Assembly: GCA_022393335.1 (NCBI GenBank)
Contig: JAJEKB010021384.1
Coordinates: forward strand, 1,358,564 to 1,422,563
Direction of reading: 5' to 3'
Origin: Macrotrachela quadricornifera
Lineage: Eukaryota > Rotifera > Eurotatoria > Philodinida > Philodinidae
Length of the DNA: 64,000 nucleotides
Shown: positions 1 to 64,000 of the stretch, piece after piece
Layout of the letters: each line of letters opens with the position of its first letter
How positions within the stretch are numbered: position 1 is the first letter of the stretch
Notes under the pieces: generated by a model
The model's database searches: none
Seen by the model: the letters and a program-made list of their open reading frames with translations, nothing else
What the model was told of the DNA's origin: nothing
Position numbers and translations under genes: made by a program

Positions 1-491
1 TCATCATTGTTCCAATCTTCATCTTCAGTTCCTATGTCTATGATATACGAAAAGTACAAACATTGGTATAATATAAAAAAAAGTTAATGAATTTTCCACA
101 TATTTGTACAAACTTTTTTTCCTTTGTTAATTCCTAAGAATGATTTTCTCTTAGAAGCTCTTATAGGTAGCTTACCTTGACTTTCGTTATTGTTACTATT
201 TTCACTGTGCCGTGTGTAATATGGAATTACTAATGCCATAATTCCACCAACAATAACTACTAGTAAAGAATTGTGTAAAAAAATTTCCGTCTAGTGCAAA
301 TGGAAGCACGTAATTTTTGTGGTCTATACATGACAAAATGAGACTATCCTTTATATAATTTATTGATCTAAAGAATACTCACTCTGATGATATTTGTTGT
401 TTTAATACTGCATCTTCGGAAACATCGTGTTGTTCATTAGCAATTGTCATATATTCTGATTTTAATTGATTTCGATCATTTTGTTTCGTCA
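1..491 (-). pseudogene. Left-edge fragment of a single-pass membrane protein gene, probably frameshifted
   Basis: An ATG at 491 opens a short acidic exon ending at 383 in front of a good donor (GTGAGTAT). Further down the minus strand, 291-176 encodes a strongly hydrophobic stretch (LLVVIVGGIMALVIPYY) followed by a polar tail ending at a GTAAGC donor. An acidic piece (IGTEDEDWNND) follows an acceptor near 38 and runs off the window. Exon 1 ends in phase 2, and the only reading that continues through YVLPFALDGNF leaves the hydrophobic frame at a run of seven T near 270. Either one T is extra (assembly or real indel) or the exon limits differ. No family recognised; the membrane segment is seen, the gene model is inferred. 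Confidence 0.35.
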
Positions 492-599
492 TGATTATAT
501 TCTTTAATTTGATTATAAACTCTCTAAAAAAAACCTTTCTAGAATTAAATTTGAATATTATTATATAATACAAATAAGGCATCAGTCGGTTGAACCTCG

Positions 600-1650
600 C
601 TAGGCTCTATTCACCACGCTTCTCGACGTTTTTCTGTTTGCTTCTTTCTAGCTTTTACAAACTATTATCTTGTTTATAGGAGAAAATCTGTAGCTGTATC
701 GTTCGACCTGAGGGTGTCATAGAAACACTATCCAAATGCCGCAACTCGTGCTATGCGTGCCGCTAAAGCCATCGACCGAACATTTACATAACCCATGATG
801 CCGGGAAAAAGTAATCACAGAGTACGTCATCACCGTAAAGACACAGATGATAGAGACCAAATCGAACAATTGAATACAAAACCCAAGAACATCGAAATTC
901 GGGAATATATCAACATCAACGGGACACATAAGATGTGGCTATCATGTGTACCTATACTCACATATACTATGAGTTGTCTATTTCGTGATACTAAATCAAA
1001 TCCGTGGAAACTGTTGAACTCTCTAGCACACCCATCACGATATCATCCATGAAACGCCCTGCTTTCGTCAAATTCACTTAAATTTCTTCACTGTTAGTCT
1101 GTAGTTGTAACTTTGAGAATTGTGTTAGATTTAGTTAGGGTATGATACCCAATGAGGAAGTCAATCCTCTGTCATTGGATATTCTGTGATTACTAGAGGT
1201 GAAAGTATGGATACCGATGTGACGCTATTATGGCATCACTCAAAAGACAGATTTCATATTCGAAGGTCAATTTCAGTTACAAAATTCACTATAGAATTTT
1301 CAAGACTATGTTTCTCGAATAAGCTAGTATGACACATTTCTATCGTTACACACATGATCATCGTTAGGTGGCTTATCAATTTTACACAAAATCGTTCGAT
1401 TCAATTATTTAAAAAATGAAAACAAATCAAATAATTTGAAAAAACATTCGTGATATATATCTCATTGGTTTATAGAATCAGTTTCAGATAAAATTAGACA
1501 GAATGATAATAGAAAAAATCAAAACAAACAAAATTCAATATACAGATAATATAATAAACATTATTGTTGCAACTAACGGTAGCATTGCTCACTCTCTTGT
1601 CACTACATTGACGTTATTCATAGAATTAAGGATACAATAAATTCGGTTCG
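600..1650. other. Intergenic stretch, no supported gene
   Basis: Between 600 and 1070 the base composition is slightly richer in G+C and an 85-codon plus-strand frame exists (795-1052). It has no recognisable motif, splice context or hydrophobic pattern, so I do not call it. The remainder is AT-rich without structure that I could detect. Confidence 0.4.
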
Positions 1651-1864
1651 AGTCAATGGCAATTATGAACTTAAACTTAACTTGAAAGATTCTAAAACAG
1701 ATTTGAAAATATACTTGAAAGAGATTTGATATTCAATCGCCCAAATTTCTTATTATTGAATATCAAATCCGTTTTCGAATTAAGTTCAATTCCATTTCAA
1801 ATTCAATCAGTCTTAAAATTTAAATACACAAGTCAATTCAAGTTCAAGTTCAAGTTCGAATTCT
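1650..1864. repeat. TTCAAG/CTTGAA-rich palindromic low-complexity block with a perfect 15-bp hairpin
   Basis: Positions 1723-1737 (GATTTGATATTCAAT) and 1755-1769 are perfect reverse complements separated by 17 bases. Outside them, the left side is rich in AACTTGAA and the right side ends in a TTCAAG hexamer array (about 1837-1863). The whole block can therefore fold on itself, imperfectly beyond the 15-bp stem. Confidence 0.55.
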
Positions 1865-2557
1865 AGTATTGAATTAAAAATAACTGAAACTACTCTATTC
1901 TCACATAGGATAGATCGACAAAAGAAGAGGAAGATTTCAATATAAGAGTTTGTAATAAAATGAACATTTTGTGACATATAACTGAAAAATACACAAGTTA
2001 TATTCTTGTTCGAGAAAATCAATAATTCACAATTGTCAAAAACTGATTGACATAGAAATAACGATAGTAATAGTTGATTTTGGCTAATTTCTCTTTCATA
2101 CAACTTACAGTATATCATGCCACAAAACGAGTTTATCTATGATGAAATTACGATATAGTGAAGGATCTCAGTAGAAGTTAAGCCCGTTTTTTGGTGGACT
2201 CACACTCTATTCTTCATAAATATCACTGAAAAAACGAAAACTTGCTTAGATTTCAAGCAAGAAAAAAAGTAGAAGAAAATGGAATTATTCAGCAAGTTCA
2301 GTGCAAATAAGAACAGATATAATAGTCAAATTAATAAGCAAATGTTTATCTTTTCGGTCTTTTTTATTTCAATTAAAAAGAATTCATAATAGATATAAAA
2401 AATAGCAAATAAGTTATATAGATTATTTTGAAGATCTGATGTCTTCTTAGAGAACATGTCTGGTCAGAATATAATGACACAAAACAATCTAAAGCAAGAC
2501 AATATTCTTAAGAGCATATGTACTCATTTTACTGCAATCAATCTTGGTCATATTTCA
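1865..2557. other. AT-rich non-coding stretch
   Basis: No frame with protein-like composition, no splice-linked exons and no clear repeat noticed here. Confidence 0.4.
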
Positions 2558-2945
2558 CAACATCAAAGCTACGATGTGTAACATCTATGTGATACTAATC
2601 TTACTTTTCTCTGTTCTCCTTATCGTCTGCTAGAAAATACTAATCAAACATACCGACGGAAGGAAAAAAAAAGAAAAATGTTGGCCTAAAGAATACACGA
2701 TCAGTTTTTCTCACCTTCTGTACGAGACATACAATGCATCTGCATACATGTATGTTGTATTTTTGCACAATATCGAAGCTAATTTTTGTATGATGTATGA
2801 GATGATACTATGACTTTTCTGCATTATCCTTATTTCTTATTGAGAAATATCTATCAAACATGACGGCAGAGAAAACGAAAAAAAAACTATCGACCTAAAA
2901 ACATATATGATCAACATTTTTTCTCCTTTGGTGCGACATACTTTT
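2558..2945. repeat. Diverged tandem duplication, about 205-bp unit
   Basis: The segment beginning at about 2558 (ACAACATCAAAGCTA...) recurs at about 2766 (ACAATATCGAAGCTA...). The two stay alignable for about 180 bp through CTGTTCTCCTTAT/CTGCATTATCCTTAT and AATCAAACAT...CGGC/TATCAAACATGACGGC to GAGACATAC/GCGACATAC. A weaker third start may lie near 2960. No coding capacity in any copy. Confidence 0.5.
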
Positions 2946-4714
2946 TACTAACTCGAAATATACATTCAGCATGGCCGGAAGTGCCGAAAGTAAAGAAGAA
3001 GGGAAACATAGGTAGTAACATTTACCAGTTTGAAATGAGATAATGAATTTCTTGTTGTTTTTTTTATCTCAGATTACATACAAATCTATCTCTTGAAACT
3101 AACTCTGCATCTTCCACTCTAAGTGAAACTGCTAAAGATAGCATCATCATTATTGGCAATTCTGGGTCGAGTGAGAGTTATATCCTCATTGATGAGATAT
3201 GAATGGGAATACACGACTTGATATTGATGCCGATATAAATATACAAATCTGTCGACACTCTATTAATATAACGGAATGCTATTCTTATGTCTGATATATA
3301 TTTGTAATTAATGATAATTTGATCATTAGTCTTTGATGAGTTCGAGATTTTTCTTGATAAAAAAAATGTACAAAAAGGATAATATACAATTAAGAATGAT
3401 TATATTATTGTAGGTATTCAATGATTAATTTGTTTCATCTTACATTTATATTATGATAGAAAAATATATCCAAAAGAGAAAAAAATGAAATACACTGTTA
3501 TCAATTTCTTTGTCTGCTTAGAATTATATTGTTTTATCAAGTGTTTGTTCAAAGAAAACGGAAAGATAACATAAAAAAAGCAAAGGAAATACATGATGTA
3601 TGCTAATGATATCTCTCGAATAAAAATATTGACATGTGGTGCAAAAAAAACTGATATAGGAAAGACAAAAAAAAATACCTGTTCAAGGCACTAACTCATA
3701 CTTGGAAAAAAACCAACTAAAAAAAAAAGAAATACCGAATAAATAGGGTGATGTCGTATATATAAGCTAGGGATCCTATCGAGATATTATCAGTTGACGG
3801 TTGACGCAGAACACGGCACAATATTCTCCGACACATTCATCATTGATTATTTTTTGTGTGTAATATAAAGAATAACTGTGAACAGGTCGGCTAATAAAGT
3901 ATCCATTTTACGACGTTTCACCTTACAGTAAGTTATAAAAATCAATAATCAGTAAATTTTATGTAATTTCAAACAGCTTGAGACAATGAAAACAACATAT
4001 AGTAAAATAATAAGGAATTCGCTTCTATTTTCTCACTCTATCACAGACTAATATGTATTAAATTAAATACAGATCAGCTTGTTTTTTTTTCTTTGATCTA
4101 TTTTCAACATTACGCTTTTACTTGTCGTTATGACTCTAATTGGTTGCCTTCTTTTCTGACGTTTACATTAACCATAACATTTACCTATCGTGCGCCCTTG
4201 AACTTCTTATTATCACTTTATTTATTGTCTACAAATTAGTTTCATGTTCTTCACCAGGCCTCGAAACGGGGCCACTCGACCCGTCGTCATATCTGAAATT
4301 TAATATATTTTGCATCTGTCATAAATAATTCAAATTACTGAAAAAGTTAATGAAAGAAAAAAATATTCGAATTTTACATTAAAATATTTTTAAAATAATA
4401 TAACAATATCTCAAAGTAATTGCATGACTCGACCATATACCTTATTTTGTAGTACATTAATTACTATGAGAATATGATTGATGGCAGAAATGTAATCAAT
4501 AGAAAGCGTACCATTTTCTTTTGAGTGCAGGCTCTTTCTGGTTCGAGTATTTAGTGAAGTAAGACGTATGGAAGTCATAAATGATCTGTTTAAAAAGTAG
4601 AAAATATTGATACATAGTTTCCAGACCTAATTTATTGCTTTTAGTAGAAATAATTTATCTATTATACATTGATGTCAAACTTGTGATAGCGCTGAGAAGT
4701 TTGGCAGATACATA
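2946..4714. other. AT-rich intergenic stretch
   Basis: No supported gene. A TATA-like string (TATATATAAGC) lies near 3756, but no convincing coding exon follows, so no promoter is called. A 62-codon frame at 4140-4328 shows no family signature. Confidence 0.35.
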
Positions 4715-5996
4715 TTAACACATTCGCGGCGATGTGATCCACCAATGGCTCACATTATGGAATAGCTCGAAAGTTTCTTTCGTGCAGAAAAAATTGAATA
4801 CCTTTTTCCAGTGACGTATTCAAGAGGGGAGGCAATTGGGCGATTGCGCATTCCATTTGAAGGTTTGCTCATCGTATTTTTTGTGAGTAAGCTTTTGCCC
4901 ATTGATTTTTTTCTTTTTCAGAATTGTTTATTTGTTTTTTTCAAGAAAAGAATCGCTCCTTGTATTTTAACTGTAAATATGAATGAAAGTGCGTTCTGTT
5001 TTATTGGGAATACAGTAAACAAGTAAAGGTAGAAAAGGATGGATCAGAGAGAAGAGAAACAAGAACACAGAGCACGGAAACACACCCAAAAGTGTGGATA
5101 AGGCCAGTTGGCTTAATACTTCGAGATTTATTTGCTCATATGGCTTCTACCAGTTATTAGAAAAATATGAGTTTTTTTTGTACCAATTATAGTGTGCAGA
5201 TAATGCCAATGAATGGTTATTCTTTGAGCTGTATATCCTAATAAGAAAGAGAATTATCGATTGTTTTTTATATCCAGTTTCTTAGAAGGACTCTGTATCA
5301 TATTTTTTATAATTACATTGACTTCTATTAAAATATTTCAAACAATATGAGGCATCCATAATATAGTTTTATTATTATGTAGTTAATTTGCAACCAAATC
5401 TAATCTAACGTAATATGTTGTATGCTGATAAGTGAAATATTCAGCCGATTATAAGTAGAAAGAATATAAGCGTCTTTGCAATTTCAATAAAGGTGGTGAA
5501 AGCCATCAACAGCTTCTTTATAGACAACGTTCAAATAACAAAGAATTGAAAGTATAGAATATCTTACGTCAGGTAAAGTTGCAAATAAACTATTGTCCAT
5601 TTCAAAATAAAATGCAGTCGGTTATTTGTTGAATAACTCAGCAACGTTAATGACTATCGAGCTCGGATTTTCACAATTAGAAAGAGCATAAATGGGGGTA
5701 AAAATTTACTTAAATATCAAAATATTTGAGAACTTTTGTAGAAGGTTGTAAGAATTTTTTGAAAAATCACTAGCTAATTTGTTTGATTAGGTATATTTTC
5801 CACTCCAGTTTAGTCATATTTATTAAGAAAGCAAATTATATCAAAAGATGCAGTGTGAAAAGTTGTACAGTCTGGAAAGTAAAGCTTATTTGAATTTGTG
5901 TACTTTTCGTCTTCTAAAAACCAAAATTCCGTGTAATGATATTTTGTTAGAAAGTAGTGTAGCCCACCAAGGGTTACATCGTGTTGAATGTGTTAA
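4715..5996. mobile_element. TTAA-flanked piggyBac-type non-autonomous element, 1274 bp
   Basis: TTAA at 4715-4718 and TTAA at 5993-5996 flank a segment with inverted termini. The left end reads CACATTCGCGGCGATGTG. The right end, read on the other strand, is CACATTCAACACGATGTA, so CACATTC and CGATGT match. Target-site TTAA is characteristic of piggyBac and relatives. The interior has no transposase-like frame (the longest is a 71-codon frame without motifs), so this would be a non-autonomous or gutted copy. A core motif shared with other repeats in the window lies at 5846-5869. Confidence 0.6.
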
Positions 5997-6184
5997 ACAA
6001 ATCACTTGATAGTTGAATGACTACCATCTATCCTCACCAAAAGAATTAAAGTCAGATTAAGTCGAGATCCTTATGAACAGTAAGTAGAAAATGATTAAAA
6101 AAGAAATTTGAAGTAGGCTACCTTATTTTGAATAGTTTTTTTTCAATAAAAATGCCAAACTCCTTCCAAATCCTAATTATGCTG

Positions 6185-7011
6185 TTAAGGGGACCCATTC
6201 CTTTTCCCGGACTGAAAAATTTTTTTTTGATTTTTATTTTTAAAGGTGTATCTGGATGTTCTCTAGCTGTGTTATAAAATTTATAACCATCTCAAGTCAA
6301 GAAGTATCTGAGAAAGTGAAATTTCGAAAAAGTATATCTGAAAAAAATATGTGTTTCAATTGAAATCTCGTTTTTTTATTTTTCAGTTGGTTAAATATTG
6401 CTCTAGAATAGTTCTCGATATGCCCGAGAAAGCACAATCTTCTATGGTTCAACCTAAAAAATAATATAAGCGAAAAATAAAAAAAATCTTCTATAATTCT
6501 TCATAATTTTGCATATTTCTCAGAATTCTGTTTTAGGCATGAAATACCAGTATTCTCCCCTTTTCTCGACCACTTCAAGTCCGATCGGGCTGGAAACTTT
6601 TTTGGTGATACTTTAACTGATTTGTGAGGTGTGCTTTTTTTTGTCGATATCTTTTACCATTCAATTTTTGGCAGGCTTCAGAAAAGTTTTTGCATCCTGA
6701 CGAACCAGATTTTTGATGAGGTTTTCAGTATTTTGGTTCTCCTGCTTAAAGTATTAGGAATTTTTTCAAAAAAAAAACAATCCACGATTGGATCCTTCTA
6801 CCCACAGTAAAAATTTCAGCTCAAAATATTGGAACCTGTGGTTTTGCGGAGGAAAGACTTTAGGTCATTTTTGGGCTTTGGAGTCTCCAGAAGTCCATGA
6901 AGACGAGGTCTGACAACTTTTGTTTTACTCTTCGAGAGCTATCTATCCTAAAAATTTCAGGAATTTTGGCTCGACCGTTTTTGAGAAACGCTGGAGAGGG
7001 GGGCTCCTTAA
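6185..7011. mobile_element. Second TTAA-flanked non-autonomous element, about 819 bp
   Basis: TTAA at 6185-6188 is followed by GGGGACCCATTCC. The other end, TTAA at 7008-7011, reads GGAGCCCCCCTCTCC on the complementary strand. The terminal match is short (GGxGxCCC), but both ends sit exactly on TTAA and both are GC-rich against an AT-rich background. No coding frame inside. It lies only 188 bp from the preceding TTAA element and has different termini, so it would be another family. Confidence 0.4.
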
Positions 7012-8535
7012 ATTAATCTAGACGCAATCCTTCAGTAATATGCTTCTAAAAACTAACTTCCGAAAAAAAAACTTTTATTGTCGAACATCTCCGTCGCGGA
7101 GGGGGGTAGGGTAGGAGCTCGTTCTAAAGTTTATTGCTTCCCGTAAAAAACTGATCTTGCACCGCCTATGTTGTCAAGTATTAGTCGTGGTTTCAACTTC
7201 TTCCCTTTTTATCTCGTGTTTCAGAAACTTTTGCAAAATGTTCTCGAATCTTTTCAAGATCAGTCATCAGTATTTCTATCTAAATGAATCTAAGTATTAT
7301 CAAGATCTTATTAAGAAATCAATAATATGTAGTCAAGATCCTGTTTGGAACCTTTTCGAAAATTCTTTCGAATCTAAACATGAAGATCTTTCGTAAAAAT
7401 AAAATGAAACTATGATATAGCGACAAGCCGGGATTTCAGTAGGATTTTTTTCGATTCTTGGTTCGATCCAGATAAAGAAATGGACAAGATCCTGACAAGA
7501 TTCTTTTCTAGATTTCATACAATTATGTTTTATTGTTCTTTGATTTTTTTTTTTCTAAATTTATGTTTACCTAAAGTCATCAAGCAGTACAAAAACATTT
7601 TTCTTTGTATAAATCAAAATTATTAAACTAAAACTATTCATATCTTTAGATCTAGGAATGAATAAGAAAAATTTCTTTTTAGAAAAATATCATAAGATCA
7701 TGTTCAACTATAGTGTTAGAATAAGAACACAGTCCAATTGGATGAGCTGTTCAGTTCATAAACTGAAAGTTTAAAGTTCGAAACTCTATGTGTTAATATT
7801 TATTCTGTTCTATTTAGATAATCTTGCAACAATCCTGACACGTTCTCAGTGAGTTCTAATCTTATGTACATATAATAACTAAATAATAAACATTAAATAG
7901 TTGTAGATTCCTGATGAAAACCTTCAAGAAGATTAGATAGTGGACACCTCACCTACGTGACATTAAGTCCTGACAAGATCTGGAAAAACCTTTTTTGAAA
8001 TATTATTTGAAAATTCTGATAGGATCTTCTAAAGATTTTGACTCTCTCCTTCTCGGTGGTTTGCATAATCTTGATATGAATCTTGCCAAGATTCTGGTAA
8101 ACCGTGGTTACATGCTTCTATCAGGTTCTAAGAATTTCTTGACCAAATCCTGATTATAAAATTGTGATATATTGTCTGAAATCTTAATTTAGTCTTGATA
8201 GGATCCGAATAAAATACAGCTAGACAATTCTTTCAAGATTTGAGCGTTTCCTCAGGAAAAATAAGTAATTCCTTGCCGAATCCTTGTTTGATTTGGCAAA
8301 GAACCGGCATAGAAGTTACAAGGATTTTTCCTAGGATTATTTGATATAGGAATATTTGAGAGACATTTTTTTCTATTTTTTTTATTATGGAGCGTAAAAC
8401 GCTAATGACTTTTCTCCTGTGAAATAAAAATAAATCTAGCATTGTTGAGAAACTCCTTGCAGAAAAGAAATCAGTTACTTCGTAATAATTATTGCAATCA
8501 TTTCACATTTTATACATTCTACTAGAAAGATCAAC
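7012..8535. repeat. Non-coding stretch with degenerate GACAAGATC-type motif scatter
   Basis: Between about 7250 and 8350 variants of TCCTGACAAGATC recur in both orientations: near 7255, 7300, 7333, 7487, 7838, 7970, 8090, 8130, 8200 and 8318. Spacing is irregular, so this is not a clean tandem array. It looks like an old, decayed short-motif repeat field immediately upstream of the dynamin-like gene. No supported coding frame. Confidence 0.4.
7725..7795 (+). tRNA. tRNA-like fossil (CAT anticodon position), probably a pseudogene
   Basis: A cloverleaf-like order is visible. A 5' arm GAACACA pairs with 3' TGTGTTA at six of seven positions. It is followed by an A-box-like CCAATTGGATGAGCTG, an anticodon hairpin TTCAG-TTCATAAA-CTGAA with an eight-base loop, and a T-arm TAAAG-TTCGAAA-CTCTA with one mismatch. 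The oversized anticodon loop and the stem mismatches argue against a functional tRNA. It may be a tRNA-derived SINE head or chance. Confidence 0.25.
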
Positions 8536-10998
8536 ATGGCACAAGAACCTACAACAATGAGTACACCATCAATATCTGAAGTTAAAAATATGACAATAGA
8601 GTGTTTACAAGAGTGTCTAGCCATTGGTGTCCAAGCATCTGAATTACTGCAAGATGAACATGTTTCGGGTCATACTGATAATAAAAATAGTCCACCCTAT
8701 ATTGTTCAAAGTCTTAGGATGGAAATTGAAAAAGTACAAAACTTTGAATTGCGAATGCCAATCATAGCGCCAATGAAAGCTGGTAAATCAACAATTCTTA
8801 ATGCCGTTGTAGGTCAACATTTATTACCAACACGTAATGCAGCTATGACATCAATACCAACTGAAATTGTATTAAATGTAGCAAATTTAAAGGATGACAA
8901 ATATATTGAACCTTATTTGAAATTACATAACAAATTTATTGATCGAATGACTCTATTACAAGATGATTTATGCAAGTATCTCAATGAGAAGACATTTAAT
9001 TATGATGATTTAAAAAGAAAACTTGAACGGCATTCTCATTTAGTTGAAATAGCAGAAAATATTCGTAATAAATCACCAAAGTGTCCTATATTGAATAGTC
9101 AAATTTCTGGTATTGAAAGTATACGATTGGTTTTAACATTCATTAACGATGTTATTCGTATTTATGAGTATCTAATTCGGAATGATGCGTTTAGTGATAC
9201 AAGAGAATTTCTAGACGTATTACCACGAATATATGCACCATATATTGCTATTGGGGATGAGAAATATATTCATAATTCACTTGGAAATTTAGTTCTAGTA
9301 GACACACCTGGTCCAAACGAAGCAACGGCATCAAGTTTTCTTAAAGAAGTATTTCATAGAGAACTCGACAAAGCAGCAGTCATATTGGTTGTGCTCAACT
9401 TTAAATCATTAAATACTGAAATAGACGAATCAATTGCCAAAGGTATCCAAACAATTCGCGATGCAAAACATGACGATGACTCATTGTATGCGATTGTAAA
9501 TCAAGTTGATCAGCGACGAAAAGGGGATATGACATCTCAACAAATACAGGAATTTGTTGCTCGACGTTTCAATATTGGCGATCAAAATTCACTTAGTCAA
9601 GAACACAAAAGGATATTCGAAACTCAGGCACTTCGAGCTCTATTAGCCAAACAATTTTTGTATGAAATGACATTCTATGAAAAAAACAATCCTGATGAAG
9701 AATTTAATGTTGCAAAAATTTCATGCGGAGAAGATTTTATTACTGAAGTGTATGGTATCTCATGGGATGAAAAAGCGACACGTGACGAGTTGAAAATCAT
9801 GGCTGAAAAATTATGGAAAAAATCAGGATTTGAGTTATTTTTATATGAAGCTGTTGAACATTTGATTGCAAAAGCAGCACCGCGTTGTTTGAAATCAGCG
9901 ATAAATCAATTTCAATACAATAATTTACAATTGAGAGATAATCTTCAAATAAGAAAAAATGCAATGACCAAAGATGCTGCTAAATTACGTCGTCAGATTG
10001 ATGAATTAAAAAATGATTCAAGAGAACTCGAACAAGTAATGGATTCTCAAAAGAAAACGTTAGAGATTGCCACGAAACAGATGTTGCAATTGATTGAGAG
10101 ATACTTTTATCAAGCAAAAGCCGATGGAAAAAAAGAATTGAATCGTTTGTTTGATCAGGCGGAAATTACAGAGGGAGAATTTGAAAGGAATATGGGACGT
10201 CATTTCCACTCGATAACAGGTACGATCGGCAATGTGTTACGAACGTATTTTGGCACATTAATACAGACTGGTTTCACTACTGTAGCTGATCTTGCAACAG
10301 AATTTGCTCGGCTACGTGCTACTAATAAGCTAAGATTTAGAGATGAAGAGCAAGCTAATGATTGGGTACGAACAATTCAACAACGAGTAGCCATGATAAG
10401 TGAAAAAGCATTAGCAAACCTTCGAACAACTGTTAATTCTGAATGTGAAGCACTATGTAATAGGTTAAATCAAAATCTGAACCAAACTACCGAAAAAATA
10501 TTAATTCGAGCGCAAAATCGTTTGATGGAAACATTCGATTTGCATATACCTAAGCCACATTCATTCGAAACAAAAATTATGGTACAAGATAACATTGAAT
10601 ATGAGATAGAAAAAGTTTATCGTCCCTGGTGGCTGTTATGGTTAATAGAAATTCCGGCCGCTGAAGGTGTCCAAGAACCTTCTTCATATGTGGTACATCT
10701 AGGAACTTTAGAACGTCAATGCAAAGACTTATTACAGAAAAACATGGACGCCATTGAAAAAGAACTTCAAACTTACGTTACTAATCTTTTACATCAAACA
10801 TTTATTCGACATTTTGAAGAATTGCAGCAGTTTCTTCAACATTATCAGAATAGTTTAAATCAATCTTTGAAAGATCAAGAACGCACCGAAGAAGACAGAA
10901 AAATATTTCAAGACAAAATCGATGTTTTACTTGAGAAGTTGAGCAAAAACTATATTGAAATCCAACATCCTGCAGATGTACTTCGTACGATTACATAG
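8536..10998 (+). CDS. Bacterial-type dynamin-like GTPase, 820 aa, intronless
   Basis: Large GTPase of the dynamin superfamily, expected to bind GTP and remodel or tether membranes. Seen directly: P-loop PMKAGKST (residues 79-86), MTSIPTE (104-110) as likely switch I, DTPGP (256-260), NQVD specificity motif (322-325), a long amphipathic/coiled-coil stalk starting near 476, and a hydrophobic WWLLWL patch near 698 that could be a membrane-inserting paddle. The PMKAGKST...LPTRNxxMTSxPT pattern resembles bacterial dynamin-like proteins of the CrfC/YjdA type more than eukaryotic dynamins or mitofusins (from family knowledge, not a search). One uninterrupted frame without introns, beside spliced genes, fits acquisition from bacteria. 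Start is the first in-frame ATG after a short AT-rich leader. A polyadenylation signal lies at 11137. Confidence 0.85.
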   Translation: MAQEPTTMSTPSISEVKNMTIECLQECLAIGVQASELLQDEHVSGHTDNKNSPPYIVQSLRMEIEKVQNFELRMPIIAPMKAGKSTILNAVVGQHLLPTRNAAMTSIPTEIVLNVANLKDDKYIEPYLKLHNKFIDRMTLLQDDLCKYLNEKTFNYDDLKRKLERHSHLVEIAENIRNKSPKCPILNSQISGIESIRLVLTFINDVIRIYEYLIRNDAFSDTREFLDVLPRIYAPYIAIGDEKYIHNSLGNLVLVDTPGPNEATASSFLKEVFHRELDKAAVILVVLNFKSLNTEIDESIAKGIQTIRDAKHDDDSLYAIVNQVDQRRKGDMTSQQIQEFVARRFNIGDQNSLSQEHKRIFETQALRALLAKQFLYEMTFYEKNNPDEEFNVAKISCGEDFITEVYGISWDEKATRDELKIMAEKLWKKSGFELFLYEAVEHLIAKAAPRCLKSAINQFQYNNLQLRDNLQIRKNAMTKDAAKLRRQIDELKNDSRELEQVMDSQKKTLEIATKQMLQLIERYFYQAKADGKKELNRLFDQAEITEGEFERNMGRHFHSITGTIGNVLRTYFGTLIQTGFTTVADLATEFARLRATNKLRFRDEEQANDWVRTIQQRVAMISEKALANLRTTVNSECEALCNRLNQNLNQTTEKILIRAQNRLMETFDLHIPKPHSFETKIMVQDNIEYEIEKVYRPWWLLWLIEIPAAEGVQEPSSYVVHLGTLERQCKDLLQKNMDAIEKELQTYVTNLLHQTFIRHFEELQQFLQHYQNSLNQSLKDQERTEEDRKIFQDKIDVLLEKLSKNYIEIQHPADVLRTIT

Positions 10999-11136
10999 GT
11001 GGGTTTCATAAACAAAATCAAGAGACAAATTTTTATCGATGACAAGTATTCAATTTCTCGAAATATTTATAACATTTCACAACACTAAAAAAAAATATTT
11101 AACCGATTTATTTAAGACATCTATCTTTAATTAAAT

Positions 11137-11142
11137 AATAAA
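11137..11142 (+). terminator. AATAAA polyadenylation signal of the dynamin-like gene
   Basis: AATAAA lies 139 bases after the stop codon in an A/T-rich 3' flank, the first canonical signal downstream. Confidence 0.5.
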
Positions 11143-13900
11143 ATATTTTACCTGATCCACTTGAAAACCTTTGTTCTCATCTTCCTCCTTTCTGATTGCG
11201 AGGAAACAATGGCAAAAGATCTTTAACAAAAAAGTATCATAGCTCACGCTGTTCTGTTCAGGTAAACTGGAGAGTAAGGGTGAGAGTGAGGACAAACGCG
11301 ATCCGATGATAACCTATAGCATGAGGGTAATGGTAGACATGAGTTGATGGTAATGGGTTGCATGGAGTCTGAAGGCATACATAGTCCTATAATATTCCAT
11401 ACAATAAGGGAAGGGTCAAGCGTGATCCGATGATAATTGATAGCATGAATGTCCAAACAGTACTGCTCAGATCACATTCGACAAAATAAACATCTTGATG
11501 GAAATAAATGGCTACATTGAAGCAATGTACAATACATGATCTAACTTACGAATGTATTTAACACTACTCCAATCACTCTACCTAACTTTTCATGAGTAGC
11601 CCGAGTGTCAATTTGAAGGATTAAAGCTTCAAATCGCACTTCCAAAGATGGTGATAATTCTCAATCTGACAATCGTCTCATAAAACTGGGCAACGCCACT
11701 ATTTTACCATATAAGATTTCTCCGTACAATCTCCATACAGTCATTTGACATCCGTCACATTTCTTGTACAAGAATGTAACACTAGCGAAAATCCAATGCA
11801 TAAAACCTTTTTATCTTTACGAAATGAAGAAGATGTGACAAAATCACAACTACTATTCATATATATCATTAATTTACTCTTTCACCACCATAACATCATA
11901 CAAAACTACTATCTGAATCGCCAATTCAACATAGTAGAACTATAGATACAACAGACCTCGACCGCTTTCAAACGTTCGCGTGAAATACTTAACACCACAT
12001 ATATGACACATCATCATACTACTCAAAATATATTCAAAACTTTCATGTATAAGAATATATTTGAGTATCCATAATTTTTGCGTTTGAGTAAGGTAGTGAT
12101 TTGAGAATTGATGTTATTATCATCGTAGTAGTGTTATGAATCTCGATACGTCACTTTAGGATATTATGACATCCTTCAACACGGATTTTCTAACCGCGTC
12201 TAGACGCACTTGGATCAATATGTAAAATTCTAAAAAAATCCATAGCGTTTCAGGTTTGATTTGAGTCACCATTGATATTCTCTAACGATGGTCTTTGCCT
12301 CATTATAGGCTAATGAATTGTGCAAATGTTGATATATCTAAAATGATAGAAATGAGATTAGAACAAATGAGTTAACGATAGAAAAAGAAACTGTATATGA
12401 ATCGTGAATTCTTATCTTATTTAGAAAAACATGTCGATAGAGTGATTTCTATATGAATAATATTTTAGTTATTGATATTTTTATTCTTGTATGAAAAAAA
12501 AACTTGTGTAAAATAAATTGAATATATATTTTAAAAATCATCTGTACTCTTACAAGTTTTTTAGTTTAATAAAAAAATCTTCTTCCATACTTGTTCTACA
12601 AAGCTGTGTCGTTTACAATTTCAAATACTACCTTTGTTTCAAAATTTATTACTTGCCTGTTACGGTTCTCTTTCTCGTAGGGAGGAGTCTTGGAAAAAAA
12701 ATTGTCTGCTTGTCTGTCCGCATACGGCAAAAAGATATTTTATTAATGTTTTGTACGAAACTTAACCAAAGGGTGATCGAGGGTGGGCAGTTCGAATCTG
12801 ATATTAGTTTTAATTCTCTTTCTCGTAGAGAAGAGTCTAGCAGAAATAATTTGTTTGCTTGATTGCTTGTATGTCCGTACCTCACTGATTGGTCCAAAAA
12901 TGAAGTAAAGATAAAAAGGGCTTTTTTTTATAAGGGTTAATCGAAGGGCAATCGGAGTCGAGGAACTCGAATCTGATGTTAGTTTTTGAAAATCTTTTTA
13001 TGGATCAATTTTTTTTGATAAGAGACCACTTTTTTATAAAAAAATTCATAAGAGTGGATCGAAGAGTAATCGAGGACAAGAAATTCAAATCTAAAGCCAG
13101 TTGCCTAAAAATTTTTCGAAGCTCAATTTTTTAAACAAACGACAAATTTTTAACAAAGAACATTTGTTTCTATGAAGTTTTGTCATTGACAGTTGAGGTC
13201 GAGGAACTTAAATCTGACTTAATTTTTTTTAATTTTATAAATGAATGACTTGACTATAGTTTAGAAACACGATTTCTATGAGAAAGAGCTGAGCGAGTCT
13301 TTAGACGAGCGTTACTTTTAAGTTTATTTCATGAAACAAATCAAATTATATACCCTTTGTCTATTCCAATGATCACTATATTAAATAACTTTTAAAATAG
13401 TGATAAAAGACATACCAATTAATGTGAATCTCCCATTTTTTGAAAAATGATTTTTTTTCGAAAATCAAATCGAATTTCTATGAATTAGAAAACCAAACAT
13501 TTTCTAAGTTTTCATAACTTAAAGAATGAATAATGAAAGCTTGAAAATGCTGTAAGTTTTCAAAAATTGATTTTCCAAAAAATCAAAAATCAAAAAAATC
13601 TACAGTTTATGTTTTATATAAATTAAAAAAGATGTCAATCTTCGTTTGGCTACTTATTAACTTGAATTTATTCGAGAAATTATTGGAAAGTACGGTAGTC
13701 ACGTACGAAGTTCAGTTGGTCAACCATCTTCTGAAAGTCCACTTCGACTCACAGAACAACATTTTCCTGCGCGCATTCCATCAACAGCGACTCAAACAAA
13801 TCCAAGGAGAAAATGTTATGTTTGTGCTAATACCGTAAAGAGAGGCAAAACAAGAAGGAATGCTTCGTACGAATGTAATCAATGTGATGTAGGGTAGTGC
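11143..13900. other. Intergenic stretch with degenerate repeats
   Basis: No supported gene. At about 11297 and 11423 a short sequence (CGATCCGATGATAAC...ATAGCATGA and CGTGATCCGATGATAATTG) is duplicated. From about 12640 to 13230 there is a separate degenerate repeat, described in its own entry. The frame 13632-13838 has no motif and lies in AT-rich sequence. Confidence 0.4.
12640..13230. repeat. Degenerate tandem repeat with TTCGAATCTGATxTTAGTTTT core
   Basis: The core GTTCGAATCTGATATTAGTT at about 12791 recurs as CTCGAATCTGATGTTAG near 12965, TTCAAATCTAAAGCCAG near 13084 and CTTAAATCTGACTTAA near 13207. Each copy is preceded by a TCGAxxxxxxATCGAGG-like stretch. Spacing is roughly 120-175 bp, so the array is old and diverged. 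CTCTTTCTCGTAG is also duplicated at about 12669 and 12818. Confidence 0.45.
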
Positions 13901-14278
13901 CTAGGTCTGCACCAAATCCTGTTTTTAGGTGCTAAAGATGACTCATTTGCGACGTCAAGAACCGTCAGTCCCTGTCAAATCTTCGGGTCCTATCTACTCA
14001 ACTTTGTTTGCTCTATCCGATGGCATTCAAAGATATGTCAAATCCGCGCAAAAAATATGCAGGATTTGACAGGATTTGACCAAAAAACGTGAATTTTTGT
14101 CAAATCTTGCCAAATCCTACATATTTTTAGCGCGGATTTGACATATCTTTGAATGCCATCGGATAGAGCAAACAAAGTTGAGTAGATAGGACCCAAAGAT
14201 TTGACAGGAACTGACGGTTCTTGACGTCGCAAATGAGTCATCTTTAGCACTTAAAAACAGGATTTGGTGCATACCTAG
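13901..14278. mobile_element. Foldback/MITE-like element, nearly perfect palindrome, 378 bp
   Basis: The left arm starts CTAGGTCTGCACCAAATCC and the right arm ends GGATTTGGTGCATACCTAG. The arms remain complementary for about 160 bases each with few mismatches, including GATGACTCATTTGCGACGTC and GGCATTCAAAGATATGTC. They meet in a short centre with repeated AGGATTTGAC. The direct hexamer TAGTGC occurs immediately outside both ends (13895-13900 and 14279-14284), consistent with a 6-bp target duplication. No coding capacity. High arm identity suggests recent insertion or gene-conversion maintenance. Confidence 0.75.
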
Positions 14279-14848
14279 TAGTGCCTTATAGACTGTGTTG
14301 AGGACTAACACACTTTAAAAGCGTTCTCAATCATGTATGTCGTGATATTCTTGCAAAATAAACGTTAATTTCTAATTACACAAACTTTCACTGTATAAAG
14401 ATAAGCTCGGCCTCAAAGAGTTAATATAAATTAATAAAAACGAATAGAAAACTTATGTAATCGAAGGTCCATGTTAAATGATCAATAGTGACGAACAATA
14501 TTCTTCAACTGACTGATGGTCTCTTCTATAAGATACTTCAAAAAAATAAATGATTAATTTTTTCTCTTATATTTCAAACGCTTCGCAAAAAATAAAGGTA
14601 CATGATTTTATTCTCTTTTATCTAAATCATGAATAACACGTAAACGGTCGTTTTCAATATTATGATTGATGGATATTGTAATACAGCACAATTAAGACTC
14701 GACTTGCCTATGATTGATAATTGACGGCAAATATATGAATTTCAATGAAGAAATTATACTTTATTAATACTTCTCAACGTCATATATGATTATTAAATGT
14801 ATTCGAGAATGAACAATAGTTATACCCTTGTCCGACTTTTATTTATAG
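14279..14848. promoter_or_regulatory. Upstream region of the LDLa/EGF/7TM receptor, with an acceptor-like AG at the ATG
   Basis: No coding frame is supported here. The last bases before the receptor start read CTTTTATTTATAG directly followed by ATG, i.e. a pyrimidine-rich 3' splice-site consensus abutting the start codon. Bdelloid rotifers are known to trans-splice a spliced leader onto many mRNAs, so this may be a leader acceptor. That role is inferred; a cis intron in the 5' UTR is equally possible. Confidence 0.35.
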
Positions 14849-17800
14849 ATGTATAGAATAATGCAAAATACAATATTCTACTTAGTTTTATTTCTATTAT
14901 TGTTTCCTGTACGAGTGTCAATGATAAAACCTAATTTTCGTCTCTCTTATACAAATGCTGTAAATACGAATTCATTATACCATCATTGTTTGTTGCACAA
15001 TGTATATTATCGCCATCTAAGTAAGCCAAAACCCGAAGCCAAATTTATTAATTTACGCCAAGTAATTCTTTACTGTATACAATCGTCTGATTTATCATTG
15101 AATCTATCGATGGTTGATGAACAACATACTATTCATGGAACACCAGTTACATTTGAAACGCTAAAAGAAGAAAATATAACAAGTCATCAATTATATTTAT
15201 TATCTACACCTATTGATGTTGTTGAACTATATCAAGAATTTCTCGAAGGTTCTAATTCATCTTTGTCAACACAAAGAATCTACAATTGTTCGCAGCCATG
15301 GTTTGGTGAATATTGTCAATATTCATTTAATTTGATACAGCCATTCAATACTATTGTGGAAACCTATTCATTTAGATCTCCATTTGAAGAATATGAATTA
15401 CCGAGAAGTAGAACATGTTATACATTCATCAAATGTAATCGTGGTTCATCACCAGCTTGTCTCGATTGGCGTGAAATATGTGATGGAAAAATCGATTGTT
15501 TTGACGACGCTCAAGATGAAATTGGCTGTGATCAATTAGATAAAAACGAATGTAAAGAAGATGAGTTTCGTTGTAATGATGGATTGTGTATTCCAAAAGA
15601 ATTTTTCAACGATAATTATTATGTCTGTGATTGCGTCGATCGTTCAGATGAAAAGTATTCCGACGGTGAAACATTCCCGATAAATGATGCGGTTTGTCAC
15701 TACGACAACAGTTTTCGTTGCGAAGAGACAGCATGTCGAAATGAACGCACGTTATCGTGTGGTAATGGTGAATGTGTTGCAGGGTATTGCGAAAGTGAAC
15801 GCGACGCTGTATTAACAGAAGCAATATTATCTTGGAATGCAAATCTACATTTGTCATTTGACTGTTGGTCAAGTTTGATTTGCTTGCAACATGAAAATAA
15901 TCAAATATGGAACCTTTATAGACATACTAACTGTACACATATAATCGATCATGAAATTCTCTTTCGAAGAAATTGTCCGTCAGTTTTCTTTTTTCCTTCA
16001 CAGCCGATATTATTGGGTCATGTTCGCTTTGCTTATATAAATAATCAAACAAATCAATATGTATTTAACACACTTGTACCTTATTATATATGCTATAATC
16101 AAGCACTCTGTGAATGGTTACCGAGTACTGTATTGTACAATGGTTCAACTTGTCGACGTTACTCTGAATTGGACATCGAGGAAACGTTGACTGATAGAAA
16201 TTCCTTCTCATATCTTTTACTAAAATTTTTTCTCAAATGTTCAACAACAAGAGTTACATATGCTGAATGTCCAAAATCAAAACCGTACAGATGCACAAAC
16301 TCATCTAAATGTATTGCCTTGAATAGACTCATGGATGGATTTGTTGATTGTTTTCAAGGAGATGATGAACAAATTGAAGATAGTTGCTCATTACCGGACA
16401 TTAAGTACCGATTTCGATGTCTCTCAGAAAATAAATGCATACCTATGACTAGAGTTTATAGCAATACACCGTTATGTGTAGGAAAAGAAGATATGTCACC
16501 AGCGTATGACATATCTCAGTCGATTTTTTATTTATCATTTACATCACTTTGTGATGGTTTTGTTGAGCATAACGCAATCGATGGACTTAATTACACTGAT
16601 GAAATGGACTGCAATGATTGGCCATGTATCAATGCATATACACGATGTGACGGTAAATGGAATTGTCGTAATGCAGCCGATGAGGCAAATTGCTCAAACA
16701 ATCCATGTCGTCCAAATGGACATCCTTGTATATTACTACTTACCCGCAATTTAACTTGTTTGCCATTATCGCGAATTAATGATGGTCATATTGATTGTGT
16801 AGGTGGTTATGATGAACAAGATCGTTGCGGATTAATGTCAGAAACACGAATAGCCATGACATATCGCTGTTCTGATGAAATAAAGTGTATTAATATTCGT
16901 TTTCTATGTGACCCAATATATCCATACTGTTCGTCAGGTGAGGACGAGCGTCTGTGGTGTAATGGCTGGTCGAATTCATCGTATCCGAATAATCGCTTCA
17001 AACTTACTCCACGATCACTCAATGTGAATGAAAGGTCATATTTGGAACATATACGCCTCAGTTTTCACAAAACTAGAGCTTATTTCACTGTGAAAAATCA
17101 TGTAACATATCCTCCTACAAATTCGATTGACAACGATTATAATTTTACTGAAATAACAACCCTACAAAATTTTCAAGAATCTAAATTTAGCATCGAAGAG
17201 GAGTATACTACAGATCATGAATTGAGTCGAGTTTGTAATCATGGAATTCCTATCTATCGACATAGTTTCAATGAACAATATTGTTTATGTCCACCAGCTT
17301 ATTTCGGTCATCGATGTCAAAATCAAAGTCAACGAGTTAGTGTTACATTAATGTTTCGAACAGTCGAATGGCAAACAATATTTAATTTTGTTATTATGCT
17401 TGTTGATGAAAATGCAAATATTCATTCTTCAGAACAAATTGATTATTTGTCCGTACGAGATTGTCAAAGAAAATTCTATCTATATCTCCTCTATTTATCG
17501 CGACCAAAATATACTAATCAAACGTATTATGTACGTATTGATGTCTATAATAAAGAAGATATGGTATATTATTTTTCAAATTTATATCCTATTCGATATT
17601 TATTCTTACCTGTATATCGTCTATCATTATTAGTCTTTGTTCCAATGCGAGAAGTTATAAAAAAATCGACCAATTGTCCATTGAAATGTCTCTATGGACA
17701 ATGTGAATACTATTCAAATGCCGACGAATACTTTTGTCGATGTTATAATGGATATTCTGGAAGATTATGTACAATAAAAAATTCATGTAATTGTGCCTCT

Positions 17801-19666
17801 GGTTCATTGTGTATTGGTGTAGTAAACAATCAAGCAATATGTGTATGTCCTATTGGTAAATTTGGACCACGTTGTTATCTGAAAAGAACAGTATGCATTT
17901 CGAATAAATGTACTGTTAATGGTCGATGTATTCCTGATGATGATAAGTATGCTGAAACAGAATATTTTTGTCTTTGTTCAGAAAACTATACAGGTTCAAT
18001 ATGTAACAGTGTCAAAAGAAAAAATGAATTTCAATTTTCTGAAGCTATAGTTATTCCACAAACGATTCTAGTTCATTTTATTTATGTTACACCAAAACTA
18101 GAGTCGTATAATTTACATGTTCCTTTTGATAGAGAACCTGAACAGATACCTCCTGATCCAACCCAAATAACCATGATATCACAAATAAAGTTTCATGAAA
18201 CTTCTGCTTTTATTTATTATGGAGGAACATTTCATCTTATATTTATAGAATTTCATAAAAATCATTATCTTGCTCTACTTCAACATAACAATACATTGCC
18301 ATTGAACATTATTACGACTATTATTCCTCAGCATCGTTGTTTATCAATTAAAGATCTATTATCTAATCATATTCAAAGTTTGCCACGTTGGTATCGCGCA
18401 AAATATTATCATATTCCATGCCAGAAGTATTCGAATCTAGTATGTTTTAGTGATAATGATTATTTTATGTGTTTATGTGATGTTGATCGACATGCAAATT
18501 GTTTCAAATTTGATTATCATTCAGTTTACAACTGTTTAGGATATAATTATTGTGAAAATAATGGTCAATGTTATGTTGACAATAGTACTTGTCCAACTTC
18601 ATCATCATGTCTTTGTAAAGAATGTTATTATGGTAGTCGATGTCAATTCACTACAAAAGGTTTCGGTTTATCATTAGATGATATTCTTGGTTATAGTATT
18701 TGGCCACATGTTCCCTTTCCAGGACAACCGAGAATTGTAAAAATCACCATGGTTATAACGGTAGTGATGTTCATTGCTGGCATAATCAACTCTTCATTGT
18801 CTTATATTACATTTTCGAGAAAAGAATCACTTGCTATTGGCTCTGGTCTTTATCTATTGGTATCATCAATTACATCTCTTATAATGATAATATTATTTAC
18901 TATGAAGTTTTTGTTACTCGTCTTTTCTCAAATGTCATTAATTATCAACACTTCATTTCTGTTCGTAAATTGTATTTGTATCGACATGTTCTTGAAAGCA
19001 TTTTTAGCCATTGGAGAATGGTTAAACGCATGTGTAAGTGTTGAAAGAATGTTAACTGTCAAATTAGAACTTAACTTTAATAAATCGAAAAGTAAAAAGG
19101 TTGCAACAAGAGTAATTATTGGAATCTATCTGTTTACCTTAATAAGTTTTATTCATGAGCCCTTTTCTCGTCATTTACTCAACGTTACAGAAGAAGAACG
19201 AATATGGTGTGTAGTTCGCTATTCATTATCGGTGGAAAGATATGGTTCATTTATCAATATATTTCATTTTATTCTACCACTTTTTATTAATTTCATTTCT
19301 ACAATATTTATGATTGGTCTAATAGCTCAAAAGAAATCGAGAGCTCGTCAAGAACTAACATATAAAGAACATTTATACAAACAATTACGTGTAAATAAAC
19401 ATCAATTATTAAGTTCATTTACTTTAATTATCATTGATATACCACGTCTTATTATTTCATATGTTTCTGAATGTATGAAATCAACAAGACATCCTTGGTT
19501 GTATCTAGTTGGTTATTTTATTTCATTCATTCCACCATTATTGGTATTCGTATTATTTGTTCTACCATCTCATTTTTATCGAAAACAGTTCAGCAAAGCA
19601 ATGATTGATATTAAAAAAACTTACAAAATCGGCTTTACTGCAAAAAAATATCACAATAAACAGTAA
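14849..19666 (+). CDS. LDLa/EGF ectodomain seven-transmembrane receptor, 1605 aa
   Basis: Cell-surface receptor; ligand unknown. The N-terminus carries a signal peptide (hydrophobic FYLVLFLLLFPVRVS). The ectodomain has LDL-receptor class A modules with paired cysteines and acidic calcium-binding ends, e.g. CDGKIDCFDDAQDEIGC (about 213-229), CNDGLCIPKEFF...DRSDE (about 241-268) and further copies from about 478 to 730. EGF-like modules follow: CLCPPAYFGHRC (about 810), CRCYNGYSGRLC (about 963), CVCPIGKFGPRC, CLCSENYTGSIC and CKECYYGSRC (about 1255). A rhodopsin-like seven-helix bundle starts near 1297 and ends near 1575, with VSVERML in place of DRY after helix 3 and HEPFSRHL after helix 4. 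Single exon of 4.8 kb. This architecture is frequent in bdelloids; the exact ligand class cannot be read from sequence. Confidence 0.85.
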   Translation: MYRIMQNTIFYLVLFLLLFPVRVSMIKPNFRLSYTNAVNTNSLYHHCLLHNVYYRHLSKPKPEAKFINLRQVILYCIQSSDLSLNLSMVDEQHTIHGTPVTFETLKEENITSHQLYLLSTPIDVVELYQEFLEGSNSSLSTQRIYNCSQPWFGEYCQYSFNLIQPFNTIVETYSFRSPFEEYELPRSRTCYTFIKCNRGSSPACLDWREICDGKIDCFDDAQDEIGCDQLDKNECKEDEFRCNDGLCIPKEFFNDNYYVCDCVDRSDEKYSDGETFPINDAVCHYDNSFRCEETACRNERTLSCGNGECVAGYCESERDAVLTEAILSWNANLHLSFDCWSSLICLQHENNQIWNLYRHTNCTHIIDHEILFRRNCPSVFFFPSQPILLGHVRFAYINNQTNQYVFNTLVPYYICYNQALCEWLPSTVLYNGSTCRRYSELDIEETLTDRNSFSYLLLKFFLKCSTTRVTYAECPKSKPYRCTNSSKCIALNRLMDGFVDCFQGDDEQIEDSCSLPDIKYRFRCLSENKCIPMTRVYSNTPLCVGKEDMSPAYDISQSIFYLSFTSLCDGFVEHNAIDGLNYTDEMDCNDWPCINAYTRCDGKWNCRNAADEANCSNNPCRPNGHPCILLLTRNLTCLPLSRINDGHIDCVGGYDEQDRCGLMSETRIAMTYRCSDEIKCINIRFLCDPIYPYCSSGEDERLWCNGWSNSSYPNNRFKLTPRSLNVNERSYLEHIRLSFHKTRAYFTVKNHVTYPPTNSIDNDYNFTEITTLQNFQESKFSIEEEYTTDHELSRVCNHGIPIYRHSFNEQYCLCPPAYFGHRCQNQSQRVSVTLMFRTVEWQTIFNFVIMLVDENANIHSSEQIDYLSVRDCQRKFYLYLLYLSRPKYTNQTYYVRIDVYNKEDMVYYFSNLYPIRYLFLPVYRLSLLVFVPMREVIKKSTNCPLKCLYGQCEYYSNADEYFCRCYNGYSGRLCTIKNSCNCASGSLCIGVVNNQAICVCPIGKFGPRCYLKRTVCISNKCTVNGRCIPDDDKYAETEYFCLCSENYTGSICNSVKRKNEFQFSEAIVIPQTILVHFIYVTPKLESYNLHVPFDREPEQIPPDPTQITMISQIKFHETSAFIYYGGTFHLIFIEFHKNHYLALLQHNNTLPLNIITTIIPQHRCLSIKDLLSNHIQSLPRWYRAKYYHIPCQKYSNLVCFSDNDYFMCLCDVDRHANCFKFDYHSVYNCLGYNYCENNGQCYVDNSTCPTSSSCLCKECYYGSRCQFTTKGFGLSLDDILGYSIWPHVPFPGQPRIVKITMVITVVMFIAGIINSSLSYITFSRKESLAIGSGLYLLVSSITSLIMIILFTMKFLLLVFSQMSLIINTSFLFVNCICIDMFLKAFLAIGEWLNACVSVERMLTVKLELNFNKSKSKKVATRVIIGIYLFTLISFIHEPFSRHLLNVTEEERIWCVVRYSLSVERYGSFINIFHFILPLFINFISTIFMIGLIAQKKSRARQELTYKEHLYKQLRVNKHQLLSSFTLIIIDIPRLIISYVSECMKSTRHPWLYLVGYFISFIPPLLVFVLFVLPSHFYRKQFSKAMIDIKKTYKIGFTAKKYHNKQ

Positions 19667-19754
19667 ACAACATTTGGAATTATATAATTTTTATATTAGC
19701 TTGCAAATCATGATGCCTTTCTCTGCATGCATTTTCGAGCTTTACGCTTAGTAA

Positions 19755-19760
19755 AATAAA
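19755..19760 (+). terminator. AATAAA polyadenylation signal of the large receptor
   Basis: AATAAA 89 bases after the stop codon at 19666. Another AATAAA overlaps the last codons of the gene itself. Confidence 0.45.
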
Positions 19761-21379
19761 CGCTTATTTTCATGCTTACACATTCTTCGCAAGTGTCTAC
19801 GGATGGTACATACTTAATTGTGATAATCTCTAACTCTTATCATATTACTCTTCTTTAAATCGACCTAAGAACAGAAGGTTCCGGACTATTGACTCGAGTT
19901 GAAGGCTGATATTATGTGGGTTTGCTATATTAAGTGCTCTGCTGCTATGTATGAAACAATTATTGGCCGAGGCCTATTCAATGAGAAATTATAGTAAAAA
20001 CATTTTGCCATCATATGACACATATAGCAAAAACAAACATCGTTCACATTGAAATCTTCTACTTAGAACTGACACTTCTGCATTCTATTGATGTTTTGGT
20101 ATTGGATTATGATGCTACATTACAACATTATATCGAATACGAACCATCAGAATTTAATAGATCACAGTTTTATGTATTTTGCTATTGGACTGGTGATGAC
20201 CATACTCGAGAACTGAATAGGTTGAAAATTCTACTAGAGCACAAGTTAAAATAAATAAAATTAACGAAAAACTGCATTTTCTTTCATTTTAACTTTAACA
20301 GGGTTAAAGAAGGTATGAATCATTATTTTTTAATTCGACTCTACCCTACTTCAATACATTATCCGTCGGAATAATACTCTAGGTCCAAATTATTTTCAGA
20401 TTTGTTACTATTGGTTCATCTAAAATGTAGAACTGAGTCGTAGTGAAGTTCTCAAGCATCAGGACTACTTAAATATTACGTTGCAACGAGCCCAATGAGT
20501 GGCCCAGCGACGTGCCCAAAGAGGAGAATTAAGAGATCGATTCCTTCCTTCTTCTCATCGAGAGAAATACCCGAAGGAAGTACGACAAAAAAAAACTTTG
20601 AAGTGAAAAAGCTTTCCTACACTATGCTTTTCGCACACTTGTAAGAGATCGATCCGTCGTAAAAAAATCCTTGGGTACGCCACTGTTGAATAGGTACCGT
20701 CGGTGAGACTTGTTTTGGCACGCTGTTGTTGTTGCTCTGACATTCGCGTGAACCTTTTTGTAAAATGCTTTGGAAAATAGTGTAAGAGAATCCGCATATA
20801 ATCAGCATTCCATGAGGTATGTTCTCTCAGAAAATTTTGGCCAATAAAATTTCAACAGAAAAACTATATCAGCATGTAGCATGTAACAAGCTGTATCGAA
20901 CTCTCAAGATAAAACTTCATCATTAAAAGATCTTGTAAGCTATTAAGAAGTCTGAATCTTAATAACATATCTAAAACATCTATAACTGCATTATTTGGTT
21001 CCCGTACTTTTCTCTTATGTGTACTCTTTCTGAATGATTCATATATATAAATAGTTTTGTGTAGAATTTTACGCTCTTTGAAATGAGACTGATCTTAGCT
21101 AGATGAAAAATAATTTTTGTAAACTCATTCTTTTTGGATGCAGTAAAACTAAAATAGAGTAATCTGAGATCCGAAGCCATCAAATCTGGTATAAAATTAT
21201 TCGCCATGAAACTCTGCATTAAACCATACACTTTTTGCGGCCGTCTACCAAAGGATCGAATTGCGTTCTTATATGCTCTCGTCCTTTATTTTAGTTTGTA
21301 TTGTGGGAATGACTTGCGAAGGAGATTATCTTCCTTATGCTTAATGTTAATTGTAAGTTGCTGGAATAAATAGCATTTG
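19761..21379. other. Intergenic stretch, one doubtful coding fragment
   Basis: At 20015-20254 a plus-strand frame ends in protein-like sequence (QFYVFCYWTGDDHTRELNR) followed closely by AATAAA. It could be the last exon or a relic of a lost gene, but I found no matching upstream exon. The rest, including the minus-strand frames at 20555-20808 and 20980-21231, shows no motif. Confidence 0.25.
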
Positions 21380-23250
21380 TCAATAGTTAACCTCGTCGCC
21401 CTTGATATCCGCAAAAACTACTTTGTTTGTTGACGTAATAAGTAGTGGCAGATTTAAAGAATTTTCTGTTTTTATAGCATTTAGTCGACTAATTGATGGT
21501 GCAGGAATATTAGGGATCTCTTTAAATACGTTATTTTTAGTGCGGTGGAATACGAAGCTTGCGATCAATGATGACTGTGTCAGCTTCAGAAGTCCAAGTA
21601 TGAGGGATCTGCACTGAAAGTAGTTTGGTACTTTATATGTTCATTGCTTGTCTTGCTATTATCAAGTATCAGATTCGCAGGTCAGCTTAAATACATTGCT
21701 GCAAAACCACTATTTCATATTTTCGAACAAAAACTTAATATTTAACTGAGTTGCCCCATGCATCATAAATAGGTTTGTAATAATTTCGATAAAGATACGT
21801 CATATGTTAATGTTTCGATTCTGAAAGTGTATTATTTGCATTGTTGTAGGTATCATTTGGAGTCCTTAAATGGTCCACCATCAAAAAAAGGTATAACGAA
21901 TCATTTGATTGATATATGCAAGTTCTTGATTTCGTTACCAATTGTGAGAAAATGTGCCACTATCATCTTAGTTGGAGAGATAAGCATCATTATGATAACC
22001 AGTACGTGCTTTTACCACGTCGCTACAAGCTTCGCTAGACAGAAGTGCTTTCTCACCGTTAAAAATTTCACGAATATAATACGGTCTACGATTAAGCACA
22101 GAGTGTCTTTTCAGCAATACAGACATGTAAGTATTACGAACCTGCTTAAGTGCACTGGTTCCAATTAGATAATACAATTGAGTTTTTATGATACTATGTT
22201 GTGATGAATGCATTTCACTCCATGGTCTAAACATGCCCATCTCAATAGTCATAATGACATCTTCATATTCATTATAAATAGGTTTCATGTTCATGACATG
22301 AGTTTTTATGGTTTCAATTCCCTTAGGGTCTGATGTTAATATCCCATTCTAGTCGTAAGCCGAATGCAGATTAACTTTTAATCCTTGTGTACGACAGTTG
22401 TCGAGCACTGTAGGGATTTTATTAAGTTTGCTCTGCCCAATATGTGTACTACTGACGTAATCAGAAATATCTATTTTCACAAGAACCAGTAACACTTTCT
22501 GTGTTGTTTCATAGATTGTCAACTTCTCACATATTATCAGAATATCGATGTACAATTCATCCTCGTTTAGAATTAGCAAAGAGCGATTGGCTGAGTGCAG
22601 ACACCTTAGTAGTATCAAGAGGTTCGTTGGCGAACGTATTAGGCCATGGGCCCAATACAAGTCTAGCGAGTAATATAATCAAATGTATTTTTTTCATTTA
22701 GTCTGACTTGTGGATTCTATAAGAAACTATCAGATTTATAAGTTATATATTGTAAAATTTGAATAAATATACGTCGATAGAGAATGAGAAATTAAAATTG
22801 TGATTGGTTAATTTACAAAATCAAGAAGTAAATACTATAATCTTCGTGAATTGCTGTTCTTCGTATTACTCTTAAAAAATTATTTTCAGTCGTGACAACA
22901 ACTTTCTGCGTGTTCACTGTTAAATTAAGACAGAGCATGTTAGCAATACTAATGTATGCCCACGTATGAGAATATAGTGTCCAAAATGATCGCAAACAAA
23001 CAAGCCAAAGAGGTATTAATACATCGTCATTTCCAGTGCAGAGCAAATAAATATTATGCAAGTGTTTTTCTTCATCAGAGCCTGCAGAGGTTCGATATGC
23101 AATATGTTGATCGATATTTACCTACTCTAAGCAACGAAACTAGAGTACTGCGGGACAAACTTTTTTTTGTCCCGTTAATTGATAGGGATATAGAAATTTT
23201 GTTTTATGAAAGACGAACATGTCTTTTCTCTACTATCAGTGGATAACACG
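21380..23250 (-). pseudogene. Decayed minus-strand coding stretch of unknown family
   Basis: Several minus-strand frames read in a common direction with protein-like composition and are separated by stops or frame changes: 23061-22813, 22660-22349, 22294-21968 and 21568-21380. The best piece contains IYNEYEDVIMTIEMGMFRPW and QLYYLIGTSALKQVRNTYM. At the junction 22349/22294 only one stop separates two pieces. I could not assign a family. A decayed transposon or virus-derived gene is possible but unsupported; chance frames are not excluded. Confidence 0.25.
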
Positions 23251-23660
23251 GATTTATATAGATATTAATTAGATGAACTAGCTAGCTTTTTATTTATACA
23301 GTTGGCAGCACAATATCGAACAAGGAATACCTGCGAGTCTAGATCAAATTATTAGTTTGTTGCTTACCATATGAAATATCGAAACATTAATGAACATTTG
23401 ATTGCTTGCAGCCGAAGTGTAAGAAAAAAAGTTCTTTTTTGGGATATAACTGCGTTTTAAACACTCATCCTTATGCACACAGTAATTGACGCACAGAATA
23501 TGCTAATTAAAGGGTACGATTTGTTTAAGTTATAATAGTAGTGAAAGATCTGATAAGAATAAATGAAAATGATCAACTTTGAAATCATCTGACAATAGTT
23601 TTTTCTCCGTTTTTCTATTGTACAGGATGATTCGTACGTAGTTTTACGATAAAAACTGAA

Positions 23661-24137
23661 CATCTTCATTCTATTTCAATCAAATAGTCTATTTTTTTTA
23701 TCAATGATGAGGAGTCATTCAAATTTTTTTTCACCAGAAAACCTACGTTGAGCTAATACTATAGCTTCGACAAGAAAATGTGGTCTTATACGGGCTTTTA
23801 GGAAGAGTTCGATACATTGGGCGTTCCAAATCTGATGTGGGAACGAAAATCATTATAACTTCATTCTGTTCTACCTAATTAGTCTAAATTCTTCCCTAAG
23901 TGCAAAGGAATGTCCATCGTTGAACTCATTTATATGTAATAATCTAGGCTACTATCCAAAATTCTGAGACAAATAGATGATTTCTTTGTTCCAACCCGTA
24001 CTAGGCCACATTTTCTCGTTGACGCTATAGTATTGGCTCAACTTAGATTTTTCTAAAAGATTTTCTGATGAAAAAAAATTGAATAAACCTTTATCATCGA
24101 TAAAAAACAAGACCATTTGGTTGAAATAGAGTGAAGA
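23661..24137. mobile_element. Foldback/MITE-like inverted repeat, about 477 bp
   Basis: Left arm 23661-23800 and right arm about 23995-24137 are reverse complements at roughly 80 percent. CATCTTCATTCTATTTCAA at the left corresponds to TTGAAATAGAGTGAAGAT at the right, and TTGAGCTAATACTATAGC corresponds to GCTATAGTATTGGCTCAA. The central 195 bases are unique. No coding frame. No clear flanking duplication seen. Confidence 0.6.
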
Positions 24138-26613
24138 TATTCGGATTTTTCGGGATTCGGGACGGTCCCACAGGTCTCTATCCTCAAGTCCTATATTATA
24201 GGGATATCCATAGGTCTCTATATCCTACTCTATGTGGTTACCCATAGTTCCTTATTCACTACCGTAAACACATAGTAAATAAAGACCTACAGCACCCCTA
24301 TAAAATAAGATATAGCAAATTGTGGGTAACCATATATGGTACAGTATAGGCACCAGGGCTAGAAACGGGCTATGAAGCAGTGGTTTAAGCCAGCCCAAAA
24401 ATGGTCCAATGATCGTTTAAGCACATTCGGCCCAATTCAAATTTAGCTCAGTCTGATCCAGGCTAGCTCGACATTTTTCTCTATGCTCAACAGGCCCGGC
24501 TCGGATCTAAAAGATATTTCTTTTACAAAGAATTTTTTTCACACATCGCTGAGATGATCATCAATTTACTTGCAAGCAAGTACCTGTATTATTAATGAGT
24601 TTGGTTAGGTCATGTTGCCAAAATTGAAATAAAATCTATATGAGATAAGTCGATTTGCCTGTTCAATCAAATAGAGAGACACGACATTTTCAAAGGTACT
24701 TAAACTCAATAATGATTATTATTTCGAACTTACTGTCTTTTGATGCATAATTTTTGTGAAACTCAAATACGAGAAATACGTGTGTAAGTTTCAAGTCGAA
24801 ATTTTGCAGCTCCCTCCTCTCCTTACAGATATCTGCATTACGGACACTCCCATTACATACATGAACAATTTAATAAGACAATATAATATAATGTCTATGC
24901 TTCTACAGAAGTTTAGATTATTTCTTTCAAAGTGTTTGTCGAAATTTGAATCGCTTGAATTCTTTTTTGAACGTTTCAAAGAATTTGAATACTAATTGTG
25001 ATGTGAATAAAAATTTATGTTGAAGATGTTAACGATGATGGGCAATGATGCATGGATTTGCAACGATTAGCATATGGCTTGTATAAAAAACCGTAATTTC
25101 ATCAGACTATAACTTTAAGAAATAAATAGCATCAGTGTTTGTTAGTCAATGGAGATATATACTAAGCCGTTTACATTTACTATAGATATAATGAACATTT
25201 AAAACAGTGGTATATTTAAGTTAAATCAATGATTAAAAAGATAATAATGTTAGAATAAGAAAAATAACTATCATATTAGGAAAATAATGATGTTAAATAA
25301 AAAAAAATAAAATGAAAAATAACGAGCGGATAGCAACAATGCAAAATAAAAAATATGGCGCTCGCATATAAAAAATAAAAAATTCTGTTTCAGATGTAAC
25401 GAAAAAGAGATTTTTATTCCGATCATGGATTATATTGGAAAACAGCTATACTCTACAAAAGATTTTTACTTTATGTATTTTATATTAGTTTATTGAACGT
25501 AAAAGACACATGTGAGTTCCACATTTTAGCCCCAAAGGGACTGCACTGGCAAGCTTCTTTTCTCAGATTTGAATAAAAATATGAAAATGTGAGTCATAGA
25601 AACAGAGTAACGGCGCCAAAGATCTTAGTGTTTTTTTAAATTGTTAAATTTCAACATTGCCTTGTATACTGCAATAAATAGAGCATGTTTTTTAAAAATT
25701 TTGAAGATAAAACTATGTCATTTAGCAACGCATCAATCTGAACACATAAGGTAAATATAACAGATTTTTCTGAGAGAATATCGTATTACAGGATTACTTT
25801 ATTGCACTTGTTCTGAAATTTATCGTCATGCAAAAGCAAGAGAAAAGAAAAATACATATACAGAAACGAGAAAAAGAGGCAGACGCAAAAAATAAAAAGA
25901 AAAGATAAGGATAATGATGATAGAAGCATATTTTGTCATTATGAAAACATTCTCTGCAATCATACTTGGTTTTTTTCTCAATCTGTCTTTTATTTCATAA
26001 CAATGCAAATAGAAAGCTATATAAAATGTGCAAAATTAAAGTAATTCTCAATTCTTTTTAATTTTTCCTTCATAAATTGATAGGCAGATTTCATATTTGA
26101 GACTACATATATTAAATAATAGGATTCAGTAAAAAGTCTACCATTTTTTTATGTTCGTTCGTAGGAGTTTTTTGGAAAAATGCACCCATATTTCTTTGTA
26201 TTCTATTATAATTATGCTAAAGTTTATTCTTTTTTGTGTTGTATTGTATTTCTAATTTTTTATCTGTTCACAGTTAGTTGGACGAGTTGCACCAGCCTCT
26301 TTCATGTCATACAGTATATGTGGTGTACATATAAGGATTACCTGGCAATCTATAGAGAAAAAATGTAAAAAAATTCGATGTTACCTTGGTTTTGGGATAC
26401 TCCATATCGAAAACGTTTTTTACTTTAATTGACATATTGTTAGTTAAGAATGCGTGTATTCTATAATATATGTTTTCTTTTTCTATAAAGATAAGTTGTG
26501 TTGTATTAAGCATACAATAATGAGCAGTAAACGCTGACAGATTAGACATGTAAGCGTCCGTTATTTCATGAAAATAGCGTGTCCCTGAAATTTAATATAC
26601 ATTTAGAATTTAG
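24138..26613. other. Intergenic stretch with a small imperfect palindrome
   Basis: At about 24207-24363 there is an imperfect inverted repeat in which TATGTGGTTACCCATA on the left matches TGTGGGTAACCATATAT on the right, with CCTATA/TATAGG strings around it. From 24363 to 24490 GGGCT/AGCCC strings are frequent. No supported gene between 24500 and 26613. Just before the next locus the sequence reads AGAATTTAG followed by ATG, another acceptor-like start context. Confidence 0.35.
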
Positions 26614-27849
26614 ATGGAAGAGTACAATATGGAATCTTCAAAGACGAATCCTCAATTAGGACATGAAGACACCCAGAAGTTTCTTGAATGTGTCGATCAA
26701 GTGGTAGATGAGGCCATTACACGTAACGGTTGGATTGACTTACACGCGTCTCAACTCAGTGAAACCGAACTCGAGCAAGCTTCGCAAATTCACGGCCTCG
26801 AAAATGACGAACAAACACGTTTCTTCACAAGATTTCTGGCGATGGCTACTAATTTTTCCTCAGCCAGATTTACGGATCGCTTGCGCAAAGTACCAGGATT
26901 AGTCAAGAGTATCACAGATCTTCTTGATGAGATGCGCCGGGAAGTAGCACAATTTGCTGACGTTGCCAATGAATTTGAGGAACTTGTGCAAGTTTTCGGT
27001 AACCTCGTACTTGATACATAGCACAAAATGGGTATGGTGCTGCCGCACATGTGCGAAGCCTCCGATCATATTGGTGTTCTCGCCGATGTATTTAAACCTC
27101 AGGGTGACACTCTTTTAACTGTCGTCGATCGGGAAGATGTAAAAATTGCGATGGAAGGTTTGGCTAACGGAGTAAAGCAAATGATCGATTTGTCGCGTGC
27201 TAGTAGCAATGAAAGTCATCAATTAGGGGATCGGATCAAGAAGATGAAAACGGATGTACAGGAACGCCGTGAAATCGTAAAGGGACGAATCAGTTTTGCA
27301 AACACTCTCAGTTTTTTGGGTCCACTCGCAGCAGCCGGTGTTGTTGCGCGAGCTGTCATAACAATGATCGCAGCGAAAAGCTTCGGTGGCGTAGGCATGC
27401 TCGTCGTCGCAGGCGCCACTTTCAATCCAATCAGTGCCATCATTTACGGGTCCCTGATCGGTGGTTCAGCTGCATTGGCTATTGCAGGCCTAGTCCACTG
27501 CTTCTGAACTCGACATCAACATAAAGCTCTGTTTCTTCTCGACAAGATTTGCACAGGATTGATGGAGCTTGCGAATGCTAATATGTTCTTTCTCGACTAT
27601 CTCAATAAGAGCGAAGAAGCGGCTACGGCACTGACCGTACAATTCGGACAGATCCAAAGATCGATTACCAGCGAACGATATCGTCAACGCAATGCTCATC
27701 TATGTACGAAGGCGCTCGAATCAATCCAGCAAGCAATTCATGCCATCGAAAATATTCGAAATATCGATGTATCAAGATGGCTTACATCACAAAGCCTACC
27801 ACGTTTTGATACTCCAGGACGTGCCTTACCTGCACCAACGAACAAATGA
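26614..27849 (+). pseudogene. GC-richer helical protein with a hydrophobic hairpin, interrupted by two in-frame stops
   Basis: One reading frame of 412 codons runs from the ATG at 26614 to a TGA at 27847-27849, but TAG at 27019-27021 and TGA at 27505-27507 interrupt it without any change of frame. Composition on both sides of each stop is the same. Residues 1-200 are acidic and helix-rich, followed by two hydrophobic segments (TLSFLGPLAAAGVVARAVI and IYGSLIGGSAALAIAGLV) that could form a membrane hairpin, then another helical region. Base composition is visibly richer in G+C than the flanks, suggesting transfer from another genome. Family not recognised; an apolipoprotein-L-like or pore-forming fold is speculative. 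It could be a recent pseudogene, an assembly of sequencing errors, or a readthrough gene. Confidence 0.6.
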
Positions 27850-27910
27850 TGGTGAAAAGATCTTACAATGGACCTGTTTGTACTGTCAAGCGAGATGGAC
27901 GACCGGTTTC

Positions 27911-28129
27911 TTGAATCTCAAGGTATATGAGATTTAGGTATAAGAATGAATCAAAGAAAGTTTTCTCCGCTAATATGAAAACAAAGCATGGTGTTGTTCG
28001 GACTATATGAGAGAGGGACTCTACAAATCCTATAATCGGCTTGAACAACACTGTTTTGTTTTCATAATAGTGGAGACAACTTCCTTTGATTCATTCTTAT
28101 GCCTAAATCTCACATACCTTGAGATTCAA
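27911..28129. mobile_element. MITE family A, copy 1 (219 bp)
   Basis: Termini are complementary: TTGAATCTCAAGGTATATGA at the left and the mirrored TACCTTGAGATTCAA at the right. Pairing continues inward through GGTATAAGAATGAATC/GATTCATTCTTATGCC and GGTGTTGTTC/GAACAACACT. Related by its termini to the element at 33105-33313. Non-coding, just downstream of the interrupted GC-richer locus. Confidence 0.6.
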
Positions 28130-28514
28130 CGATCTTTGTCTAGACATGCCGTCAGCACGTCATGTTTTAAATGCATCAGTTCTTCAATGAATGTAATCAT
28201 TTACATGCCACTGGTCATCCATCTCGCTTGACAGCACAAGCAGATCCATTGTTAAAAATATTTCCTTTTTGTCATAATCTTTAAGAATGAATAAAGTTGA
28301 ATCTAAATATTGTATAACCGACACATTCATAGCAAAGAAGATTATTCCTTCAACTAAAAGGAGGTTCATATGAAAACGTCTAAAAAGTGTTTGTATACTT
28401 GTTCGTTTGTAATAGATAAAAGGTAAAATAAGCAAATCGAAAAACCTAGTGTGTATGCTGGGGCTCCAGAGAATGAAGGGTTTTCGACCATAGCCTTTCA
28501 GCCAATCAGATTCT

Positions 28515-29098
28515 TTAACCCTTTGGATCCCGGCCTTTTTTGCGAAAATCAACATTTTTATAAGTATTGTTTAAATATGGTTCTTTATTATTTTTTTTTG
28601 AAAGAAATTGCATTTCTGCGTCAAATAAACACTAGTAATGCGTTTCTGTATGGCAGTCTTTAAGGCAATCAACAATACATAGAGACACATTGCAGTCAAC
28701 ATATATACACTATGTATCACTTTGGATATTATGGGATGTGCAAATCGCCCATTTTCTTAGAGAATGTTTTGATTGCAATGTTTGTGAAATAAGTGAAGAA
28801 AAAACATGACGCCATGTGCGGAGGTAGAAGAAAGGAAATGGATCTATATGACACAAAGAACGTAAGAAAAGATATGCAGAAGTTGAGAAATGGAATAACC
28901 TATGACCGCCAGGACCTTACGGGCCTTAGTGCTATAGAAATTGATAAAGAGAAGGAACATTCCCATACCGGAATGTCCCAAAATGATAATGACCTAAGTG
29001 GGAACAATCTTCCAGGGACTAGTCAATATGTGCGGTATGCATCAACAGTGAAAAAATACTAGGACGTATATATACGTCGCCGGGACTCAAAGGGTTAA
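28515..29098. mobile_element. Third TTAA-flanked piggyBac-type element, 576 bp
   Basis: TTAA at 28515-28518 is followed by CCCTTTGGATCCCGGC. The other end, before TTAA at 29095-29098, reads CCCTTTGAGTCCCGGC on the complementary strand, 14 of 16 identical. CCCTTTG-type ends on TTAA sites are typical of piggyBac-like elements. The interior has an 89-codon plus-strand frame (28793-29062), hydrophilic and without transposase motifs. Probably non-autonomous. Confidence 0.7.
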
Positions 29099-30129
29099 GG
29101 CTAGAAAACTATCTTGAGAGGATGAATGAGGGTGACCCAAAATGAGTAGCTGTTTGTGACTTATTCAAAGTCATTGTCTATTTAATGACTTCGATGTTCG
29201 AACACTGTATCTTGATAGTACGTGCCGAGCAAGTTTAATAACTCGAGCATCGATACTCGGCATCAATTAAGTACGTAAAAGTGTATACTAGAGCGGTTAA
29301 CCATTGCTCTGAAGGTTGTATCTTTACCGAGTCAACAACTGAAAATGCTTTTTTTACATCGGTTTTGGCAAGCTTCTTTTTCTGGAGCCCATATTCATTG
29401 AAAATATATTTCACAAATAATATTACTTAATGAAGATAGATTGATCTATTATCGATTCAGTTAAAAATATTTATTGAAGGTTTTCAATTAAGTAAAATGT
29501 TGAACCGATATCTCTTCTTCGTATTTCATAATACTAACACGAAATGCACTAAATAAAGTATCTGTGCCTAATGGTAATTTATATTCAATATACTACTCAA
29601 CATGTAGTGATAGATGAGGGTTAGACAGAATTCAACTGAGAATCAAGCGAGTTATCGTGATGAGCGTTACTCATGTTCTATATTGTTACATCAAAAGTTT
29701 GATTAGTGATAAAGAGACACCACACGAATAGCAGAATTATTTCATTTAAAGAATACATCACAGAAAGTTTTGATTAAAACCTGTTTTCATGAACAATAAT
29801 GTTAGCTGATTTGCCCTCAATAAGCAAGCTAGCACCAAATGACTTATGACTGACGTACCCTAAAAAAATCTATGACCTATCTCTAGTGGTGCTAGAACAC
29901 AAATGACATGATCTAAAAAAATTTTTCTGAATTTTTAAAAGAAATCAAAAACGATTAATTCATGCGGTTTCCAAGATACGTGAAATTTTTTTCGAAAAAA
30001 ACTTTTAACAAATTGTTTGAAATGATTGGTCTTGGCATAAATAATACTGACAACTATCCTCGACATTTGATGAAATAAAACTAAAAATATCTTCTTACCT
30101 TTATATTTTTATTTAATGTTGCACGAACT
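29099..30129. other. Intergenic stretch, nothing recognised
   Basis: AT-rich without long frames, repeats or RNA-like structures that I could support. Confidence 0.35.
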
Positions 30130-30880
30130 TTTGGTCAGACTTAAGTACTAAGCTTGATAAAATTTCCTTTTTACAGAGAAAGATAGAGAAAAAAATGTTT
30201 TATCTTTCTATGTTATTTGATCATCATTGAACTAATATCATAATGATAAAGTTTGGATACGAACTGTTTTTGTTGAATGCTACCTCGTTACATTAGACTA
30301 CAACGGGTGCGGAATAAAAAATGAAGCATTTTTGCATTTCATTTTACCATTATCGAATACGTTGCATTGATAAAAAAAAAGAAATGCACAAGCACAAGAT
30401 GCAGCGTGAAAACTCGATATTTTACAAAGAAAACTATACAGAAATACGATAGGCTAAAACGTATACATCTTTCTCTAAAAAGAAAATCTCGCTTTTCTAA
30501 CGTCAAAATTTGATCACTCAGACTTTTGTTCCTTTTTCAAAGCAAAAAGTGTACTTAAGAAATAAGCGATTTAGTGGAAGTTGTAGAACTTTTCACTCTG
30601 CATCTTGTGTGTCTATATTTCTTTTTTTTTATTAATACAACGTATTCAACAATGGTAAAATGAAATCCAAAAATACTTTACTTTTTACACCTCACCCGTG
30701 GTAGTCTACTGAAACGAGCTAGCATTCAACAAAAACAGTTCCTATTCAAATTTTATCATTATGATATTAGTCCAATAGTGATCAAATAGCATGGAAAAAA
30801 CGAGCATTTTTTTCTCTATTATTCTATGTAAAAAAGAACCTTTAGCAAGCTTAGTATGTGGTATTAAAATGTCGTTGCCA
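30130..30880. mobile_element. Long inverted-repeat element related to the mariner at 50140-51745
   Basis: Left arm about 30130-30430 and right arm about 30578-30880 are reverse complements. Examples are GAACTGTTTTTGTTGAATGC at the left against GCATTCAACAAAAACAGTTC at the right, and ATACGTTG...AAATGCA against its mirror. The outer parts of the arms resemble the terminal repeats of the dead mariner at 50140-51745 (ACATAGAATAATAGAGAAAAA, TATTTGATCA...AATATCAT). It is therefore likely a deletion derivative mobilised by that family. No transposase remnant inside. Confidence 0.55.
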
Positions 30881-31473
30881 CTACTTTTAGATATCCCTAT
30901 GTAAGTCGTCTGATGGGTCTCTTAAGCAAGTACGAAATCGCGATCACGGTAAGCTTATCTAACTCACCCTCACCCTTAAGAATTGTTCTTTCTTACACAG
31001 AATCATGACGTCATGTTGATCAATATTCTTTCATGTGTCATATTGTATATTGGCATAATGTGCTTCACTCTCATTACATAGTTCCCACTTTCTTTCCTTT
31101 AACCTACGATCGTGTAGAGGATGCATATGATTTACATATATATCTATTTCTTTGTTTCTTTCTTTCTCTTCATTATTTTCGTAACGTTCTCCACATGTAA
31201 CCTTTTGTTTTTCTCCATTTTCATCTTGATTCTTTCCCACACTTCTCAGTATTTTCTCGCCTTATTCATATATATATAGAGTGGGCATTTCAAAATCTAT
31301 AGACAGTTTTCACACTGATCTCATACATCAATTCCACCTAAGTATATTTTATTTCATATATATACGCTTTGCTGTTCTGTTGATGAGAGTTGTTTTTCAA
31401 AATTGAAGCAAAGAAAGTATCTTAATAGGATTATTATTCATTTCAGATTTTTTTCATCAAATTTTAATCGATA
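30881..31473. other. Upstream region of the small peptide frame
   Basis: No coding frame is supported. CTTT/CTTC-rich tracts lie at 31140-31240. An acceptor-like CATTTCAG occurs at 31439-31446, 27 bases before the ATG at 31474. Confidence 0.3.
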
Positions 31474-31599
31474 ATGGAAGGAGAATGCGATTGTTCGTGC
31501 CACACAAATCCAGATATTATACATATTGTGGCATGTTGCGTGGGAAATCAGAATCCGAGGGCTTCGTCCAAGGCTCCGCTATCCGATGTAAATAAATAA
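31474..31599 (+). CDS. Possible small cysteine-rich peptide, 41 aa
   Basis: A short frame starts MEGECDCSCHTNPDIIHIVA and ends ...SSKAPLSDVNK before TAA. It has cysteines at 5, 7, 9, 21 and 22. It is richer in G+C than its flanks. A splice-acceptor-like CATTTCAG sits 27 bases upstream, and AATAAA overlaps the stop codon. This could be a one-exon small gene, a trans-spliced mini-mRNA, or the last exon of a gene whose other exons I did not find. No signal peptide; the cysteine clusters suggest metal binding or disulphides, but function is unknown. Confidence 0.35.
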   Translation: MEGECDCSCHTNPDIIHIVACCVGNQNPRASSKAPLSDVNK

Positions 31600-33104
31600 A
31601 CAACAACGAATATCAATTACTCGCTTTTTCTTCGATAAATTAATATAATAAATGTTACATTACAGCATCTCTACTCCTGAACTACTCGTTATCTTTTGTA
31701 ATGAAAAAAATTCTGATGATTTCATAAAAAAATTATTCAACCATTATATAAAAGTGTTTGTCTTGTAATCCATACTTTCTTTTTAAATAATAAACATTTT
31801 ATTGAACTTTAGCTTCGTGTTTATTTAATTCCTTCGACACTTTCTAACTTAATAATAAAAGTGAATAGTTTTGAGGGTTGGATGAAGATGAGAGTGAGTA
31901 ATGATAATATAAATGTAAGAATTCAAAATAAGTAATCATGCCAGATGTTCATGGAAATACATACGACTTCGAATATATGCAAACATATAAATATATCTCA
32001 ATAAGCACGAAAGACTGGATAAAATAGTTCAAAAAAGCAGATCAGAAATTGAATCTATATCCCTTGATAACCTTGATGTATAATGTATGAATACAGTAGT
32101 GATTGTGAATACACTTGTATGAACTCTTATTGCTGCATGAGAACGTTGTTCCTACTTATTTGCTATAAAAATCTTTCGTGATAGTAAAACAAAACTCCTA
32201 TTCACAATTATAAATCAACAGGGCAATCGAGTTACTACTTCATTCTATATATTCTTCAGTTCATAAGTAAGATACGATACGCAGCAAACTCCTTTTAATT
32301 AAGATGAGTATGATAATATAAGTGAAAGAATTCAAAAATAAGTAATGATGCCTTATCATAATAAATATTGTTTTCTATGTCAATCACAACAAGGAGAAAA
32401 TGGTGATCTATTAAATTCTATGGCTCTTTTTTACTCCAAATCAAATTCATTTTTTTTATAAACAAATACGGAGCTATCTTTAATTGTAATGCAGTAAGTT
32501 GCTGTTTACATAATATTTTTCATTAAAATTTCTAGATGAATCAATGAAGTTTTTATGTCATATTTAGAATTGCATCACATCAAAATGTTATATATGCAAG
32601 AAATAGACGGAACAGTAAGAAAGTCGCCCCGTCCCGCTTCATCCAAAATCTGTTTTCAGAAACTGTTTATCTACAAATTTTTTATTAAACTTTTGGAATT
32701 ACGATTTTACTTTTGTTCGGTGACAAGCATAGTTTAAATATATTAATTCAATTTCGAAATAGAAAGTAATCAATGAAGAATAAGAAATAATAACTAGTCA
32801 CCTATTCTTTTTACTAAATGTCAAAACACAGTATTGTTAATCTGCTTAGCATTTAATCTAGAACGTATTGAACTTTAAATGCCATCTCGCTTGCGTTAGA
32901 TTAATTTTCTACGCTAGTTGTAGTAGCTAGAATGAAATAAATAAAACATACGAGTCAAGATAAAAGAGAATTAGGGGCATCAGGGTTCCTGAATTCTAAG
33001 AACCTGAAATTACACATGCGTTTTTGTTCGGTGTAATCCACTACCTGTTCCTCTTATCAAAAGACAAGAATCAAGTTCATGCTTCACTCTACTTTTCTAT
33101 AGAA
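31600..33104. repeat. Intergenic stretch with one diverged direct repeat
   Basis: About 31885-31943 (GAGAGTGAGTAATGATAATA...AAGAATTCAAAATAAGTAAT) recurs at about 32301-32354 (GATGAGTATGATAATATAAG...AGAATTCAAAAATAAGTAAT), both followed by CATGCC or GATGCC. The 416-bp spacing could mark the ends of an insertion or a duplication. No supported gene. Confidence 0.4.
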
Positions 33105-33313
33105 TAACCTAAGAATAAAGTATAAAAATGAAACAAGAAAGGTTTTCTCTACTATTGAAAGAACAATCTATAGCTTTGTTCGAGTCAATTGGGGATTTGG
33201 CAGAGCACTCTGCCATATGGTCCGACCAATTGCATGGTTTGCCCATACAATAGCAGCGAAAACCTTTTATAATTCACTTTTATACCTAAATTTCATTTAC
33301 CTTGAAATTTGAA
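33105..33313. mobile_element. MITE family A, copy 2 (about 209 bp)
   Basis: The right end TTTATACCTAAATTTCATTT followed by ACCTTGAAATTTGAA parallels the right end of copy 1 (CTTATGCCTAAATCTCACAT, ACCTTGAGATTCAA). Inward pairing includes AAAGGTTTTCTCTACTATTG against CAATAGCAGCGAAAACCTTT, and CAATTGG...GGCAGAG against CTCTGCC...CCAATTG. The left terminus is diverged. Confidence 0.5.
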
Positions 33314-33714
33314 TAATTTGGTCGCTCGACTGCAGGGAGAGTCATATGAAATAAAATGAGTTTATGTATGAGCCTGTATCAGGGTCAAAAGAACGTCAGT
33401 ATAACGATACATAGTTAGTCGTTTTTAATAGGTGGCTTTTGACCTAACTAAATTCTTTCAGGCTGGAAATTCAAACGATCAAGTGTTTCCGATATCTACC
33501 ATCAAGCAAACACTTTGTTTCATGCTGATAGTTCGAGCAAACGGATGTAAACAACTAAAGAAAGATAAACAATCTTGATTCTATATTCCAAAATTCGATG
33601 AATTACGTATTATAATAGTTGAACAGTCTCAGTTCATGAAAAATATTTCAATTGGATTCACTTTTATCCAATTGTATTAGTAATGATTCATTAAAATACG
33701 GAGTAATAGGCCAA

Positions 33715-34680
33715 CTACTTTCATCTTTCCGTTACATAGTTATATCGAATGTTACAGGAAAAATGGGTCTCTTAGTACTTTTAAGATTTCTCCTCTCTTA
33801 TCCATGTAATTAAAGACTTTTTTATTATCAGACGATAGCACTTGAAATTCTCTACAAAACCATATACGACTATAGGCTCCAAAATAATTTTAGATATATT
33901 TGATAAAAGACCAAAACTAAAGACATCCAAGCAACTGTAAAATCTAACGGGTCTCTCATAATAAATGGTGGCATTTTGCATTTCATATTGTAATCTCTAA
34001 ATACGTTTTACTAAAAAAAACAAAATGTACCATGAGATGCAGCATGAAAAGTTCTGCAATGTCCTTGCGAAAACCGATTACACGGAATTTGGAGTTATTT
34101 TAAACTTAGAAATGTCATAAATAAAAAAAAATCTGTCCCTCGTAAGTTATAGAGCATTTCACGCTACATCTTGTGGTACATTTTGATTTTTTTTAAAGAA
34201 AATGTATTAGGTGATAAAAATAGAAAATAAGAAAAATGATTTTTTTTCACAACGGCGAAAATCGATCGTATAGAGTTTTGCTTTTTTTTGAAAACAAAAA
34301 GTATACAATTAAAATAAACTTTAGTTTAGACATTGTATTCTCTTTTCATGCTGCATCTCATGGTATATTTTGTTTTTTTAGTAAAACGTATTTAGAGATT
34401 ACAATATGAAGTACAAAGTGTCACCATTTATTGTGAAACACCCGTTAGATATTACAGTTGCTTGGATGTCTTTAGTTTTGGTCTTTTATCAATTATATCT
34501 AAGTGTTTTTGATTTTATAGTCATATATGGTTTCGTAGAGAATTTCAACTGCTATCTTTTAATAATAAAAAAGTTTTTATTTACATGGATAAGAGAGAAG
34601 AAATCTTAAAAACACTGAGAGGCCCATTCTTCCTGTGACAACCGATAGTTTTATAAGTTTTCAACTCCTTTATCTGATGG
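33715..34680. mobile_element. Large inverted repeat with nested internal inverted copies, about 965 bp
   Basis: Left arm about 33740-34058 and right arm about 34343-34665 are reverse complements. Examples are TTTTTAGAGATTACAATATG-type sequence around 33990 and 34393, CTTTAGTTTTGGTCTTTTATC at 34470 against GATAAAAGACCAAAACTAAAG at 33902, and GGATAAGAGAG near both outer ends. A third inverted piece of the inner arm end lies at 34150-34180. The arms give rise to mirrored frames on opposite strands, which are not genes. Confidence 0.65.
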
Positions 34681-35229
34681 TGTACATTCGCCATTTCATT
34701 GTAAAACAGATTCAATATCAGAATTAAAGTTATGGATGAATAAAAATGAAAAGGCTCCACTATTGAACATTTATTGTGTTCAAGTCATTTCACCACGAAG
34801 CTTTTTTTCTTGCTAAGTATGGCACTAGAGGGTAAATATACATCTTTAGATATTCCTGGGCGATGGCTATTCATTCACAAGAAAATTATTGAACGAAATG
34901 TGCGAATCCTCAAATTTTCCACTAATAAATTCATGTCATTTTTAGAGATTAAAAATCTCATTCATAGGTATTTGAAATCACCATGAAATAGTTTGTTTAA
35001 TTTCCGCTTCAAAACATTGAAAGAAAATAAAAAGACCAATTTGTTTTCGAAATTACGTTGAATCAAAAATTCCGATGAACATTCAGCATTTTATTTTTAT
35101 AAAAAATAATCGAATAAGAAGATGTTGTTCATTATAAAAACTTTCTTATTATAATATTGCGTTGATGAAATAGAAAACAAGATAGACACTTTCAAATTTT
35201 TCTTTTCTTTATGATACTTTACATGCTTT
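34681..35229. other. Region between the inverted repeat and the broken gene
   Basis: A 70-codon plus-strand frame at 34774-34986 contains SMALEGKYTSLDIPGRWLF, slightly protein-like, and might be an exon or relic belonging with the broken gene to its right. No splice signals confirm it. Confidence 0.2.
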
Positions 35230-36896
35230 TAATAAATATTTTTGTGCTATGCATTTGATGTACATGTTGATCCTTGTATATTTTCAATTCAAACTGGTAA
35301 TCAGTCTTGGTATTTTTCAAAACCTGAGCAGCTATTCATATTTATTCAAGATGCAAATCACTGGATCAGACAATTAAGAAACCGTTTATTATTTGAAACA
35401 GCAGCTTTGCAAGTTGGTGATAAATGTATAACAACAAAACATTTACAACAATTACTTGATAACGAAGAATTGATCCAAAAGATCATCAAAGTTTTCGTTC
35501 TTGTTTAAGAATTACATCTGGTGATGTGTTAAATTTAATAGCGCGTGATGATAGTTCTAGTGGAATTTACATATATTTAAAATTGATCATAACTTCGTAT
35601 TTCGAACCAACAACTTTAATTGAAGAACGTATGTTTCAACTTTATTATTCAAGTTCTCTTTGAGAAGCTCTTTAATTGAACTAACTCAATTGTTGTAATA
35701 AAAGTAATCTTTTTGCTGCAAATTTCAGTCTTAACTAAATATCAATTCAATTTTAGTTTTTTAATGAAAACAACTTTATAGTTCCGATAATTTCCTATTT
35801 ATTGATATCAGTGGTAGAGCTAACTCTTTTAGAGATACAATGCATGCGAAGAGAGTTGATCCACATGTTTTTCCTTGTTGTGTAGGTTTGAAAAGTGCTT
35901 GGACTGCTGTTTTTCTTCTACGTTTATGGTAGGTGTGATTATTGCTTGTGCGATTATCATATTTATCTTCATTCAGCGTAAAATCCAGAAAAAAATTGTC
36001 GTGAAAGATATTTTGTTACTTGTACTGCATTTTTGTCTGCTATGCTAAATGCTCATTACCTCACTTATCTTATTATTCTTGTTCTACAAAAACGATTACC
36101 TGTAGAAGTATTGAACATCCATTTGTTTTCATCGCAATACACATTCATTTAGTGAAATTCTTTCTATAGTCATACATGACACTGTAGAAGATTTTTTACG
36201 TCGGTCAAGAAAGCTTTCATTTCTAAATGGATTTAAATCTCAGGTTAAATCAACATTCTTACTAAAGTTTCCATTTCATCATAAGCATTCTACTTAATAC
36301 AACAAGAAACAATCAACTGGTAGTATTACAGAAAATCTCAACATTTCATCTGTAAGTCGTCTGTCATTTATATATGAATTCTTCGATACGCTGCGCGATT
36401 CCTTCGTAAATCCGAATGAAAGATTGATTTGCTTAGTTTAAAGAGAAAAAGAATGAAGAATTGTATTGGTTGTAATATTTTATAAATATTTTAGTTATTG
36501 AAAAAGCACAAACTGTTTGATATGAATGCATTGAGTGAATATTTGCACAATCATCTAAGATTAAAATCAAAATTACATGATAATGTACAACTTTATGAGA
36601 ATGACAATGATGACATCAGTTCAATGTAAGTTACATATTAATCATCATGACATTAGATAACGTTTTTTTTGTTTTTTCTATGCATGTTCTCGTAAAATTA
36701 TCCTCACCATCACATGTAGCAAAATACGAAGGAAATTACGAAAGATTAGTTCAAATCCGATGGTCATACATCGTATCACTCATTACCTCATGAATTTTTT
36801 AGACACAATGAATCCAGTAGTAGCGAAGCAGAAGATGATGATGACAATACAATAGTGGACAATTGGACCAGTCAATGGGGAAATTGTTCCACATTC
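35230..36896 (+). pseudogene. Broken multi-exon gene of unknown family, cut by the assembly gap
   Basis: Protein-like plus-strand pieces appear in order. 35251-35475 (DPCIFSIQTGNQSWYFSKPE) changes frame near 35475 into DHQSFRSCLRITSGDVLNLI, ending near a GTATGT donor at 35629. 35787-35930 (SDNFLFIDISGRANSFRDTM, AWTAVFLLRLW) follows, with a donor. Then 35985-36150 (RYFVTCTAFLSAMLNAHYLT) has a further frame change near 36120. An exon ending at a GTAAGT donor at 36627 joins by phase to an acidic exon (NESSSSEAEDDDDNTIVDNW) after TTTTTTAG at 36803, which runs into the gap. At least two frame changes suggest a decaying gene or poor assembly. I do not recognise the family. Confidence 0.45.
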
Positions 36897-37296
36897 NNNN
36901 NNNNNNNNNNNNNNNNNNNNNNNNNNNNNNNNNNNNNNNNNNNNNNNNNNNNNNNNNNNNNNNNNNNNNNNNNNNNNNNNNNNNNNNNNNNNNNNNNNNN
37001 NNNNNNNNNNNNNNNNNNNNNNNNNNNNNNNNNNNNNNNNNNNNNNNNNNNNNNNNNNNNNNNNNNNNNNNNNNNNNNNNNNNNNNNNNNNNNNNNNNNN
37101 NNNNNNNNNNNNNNNNNNNNNNNNNNNNNNNNNNNNNNNNNNNNNNNNNNNNNNNNNNNNNNNNNNNNNNNNNNNNNNNNNNNNNNNNNNNNNNNNNNNN
37201 NNNNNNNNNNNNNNNNNNNNNNNNNNNNNNNNNNNNNNNNNNNNNNNNNNNNNNNNNNNNNNNNNNNNNNNNNNNNNNNNNNNNNNNNNNNNNNNN
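36897..37296. other. Assembly gap of 400 N
   Basis: Exactly 400 unknown bases. Real distance and content are unknown. Any reading frame spanning it is artefactual. It truncates the acidic last visible exon of the broken gene on its left. Confidence 0.99.
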
Positions 37297-39283
37297 TTAC
37301 CCACGAAAAGTCACATAAAATAAGGAGAAATGGATAAAAAAAATTTCCATACTATATAACAGAATATCACATCAAGCGCAGGAAGGAAAAAAATGAAAAT
37401 ATATCTATATAAACATACATCTAAAAAGATATATATTTATCACATCTCTCGATTTCTGCTTATGAAAGCGCGAATGCATGTTTGATTTCTCCTGAAATTT
37501 TTTTAATTTCTGTTAGAAAATAACCATTTCTGCTAGGTACGATCCTTAGGATGAAAATGATAGGATTGGTTTCTTTGGTTGTTTTAAGGAAGCATTTCTT
37601 CTTGACTTTGTGGGGGTAAACCATTTCTGCTGAAAATGGAACAATTTCACACTTTTGGGGGATGTTGTCCTGTCCTCAGCTGATCAAGAGAAATCATATT
37701 TCAAGTTTAGAATCAATGATATTAATTAGTTTTTACATAAGTCCACCGCTTGCTGTCTTCTTACAAGAGATAATAATACAAACTTTTTCTTGAAATTAGA
37801 AATACATGTACTTGTTGATAGTTCGTGTTACTTCTTCTTAATATCCATAAATTGAAAAACAATGCAAAAGAGTTGAGGCAAAAGCTTCGAGTACTTTAAG
37901 ATAGATAATGATATCTAATGGCTTAAAACAGTTTCGTTTTGCGTATACAATGCAAATAAAAAAGCATAGGGACATGAAATAATATATGATTTTTATTCAT
38001 TCTCCTAATCACTCCTAATCATTACTAAACACAACTAATCACCGCCAATCACTCTTAATCATTACCAAACAATACTAATCTCCCCAAATCACTGCTAATC
38101 ACTTAAAATCATATCTAGTCAATAATTAGCTGTTTCCCCCTTGCTATAAGATCCCTTTATGTATATAATGCGAACTGTCTGATTGTCTATTAGCGAATAA
38201 AAGCTAAAGGATAGATGTGAAAATTTGCACGAAAAAGCGTTGGTGCAGTATGCGCGGGCTCTCATTAGTTATTTTATATGTGATAGGCCGAACAAATTCG
38301 TTTCGATTCAACCTGTTAATACTGCCGCATCTGGAGGTCAGGTTGATCTATAAAGTATCATTGTAACATAACAATCATCATTGGCAAGTCAAATACAAAG
38401 TTTTAGAGTATTAACTCCATTACAAATCCTAGCATACGCAAATCTTTCATGAACCATCACTTCGTCTAGTCCAGCACAAACTTTCAGAGTGTTAAGCTCA
38501 CTATATATTACTGCTCAACGATATCCACTACGAAAAGCACCTCTGAGATAGCAATAGTTTCCTGCACTAAACAACAGATAATTTGAATAGCTAGTACACA
38601 TTTTCAAGCGAACGACTAACGAATTTCGGCTTGAAACTAAATAATAAGAGATTCAATAGTTATTGTCGAAGAGAAAACAGTAGAGAGTTAAGCCTTGAAG
38701 TCCACTGTTTTTCCATTGGTTACTGCATGTCTTTCCATTCTTATAAAATCTTGTTGAAAAGTGGCAATCAACACAATCAAGATCATATGTTATTTATATA
38801 ATTTATATGTGTTATTTCTTCTCTTCTCTTTCTTCAGCGAGAGTTATTTGAGTAAATGCTTTTTTATTTACCATCGAGTTTCAGAACAAAAAGCAGAGAG
38901 AAGGCCCGTTATCATTTCTAAAAGATTAACAATATTGGTTGTCCAGATGTATATGAAATAACATATTTTTCTGTGAACTTTTTTGATGCTGATTCTAAAT
39001 AGAGTCTTATCTCGTGACCTTTAAAGACGTTTGAAAATCTGTCGTCAGTCTGGCAACTTACTGTGAATTTTTAAAAAAAATAATTACATGTTCATTTATA
39101 CGTGGCTCTTTGATCTCACTCATACCGGACATACTTTATATAACTTTGAAGGTAGACAGATAAGCCATTTTTTGAAGTAACACGATTTATTTCAAGAGTA
39201 GAGTAGTGTAAAATTATAATTTTCTGACAAACAAATATAAAAGAATACATATACTTCTGTCTGTCAATGTATTCTTTTATATA
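37297..39283. other. Intergenic stretch containing a 10-bp-period repeat
   Basis: Apart from the decamer array at 38001-38120 nothing coding is supported. At about 38392 and 38472 two similar segments (CAAGTCAAATACAAAGTTTT and CTAGTCCAGCACAAACTTTC, each followed by AGAGT(A/G)TTAA) form a diverged direct repeat. The frame 38761-38961 has no recognisable feature beyond a hydrophobic start. Confidence 0.35.
38001..38120. repeat. Decanucleotide minisatellite, 12 units, AATC at the end of most units
   Basis: Read in steps of ten from 38001, nine units end in AATC, two (38021-38030 and 38061-38070) in AAAC and the last in AGTC. Examples are TCTCCTAATC, ACTCCTAATC, ATTACTAAAC, ACAACTAATC and ACCGCCAATC. 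A 40-bp super-period is visible because ATTACTAAAC-ACAACTAATC recurs as ATTACCAAAC-AATACTAATC exactly four units later. The ten-base phase is never lost. Confidence 0.75.
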
Positions 39284-40291
39284 TTATTCTTTCTTGCAAA
39301 GAAAGAAACTTGTTTGTGGTCTCAGAATATGACAGATTCTATCTTCTTTTTTGAATCTACTACCAAAAATTTCTCTTTCATTATCTCCAGGTCCTTCAGG
39401 ATGACACATAAATAACATTTTCATTACTACTTGTGTCGGCTCGTACTTGAATGTAATTTCTACTAGTTCACTTTGAGCATTTGTATGACACAAATAGAAT
39501 GAACATTGACCTTGTTCACTCATACGCTTGTGACATGTAACCGAATTTGATTTTGAACAAAGTGAGACTGATTGTTTGACATTAATAATTGTGACATTAA
39601 ATAGCTTTGGAAATGGTAAAAGTGATTCATAGTCAGTTACATCATTTGGAATAATTTGTATCAGATTATTGATGCCACTCAAAGTTTTCATGCCCCAATC
39701 CATGAGTTTTTCTCTATCTTCAAAACATGATATCTCGATTCCTTGATGATGCTGCGAGACAGCTGGTTGACAAACATCTTCTTTGTATAAATCGCACTCA
39801 TGATTAGCATTTAGATCCCAAGTCAAATTCGGGATTGAAAAAAAGCCACCAATGATAATGGAACTATTGAGAGTCATCAGTTCTCCATGAAGATGTTCAA
39901 TACCTTTCCTATGTGCAAGAACCAGACTTGAGAGATGTTGTTCGCACGCTGGGCTTAACACATTTGATCTTTTTCTCCTACGTTTACAACGTGAACTTAA
40001 ACCGATTGATCTTTTTCTTTTACCACCCTTGAAAAGAGAAATGTGTATTTTTTAAGATATATTTTTCATGTCAGATGTACTATATGTGAAATATTATACA
40101 CTTCAACTTACCTTGTTACAACTACCCGGAGTGTGGACGCCTGCATCTAGAAGTTCTTGTTGAAATAATCTTTGAGCCGTATCGATATTACCACCTGATC
40201 TACTACAATCGGCCAACAGAGGTGAGTTGGACGTTGAGTGAACCAAATACATAAATAATGACGATAGTAATACAATGAAATAAATCTTCAT
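39284..40291 (-). CDS. Secreted protein with basic processing sites, two exons, 307 aa
   Basis: Exon 1 spans 40291-40112 and exon 2 spans 40027-39284. The 84-bp intron has a GTAAGT donor and a TTCTCTTTTCAAG acceptor, and both exons meet in phase 0. The N-terminus MKIYFIVLLSSLFMYLVHS is a signal peptide. Just after the junction come KRKRS and KRRRKRS, consensus sites for furin-like proprotein convertases, suggesting release of a mature C-terminal chain of about 220 residues with eight or more cysteines (e.g. NANHECDLYKEDVC, CSFYLCHTNAQ, MLFMCHPEGPG). Likely an extracellular signalling or matrix protein. Family unknown to me. The adjacent divergent receptor at 40639 starts 348 bp away, so the two may share a promoter region; pairing as ligand and receptor is only a thought. 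Confidence 0.7.
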
Positions 40292-40638
40292 TGTAAAAAA
40301 ATATTGGAACAGATTTGTTTGCGTAAATGACTAATGTCTTATTCTGTTTTAGTGTAGGAATGACGATTGTGTCAAATGTATTTATAATATTTTCTAACGT
40401 GATTTTTTTGTCTCGGAGCTCTCATCTTTCAAATAATAAATATATGAGTCATTTAAAGCTTGTAGAATTAAGACAAAGTAAAACATATTGATTTTTATAT
40501 AGAACATCAAATTGAAGTGTTTGCTATGGATAATGAAACTTGATATAATAAGCTACAAGTCATGAACAAGACGTACTTCCTTTTTTCTTTCCTCTATTCG
40601 AAAAAACTTTTTTATTCCATTTTCATAGCCTGTTTCGG
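40292..40638. promoter_or_regulatory. Shared divergent upstream region of the secreted protein and the EGF/7TM receptor
   Basis: The 347 bases separate two genes transcribed away from each other. A run TTTTTTATTCCATTTTCATAG ends at 40628, 10 bases before the receptor ATG, and looks like a 3' splice site, either of a 5' intron or of spliced-leader addition. No clear TATA element was identified. Confidence 0.3.
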
Positions 40639-41817
40639 ATGTCTTATCAAAACTGTTCAATTAACTATTGCCTTAATAATGGTCAATGTATTTCTAATGG
40701 TGAGAGTAACAATTCATGGTGGTGTAAGTGTCTACCTTGCACTGATGGAACAGACTGTGGTCTAAACACCCATATATTATTCAGAAATCCACCTGATGTT
40801 ATGAAATTGATGGTTCAACAGTCGTCGTCTATTAATTATCAAGGCTTACTTCTATTATGCACCATCTTTATGATGCTCGGCGGTCTGATAAACAACTTCT
40901 TGTCTCTATCAACATTTCTAAATAGTAAATCAATACGTTCATCATACAGAAGTGTCTATTTAATTGCATTCTCTATCAGTAGTATCTATGTAATGATTTT
41001 TATTGGAATTAGATATATCTTAACCTTGTATGGTTCCAAATCACTCTTCGAATCCTATTACTATCAGTATTTGTACAACTGTTATGTGGGAATAAGGATC
41101 AATGCTATTCTAATCCATGCTTCTATATGGTTTTCAGCAGTCTTAGCTGTTGAACGGACCTTACTTGAACTCTACTTCTACAAGCTTTTTGGTATAGGGA
41201 AAACACATGCTATAGTTATTATCCTTCTCATTCTTGTTTTCTGCACTTGTGGGCGTATTCCACCAATATTAATGTTACGCATAACATCCACTAGCGATAG
41301 TAATGGCCATCAGTCTTTTCATTGTACTTGGCCGCCTTTCAAAGGAAATCCATTGTATGATGTTGAAGTAGCATTGGTATGGATCAGTTCAGGTGGTACG
41401 TGTTTTATGCACTTTCTAGCTAATATTCTAACTCTAATAAGTATTGCACGACGAAAAGTTTATCTATCTGAAAATCAATTGACACGGTGGCAAGCCTGGT
41501 GTAAACAACTCAAAATACATCGTGATTACTTCATACCTCCAACAATTATTCTTTTCAGTCAGCTTGGTCATATAATCTTTTTTGAAGTTGGCAAACGATA
41601 TACTTGCTTGGAATCTAAACTCGATATTTGGGCACATATGCATTTGTTAATCAGTTTGCTCAACTACGTACCACAGACACTAACATTTTTAATATTCATT
41701 TATCCATCGAAGATGTATATGAAAGAATTTTATTCCAACACAATTGCAGGAAAATGGTGTTTAAAGTTTAAAAACATTTGTTGTACTTGTCCGACTGCAC
41801 AATCAAGTCACTTATAA
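40639..41817 (+). CDS. Short EGF-seven-transmembrane receptor, 392 aa
   Basis: One EGF-like module (NCSINYCLNNGQC ... WWCKC ... CTDGTDC, residues 5-40) is joined directly to a seven-helix domain. Helices visible: GLLLLCTIFMMLGGLINNFL, VYLIAFSISSIYVMIFIGI, ILIHASIWFSAVLAVE with ERTLL in the DRY position, AIVIILLILVFCTCGRI, VWISSGGTCFMHFLANIL, PPTIILFSQLGHIIFF and LLISLLNYVPQTLTFLIFIY. It is the same receptor type as 14849-19666 but without LDLa modules and without a clear signal peptide. A frame at 40562 in another phase encodes a hydrophobic start, so the true 5' end may be an upstream exon or a frameshifted signal peptide. Probably a truncated or short paralogue; ligand unknown. Confidence 0.75.
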   Translation: MSYQNCSINYCLNNGQCISNGESNNSWWCKCLPCTDGTDCGLNTHILFRNPPDVMKLMVQQSSSINYQGLLLLCTIFMMLGGLINNFLSLSTFLNSKSIRSSYRSVYLIAFSISSIYVMIFIGIRYILTLYGSKSLFESYYYQYLYNCYVGIRINAILIHASIWFSAVLAVERTLLELYFYKLFGIGKTHAIVIILLILVFCTCGRIPPILMLRITSTSDSNGHQSFHCTWPPFKGNPLYDVEVALVWISSGGTCFMHFLANILTLISIARRKVYLSENQLTRWQAWCKQLKIHRDYFIPPTIILFSQLGHIIFFEVGKRYTCLESKLDIWAHMHLLISLLNYVPQTLTFLIFIYPSKMYMKEFYSNTIAGKWCLKFKNICCTCPTAQSSHL

Positions 41818-41886
41818 TTAGACATTACAATTTTTAATGCACTTTTGATATTATAATTGTTGCTGCCTTTTGCGAAAGTGTTTCAT

Positions 41887-41892
41887 AATAAA
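41887..41892 (+). terminator. AATAAA polyadenylation signal of the short receptor
   Basis: AATAAA 70 bases after the receptor stop codon. Confidence 0.5.
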
Positions 41893-42775
41893 CATCTTTC
41901 GAGAAAGTACGAAGAAAGGAGTGAAAGTTGAATAAGTAGCAGAATTTGTCTGATGTGATCATATGTATGGCTTTTGTTCTCCTTATTACACGAAATTTTC
42001 GGCTTTTCTTCTATCTTCAACTGGTTTCGGATACACATAGTCGATATTTTACTTCGAAGCTTATTGATAGAAAAGAAAGATATTTGTATGTTTTTCTCCT
42101 TTGATACCATTTTCTCATTGATTGTCTACACTGGTAGTGGGGCCTTTATTGGAAGCATCAAGCAAGTGATATTGTCCTATCTTTTAAGTTCTCCGCAATA
42201 TCTGTTGAATAAAAGGTCTTCACAGATACTAATTTCACCAAACTTGGAAGGTTTTTACCATTGACTGCAAATAATCATTGATTTTACTGTTTACCGCAGA
42301 GCTCTGAATGGGAAGAAATAAAAGTCTTGTCTTATAGAATTTTCTTCCTAATTTTTTCAATAAAAAAAATCTTTTGTGATTCCAAATAAGTTCAAAATAT
42401 TTCAGATGAACACTAAATTAGAAGTTGAAATCGATTGAGAGAAGACATGGTAATTTAAAACTTTACAGGATTCTTCTCCTACGTATACTAATTAATTTAT
42501 TAAAGAATTTTTTATAAATAATTAAATATAAAAAAATATTGGAATTAAAATAAATTGTTCAGGTACAGAATTGATTTTATTCAGAACTTGTTGTTACACA
42601 CACATACACACGATTATTGATTGATTTATTCCTGTATATATATATTATTTTCTTTGACATGGATTTAAGTGATCAGTAAAATAGATTGAATGATCCGTAC
42701 TGAAATTACGAGCAAATAATAATAAAATGATCAGTTTGTTATATACAATTAGCAGTTTAAAAAACCATTTATATT
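41893..42775. other. Intergenic stretch, nothing recognised
   Basis: Overlapping frames on both strands between 41880 and 42264 are hydrophobic but carry no motif. The rest is AT-rich. Confidence 0.35.
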
Positions 42776-43436
42776 GTATAAATTACTCAATATGAATCGT
42801 TTATATATTGAGCAACTTGTATCATTTCCCACTTTTTCCATTATTGTTAGTTAGACAACAGTATATTCTCAATTTTCTCTCTAATTTTTCTTCTCTTCTG
42901 TCATTGTATGGTCATTCATTTACTTTTCCTTTTCTGTTCGATAGTCAGATCAATGATTTCAGTGTCTAACTTGGGTGATTTTGGTGCAATAACTGATCAG
43001 GAAGTCACAGGTTCTAGCCGACAGAAACTTGGAAAAGCCACTGGAGCTTGAGTGCAAGAATAGAATGTTTGAATTGGGTGGTCGATGTCTTCCGTTTACC
43101 AAGGCAAGCAATATGAAGCAACTATTGTTGGCGGTCAGGTACGGTGATGAATTCTTTCGTTCAAGACACAACGATTTTTTCGAGTTTCTGTCGGTTAGGA
43201 CCTGTGACTTTCTGATTAGTTATTGCACCAAAATCATCCAAGTTAGACACTGAAATTACTGATCTAACTATCGAACAGAAAAGGAAAAGTAAATGAATGA
43301 GCATACAATGACAGAACAGAAGAAAAAATAGAGAGAAAATTGAGAATATATTGCTGCCTAACTAACGATGATGAAAAAAAGAGGGAAGTGATACAATTTA
43401 CTCAATATATAAATGATTTATATTAAGTAATTCATA
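42776..43436. mobile_element. Large foldback element, arms about 255 bp
   Basis: Left arm about 42776-43033 and right arm about 43181-43436 are reverse complements at roughly 90 percent. Examples are CATTCATTTACTTTTCCTTT against AAAGGAAAAGTAAATGAATG, and GATTTTGGTGCAATAACT against its mirror. The loop of about 147 bases (43034-43180) is unique. Mirrored frames in the two arms encode near-identical peptides on opposite strands and are not genes. No transposase and no clear flanking duplication. Confidence 0.75.
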
Positions 43437-44554
43437 CGATTCTGAAAGAAGAGACTTCGCTGCATCCCCACGGGTTTTCCAAAAACAAATAGACTTTGGT
43501 CGACTTAACATTTTTTTTTCAAACTTTTCTGGTTTTTAGTCTATCTTTCTCTTTGTATCATCGTCGAGAAAAGTTTTTTTTATATTAATTACTACAAGAC
43601 AATTAATACTTTAGATAAATGTCATAGGTCTATAGTTTTTTTCGACAGTACAGTTTATGCAGGTGAGGTTTTCTTCGTAATGACTCAATATTGAAGTGAT
43701 AATTTTTTCTTCAATAGATAATAGATAGGTAGAGCTAGATCCGATTTGTGAATTCCTTTTTTGATAAAATAAAAGACTTAAATATTTCATCTTTTAACAG
43801 AAAATGTTTGGGCATGAGTTCGTGAATTTTACGAAAAAAGGTTTTTTTAAAAAAACAGACAAAGAGAAACTCAAAAACCATCAAGGTTTGTTAGCTCATA
43901 TCCTTATTACGAAATCCTTGCCCACATATAAGGCACTTTTGGCCAATAAATTGACTTTAACTCATTAGTTTATTGAAGATTTGCAGGAGATATTTTAACC
44001 ATGATCTCTCTTAGCTTATATTAACATTATCTGAAATTTTGTTTAAAATCAGATGAAAAATAATAAAGTCGGTTTCTAAGAGAGGGTGCGTAAAACTTCA
44101 GTTTCTGGGATTTTTAAAAACTCGTCGGACAAAATAGAAGCTTCAGAGGCTTCGATAATGAAAAGGATTTAGTCTACTATTGAAATATTCAATTGATCGT
44201 ATAGAAGATTAACACAATTAATCATAATATTTTTATACATCCCAATCGTGAATATTGTATTCTATTGAGATAAATGTGTTCCATCTGTTTAACTTGCAAC
44301 ACAAATATTTTCATTGTTGATATGGTAGATGATCTAATTAATGTTAATGCTATTCGCTTTTTATTAGAAAAAATTTATCGACCATTATGAGAGAAAACAA
44401 AAATGAAATAGTTCTGAAGGAAATCTTATAAAGATAAAGATTAGTGATGTAATGTATAAGTGACATCATCCATTTATTCGAGAATAACATATATTAATAT
44501 TTGTATATGTATAATACATTTATCAATTTTGTTTTTAAAAAAATTGAAATAAAA
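43437..44554. other. Intergenic stretch; 3' flank of the OPT transporter
   Basis: No gene supported. On the minus strand an AATAAA (plus-strand TTTATT at 44473-44478) lies about 80 bases beyond the transporter stop and is a plausible polyadenylation signal. Confidence 0.4.
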
Positions 44555-47500
44555 TTAGTCTCCTGGAATGACCCCATCAACATTAGCCCAAGCAAGAGGA
44601 CAAATATCTGTTTGTGTTCCCCACCAATTTGGAAATGTTATGTTATTATAATTAAATATGAAAAAAATCAAAAATGTAGTAATGGATGTTCCCATAAACA
44701 TACAAATTTGAAATATAAATGCATATCGATCAAACCACCAACGAGGAATTATTTTTCGAAATATAATTCCAAGTAATATCCAACCAGGAGCAATGACATA
44801 ACCATAATTAATATCTGCCAAACTTATAAAATATATGAACATTATAGGAATATGTATTAATCTTATAAATTTTATATTGAAAAATAATTTGTGAGCAATC
44901 CAAATAAATATTGGTAAAACACCAATAGTAATCATCAACCAGAATAACCATGGATAAACAGACTTTAAACCAATTATTGCAGTGAGATCTATATATAACA
45001 TACAAATATCAAGATAATTACATGTTATCTACTCATATTTATACAACGATGACTATCATAGTTCAATTAAATCAATAGGCAAATTAATGAATACGAAAGA
45101 AACAGTAATGGAAAAGTTGATGGGTCCATAAGGACCCCAGGCTAATAAATGACAAGTAATATATAAAATCGTCATTGTTTTATTATGGAACTATAGAGGT
45201 TCTAGAGAAGACTTAACTGCAAGAAGAAGAAAAAGAACTACAAGTAACTTGAGTGATATCTACTCAGTCTCCTTTTTTACTTTGTTGTCGCATTCTAGTT
45301 TTCGAACGTTTGAGATGCTGTATCGTATACTCACGAGAAAGTCGCCCGAAGCGATCATAAACTTTTGGTTTGATACTTTGTCTATCGGTAGGACCGGCTG
45401 AGACTAGAAAGCATACTGAACATTAAGGACCCAAGTGCCTACCTTTTAGAGTTATGACCGTTTTACTGTATTTTACCTTGTGCACGATACTTATCAAAAA
45501 AAATTAAATGACGAAATTTCGATCTGAGATTCTCTCCATCGATAAATCAGAAGGTCTTTAGAATACCCTAAAATTTTCAGTATAAACAAGTGTTCTCTTT
45601 CGGAGATAAAAAAGATACAGTGAAACTTGCTTTTCTGGTTTCTTGACAACATCGCCTTATGTTTTGAGGTATTTTTTCACATTTAGGGGCAACTGGATCG
45701 GATTAACTGATGTTATCAGGGTACTTTTTACTGAGTTTTTCTAATGCATATCACACAGGACAAAGTTTGATCTAAAGCCACGAATACAACAGATTAATAT
45801 GAATCTTGCTAAGATCCGGATGGACCCCAAGTGGACAACAAGCGAACAGTTTGATTTGTTCTGCTGACGTTATTAATATATTCCATTAAGTGTTTCTATA
45901 GCATACCCAAAGAGGTATAGTTTGATCTCTTATTACATACATAGAGTATCAAAATGGAACTGGTTAGTGTCCATACGGACTCCAGGTGGTCTTATGAGGA
46001 TTAATATTCTTTACTAATTTGAATTATTATTTTCTAAGAAAAAAATATCTAACCTTGGTAAGATATGGTCACAATAGCGGGTAATACCGTTGTACAACTC
46101 CAATCTGTGCCAATACAAAATTTTTTTTTATTAGATATTAACGAACGTGTGACTATATAGGCCACTGTTGATGATATAATAGTAGATATTAATTGTATAT
46201 TAAACAATATTTTTGGAGATATTTTCATATAATGAGCTAATTTAAAATTTTGAAGAAGAACTATTGCTTGTCTTTGAGTGGAATATGAAAAAACCGTAAA
46301 AGTATAATTTACTATTGGTTGATTATGAAATAAGAATCCACCTAAGAAAAAAAATAATGTTGATGAATCGAAAAAAACTGCACCTTGAGCCTAAAGAATA
46401 TTTTTATTAATTATAACATATAAATCTGTTGAATAATTATATTCACTTACTTGTACAATTGTTGCAGGGATAGTAACTACTGTACTGAGACCAATTGCAA
46501 CAAACATATAATACCATGGTAATAAACGAGAATAATGACAAATCAAACAAGCACCGATAAATGTTATTAGAAAAAGAATTCCATATACCCATTCTGGTAC
46601 TTCTTTATACTGACTAATTAATGTACAATGTACATCGTTTTGACGATTTTTTAATGATGTTCGAGAATATTTTAAGATTTTTCGACCATGAAAAAGAATT
46701 GTATGAATAAATAAAGATATACATACACCCAAATATATATGTGTCACTATTGCAGGTACAATAGAAAATTGAACAGTATTTTTACCATTTGGAGATGGAT
46801 AATAAAAAGAATCACCTATTATTGGAAGTTTAGACCAATTGGCTACATTTGAATAATACAATATAGGTATTATAATATAACCAACAAGAACAAAACCAAT
46901 AATCATATTTACATAAGTCCACCAAGGTTGAATAAGAGGAGACATACTTTCAAAAAGATATCGATTCCAATTTAATGAAACTGAACCCAAAAATAATGCA
47001 TTTGGTGCTGTTAATTGAGAAAGAATTGTTGAATTTTGATTTATTAAACACCACCATGGAAAAGAATCTAATTTTGGAAAAATCAAACCTGGAAACCAGT
47101 GATAAATAAATGCAAAAAACAATACAATAACTAAGAAATGACGTCGAGTTAAATTCATCCATCGAAAACTTAATGGAGATTCTTCTTCATTCATTGTTCG
47201 TAATGCTGCTATGTAAGGAAATATCCAGAGCCATATCATTTCTGATGGCCAAACAAGAATACGACGAAGTATACCTTACAAATAACATTTAATTATTATC
47301 AACTAATACAAAAAAAAATATTGAGAATTATTCTTTAAGAGTCGCCCTCTCAGAGGAGCCATATATTTTAGATGAAATTTTCAGGGATGGTTTTAAATTA
47401 AAACTAGTTGCCTCGCGTAACTTTTTATCATACAGAATTTTGAAAGTTGATCCCGTTTGTTTTTTACGAGCATCTTAATAGTCATGGTATTGACTGTTCG

Positions 47501-49793
47501 ATGAAAAATTAGCTGTGATGAAGATTTTTAAAAGAAAAAAAAATTATGTTACGATGATATACAGGATGTTCCAAAAGTCTGAACGGAAAGTTAATTCAAA
47601 TATTTCGTGCACAACTTGAGCAATCTAATTGATTTTTTTTAATAATATGTTAATATGTTACTTAAAGTTTTATTTCAAATAATAGAGTTGACAACAAATG
47701 TTCAAAATGGCTACCATGAACCGAAATACATAAATCCATTCTTTTTACAATATTCAAAAAAAAAACATTACATAAAACTTCTTTTGAAATAGATGCAATT
47801 TTTTTCTCAATTCTGTACTTTAATTCAGCTATATTTTTGTTAGGAGTTTTATAAACGTTGTTCTTGACATGTCTCCACAGAAAGAAATCGAAAGATGTTA
47901 AGTTCGGTGAATGTGAAGCCCATCGAATCGAACCACACCTACCTGTCCACCTATTTGGAAAAGTTTCGTTTAAAAATTCTCGTACGACAGTAGTAAAATG
48001 AGCAAGAGCTTCGTCTTGTTGAAGTACTATCGAACGCATCTTGTGTAACCTTTTCACTTCTGGAATAAAGAAAGTTTGCATCATCGATAAATAATTTTCT
48101 GCATTAACAGAGTCATCGTCGAAAAAAAACGGTCCTATCAACTCGTTTTATGATATAACACACCACACATTAAGTTTTGGAGAATTCATAACAGTTTCAA
48201 TAGTTGCATGTGGATTATATTCACACCAATATCTGATGTTATATTTGTTGACTAATCCACATAAATAAAAGGTAGTTTTGTCAGAAAAAAATAAATTTCC
48301 TTGAATATCATTTTCTAACATCGGTATTAATGTTTGGCACATTTCAACTGTATCCTGTAAGTCTTCTATATACAGTTCTTGTATGAATTGCACCTTAAAC
48401 GGTTTTAATGAAAGATATTCGGTCATAATTCGGTGTGCTGTTGTTCGCGAAATGGAACAGGCTGTTGCAACACTCCGAACATTCCATTCGGGCTCATTTT
48501 GAAAGAAATCATGAACTTCATCGACTTTTTCTTTTGTGATTTCTGATGTCCTTCCAGAACGTTCTCTATCTTTCACTGTGCCAGTTTCACAGAAGCGTTC
48601 AAATGTCTTCCTAATACAAGATTCAGTTGGTATTTTTGTGTCGCATTTGGCCATTAAATAGACCTATTTTAACTCTAATGTTAATATGCACAGACATTTA
48701 TCTGAAAATATACGAAATAAAACTTTGAGTAACATAGTAACATATTATAAAAAAATCAATTAGATTGCTTTAGTTGTATACGAAATATTTGAATTAACTT
48801 TCCATCCAGACTTCTGGAACACTTCGTATTACTAATTCATTCTAATGGATCGTCTTCTAGCATGTAAGAAATGAATGTAACTAATGCTATCAGACGTGCA
48901 GTGTAATCCCTAGTCGACTCTTCCCAACGAAATCCCCAGGGATTCCCGACATGGACTTCTTTGAGATTTCGTTAGAGAGGGGTCGACTAAGAAATATAAA
49001 AATATTCAACTCAATACTAATCCAAGTGGCTACACGCTTTTCCTAAAACTGAATACTCTCAAAAACTATGAAAATTTCTTGAAAAATATGCTGATAGAAT
49101 CAAAGTCTGATGTAATAAGTCTTTGAAAATCTGATTACTTTCCAAAAAAAGCATAGTTATTATGGAAGCAGAAGTTTCACTACATCTTCCTATGATAAAA
49201 ACTCAATTTTGATATTTATATGAAAAATTCGATTTTCTAGATATTACACTTGAACTCATAGCAAATATTTGATCAATCCATTTCTACAATAATAATCAAT
49301 ATATGGACTTACCAGCAAGACTATATCCAAGTAATTGTACACAAAGAACAAGCATAAGACCTACGAGATAATGTGGCATCGGTGGTGTATTTTCAGCTTT
49401 TATATAATATATTGCAACAAATAAATCACAAAAGAAAAAATTTTGAACAGAAATATAAACCATAATAAAGATAAGTGTATGTTCTTTTACTGTAAATCGA
49501 CCTGGATTAAATGAAAATGAATACCAATGAGTTTTAAACCATTGATATTTTGGTAGAATTATTTGAAGAAATTTTCCAAATAAATAAGCTAATAATATAA
49601 ACATATCTTTTGTAAAAGCAAATGTTTTAGTTCGATAACGAAAATAAGCATTGACAAATGATATAATGATGATAAAAACTAAACCTATTACACAACTACG
49701 AAATGTTAAACATAACATTTGAGGATCATCTTTATTTGATACAATGCCAAGTGTTTCTTCAAATGAAGATTGTTCAGAATCAATTAAAACCAT
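44555..49793 (-). CDS. OPT-family oligopeptide transporter, four exons, about 691 aa
   Basis: Proton-coupled small-peptide transporter of the plasma membrane (family knowledge). Exons on the minus strand: 49793-49313, 47274-46451, 46390-46054, 44988-44555. All junctions agree in phase (phase 1 as G|GT, phase 0, phase 1 as G|AT), and total coding length is 2076 nt. OPT marks: NKDDPQML near the N-terminus, FNPGRF with NPG at 96-98, GILRRILVWPSEMIW across the first junction, MKISPK at the KIPPR position, and a terminal NWWGTQ...PLAWANVDG. More than ten hydrophobic segments are present. The frame stays open upstream to an acceptor at 49844, adding 17 codons, and a further 5' exon is possible near 49902. 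Introns are 2038, 60 and 1065 bp; the first carries a mariner-type element. OPT genes are typical of fungi, plants and prokaryotes, so transfer is a possibility. Confidence 0.85.
45688..45990. repeat. Diverged tandem repeat inside the last OPT intron, unit about 155 bp
   Basis: The segment with ACTGATGTTATCAG ... GCATATCACACAGGACAAAG ... TTTGATCTAAAG ... GGATGGACCCCAAGTGG recurs with GCTGACGTTATTAATA ... GCATACCCAAAGAGGTATAG ... TTTGATCTCTTA ... CATACGGACTCCAGGTGG. A further copy of the last motif (GGGTCCATAAGGACCCCAGG) lies at 45122. Non-coding. Confidence 0.45.
47562..48826 (-). mobile_element. Tc1/mariner-superfamily element (DD41D type) inside an OPT intron, 1265 bp
   Basis: TA at 47560-47561 and 48827-48828 flank inverted termini (CAGGATGTTCCAAAAGTC at the left; CGAAGTGTTCCAGAAGTC read from the right). 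Similarity of the ends continues for about 120 bases, so the terminal repeats are long. Length and TA target are classic for this superfamily. It sits in the first intron of the transporter, in the same orientation as the host gene, and does not disturb the exon phases. Confidence 0.85.
47662..48654 (-). pseudogene. DD41D mariner-type transposase with a single in-frame stop
   Basis: The frame starts MAKCDTKIPTESCIRKTFER with helix-turn-helix sequence (SVATACSISRTTAHRIM) and the linker NSPKLNVWCVIS, then meets TAA at 48148-48150. It continues in the same frame with LIGPFFFDDDSVNAENYL to the natural stop, 330 codons in all. Catalytic aspartates are seen in LFFSDKTTFYL, LQQDEALAHF and FDFFLW. 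The last two are separated by 41 residues, the spacing of the DD41D (rosa-like) group. Only one disabling change is visible, so inactivation would be recent or polymorphic. Confidence 0.85.
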
Positions 49794-49844
49794 TGAAGGT
49801 TTTAATTTTCTATCATCTCTTAAATTTTGACTTTCAATTTGAAT

Positions 49845-50139
49845 CTTTAAAAAAAATAAGAAAATAAATATTTTCTATATTTACAATTTATTAATACAAA
49901 CTTCTTCTTCTCGACTTTTATTTCTGTTTCGAATATTTAATTTATTGATAAAATAATCATATCTTGACGAACTCATCATTAAATCAATCAAGAAAACACA
50001 ATATTAGTGTTCATTTGGGTATTGATAGATGCGATATCTAGCTACAACTTATTATTAATTCTTTTTGAAAAATATTTTAATTCTTTAAAATTAAACATGT
50101 TTTTTCATTTACCTCTTTTGACTTATTGCTGACAGAAAT
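49845..50139. other. 5' flank of the OPT gene
   Basis: On the minus strand a short open piece (EIKSREEE) ends at a GTTTGT donor at 49901 in the phase required by exon 1 (49844), with an acceptor-like AAACAG before it. An ATGATG at 49980-49975 runs into a stop after 20 codons. A small extra 5' exon is possible but not resolved. Confidence 0.3.
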
Positions 50140-51745
50140 AAGTAATTATGGTGTTGATTCAATCGATTTTTGTAAAACGAGATCTAAAAAAATTCAAAAA
50201 AGTACATAGAATAATAGAGAAAAAAAATTCTTTGTTTCGATAGTATTTGATTATACTTCAAATGATATTATAACAATAAAGTCCTAACAAGACTAATTTG
50301 TTTATCATGTGTTACGATTATATGAGTGTATATTGTCCTCGCTATGCATTCTTTTCTTTCTTCTCACCTCTTCAAAGGCTTTATTATTTACTTGTATGTA
50401 TACAAAGACAAATACCCGTTTTACGACACGTGTCGTGTGCTACTGTATTCTATAGAAAGCGAAAATACAAAGTTAAATCGAGTCTTGACACTCTCTACTT
50501 GTTTTTTCGATGGGTGAAGAAAATTTTCGTTTCTACATTAAAATGCGTACTGTACTTATAACATTCAAGTAACAACTATCTACGATGAACTGCGTCCAGT
50601 ATTTGATGATGAAGCTTCCTCCTTTTGAAAAGTTGCAATTACCAAGACCACTTTTGAAAGTATTGAATAAGTTTGCACTATTGTTAGCGATGATCCTTAT
50701 GTTACAATAGAAGAATTGCAAAAGCAAGCTGATCAAAGTTACGGCATCATTCATAAAATATTATTCGATCATTTGAAACTTAGAAAATTTACTACTTGTT
50801 ACATATCAAAAGAACTGACGAAATTTCAATAAAGTGAACGAGCTCAAATATGTAAAAAAGGTGGCGATTGTTTAATGTGGTAACAGACGATGAATCATCG
50901 TTTTTTCATCAGGAAAGTGGTCGAAAAACTTTAAATGCTGATTTAGTTGCATTAGAAGATTCTCCATCTACGACAGTACGACGAAACAGATTTCCTTCAA
51001 ATCAACTGCTTTCCATTCTAATTCATCGTATTGAACGTGGAGAAACTGTCAGTCACCAGTATGATATCAAAAACTGTTTGCGACTTGTTATCTAAGAAAT
51101 CAAGAGACAAAGACCTTTGATCAGGTATTGATACCGTTAAACTTCTTTATGATAACGGAGCATGACAGGTTCATCAAAATATTTCCTATTATCTTCGATC
51201 AAAAGGAGTTACTACAATACCACATTCACTCAATTCATCCGATTTGTCACTGTGTGATTTTCGTCATTTGACCTGATTGAACAAAATCCAAGTAATCAGT
51301 TGGATTCCAAATCGTAACATCATGATACAACCGAATTCATATCTTCTTTGAATAGAAAATAGTAGATAAATGGATTGAACAAATGTATTTGTATGTAGAT
51401 AATGAAGACTATTACTTTGAGCATTTATTAAATTAAAAAATGTTGAACATTTTTATGCATTTATTATTTTTGTTTACAATAATATGAGTAAATGATAAAG
51501 CTTCTGAAGAGGTGAGAGAACAAAAAAAGCAAAGAAAAGAATGCATATTGAAGACAATATACACTCATATAACCTTAACTCATGATTGATAAATTAGTCT
51601 TGTTAAAACTTTATTGTTATAATATCATTTGAAGTATGATCAAATAGTATAGAAAGAAAGAATTTTTTTTCTGTATCGTTCTATGTAATAAGAAAGTTTT
51701 ATTAAGCATACTATGTGATACTAAACTATCACTGTCATTACTTTT
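50140..51745 (+). mobile_element. Decayed DD34D mariner element with about 260-bp inverted terminal repeats
   Basis: Left arm about 50140-50403 and right arm about 51480-51745 are reverse complements, e.g. ACTTCAAATGATATTATAAC against its mirror at 51613-51632, and TATGAGTGTATATTGTC against GACAATATACACTCATA. Between them lies a plus-strand transposase relic (separate entry). The arms are far longer than the roughly 30-bp ends usual for mariner, and they resemble the arms of the element at 30130-30880. Confidence 0.7.
50560..51440 (+). pseudogene. Relic of a DD34D mariner transposase
   Basis: Pieces recognisable in order: a helix-turn-helix-like part DDPYVTIEELQKQADQSYGI, then SERAQICKKGGD, a broken VTDDESSFFHQ (first catalytic region), TTVRRNRFPSNQLLSILIHR, then LLYDNGA-stop-QVHQN (second aspartate) and SSDLSLCDFRH (third aspartate, 34 residues later). 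Several stops and frame changes make it clearly inactive. Confidence 0.75.
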
Positions 51746-52389
51746 GGATACTCTTAAGTGATCACTCACCCATTGTATTGTTTTACATGTTCAGTGATAT
51801 TCTATTATAATTTAAAAGTAATTAAAATACTTTTTGTGATATTCTTTAGAATTATTGATTAAATTTTATCCTTTTATTTGCTATTGCATGTACGTTTTGA
51901 TTGAATAATTTGATAATATTTATATAAATATCAATATGATAGAATAACACATTTCTCATTGATATATGAAATAAAAAGAAGAATATTTATGTCGAAATAT
52001 ATCAAATAATATGTTAATTAGATTTGTATAAGTAAGAAAATCTATTCATAAAAAACGATTTATCCTTCATTGTATAAAAAATATTTGTTTGCATTTATTT
52101 TTATCTTGAAAAGGTAAAGAAAAAGAATAAGAATGATTACATTTTTTAATCAATGACGCATGAAAAAGATAAATAAGTAAATGCATATAGCTAAAGTAGA
52201 AATAATATAATATAAATACGTCATTTATTACAATTAGGTCTCTTTAAAAATTGTTTGAAAGATATACTTCGAAGAAATTGTTAGCTAATATCTATTATTG
52301 ATAATCAGGAACAGTTTGAAGTGCCAAACTCTTCTGAAGATGAAAATATAAGAGATAATTAGATTGTTCTCGTTTATTTGATGAATAAT
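51746..52389. other. AT-rich intergenic stretch
   Basis: Nothing coding recognised. Immediately downstream the decayed ART-TPR relic begins, so its lost 5' exons may lie here. Confidence 0.3.
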
Positions 52390-53240
52390 TCTTCAGATAA
52401 TTCACTAATAGGATGAGGATGAAGGAAAAATGTGAAATATATTATTCAGCTGAGAAGAAGAATTTAAAAATATTGAAGAATTTGATTGAACATACAAATT
52501 TTTAGAAGCTATACAATGGTATAATAAAGAATAATTTATTTATTTTGTTTTTCATTTAGATTAGTCGATAAAGCACTTCGTACAAAAGATGTAGATTTAT
52601 GTAAACAATTAGAATTAAAATGTGATGAATTAAAAAAAAATGAATACTTAACACTTTATTAAGGTCAAAATTTATCTCAGATGGAAAATAGAAATATTTC
52701 AACAAATGGATATCTATCTGTCATTCAATTATATTCAGTTGGTTATAATTTTGCTACAAAATCCACTAATCAAGTAGGAGTTTTACGCGCTCTTTTTAGA
52801 GATACTATTAATTTAACTATCAATAAAACAATAATTGCCGCTGATATTGCTCAAAATATACTTTTCAATTGTTAATTTTTTGGCAGACTCTTAAATTATA
52901 CAAACAAAGTATTTCATGACAACATGTTGATGTTGGTAATATACTTATTAATATAAGTTCTATTCAATTTGATCAAGAAAAAGTAAGAAAATGACTAAAG
53001 AAATGTTTATTTTTCATCTATAAATATCGTCTTTATATAGTATAATAAAACATTAGGCAATGTTCATATAGCAATTGAAACTTATAATCGTTGTCTTCCA
53101 TCAGGCCAACTCAATTATGTATTGAGTCTTGTTTGTTTAGCCCATATTCACTTTGGTCTTGGAGAAATAAATATAATCGGGCGTTTCATATGCAAGAAGA
53201 ATCATTGTCACATTATCATCCAAATAAGTAGCGTGGATCG
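52390..53240 (+). pseudogene. Decayed ADP-ribosyltransferase-TPR gene
   Basis: Residual sense in order: IEEFD-stop-TYKFLEAIQWYNKE, a TTTTCATTTAG acceptor, LVDKALRTKDVDLCKQLELK, then NEYLTLY-stop-GQNLSQME, where bdelloid arginine ADP-ribosyltransferases (ART clade, R-S-E type) typically read LYRGQxLS. The next part (GYLSVIQLYSV) is where the S-containing strand would be. After a GTAAGA donor and TATATAG acceptor, TPR-like sequence follows (HIAIETYNRCLPSG, LVCLAHIHFGLGE, then in another frame NRAFHMQEESLSHYHPNK, the usual kinesin-light-chain-like TPR pattern). Stops and frame changes make it inactive. Family assignment rests on my recognition of these motifs, not a search. Confidence 0.5.
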
Positions 53241-53403
53241 GAGTGATCCATCAAGCCTCTTGACTGTAGAAAGTTCTCCGCAGTCTATTCTTCTGCCGCT
53301 CTAAGGATACTGAAATCTGATTAGCTGAATTCGCTCTTGCGGAGAAACACACAGCCAATTTCCGAATTTAGACCGTTAACGACAATCAAGGAAACGAGAG
53401 CAC

Positions 53404-53595
53404 ACCCCTAGCATAGGGATTTAGGATCCAAGGGTCTCCTGTACTACAGCAATTGAGATCTAAGCGTATTTCCCCAGTAAACCAGTTAAGGATCTAAAGA
53501 TACCCTCCTAATATAGTACTTGAGGACTCAAGAACATTCCCATAACATAGCAGTTGAACACCCAAGGATACCCTCATAATGCACCACTTGAATAT
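53404..53595. repeat. Degenerate minisatellite, about 35-bp unit, five to six copies
   Basis: Units follow the pattern CCxxATAGxAxTTGAGGATC, xAAGGATACC. Examples begin CCTAGCATAGGGATTTAGG, CCCAGTAAACCAGTTAAGG, CTCCTAATATAGTACTTGAG and CCCATAACATAGCAGTTGAA. The array is flanked by a diverged direct repeat (CCAATTTCCGAATTTAGACC near 53353; CACTTTCCGAATTAAGACTG near 53669), each followed by ACAxTxAAxGGAA. Confidence 0.55.
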
Positions 53596-53915
53596 TTATG
53601 AGTTGTATCGAGGATGCATTTTGATTGATTGAATAAAACGGACCAATCAGAAATCGGACAAACACACTCACTTTCCGAATTAAGACTGACAACAGTTAAA
53701 GGAATATTGTGAATTCACAAGGACAGAATGCAGCAAAAACAAAAAATAATCCAACAAAAGAATGAATCTTTTTCTCAATAATAACAAATATAAAATGAAT
53801 CAAACATTTACATTAAAGAACTGCTTATCGTTCCATGCTTATAAATGATATAAAATCTTTTACCTTATATCAGATCTCTACCTGCATAAATCTATTAATT
53901 GTAAAAGAAAAAAAA

Positions 53916-54798
53916 ATGTTATTTTATCTATTCATAATCTTTCAAATGATACATTCAATTTTTTGTGTGATAACTTGTAATAACTGTCCAATTGATGCAA
54001 ATAATTTCGATTATTTCGTTACATCTGATCGTATACCTGACAAACTTAATGATTGTATATTAGAACAAATTACGGATACTTGCATTATTGATCTTGTATG
54101 CAGTCGAAATCCAGATAAGACTTAAATAACATTCCGTTCCGAGGATATTGGAAGAACTATATATACTGAACAAATGCTCAGTACTTTTGTTAATTGAGAA
54201 AATCAAAATTCTAGTTTCATATGGTCACAATCAATTTCATATATGTTTTACAAATGAATGTAATAGCTTGACTGTATTAAAACGTTTGTTAGATTCATTA
54301 ACATTGTATGATAATCTTCAAGTTCTTTCATATCTTCTTATACGAAAACAACCATTTGACGGTCATTGGTGTACGGTTTTTGGAAATAGTACTTCACTTG
54401 AATGTGCAACTACGATACTACCGACCTCTTGTCGACAATGCTATTTTCAAGGATTGAGTTATCAAGGCCCACTAGAAATATGTGCAACCTGTTTAACCGA
54501 TGATATTGATGAGACATTTATATCACATGAAGTTAACTTCAAAATGACTGATCGAAAACGTGATGATCATTGGTTGATTACATGTCAATCAAATGATTGT
54601 AATACAGTTGATAATGGCAATCTTGTTCGTCAAAATAGTATATCCAATTTTGATTTTGACAAATTTTTTGATGATGGTACTACTTCAACTACAATATCAT
54701 CTACTTTAACTACAATACCATCTATTTCAACTACAATACTATCTAGTAACAAAATTATATTAATTTTTATTATTTTGCTCATAATACTTCATAATTAA
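53916..54798 (+). pseudogene. Secreted/GPI-anchored two-domain Ly6-like protein, interrupted
   Basis: An ATG at 53916 gives a signal peptide (MLFYLFIIFQMIHSIFCVI) followed by cysteine-rich sequence. TAA at 54123-54125 and a frame change before about 54210 interrupt the first domain. From there the frame is clean: HICFTNECNS, then CRQCYFQGLSYQGPLEICATC and CQSNDCNT. The CxxxxCN endings are the signature of Ly6/uPAR three-finger domains, giving two tandem domains. A Thr/Ser-rich linker and a C-terminal hydrophobic tail (IILIFIILLIILHN) fit a GPI-anchor signal. Disabled in the first domain unless the stop and shift are sequencing errors or an unrecognised intron. Partner unknown. Confidence 0.5.
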
Positions 54799-56896
54799 TT
54801 CATTTTAAACATTGATCAAGACTTTTTTTAATCATTTTGTGCATTATTTAATAAAACAAAATAAGAAAAAAATCTAAAAAACAATTTTATTAAGATCAGT
54901 AGAACCTATAAACAAAAATTTTATGGTTCATGACTTAAAATTAGTTGATACTAATAGTTTTTTAAAAATTATATAGAATTCTAGAATGCTATTATATTCA
55001 GAACATAGAATGCAAAGTAGACATAAAAATATTTCACAAACTAATCGAAATTACAGACCGACGTCGCATTCTCTGTTTGATCTGTAATAATAAAATTTAA
55101 TATATTTTCTAATTAAGATAATAATATACAGGAGATTATTTTTCCTAGACTGTAAGTATAGGGTCTAGAAACGAGAATTCATCGTACTGCATGTATCGCT
55201 TTTGTCGATAACAAGGCACAAACGACCATTTTTTGACACTATGTTATCACTCGTACATTAAACAACGCGATGATACGTGGATGGTTTATCACTATCATCA
55301 ATCAATTCGATAATTTATACAAAATTGGTATAATCATTGACCCATTTGTTAAGTCTTACATCCTTCAATCATAAACAATTATGATCCAAACAAATTTTAC
55401 TTTTACAACAACACTTCGAAAATCTTCTGTTTTGTGTACAACAAAATGATTTATAACTGTGTAAATTAGTAGTACTTAAAAATATGCAAACGTATTTTCT
55501 ATCTGATAATATATTATATAATAGCTTATCATTTGAGAGAGCCTTTTTATGAAGGAAAAACCATTATGAAAATATATTCAAAGACAAAAGATGCTCGATT
55601 AATAATAATATATTGTATTTAACGTATGAATTAGTTAATATCGATTCGAAAAAAGGGCGAGTGACTATTTTTTGAATAAATTTTGATAGAAACAAGCTAG
55701 AGAGCTACATTTTCCATCATTGGTGTAACTTTGATGGTTTTTTATTGATTAAAAACCATTTCCTTTTATTATAGAAACGAACAAAGAAGAAAACACAGAG
55801 AGAAATACGAGAACAACAAACTATAGCAGAAGAAGAAAACAAAACAAAAAGATATGTATGCACGTATATATATGTGTCAACATATGTCAAGAAATGGAAA
55901 ATACTCCGTACGGATATAGAAATGTCCATTTGGATAAATCCAAGATAATGTGGTGATATTCCATGTTCTGACACATATCACCAACAGTTGAAAAGAGGCT
56001 TATCTAGCGCGTCGATTCGTATAAAATTGTTGAAATTTATTACATAAATAACTAATGATCCATAGCCATCTTGAAAGAGTATACTGTTGCACTTTGAAGA
56101 TATGACATATCTTTAACTTTGAGGAGTGGAATAGAATCGCCAACTGATGAGCTACAAATCTATGAAATGCCGAAACTTTTATCTCAGTTTGGTTTTAAAG
56201 TTATGAATCGAACAAGAATGATAATTGACCAAGTTTTTTTATCCATTTTATCTTGCGCAAAATATTTTTCAATTATTATTAATGATGTTTTTGATTATGA
56301 TGAATTGATTGGTAATATCTATCTTACTACGAAGCAAGTCATTTTTTATCGAAATTTTGTCATTAGCGATCGTATGATATTGCTTTCTTATGTTACTATA
56401 TTGCTAACTTGAAATACATACATCATATTTCACAAGTACGCATAACCAAAAGCGACACATTTAGGACTAGAGGTATAAGCCGAAGGGTTGAACAACGACG
56501 GCGACTAAAATTTTCCAATGTCTTAGGATCAGCGGCGCCGGCCGATATTTATAAGTTTAATTCAGAGCATTTTAATTGCATTTAATACTTCAATTAGAAG
56601 CTGATCGATAAATCGTATGTCATGAATATATATCAGTATTCTATACTAATAATACTAATTACTCGCTTGTAAACATATTAAGTAGATATTCTGACCTGGT
56701 AAGGAACAGAAAATTTAGATTTCTAAATGAATTATAATTTTATTCATTTAAATAAATATTCAGTTTTTTTTTAAGAATATTAGTTATGCTCTGAATTATA
56801 TTTATTCAATTATTAATGGAAATTATTGAAAAACATGTGCAGAAAAGTCTTCATTTTTCGGTAAAAATCTGTCATTATGAAACGTATGTAAGATAA
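54799..56896. other. Intergenic stretch
   Basis: No supported gene. A 97-codon plus-strand frame at 56119-56412 (IDQVFLSILSCAKYFSIII) lacks a family signature. A short GC-rich island (AGCGGCGCCGGCC) stands out at about 56530 in otherwise AT-rich DNA. Confidence 0.3.
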
Positions 56897-59800
56897 TTAA
56901 GCTTGATAAGTTATTTTCAAGTATGGCAAAGCTTGTGCATAACGATAAACAATATATTCTTTAAAAGTGAATTTTGTTCCACGAACAGAATGATAATCTT
57001 TTGGAGCCGAAGTCAATTGTTTATTTATTGAAGGTTGTATAGATTCTTTACCTAATATGACTTTATTATAAAACATCACACATTTGTGTTTGCCATGTTT
57101 TGCAGCTGTATAGTTGTGAGATTTTTGAGGATTATCAGCAAAATAAGCACCGGTACCTAAACAATGACATCATTTTGAAAAGTGAAGTGTTAATTTTTTT
57201 TTCTTTTTCGGACTGTCATCATTTTTATTTAAATGATATTTATCAATCCGAAAGTCAAAATTGTTTATATCAAATTTTTTAAGTAATTAACCTTCATTTT
57301 TGTTATTTATCTGATGATGAGCACATTTGCTTTGTTTATATCACATATCAATGTTATCAACATTATGGGAGAGATTAAAGCATGTTCTATACTCCGTTGA
57401 TCTTGAGTTACTGTTCGCAATCAGCTATTGATAAGAACTTGAGTTCTTATATTAGATTCTCCTTCTTTTCTGATTTCTTGCATAGAAAGTAAATAGGCTC
57501 TTAGTTGGACAATCAACAAGTCTCGAAAGGACAACAAGCAAATAAGCAGATATACACTTACCCCATGCTCCGTCTTGACTGAAAAAACGATCGTCATAAC
57601 CAACTTCTATTATACCTTTAATAGCATCATCAGTATCGGTGTCATGAAACAGTTTTTGTTCGTTTGGATTACGATTTGGACATTCTCTTGCAATGATTTT
57701 TTTCATTGATTCATACGCATCTTCCAAAACAGGATTTTTAATTTCTTCAATAGAAATTATTTTAATCGGTGGTTGAATCACTTGCATCTTATGTGTTACT
57801 GCCTTGTATAAAGTTGATGTAGAAGGTAGCGGTACGAGAAGTGCAAAATATTTTGGATGGGGTGATGGTATATAATCAATTGGTTCTCCGATTTGTGTCC
57901 ATTGTCGTAAAATCATTTTATCAATACGTTCTTTAACAAGTGTATCTATTGGACGAAGTACTTGAAAACGTTTATTTTTGATATTTTCAACAATCGTTTC
58001 TAATTCAATAGAATAGGGTGATTGTGTTATATCAATACGCATTCCAATTTCTCGAGGATAATCTTTTTCTAATGAAAGATTACTAACATCGAGATCAATA
58101 CGATCATGTGTTAATGCAACATGAGGTTCAATTAGATCCATTGTAAATGGACCTGTTGGTGCATCTTTATCAATTAGTAAAATATATCTCCAATCTTCTC
58201 GTTTTACTTCACATGTTATATCAAATTTATATAATTCATCTCGAAATTTATCAATATCAAAATACATATTCAATGGTAAATGACAATCTAAATCACCTGG
58301 AACAACTTCTTCGTCTATACGAGGTATTAATTGACCATTTGCATTAATTCGATATTTAATCCAATCTATTGGATTGTGTAAAAGAGTAGATGGTCGATTT
58401 TTATAATCTCCTACGATCCAATCACGAACGAAACCACCTTCTAATTTACATTGAAATTTACATACGGCTATCCAAGCTACAACTTCCATTCGTGATTCAC
58501 GTGTTGCTTCATTACTTTTCACACCTTTATATAGATCAACCATTGTTCGCTGACTATCGGTTATACGCGAAATTTTTTCTTCGATTTTCTGATAAGTTTT
58601 ACGCATTTTTGGATGAAGTAGACGCGGTAGAACACCTAAAATATCACATGAGAGATAAAAATAAACAAGTTTCTTTAACTAGATATATTAGTTTTCTTCA
58701 TCGGACGTAAAAAGAAATTCTAGATTGGTGTACTTACCTGCCATCGGAGGTCGAATTACAACGCAACGTTTTAACCAAGATATAAATGAATCAAATTCTT
58801 TCTTGACATTTTTATTTTCAGAATCTCGTCCTTCAACTGTAATTTCACAAGTTTTTGTGGCCGGATTATTCTTAACCATTATTTTCACTTGTTTTTCGGC
58901 CTCCCATCGCCATTGCATTGGTTGAAATATGTATGTCATCTTTGTTACACTTTCGAGATTTCTAGATAAATTGTCAAATTCAGCTGTATTTGGTTTGCAT
59001 GTATTCTCCAATTGGAAATTCATTATCGTTACCATTCCTTTTCTTATTTCCAATTCATCATTAAAAACCGTACATACGGCACCATCTAGTGCAATAGTTT
59101 TCTTGTTCAATAGTGCATTGATGAAACTGGATAAAGTTGATCGAATTTTTGAAAAAATATTTTTTCCATGTAAATGAGTTTCTTCCTCAACAGTAAGATC
59201 AATATTACGCTTTAATATATATTTGACCCATGATGGTTTTAATTCGCCAACAAATGAGATAACTGCTTTTGAACGAATTGCTGTTGAATAGCGAACATCT
59301 CTAGCTAGTACGATAGATACAGGTGCTTGACTTATATGGCGTGTTAGAGTAGATTGAAGATCTAATACAGCTTTATCATCATCATCATTATTTTGAACTT
59401 CATTTAGATTTTTGTATCGTATGTATCGATGAGTTCTTTCATGTAATTCTTTCATTGAAACGAATACATTATCACTATATCCAGCTAATAATGATTGTGC
59501 TATACGTTTCCAATTTCTAGATTGAATTTGAGATTTTTGACGATAATCAGCTGATAGATTAAAAGCTTTTTCTAAAGTGTTATAACGTCTAAGTGCTTGT
59601 CGAATGATGTGTTGAATACTGTTTAATCCTTTCGCTTCACAAAATTCTGGTATTTGAGATTGATTCAATGAAGCAGATTGTTTCACAAGTAATATTTCAT
59701 TCATAACATTTAATAATGTCATAAAATCTCCATCTGGACTTTTCATTGATTGTGGAATATTTTTTAATAGAGCTGTTGTATTTAAAACACTGAGAATAGA

Positions 59801-62800
59801 TGAAAGACAAATAAGATCACGTCCACAATTATATTTATTCAATGCTGCTAATACTGATTTGGACATAGCTAATGTACCAAAATCAGGTAACTTAGCTAGA
59901 CATTCACCTTCGTCAGTAAAATGATTACTGGGAGCTGTTTCCAAAATATCTAGTAAAAAAAATTAGTATACTATTATGATACTTAATACTGATGAGATTA
60001 ACTCTCGCATACGATGAAACATCGTAGTAAAGCTACTGTATCTACGGTAATGATGAGTATTCATATATTACTCACTTAATATTCTGAGTTCTTCTACCGT
60101 TGCATTCATAGCCTTTTGTGATGGTGGATCAGGCAGAAATGCTTGTAGATAATGTAATCCACGTTTAATTGGTGATCTTCTCAAGGAAAATTCCATATTT
60201 GTCAAATCTGATACACATATGTGAGGTGTTGGAAAGGGCTTATCTTCTAATCGAAAATCATACAAATAATAATATTCTCCAGATCTTGTTCTACCCAATC
60301 GACCGAGACGTTGTTTTATGGTTGATTCAGCTGCTCGAACTTGTTCCAGCACAGTTCGCTTTGATTCAGGATTATAAATCGGTATATTAACCATACCAGT
60401 ATCAATAACATATTTCAAAGATGGAAATGTCAATGAAGTTTCAGCAACTGTAGTTGAAAAGAATACACTTCCAATTTCAATGTATGATTGCTGAGCAGAA
60501 GCCGATTGTGATTGTATTAATGGATAAGCTTTAATTGTTTCATGACTTAATTCCGCTAATAAACGACAGCATTGATGAACTTCTGAAACAGAATTAACAA
60601 AGCATAAAATTTGATCATTTCGTTGACGTTTTCTATATAATTCTTGTACAACATCTAAAATGTTTTGATTTAGTCGAGGAATTTTGTCTACACGATATCG
60701 AGTATTGGATTGTATCATTTGAAATTCATCAAAATCGTTATTTAAAATACGACGAAAAAGTCGAGGTACAGATTGATCAAGAGTAGCAGATGAAATTATA
60801 AGTTTCATTCTCGATTTTAGATTTGGTTTTAAACTCAATAATCTAGCTAATAATGCTAAACAAATATCAATATTAACTGAACGCTCATGAACTTCATCAA
60901 TAAAAAATACAATTGATTTGTTTACTTGAGTGTGTTCTGTAATAAAATTTTCATTATATAAAAGAGATTCTTTGAGTAAACCATCAGTTAAATAAAGAAT
61001 TTTACCATTTGCATTTTCTTCATCACCACTCACTGCCCATCCTGCTATTTTCTGATCTGATTTACCCGTATCCATTTCGATTGTTTTATTAACATGTTCG
61101 GATATCATTTTACAAGGTAATCGACGAGGTTGAGTTACAAGAACTTTATCATAACCTTCTGCTATAAGCAATGCTGGTACTAAACTTGATTTTCCTAGAA
61201 ATAAATTTCATATGTTATTAGAAGAATGAAAAGCACAATATAGAATAGTTAAATTTACCTGATCCTGTTGATGTCGTGATTGTTATTACAGTATTTGTTT
61301 GAATTTTATCTAATAAATCTTTTGAGGATTCAAACAAAGGTAATTGTACTGTAAAACAAGAATAGTAGATCATTATTTGTTGTAATAAGATTGGTATTAA
61401 ACTAAAATGTTGTAATTCATGACCTTGATAAGCTGGATTTGTTTTCAATGTTATTTTAATTTGTTCGAGAAAATATTTAATTGTATTGATAGATTTTATT
61501 GTTGGTTTTTGATCAGTTTTTAATCGTTGAAATGAGACATTTTGTTTTATAAATTCATCTAGTGCTCGATTTTTGAGTTCATTAATTTCGTTCTCAAATG
61601 AATTTCTCTCTAAGAATTCATTAGTATATGTTCGTAATTCAATCCAAGGTGGATTTGATATTCCCCGAATTGATTGTTCTGTTAATAATTTCGCTTTTTC
61701 TCGAATTGAATCTTTGAATCTATTAACATATTCATTATTCTTTTCTTCTAATAATTCAATTAAAGTTTTCATATATTGTTTCCAAGAATATGTTTTCGAG
61801 TTAACTTGAACTAAATTTGAAGTGATTGATTTTGTGATTCGTTTTAAATATCGTTGATAGAATTCTTTTCCTGAATTATATGAATTGAATAGATTGATCA
61901 ATCGTTTGAAAGCATTTTTAAATATTGTATGATGATCTATGAAGCCAGTTAGAGTAATCTTAAATGTCTCGTTTTCTTGTGCAAATATTAATTTTGGTAT
62001 TCGCTTAGAAAAATATTCGTCGATACCAGAGATACTTTCCTTTAAATAATTGTCAAAGAATTCAAATTTTGGCACTATGAAATCATGCATAATTTCGATT
62101 TGAATATCGTTATAGTTGAGAGTTTGAATACGTTTCTCAATTTGTTTCAATATATTTCTTTTCTCTTCTATTTGTTTTATATCATCAATCAATTTTGTGT
62201 TTTGTTCAAGAGCAACACGTAAATTTTCTTCATGCTGTTGTCTTTCGAGCTCATATTTTTGATCAATTTCTGCTTTGATAATCGTCCATTGTTCTTCTTT
62301 TTCTCGTTGTTGAAGACGAAATTGATTGATTTGTTGTTTAGCTGTATTCAGTTCTTCTTTATGTTTCTGTTCTATTTCATCTATTAGAGAATTTTGTCTT
62401 ACAATTTGAACTGTTTCGATATCGGATGAATCTTTCAAATTTTCAATTCTTTCATCCAGTTCAGAAGTTACTGTTAAATCTTCTACAAACTCGGTTATTT
62501 CAACTGAACGAGGTTGTTGCGTATCTGTGACTTTCGTTTTGCTATCATTGAAATATTCATCGGCATTGACCATATTTTCATGTTCAGTATTATGTATGGC
62601 TAAAAGAATTGATATATCTTCATTATTTATCATCGTATCCAATGATATCGAAATAGTTTGAGAAGATTTCTCTATCTTAAATAAGATTTCGATTGAATTT
62701 ATAATAAATATAAATATGTTTACCTCATTATTTGTCTCATCAATATCATTTGATGAGTTATATTCTTCATCATTTATATCATCATTTGGTTCTTGTTCAA

Positions 62801-64000
62801 TAGGATTATTATGAGTTGATTGAGATACTTCTCTGAGACGTTTAGTAGTCAATGGTATTGGTTCTAGATTTGTTAATGTTTGAAAATTATTAATATTTGT
62901 TATACGATTTTTTTTCAGATCATTATTCGATACTAATTTTGGTATCCATCGAAGAAAACCTGATATTGTATTTTGTTTATTATTAAATGAAAATTTCATT
63001 AAATCAAATTGTATTCGATCATCAGATAGACCATCTACACGTAAATTAATACACATTCGTCGATTATTCATTGCTTGATCTAATAATGTGTTTGTATTTG
63101 CATCACAATTATACCAAGAATTAAGTTGAATATTAGATCTATGATCTTCTGTTGTTGAAAGATCGATAGCTATTAAACATGTTTCACTATTTGAGTTTGA
63201 TAAGGGATATTTTATTAGTAGAATTTGCCATAGAGCATAACAATCGAAATTGAAAATTGATGAACCACGACATCGACTCCATGCTAAATCTTCATTTTGA
63301 TCTTGATCTCTTCCCGATCGTAGAAATCGAAATGTTGAAATAGTATAAATAGTTGAAGATATTGTGATACAAATTTCTTGTTTAAATTGTTGATCAAATT
63401 TGACAATCAATGATTCATTTAGTTCTTTACATACATCGATTTCAAACAAAAACCATTTCGAATCAGAAAATGGTTTATATTCCCAAATACAATCTTTAAT
63501 TGATTGATTTGTTCCTTCAATAATAGGAGTTGAAGGAAATTTATGTTCTCGTTTTGTATAACCAAGATTAAGAAAATTTTGAAAATATTCAATAATATGT
63601 TGATGATGTTCACCATTCATAATTGCTGTTTCTTCGGCTTGATTTAGAATAAAATAATTCGCATCATGCTCGATTAAGTATTTAACAATATCTAAATATC
63701 CACCAAAACATGCTGCATGTAATGCAGTTGAAGCAGCTTTTGGTGATACTTGATAATTAGGATCAATAATTATATCCTTTGATAAAGCTTTATCAAGATG
63801 TTGATTTTGAGCATTAACAGAACATTGAGCATCATCGATGAGATATTTAACTAATTGCATGAAATTATTTCTTGCTGCTGAATAGAGTAATGTTGTACCC
63901 CAAGGACCAGGTTTATCTTTTAATGTTGGATATTTCTCGATGAATTTTTTTACCTCAGTTAAATTTCCTTTCCATGCAGCTTGAAAACCATCGAATGAAT
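56897..64000 (-). CDS. Ankyrin / WWE-like / DEAH helicase / nucleotidyltransferase-like / PARP fusion, 5' partial
   Basis: Minus-strand exons: 64000(partial)-61259, 61194-60076, 59949-58738, 58635-57562, 57156-56897, all joined in agreeing phase; an in-frame 54-bp intron at 62723-62670 is likely. About 2100 residues are visible. Order: ankyrin repeats (TALHAACFGGYLDIVKYLIE, 63998-63600); a WWE-like segment (IWEYKPF ... AWSRCRGSS, about 63490-63255); a coiled coil (62400-62110); a DEAH-type helicase core with TSTGSGKSS split by the first intron, TQPRR, FFIDEVHERS (about 60900), SSATLD, TTVAETSL and QRLGRLGRTRSG (about 60300); an HA2/OB-like region; GGFVRDWIVGD (58438) with PGDLDCHL (about 58290), like the GGxVRD...DxD signature of CCA-adding/poly(A)-polymerase folds; and a PARP domain (LFHDT at 57650, GTGAYFAD across the last intron, KEYIVYRYAQALPYL, stop). 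PARP triad H-Y-E is intact, with HDT in place of the usual HGT. Likely an RNA-acting ADP-ribosyltransferase; substrates unknown. Confidence 0.85.

What the first reader, a model, noticed from the sequence alone, without database searches (positions are those of the whole stretch)
56897..64000. A single protein fusing ankyrin repeats, WWE-like module, DEAH helicase, nucleotidyltransferase-like module and PARP
Five exons join in phase into one polypeptide that ends in a PARP catalytic domain and contains a complete DEAH-box helicase (all core motifs readable). Helicase plus PARP in one chain is not an arrangement I know as a described animal family. With ankyrin and WWE-like parts in front it resembles a self-contained sensor: binding, RNA unwinding, ADP-ribosylation. 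A role in RNA repair, desiccation-damage response or anti-viral/anti-transposon defence is an inference only.
Basis: partly seen in the sequence, partly recalled or inferred. Interest (0 to 1): 0.92.

Follow-up and report, generated by a model that had tools for sequence, protein, structure and literature searches.

The report
Helicase–nucleotidyltransferase–PARP fusion protein in rotifers
A microscopic freshwater animal carries a family of giant proteins that join an RNA-unwinding motor, a probable nucleotide-adding enzyme and an ADP-ribosylating enzyme in one chain, a layout also seen in Euglena; the copy read here looks recently damaged, while a near-twin elsewhere in the genome is open.

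Summary
It is no chance join: a second genomic copy, 96% identical, is open over 2262 codons, and relatives of the same layout occur in nine named bdelloids, unnamed sources and a Euglena gracilis transcript. Active-site residues of helicase, NT and PARP are invariant in 21 of 21 aligned full-length relatives. The PARP is closest to tankyrase, the helicase to HrpA/Prp43. WWE is clear only in relatives. NT has the motif order of CCA-adding/poly(A)-polymerase heads, but profile support is modest.

Corrections: the gene starts outside the window, with an in-frame stop there (codon 125); the Gly after the PARP His (54 of 55 relatives) is Asp; a transposon-like insert lies within about 190 bp upstream. 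The window copy is probably a recently damaged duplicate in a family with 22 long copies here. Searches found no printed description. Function is inferred: RNA-directed defence or surveillance (about 0.45), else RNA-end or damage repair (about 0.3).

The parts
56897..63998 (-). Gene body inside the window (exons 63998-61259, 61194-60076, 59949-58738, 58635-57562, 57156-56897); 5' end outside the window, start codon at the equivalent of 64376, in-frame stop at the equivalent of 64004-64002
63657..63983 (-). Ankyrin repeats (aa 6-114)
   Evidence: Pfam Ank_2 E 2.8e-15
62940..63485 (-). Tandem WWE-like region (about aa 172-353)
   Evidence: aligns with two Pfam WWE stretches of relative P0076; WWE matched in 4 of 21 members; not matched in the window protein itself
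62676..62723 (-). Possible 48-nt in-phase intron, or coding
   Evidence: GT..AG, frame open either way
59549..61343 (-). DExH/RHA helicase core and following helicase-associated part (about aa 886-1420): Walker A at 61192, DEVH at 60898, SAT at 60790, QRLGRLGR from 60313
   Evidence: Helicase_C 3.4e-9; PDB HrpA E 1.1e-34; coordinates
57827..58504 (-). Nucleotidyltransferase-like domain (about aa 1735-1960): GGFVRD at 58438, DLD at 58294, FTMD from 58147, DRIDLDV from 58105
   Evidence: motifs; profile comparison with CCA/poly(A)-polymerase heads; weak DUF5769; coordinates
56897..57793 (-). PARP catalytic domain (aa 1972-2134 and stop), interrupted by intron 4 (57561-57157): His 57646, Tyr 57145, Glu 56959; Asp follows the His where 54 of 55 relatives have Gly
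   Evidence: PF00644 E 7e-14; tankyrase-2 E 5.8e-13; residue census

Best explanation
The locus is one copy of a bdelloid multigene family of single-chain proteins that unite a DExH/RHA RNA helicase, a probable class-II (CCA-adding/poly(A)-polymerase-like) nucleotidyltransferase and a tankyrase-like H-Y-E PARP, behind ankyrin and WWE-like binding modules. Proposed working: the ankyrin part docks on a partner; the helicase loads on structured, foreign or broken RNA and moves along it; the NT domain acts on the RNA 3' end (tailing or resetting it); the PARP marks the bound protein or RNA with ADP-ribose, which WWE modules read to gather more copies. The outcome would be marking and removal of aberrant RNA, as in ZAP/PARP-type antiviral control (comparison recalled). 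Shown: the chain, its motifs and their conservation. Inferred: RNA as substrate, order of steps, NT activity, biological role. The window copy itself is probably a recently damaged duplicate; an open near-twin exists on another contig.
For: One frame through five exons; Pfam and PDB-sequence matches for ankyrin, helicase, PARP. Same layout in bdelloids and, as transcript ORFs, in Euglena (P0123) and another EukProt species (P0113). Catalytic residues of helicase, NT and PARP invariant in 21 of 21 relatives; H, Y and E in 55 of 55 with the PARP end. NT profile scores 28.3 against CCA/poly(A)-polymerase heads, above 60 of 60 column shuffles (max 19.2) and above the 16 alignment windows without NT (max 17.7). 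WWE twice in P0076. 22 long NT-exon copies in this genome, a copy-number pattern common in defence genes (general knowledge). Damage marks of the window copy: stop, PARP Gly to Asp, upstream insert.
Against: No biochemistry, no expression data for this gene, no structure (prediction switched off). hhalign probability for NT is only 10%, with a 28-column core; global mode gave nothing; PolyA_pol matched 0 of 11 members at E up to 10, and the PDB search with the NT alignment found nothing. WWE not matched in the window protein nor in 17 of 21 members. Some members of the wider 41-row alignment depart at single motif sites (for example P0054 and P0055 in the helicase, P0081 and P0084 at the third acid of NT). 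Against long decay of the window copy: Ka/Ks 0.30 to the twin, 27 window-derived versus 30 twin-derived differences, conserved sites broken 2 versus 6 times. The stop could be an assembly error. Expansion alone does not prove defence.
Confidence: 0.45

Rival explanations
1. Desiccation or radiation repair factor: the helicase opens broken structured RNA (or RNA at DNA breaks), the NT domain restores 3' ends (tRNA CCA or short tails), and the PARP signals damage.
For: CCA-enzyme-like motifs; in Adineta vaga 17 PARP genes are over-expressed after radiation and 9 after rehydration (PMC10809525, passages), and two RNA ligases join the radiation response.
Against: The passages seen do not say that members of this family are among those PARPs, and the word helicase does not occur in that main text. 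PMC12220480 reports a PARP gene under-expressed in spaceflight (passages). The PARP is tankyrase-like, not PARP1-like.
Confidence: 0.3
2. Scaffold or signalling enzyme of tankyrase type in which helicase and NT serve as binding modules, without RNA 3'-end chemistry.
For: PARP nearest to tankyrase, ankyrin repeats in front.
Against: Helicase and NT active-site residues are kept in 21 of 21 relatives, which pure binding would not require; no SAM domain.
Confidence: 0.17
3. Two separate genes, with the PARP exon wrongly joined to a helicase gene.
For: PARP is split over two exons. Of 126 proteins held, 26 with the NT motif were printed as lacking the PARP end pattern; one of these (P0037) does have a PARP end, leaving 25.
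Against: 18 of those 25 still contain the first PARP half and stop at or near the intron-4 donor, so they look truncated; the other 7 end earlier. Exon 4 itself holds NT and the first PARP half without a gap. Transcript ORFs P0113 and P0123 hold all three parts.
Confidence: 0.03
4. The window copy is a functional gene as it stands, started at a downstream ATG or through read-through of the stop, rather than a damaged duplicate.
For: Low Ka/Ks to the twin (0.30), no excess of replacements in the window copy; some predicted relatives (P0010 to P0013) also begin within the ankyrin part.
Against: Stop inside a conserved N-terminal stretch, insert close upstream, Asp in place of the PARP Gly.
Confidence: 0.25

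Closest known systems
Tankyrases (PARP5a/b; PARP Clade 4 of PMC2964712)
   Same: Nearest PARP domain in the PDB by sequence (E 5.8e-13), with H-Y-E at the same places; ankyrin repeats in front
   Different: Clade 4 is described with 15 to 18 ankyrin repeats and a SAM domain (passage); here few repeats, no SAM, plus helicase, NT and WWE-like parts
DEAH/RHA RNA helicases (HrpA, Prp43/DHX15)
   Same: Core aligns end to end with HrpA (E 1.1e-34) and Prp43; all core motifs
   Different: DEVH box; scores below the NCBIfam HrpA cut-offs; HA2_N only marginal (2 of 21, best E 0.1)
Class-II nucleotidyltransferases (CCA-adding enzyme, bacterial poly(A) polymerase)
   Same: Order GG-x-VRD, DxD, third acid, R-x-D...N; profile score above all controls
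   Different: Stretch between GGxVRD and DxD is longer; no PF01743 match at E up to 10 in 11 members, weak DUF5769 instead in 8 of 11
WWE-PARP proteins (Clade 3E, for example ZAP/PARP13, PARP12)
   Same: WWE-like domains before a PARP in one chain; ZAP also among the PARP-domain matches, E 0.0013
   Different: Helicase and NT in the chain; Glu of H-Y-E kept, whereas Clade 3E members mostly carry Ile there (passage)

Membership tests
PARP (ARTD) superfamily | PARP catalytic domain by profile | tested here: met
   PF00644 E 7e-14, 52.2 bits against cut-off 26.7; 21 of 21 relatives
PARP (ARTD) superfamily | H-Y-E triad and the Gly after His | tested here: inconclusive
   H, Y, E present in the window copy and in 55 of 55 relatives; Gly present in 54 of 55 relatives but Asp in the window copy
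PARP (ARTD) superfamily | NAD-dependent ADP-ribosylation | not testable with these tools
   needs an assay
Tankyrase (Clade 4) | 15 to 18 ankyrin repeats and SAM before PARP | tested here: not met
   ankyrin match limited to aa 6-114, no SAM match; none among the 25 families shown of 51 for 21 relatives; definition from a passage
DEAH/RHA helicase | Walker A, DExH, SAT, QRxGRxGR | tested here: met
DEAH/RHA helicase | RNA-dependent ATPase or unwinding | not testable with these tools
   needs an assay
Class-II nucleotidyltransferase | GGxVRD, DxD, third acid, RxD motif in order | tested here: met
   window copy and family; assignment of the motifs to this class is partly recalled, compared with rotifer CCA-type exons
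Class-II nucleotidyltransferase | profile or fold similarity | tested here: inconclusive
   score above all controls but hhalign probability 10%; no PF01743; no PDB match; fold prediction unavailable
WWE-domain protein | WWE by profile | tested here: inconclusive
   not in the window protein; 4 of 21 relatives, two stretches over cut-off in P0076
Ankyrin-repeat protein | ankyrin repeats by profile | tested here: met
   Ank_2 57.1 bits, cut-off 27.3
Anti-phage defence families (PADLOC) | match to a known system protein | tested here: inconclusive
   two relatives scanned: P0005 a weak match over ankyrins (1.3e-5) and mad3 at E 0.009; P0123 none

The most novel reading that the evidence does not exclude
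A previously undescribed eukaryotic family that packs helicase, 3'-end nucleotidyltransferase and ADP-ribosyltransferase into one chain, taken by the bdelloid ancestor from a protist of the euglenid-containing or a neighbouring group and expanded into a multigene RNA-defence system: a self-contained machine that unwinds, tails and marks RNA.
Probability: 0.25. Interest if true: 0.88.

Novelty: new variant of a known kind. Interest (0 to 1): 0.62.

Why it matters
If active, one protein would couple RNA unwinding, RNA 3'-end chemistry and ADP-ribosylation, activities that vertebrate antiviral control spreads over separate proteins (ZAP, DHX30, tailing enzymes, PARPs; recalled). It makes testable whether bdelloids, with a large PARP expansion, use ADP-ribosylation against RNA viruses and transposons or in drying damage. 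Its occurrence in Euglena, but in no named non-bdelloid animal among the listed hits, raises the question of horizontal transfer of a ready-made multi-enzyme.

Tried and rejected
Structure prediction of the NT exon was switched off, so no fold search was run. The PDB search with the NT alignment gave nothing at E up to 1. Pfam on 11 NT members gave weak DUF5769 in 8 of 11 and no PF01743. hhalign in global mode was uninformative. PADLOC on two relatives (P0005, P0123) gave one weak match over ankyrins and one marginal match, not taken as a defence assignment. A PARP-less subfamily was considered because one search lists relatives without PF00644; 18 of the 25 such NT-bearing proteins stop at or near the intron-4 donor inside PARP, the other 7 earlier, so I treat them as cut gene models, without proof (its column on the HG motif is unreliable, since the pattern took the first match in the chain, and is not used). 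A long-decayed pseudogene was rejected because replacements are not in excess in the window copy. The genome-contig scan with E. coli PcnB returned 80 loci, nearly all enterobacterial and too alike, so bacterial heads were drawn from 40 genomes of one phylum, 39 of 40 with a match; of 34 loci tried (31 bacterial, 3 rotifer), 33 gave a head (L150 dropped). A DNA search of intron 4 and exon 5 in the own genome did not complete and was left.
Full report
Observation. The window lies in a 450-Mb assembly at C4678:1358564-1422563. On the minus strand, exons 63998-61259, 61194-60076, 59949-58738, 58635-57562 and 57156-56897 carry GT/AG borders (introns of 64, 126, 102 and 405 nt) and join into 2134 residues with a single stop at the end. 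Pfam gives ankyrin repeats (aa 6-114), Helicase_C (1094-1216) and PARP (1972-2112, E 7e-14), each above its cut-off, and nothing for WWE or a nucleotidyltransferase at E up to 1.

Beyond the window. The upstream DNA (L010) holds an ATG-started frame of 124 codons that runs, in the same frame and after one TGA, into the ankyrin part. This N-terminal piece is conserved: blastp against the 120 proteins then held gave 40 rows (output cut at 40), best E 3.8e-31. So the gene starts at the equivalent of 64376 and the stop begins two bases outside the window.

Relatives. A search with aa 900-2134 found 192 proteins at E up to 0.001, of which the best 120 are listed; those listed with an organism are from Rotaria, Adineta and Didymodactylos (nine named species or strains), apart from one bacterial HrpA (Rubritalea marina) near the end of the list. 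Only the 7988 candidates sharing most words were scored. Two further searches, with only the NT-PARP part of the distant members P0100 and P0113, found 36 and 28 proteins, all listed; besides bdelloids these are P0113 and P0123 ('EG_transcript_144'), both from EukProt, and proteins without organism names, P0076, P0100, P0121, P0122, P0124-P0126 and some others. The label EG_transcript goes with Euglena gracilis (7 papers hold both terms, 5 listed, none opened). No named non-bdelloid animal appears in the listed hits; candidates must share exact 5-residue words, so remote homologues could be missed.

Conservation. In an alignment of 21 full-length relatives from bdelloids to Euglena (window copy not included), Walker A GKS, the D, E and H of the DExH box, SAT, Q/R and G/R residues of QRxGRxGR, the GGF-RDW, DLD and two later Asp residues of NT, and the PARP H-G, Y and E are invariant in 21 of 21. 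In a looser 41-row alignment a few members depart at single sites, for example P0054 and P0055 in the helicase and P0081 and P0084 (Glu for Asp) in NT. Among 55 relatives chosen for having the PARP end, His, Tyr and Glu are present in 55 and the Gly after His in 54; the window copy has Asp there. The PARP is nearest to tankyrase-2 (E 5.8e-13), with PARP10 at 2.1e-4; the helicase to HrpA and then Prp43-type proteins.

NT and WWE modules. The NT domain shows the class-II motif order. Against a profile of 33 CCA-adding/poly(A) polymerase heads (30 bacterial, 3 from the rotifer genome) it scores 28.3, above 60 of 60 column-shuffled versions (maximum 19.2); of 18 windows of the family alignment, the two that contain NT score 26.5 and the other 16 at most 17.7. 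Yet the hhalign probability is 10%, the reliable core is 28 columns around GGxVRD, global mode gave nothing, and PolyA_pol matched 0 of 11 members. I call it likely, not shown. The WWE assignment rests on P0076, with two Pfam WWE stretches, on 4 of 21 members at E up to 1 and on the alignment.

Family in this genome. The PARP profile gave 154 matches here (150 of 255 candidates scored). A 763-aa query from exons 3 and 4 gave 55 exon matches, among them 22 long NT-exon copies including the window's; 16 of the 22 have a PARP match at or just after the NT exon in the cut listing, in one of them (C948) over the first half only. Several look like allelic pairs. The nearest copy, C4568:100-108 kb (L041), differs at 280 of 7478 aligned bases, has only in-frame indels in coding parts, is open over 2262 codons and keeps the PARP Gly. 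A third near copy (L042) is interrupted by inserts of about 2.3 kb in the intron-1 region and 1.2 kb in exon 3; one on C4454 is fragmentary in the stretch fetched. Ka/Ks between window copy and twin is 0.30 overall, 0.57 in NT and 0.59 in PARP on few changes. Of 114 amino-acid differences, 27 are derived in the window copy, 30 in the twin and the rest unclear against two Rotaria relatives; conserved sites are broken 2 and 6 times. So there is no sign of long decay.

Upstream insert. Homology to the twin ends at L010 1096 and resumes at L010 4486, places that lie 7 bp apart in the twin (beyond, identity falls to about 80%); the extra 3.4 kb has inverted repeats of 51 bp, 92% alike, near its ends (1125-1174, 4431-4481). 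A DNA-transposon-like element thus begins about 156-185 bp upstream of the start codon. Together with the stop and the Gly change I take the window copy as a recently damaged duplicate (about 0.75).

History. A quick tree of 42 rows (SH-aLRT only; root placed by me on the six rows with the Euglena protein) puts 33 bdelloid-type rows in one clade (100), one of them, P0062, without organism name; next come P0076, then P0100/P0121. By the names, three of the four main subfamilies hold both Adineta and Rotaria, so those duplications predate that split. The program warned of long branches and uneven composition. Unnamed sources leave the donor open; horizontal transfer is plausible, not shown.

Literature. 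Searches combining bdelloid or rotifer, PARP, DEAH/helicase, ankyrin, WWE, fusion and Euglena or euglenozoa terms gave no paper on such a protein: 0 papers; 2; 24 with at least three of four terms (15 listed); 5. Apart from PMC6264785 and PMC4245714 these were seen as listings only. Two PARP surveys, PMC2964712 and PMC4245714, hold the word helicase zero times (passages). PMC6264785 (passages) lists PARP1 and no fusion in what I saw. PMC10809525 reports 17 PARP genes over-expressed after radiation and 9 after rehydration in A. vaga (passages); whether this family is included I could not see. PMC12220480 was seen in passages. Papers outside the open library, and preprints, were not searchable.

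Mechanism. Shown: architecture, motifs, conservation, expansion, damage marks. Inferred: RNA target (from the helicase family), 3'-end chemistry (from the NT motifs), ADP-ribose marking and WWE reading (from the PARP and WWE families; general knowledge). I favour RNA-directed defence or surveillance at about 0.45 and RNA-end or damage repair at about 0.3.

Noticed in passing
39287-40051 (-): Open frame with a Pfam BURP domain match (E 1.2e-6, just over cut-off); BURP is, as I recall, a plant family, so possibly an acquired gene.
   Followed up: no
46394-47275 (-): Open frame with an OPT oligopeptide transporter match (E 7.3e-41); recalled as a plant, fungal and prokaryotic family, so another candidate for acquisition.
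   Followed up: no
8449-10995 (+): 849-aa open frame with a dynamin-family GTPase match (E 5.9e-12).
   Followed up: no
14849-19663 (+): 1605-aa open frame with LDL-receptor class A repeats and a C-terminal 7TM receptor match in one chain.
   Followed up: no
C4678:1423096-1426484 (L010 1097-4485), outside the window: About 3.4-kb insert with 51-bp inverted repeats near its ends close upstream of the gene; it contains a nearly palindromic stretch (L010 2813-3783, 86%).
   Followed up: partly
L042 (C4568:464200-474100): Near copy of the gene with inserts of about 2.3 kb in the intron-1 region and 1.2 kb in exon 3.
   Followed up: partly
whole assembly G000: 154 PARP-profile matches in six frames (150 of 255 candidates scored), a large PARP expansion beyond this family.
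   Followed up: no
38007-38101 and 54680-54745: Two short tandem arrays, periods 40 and 21 bases.
   Followed up: no
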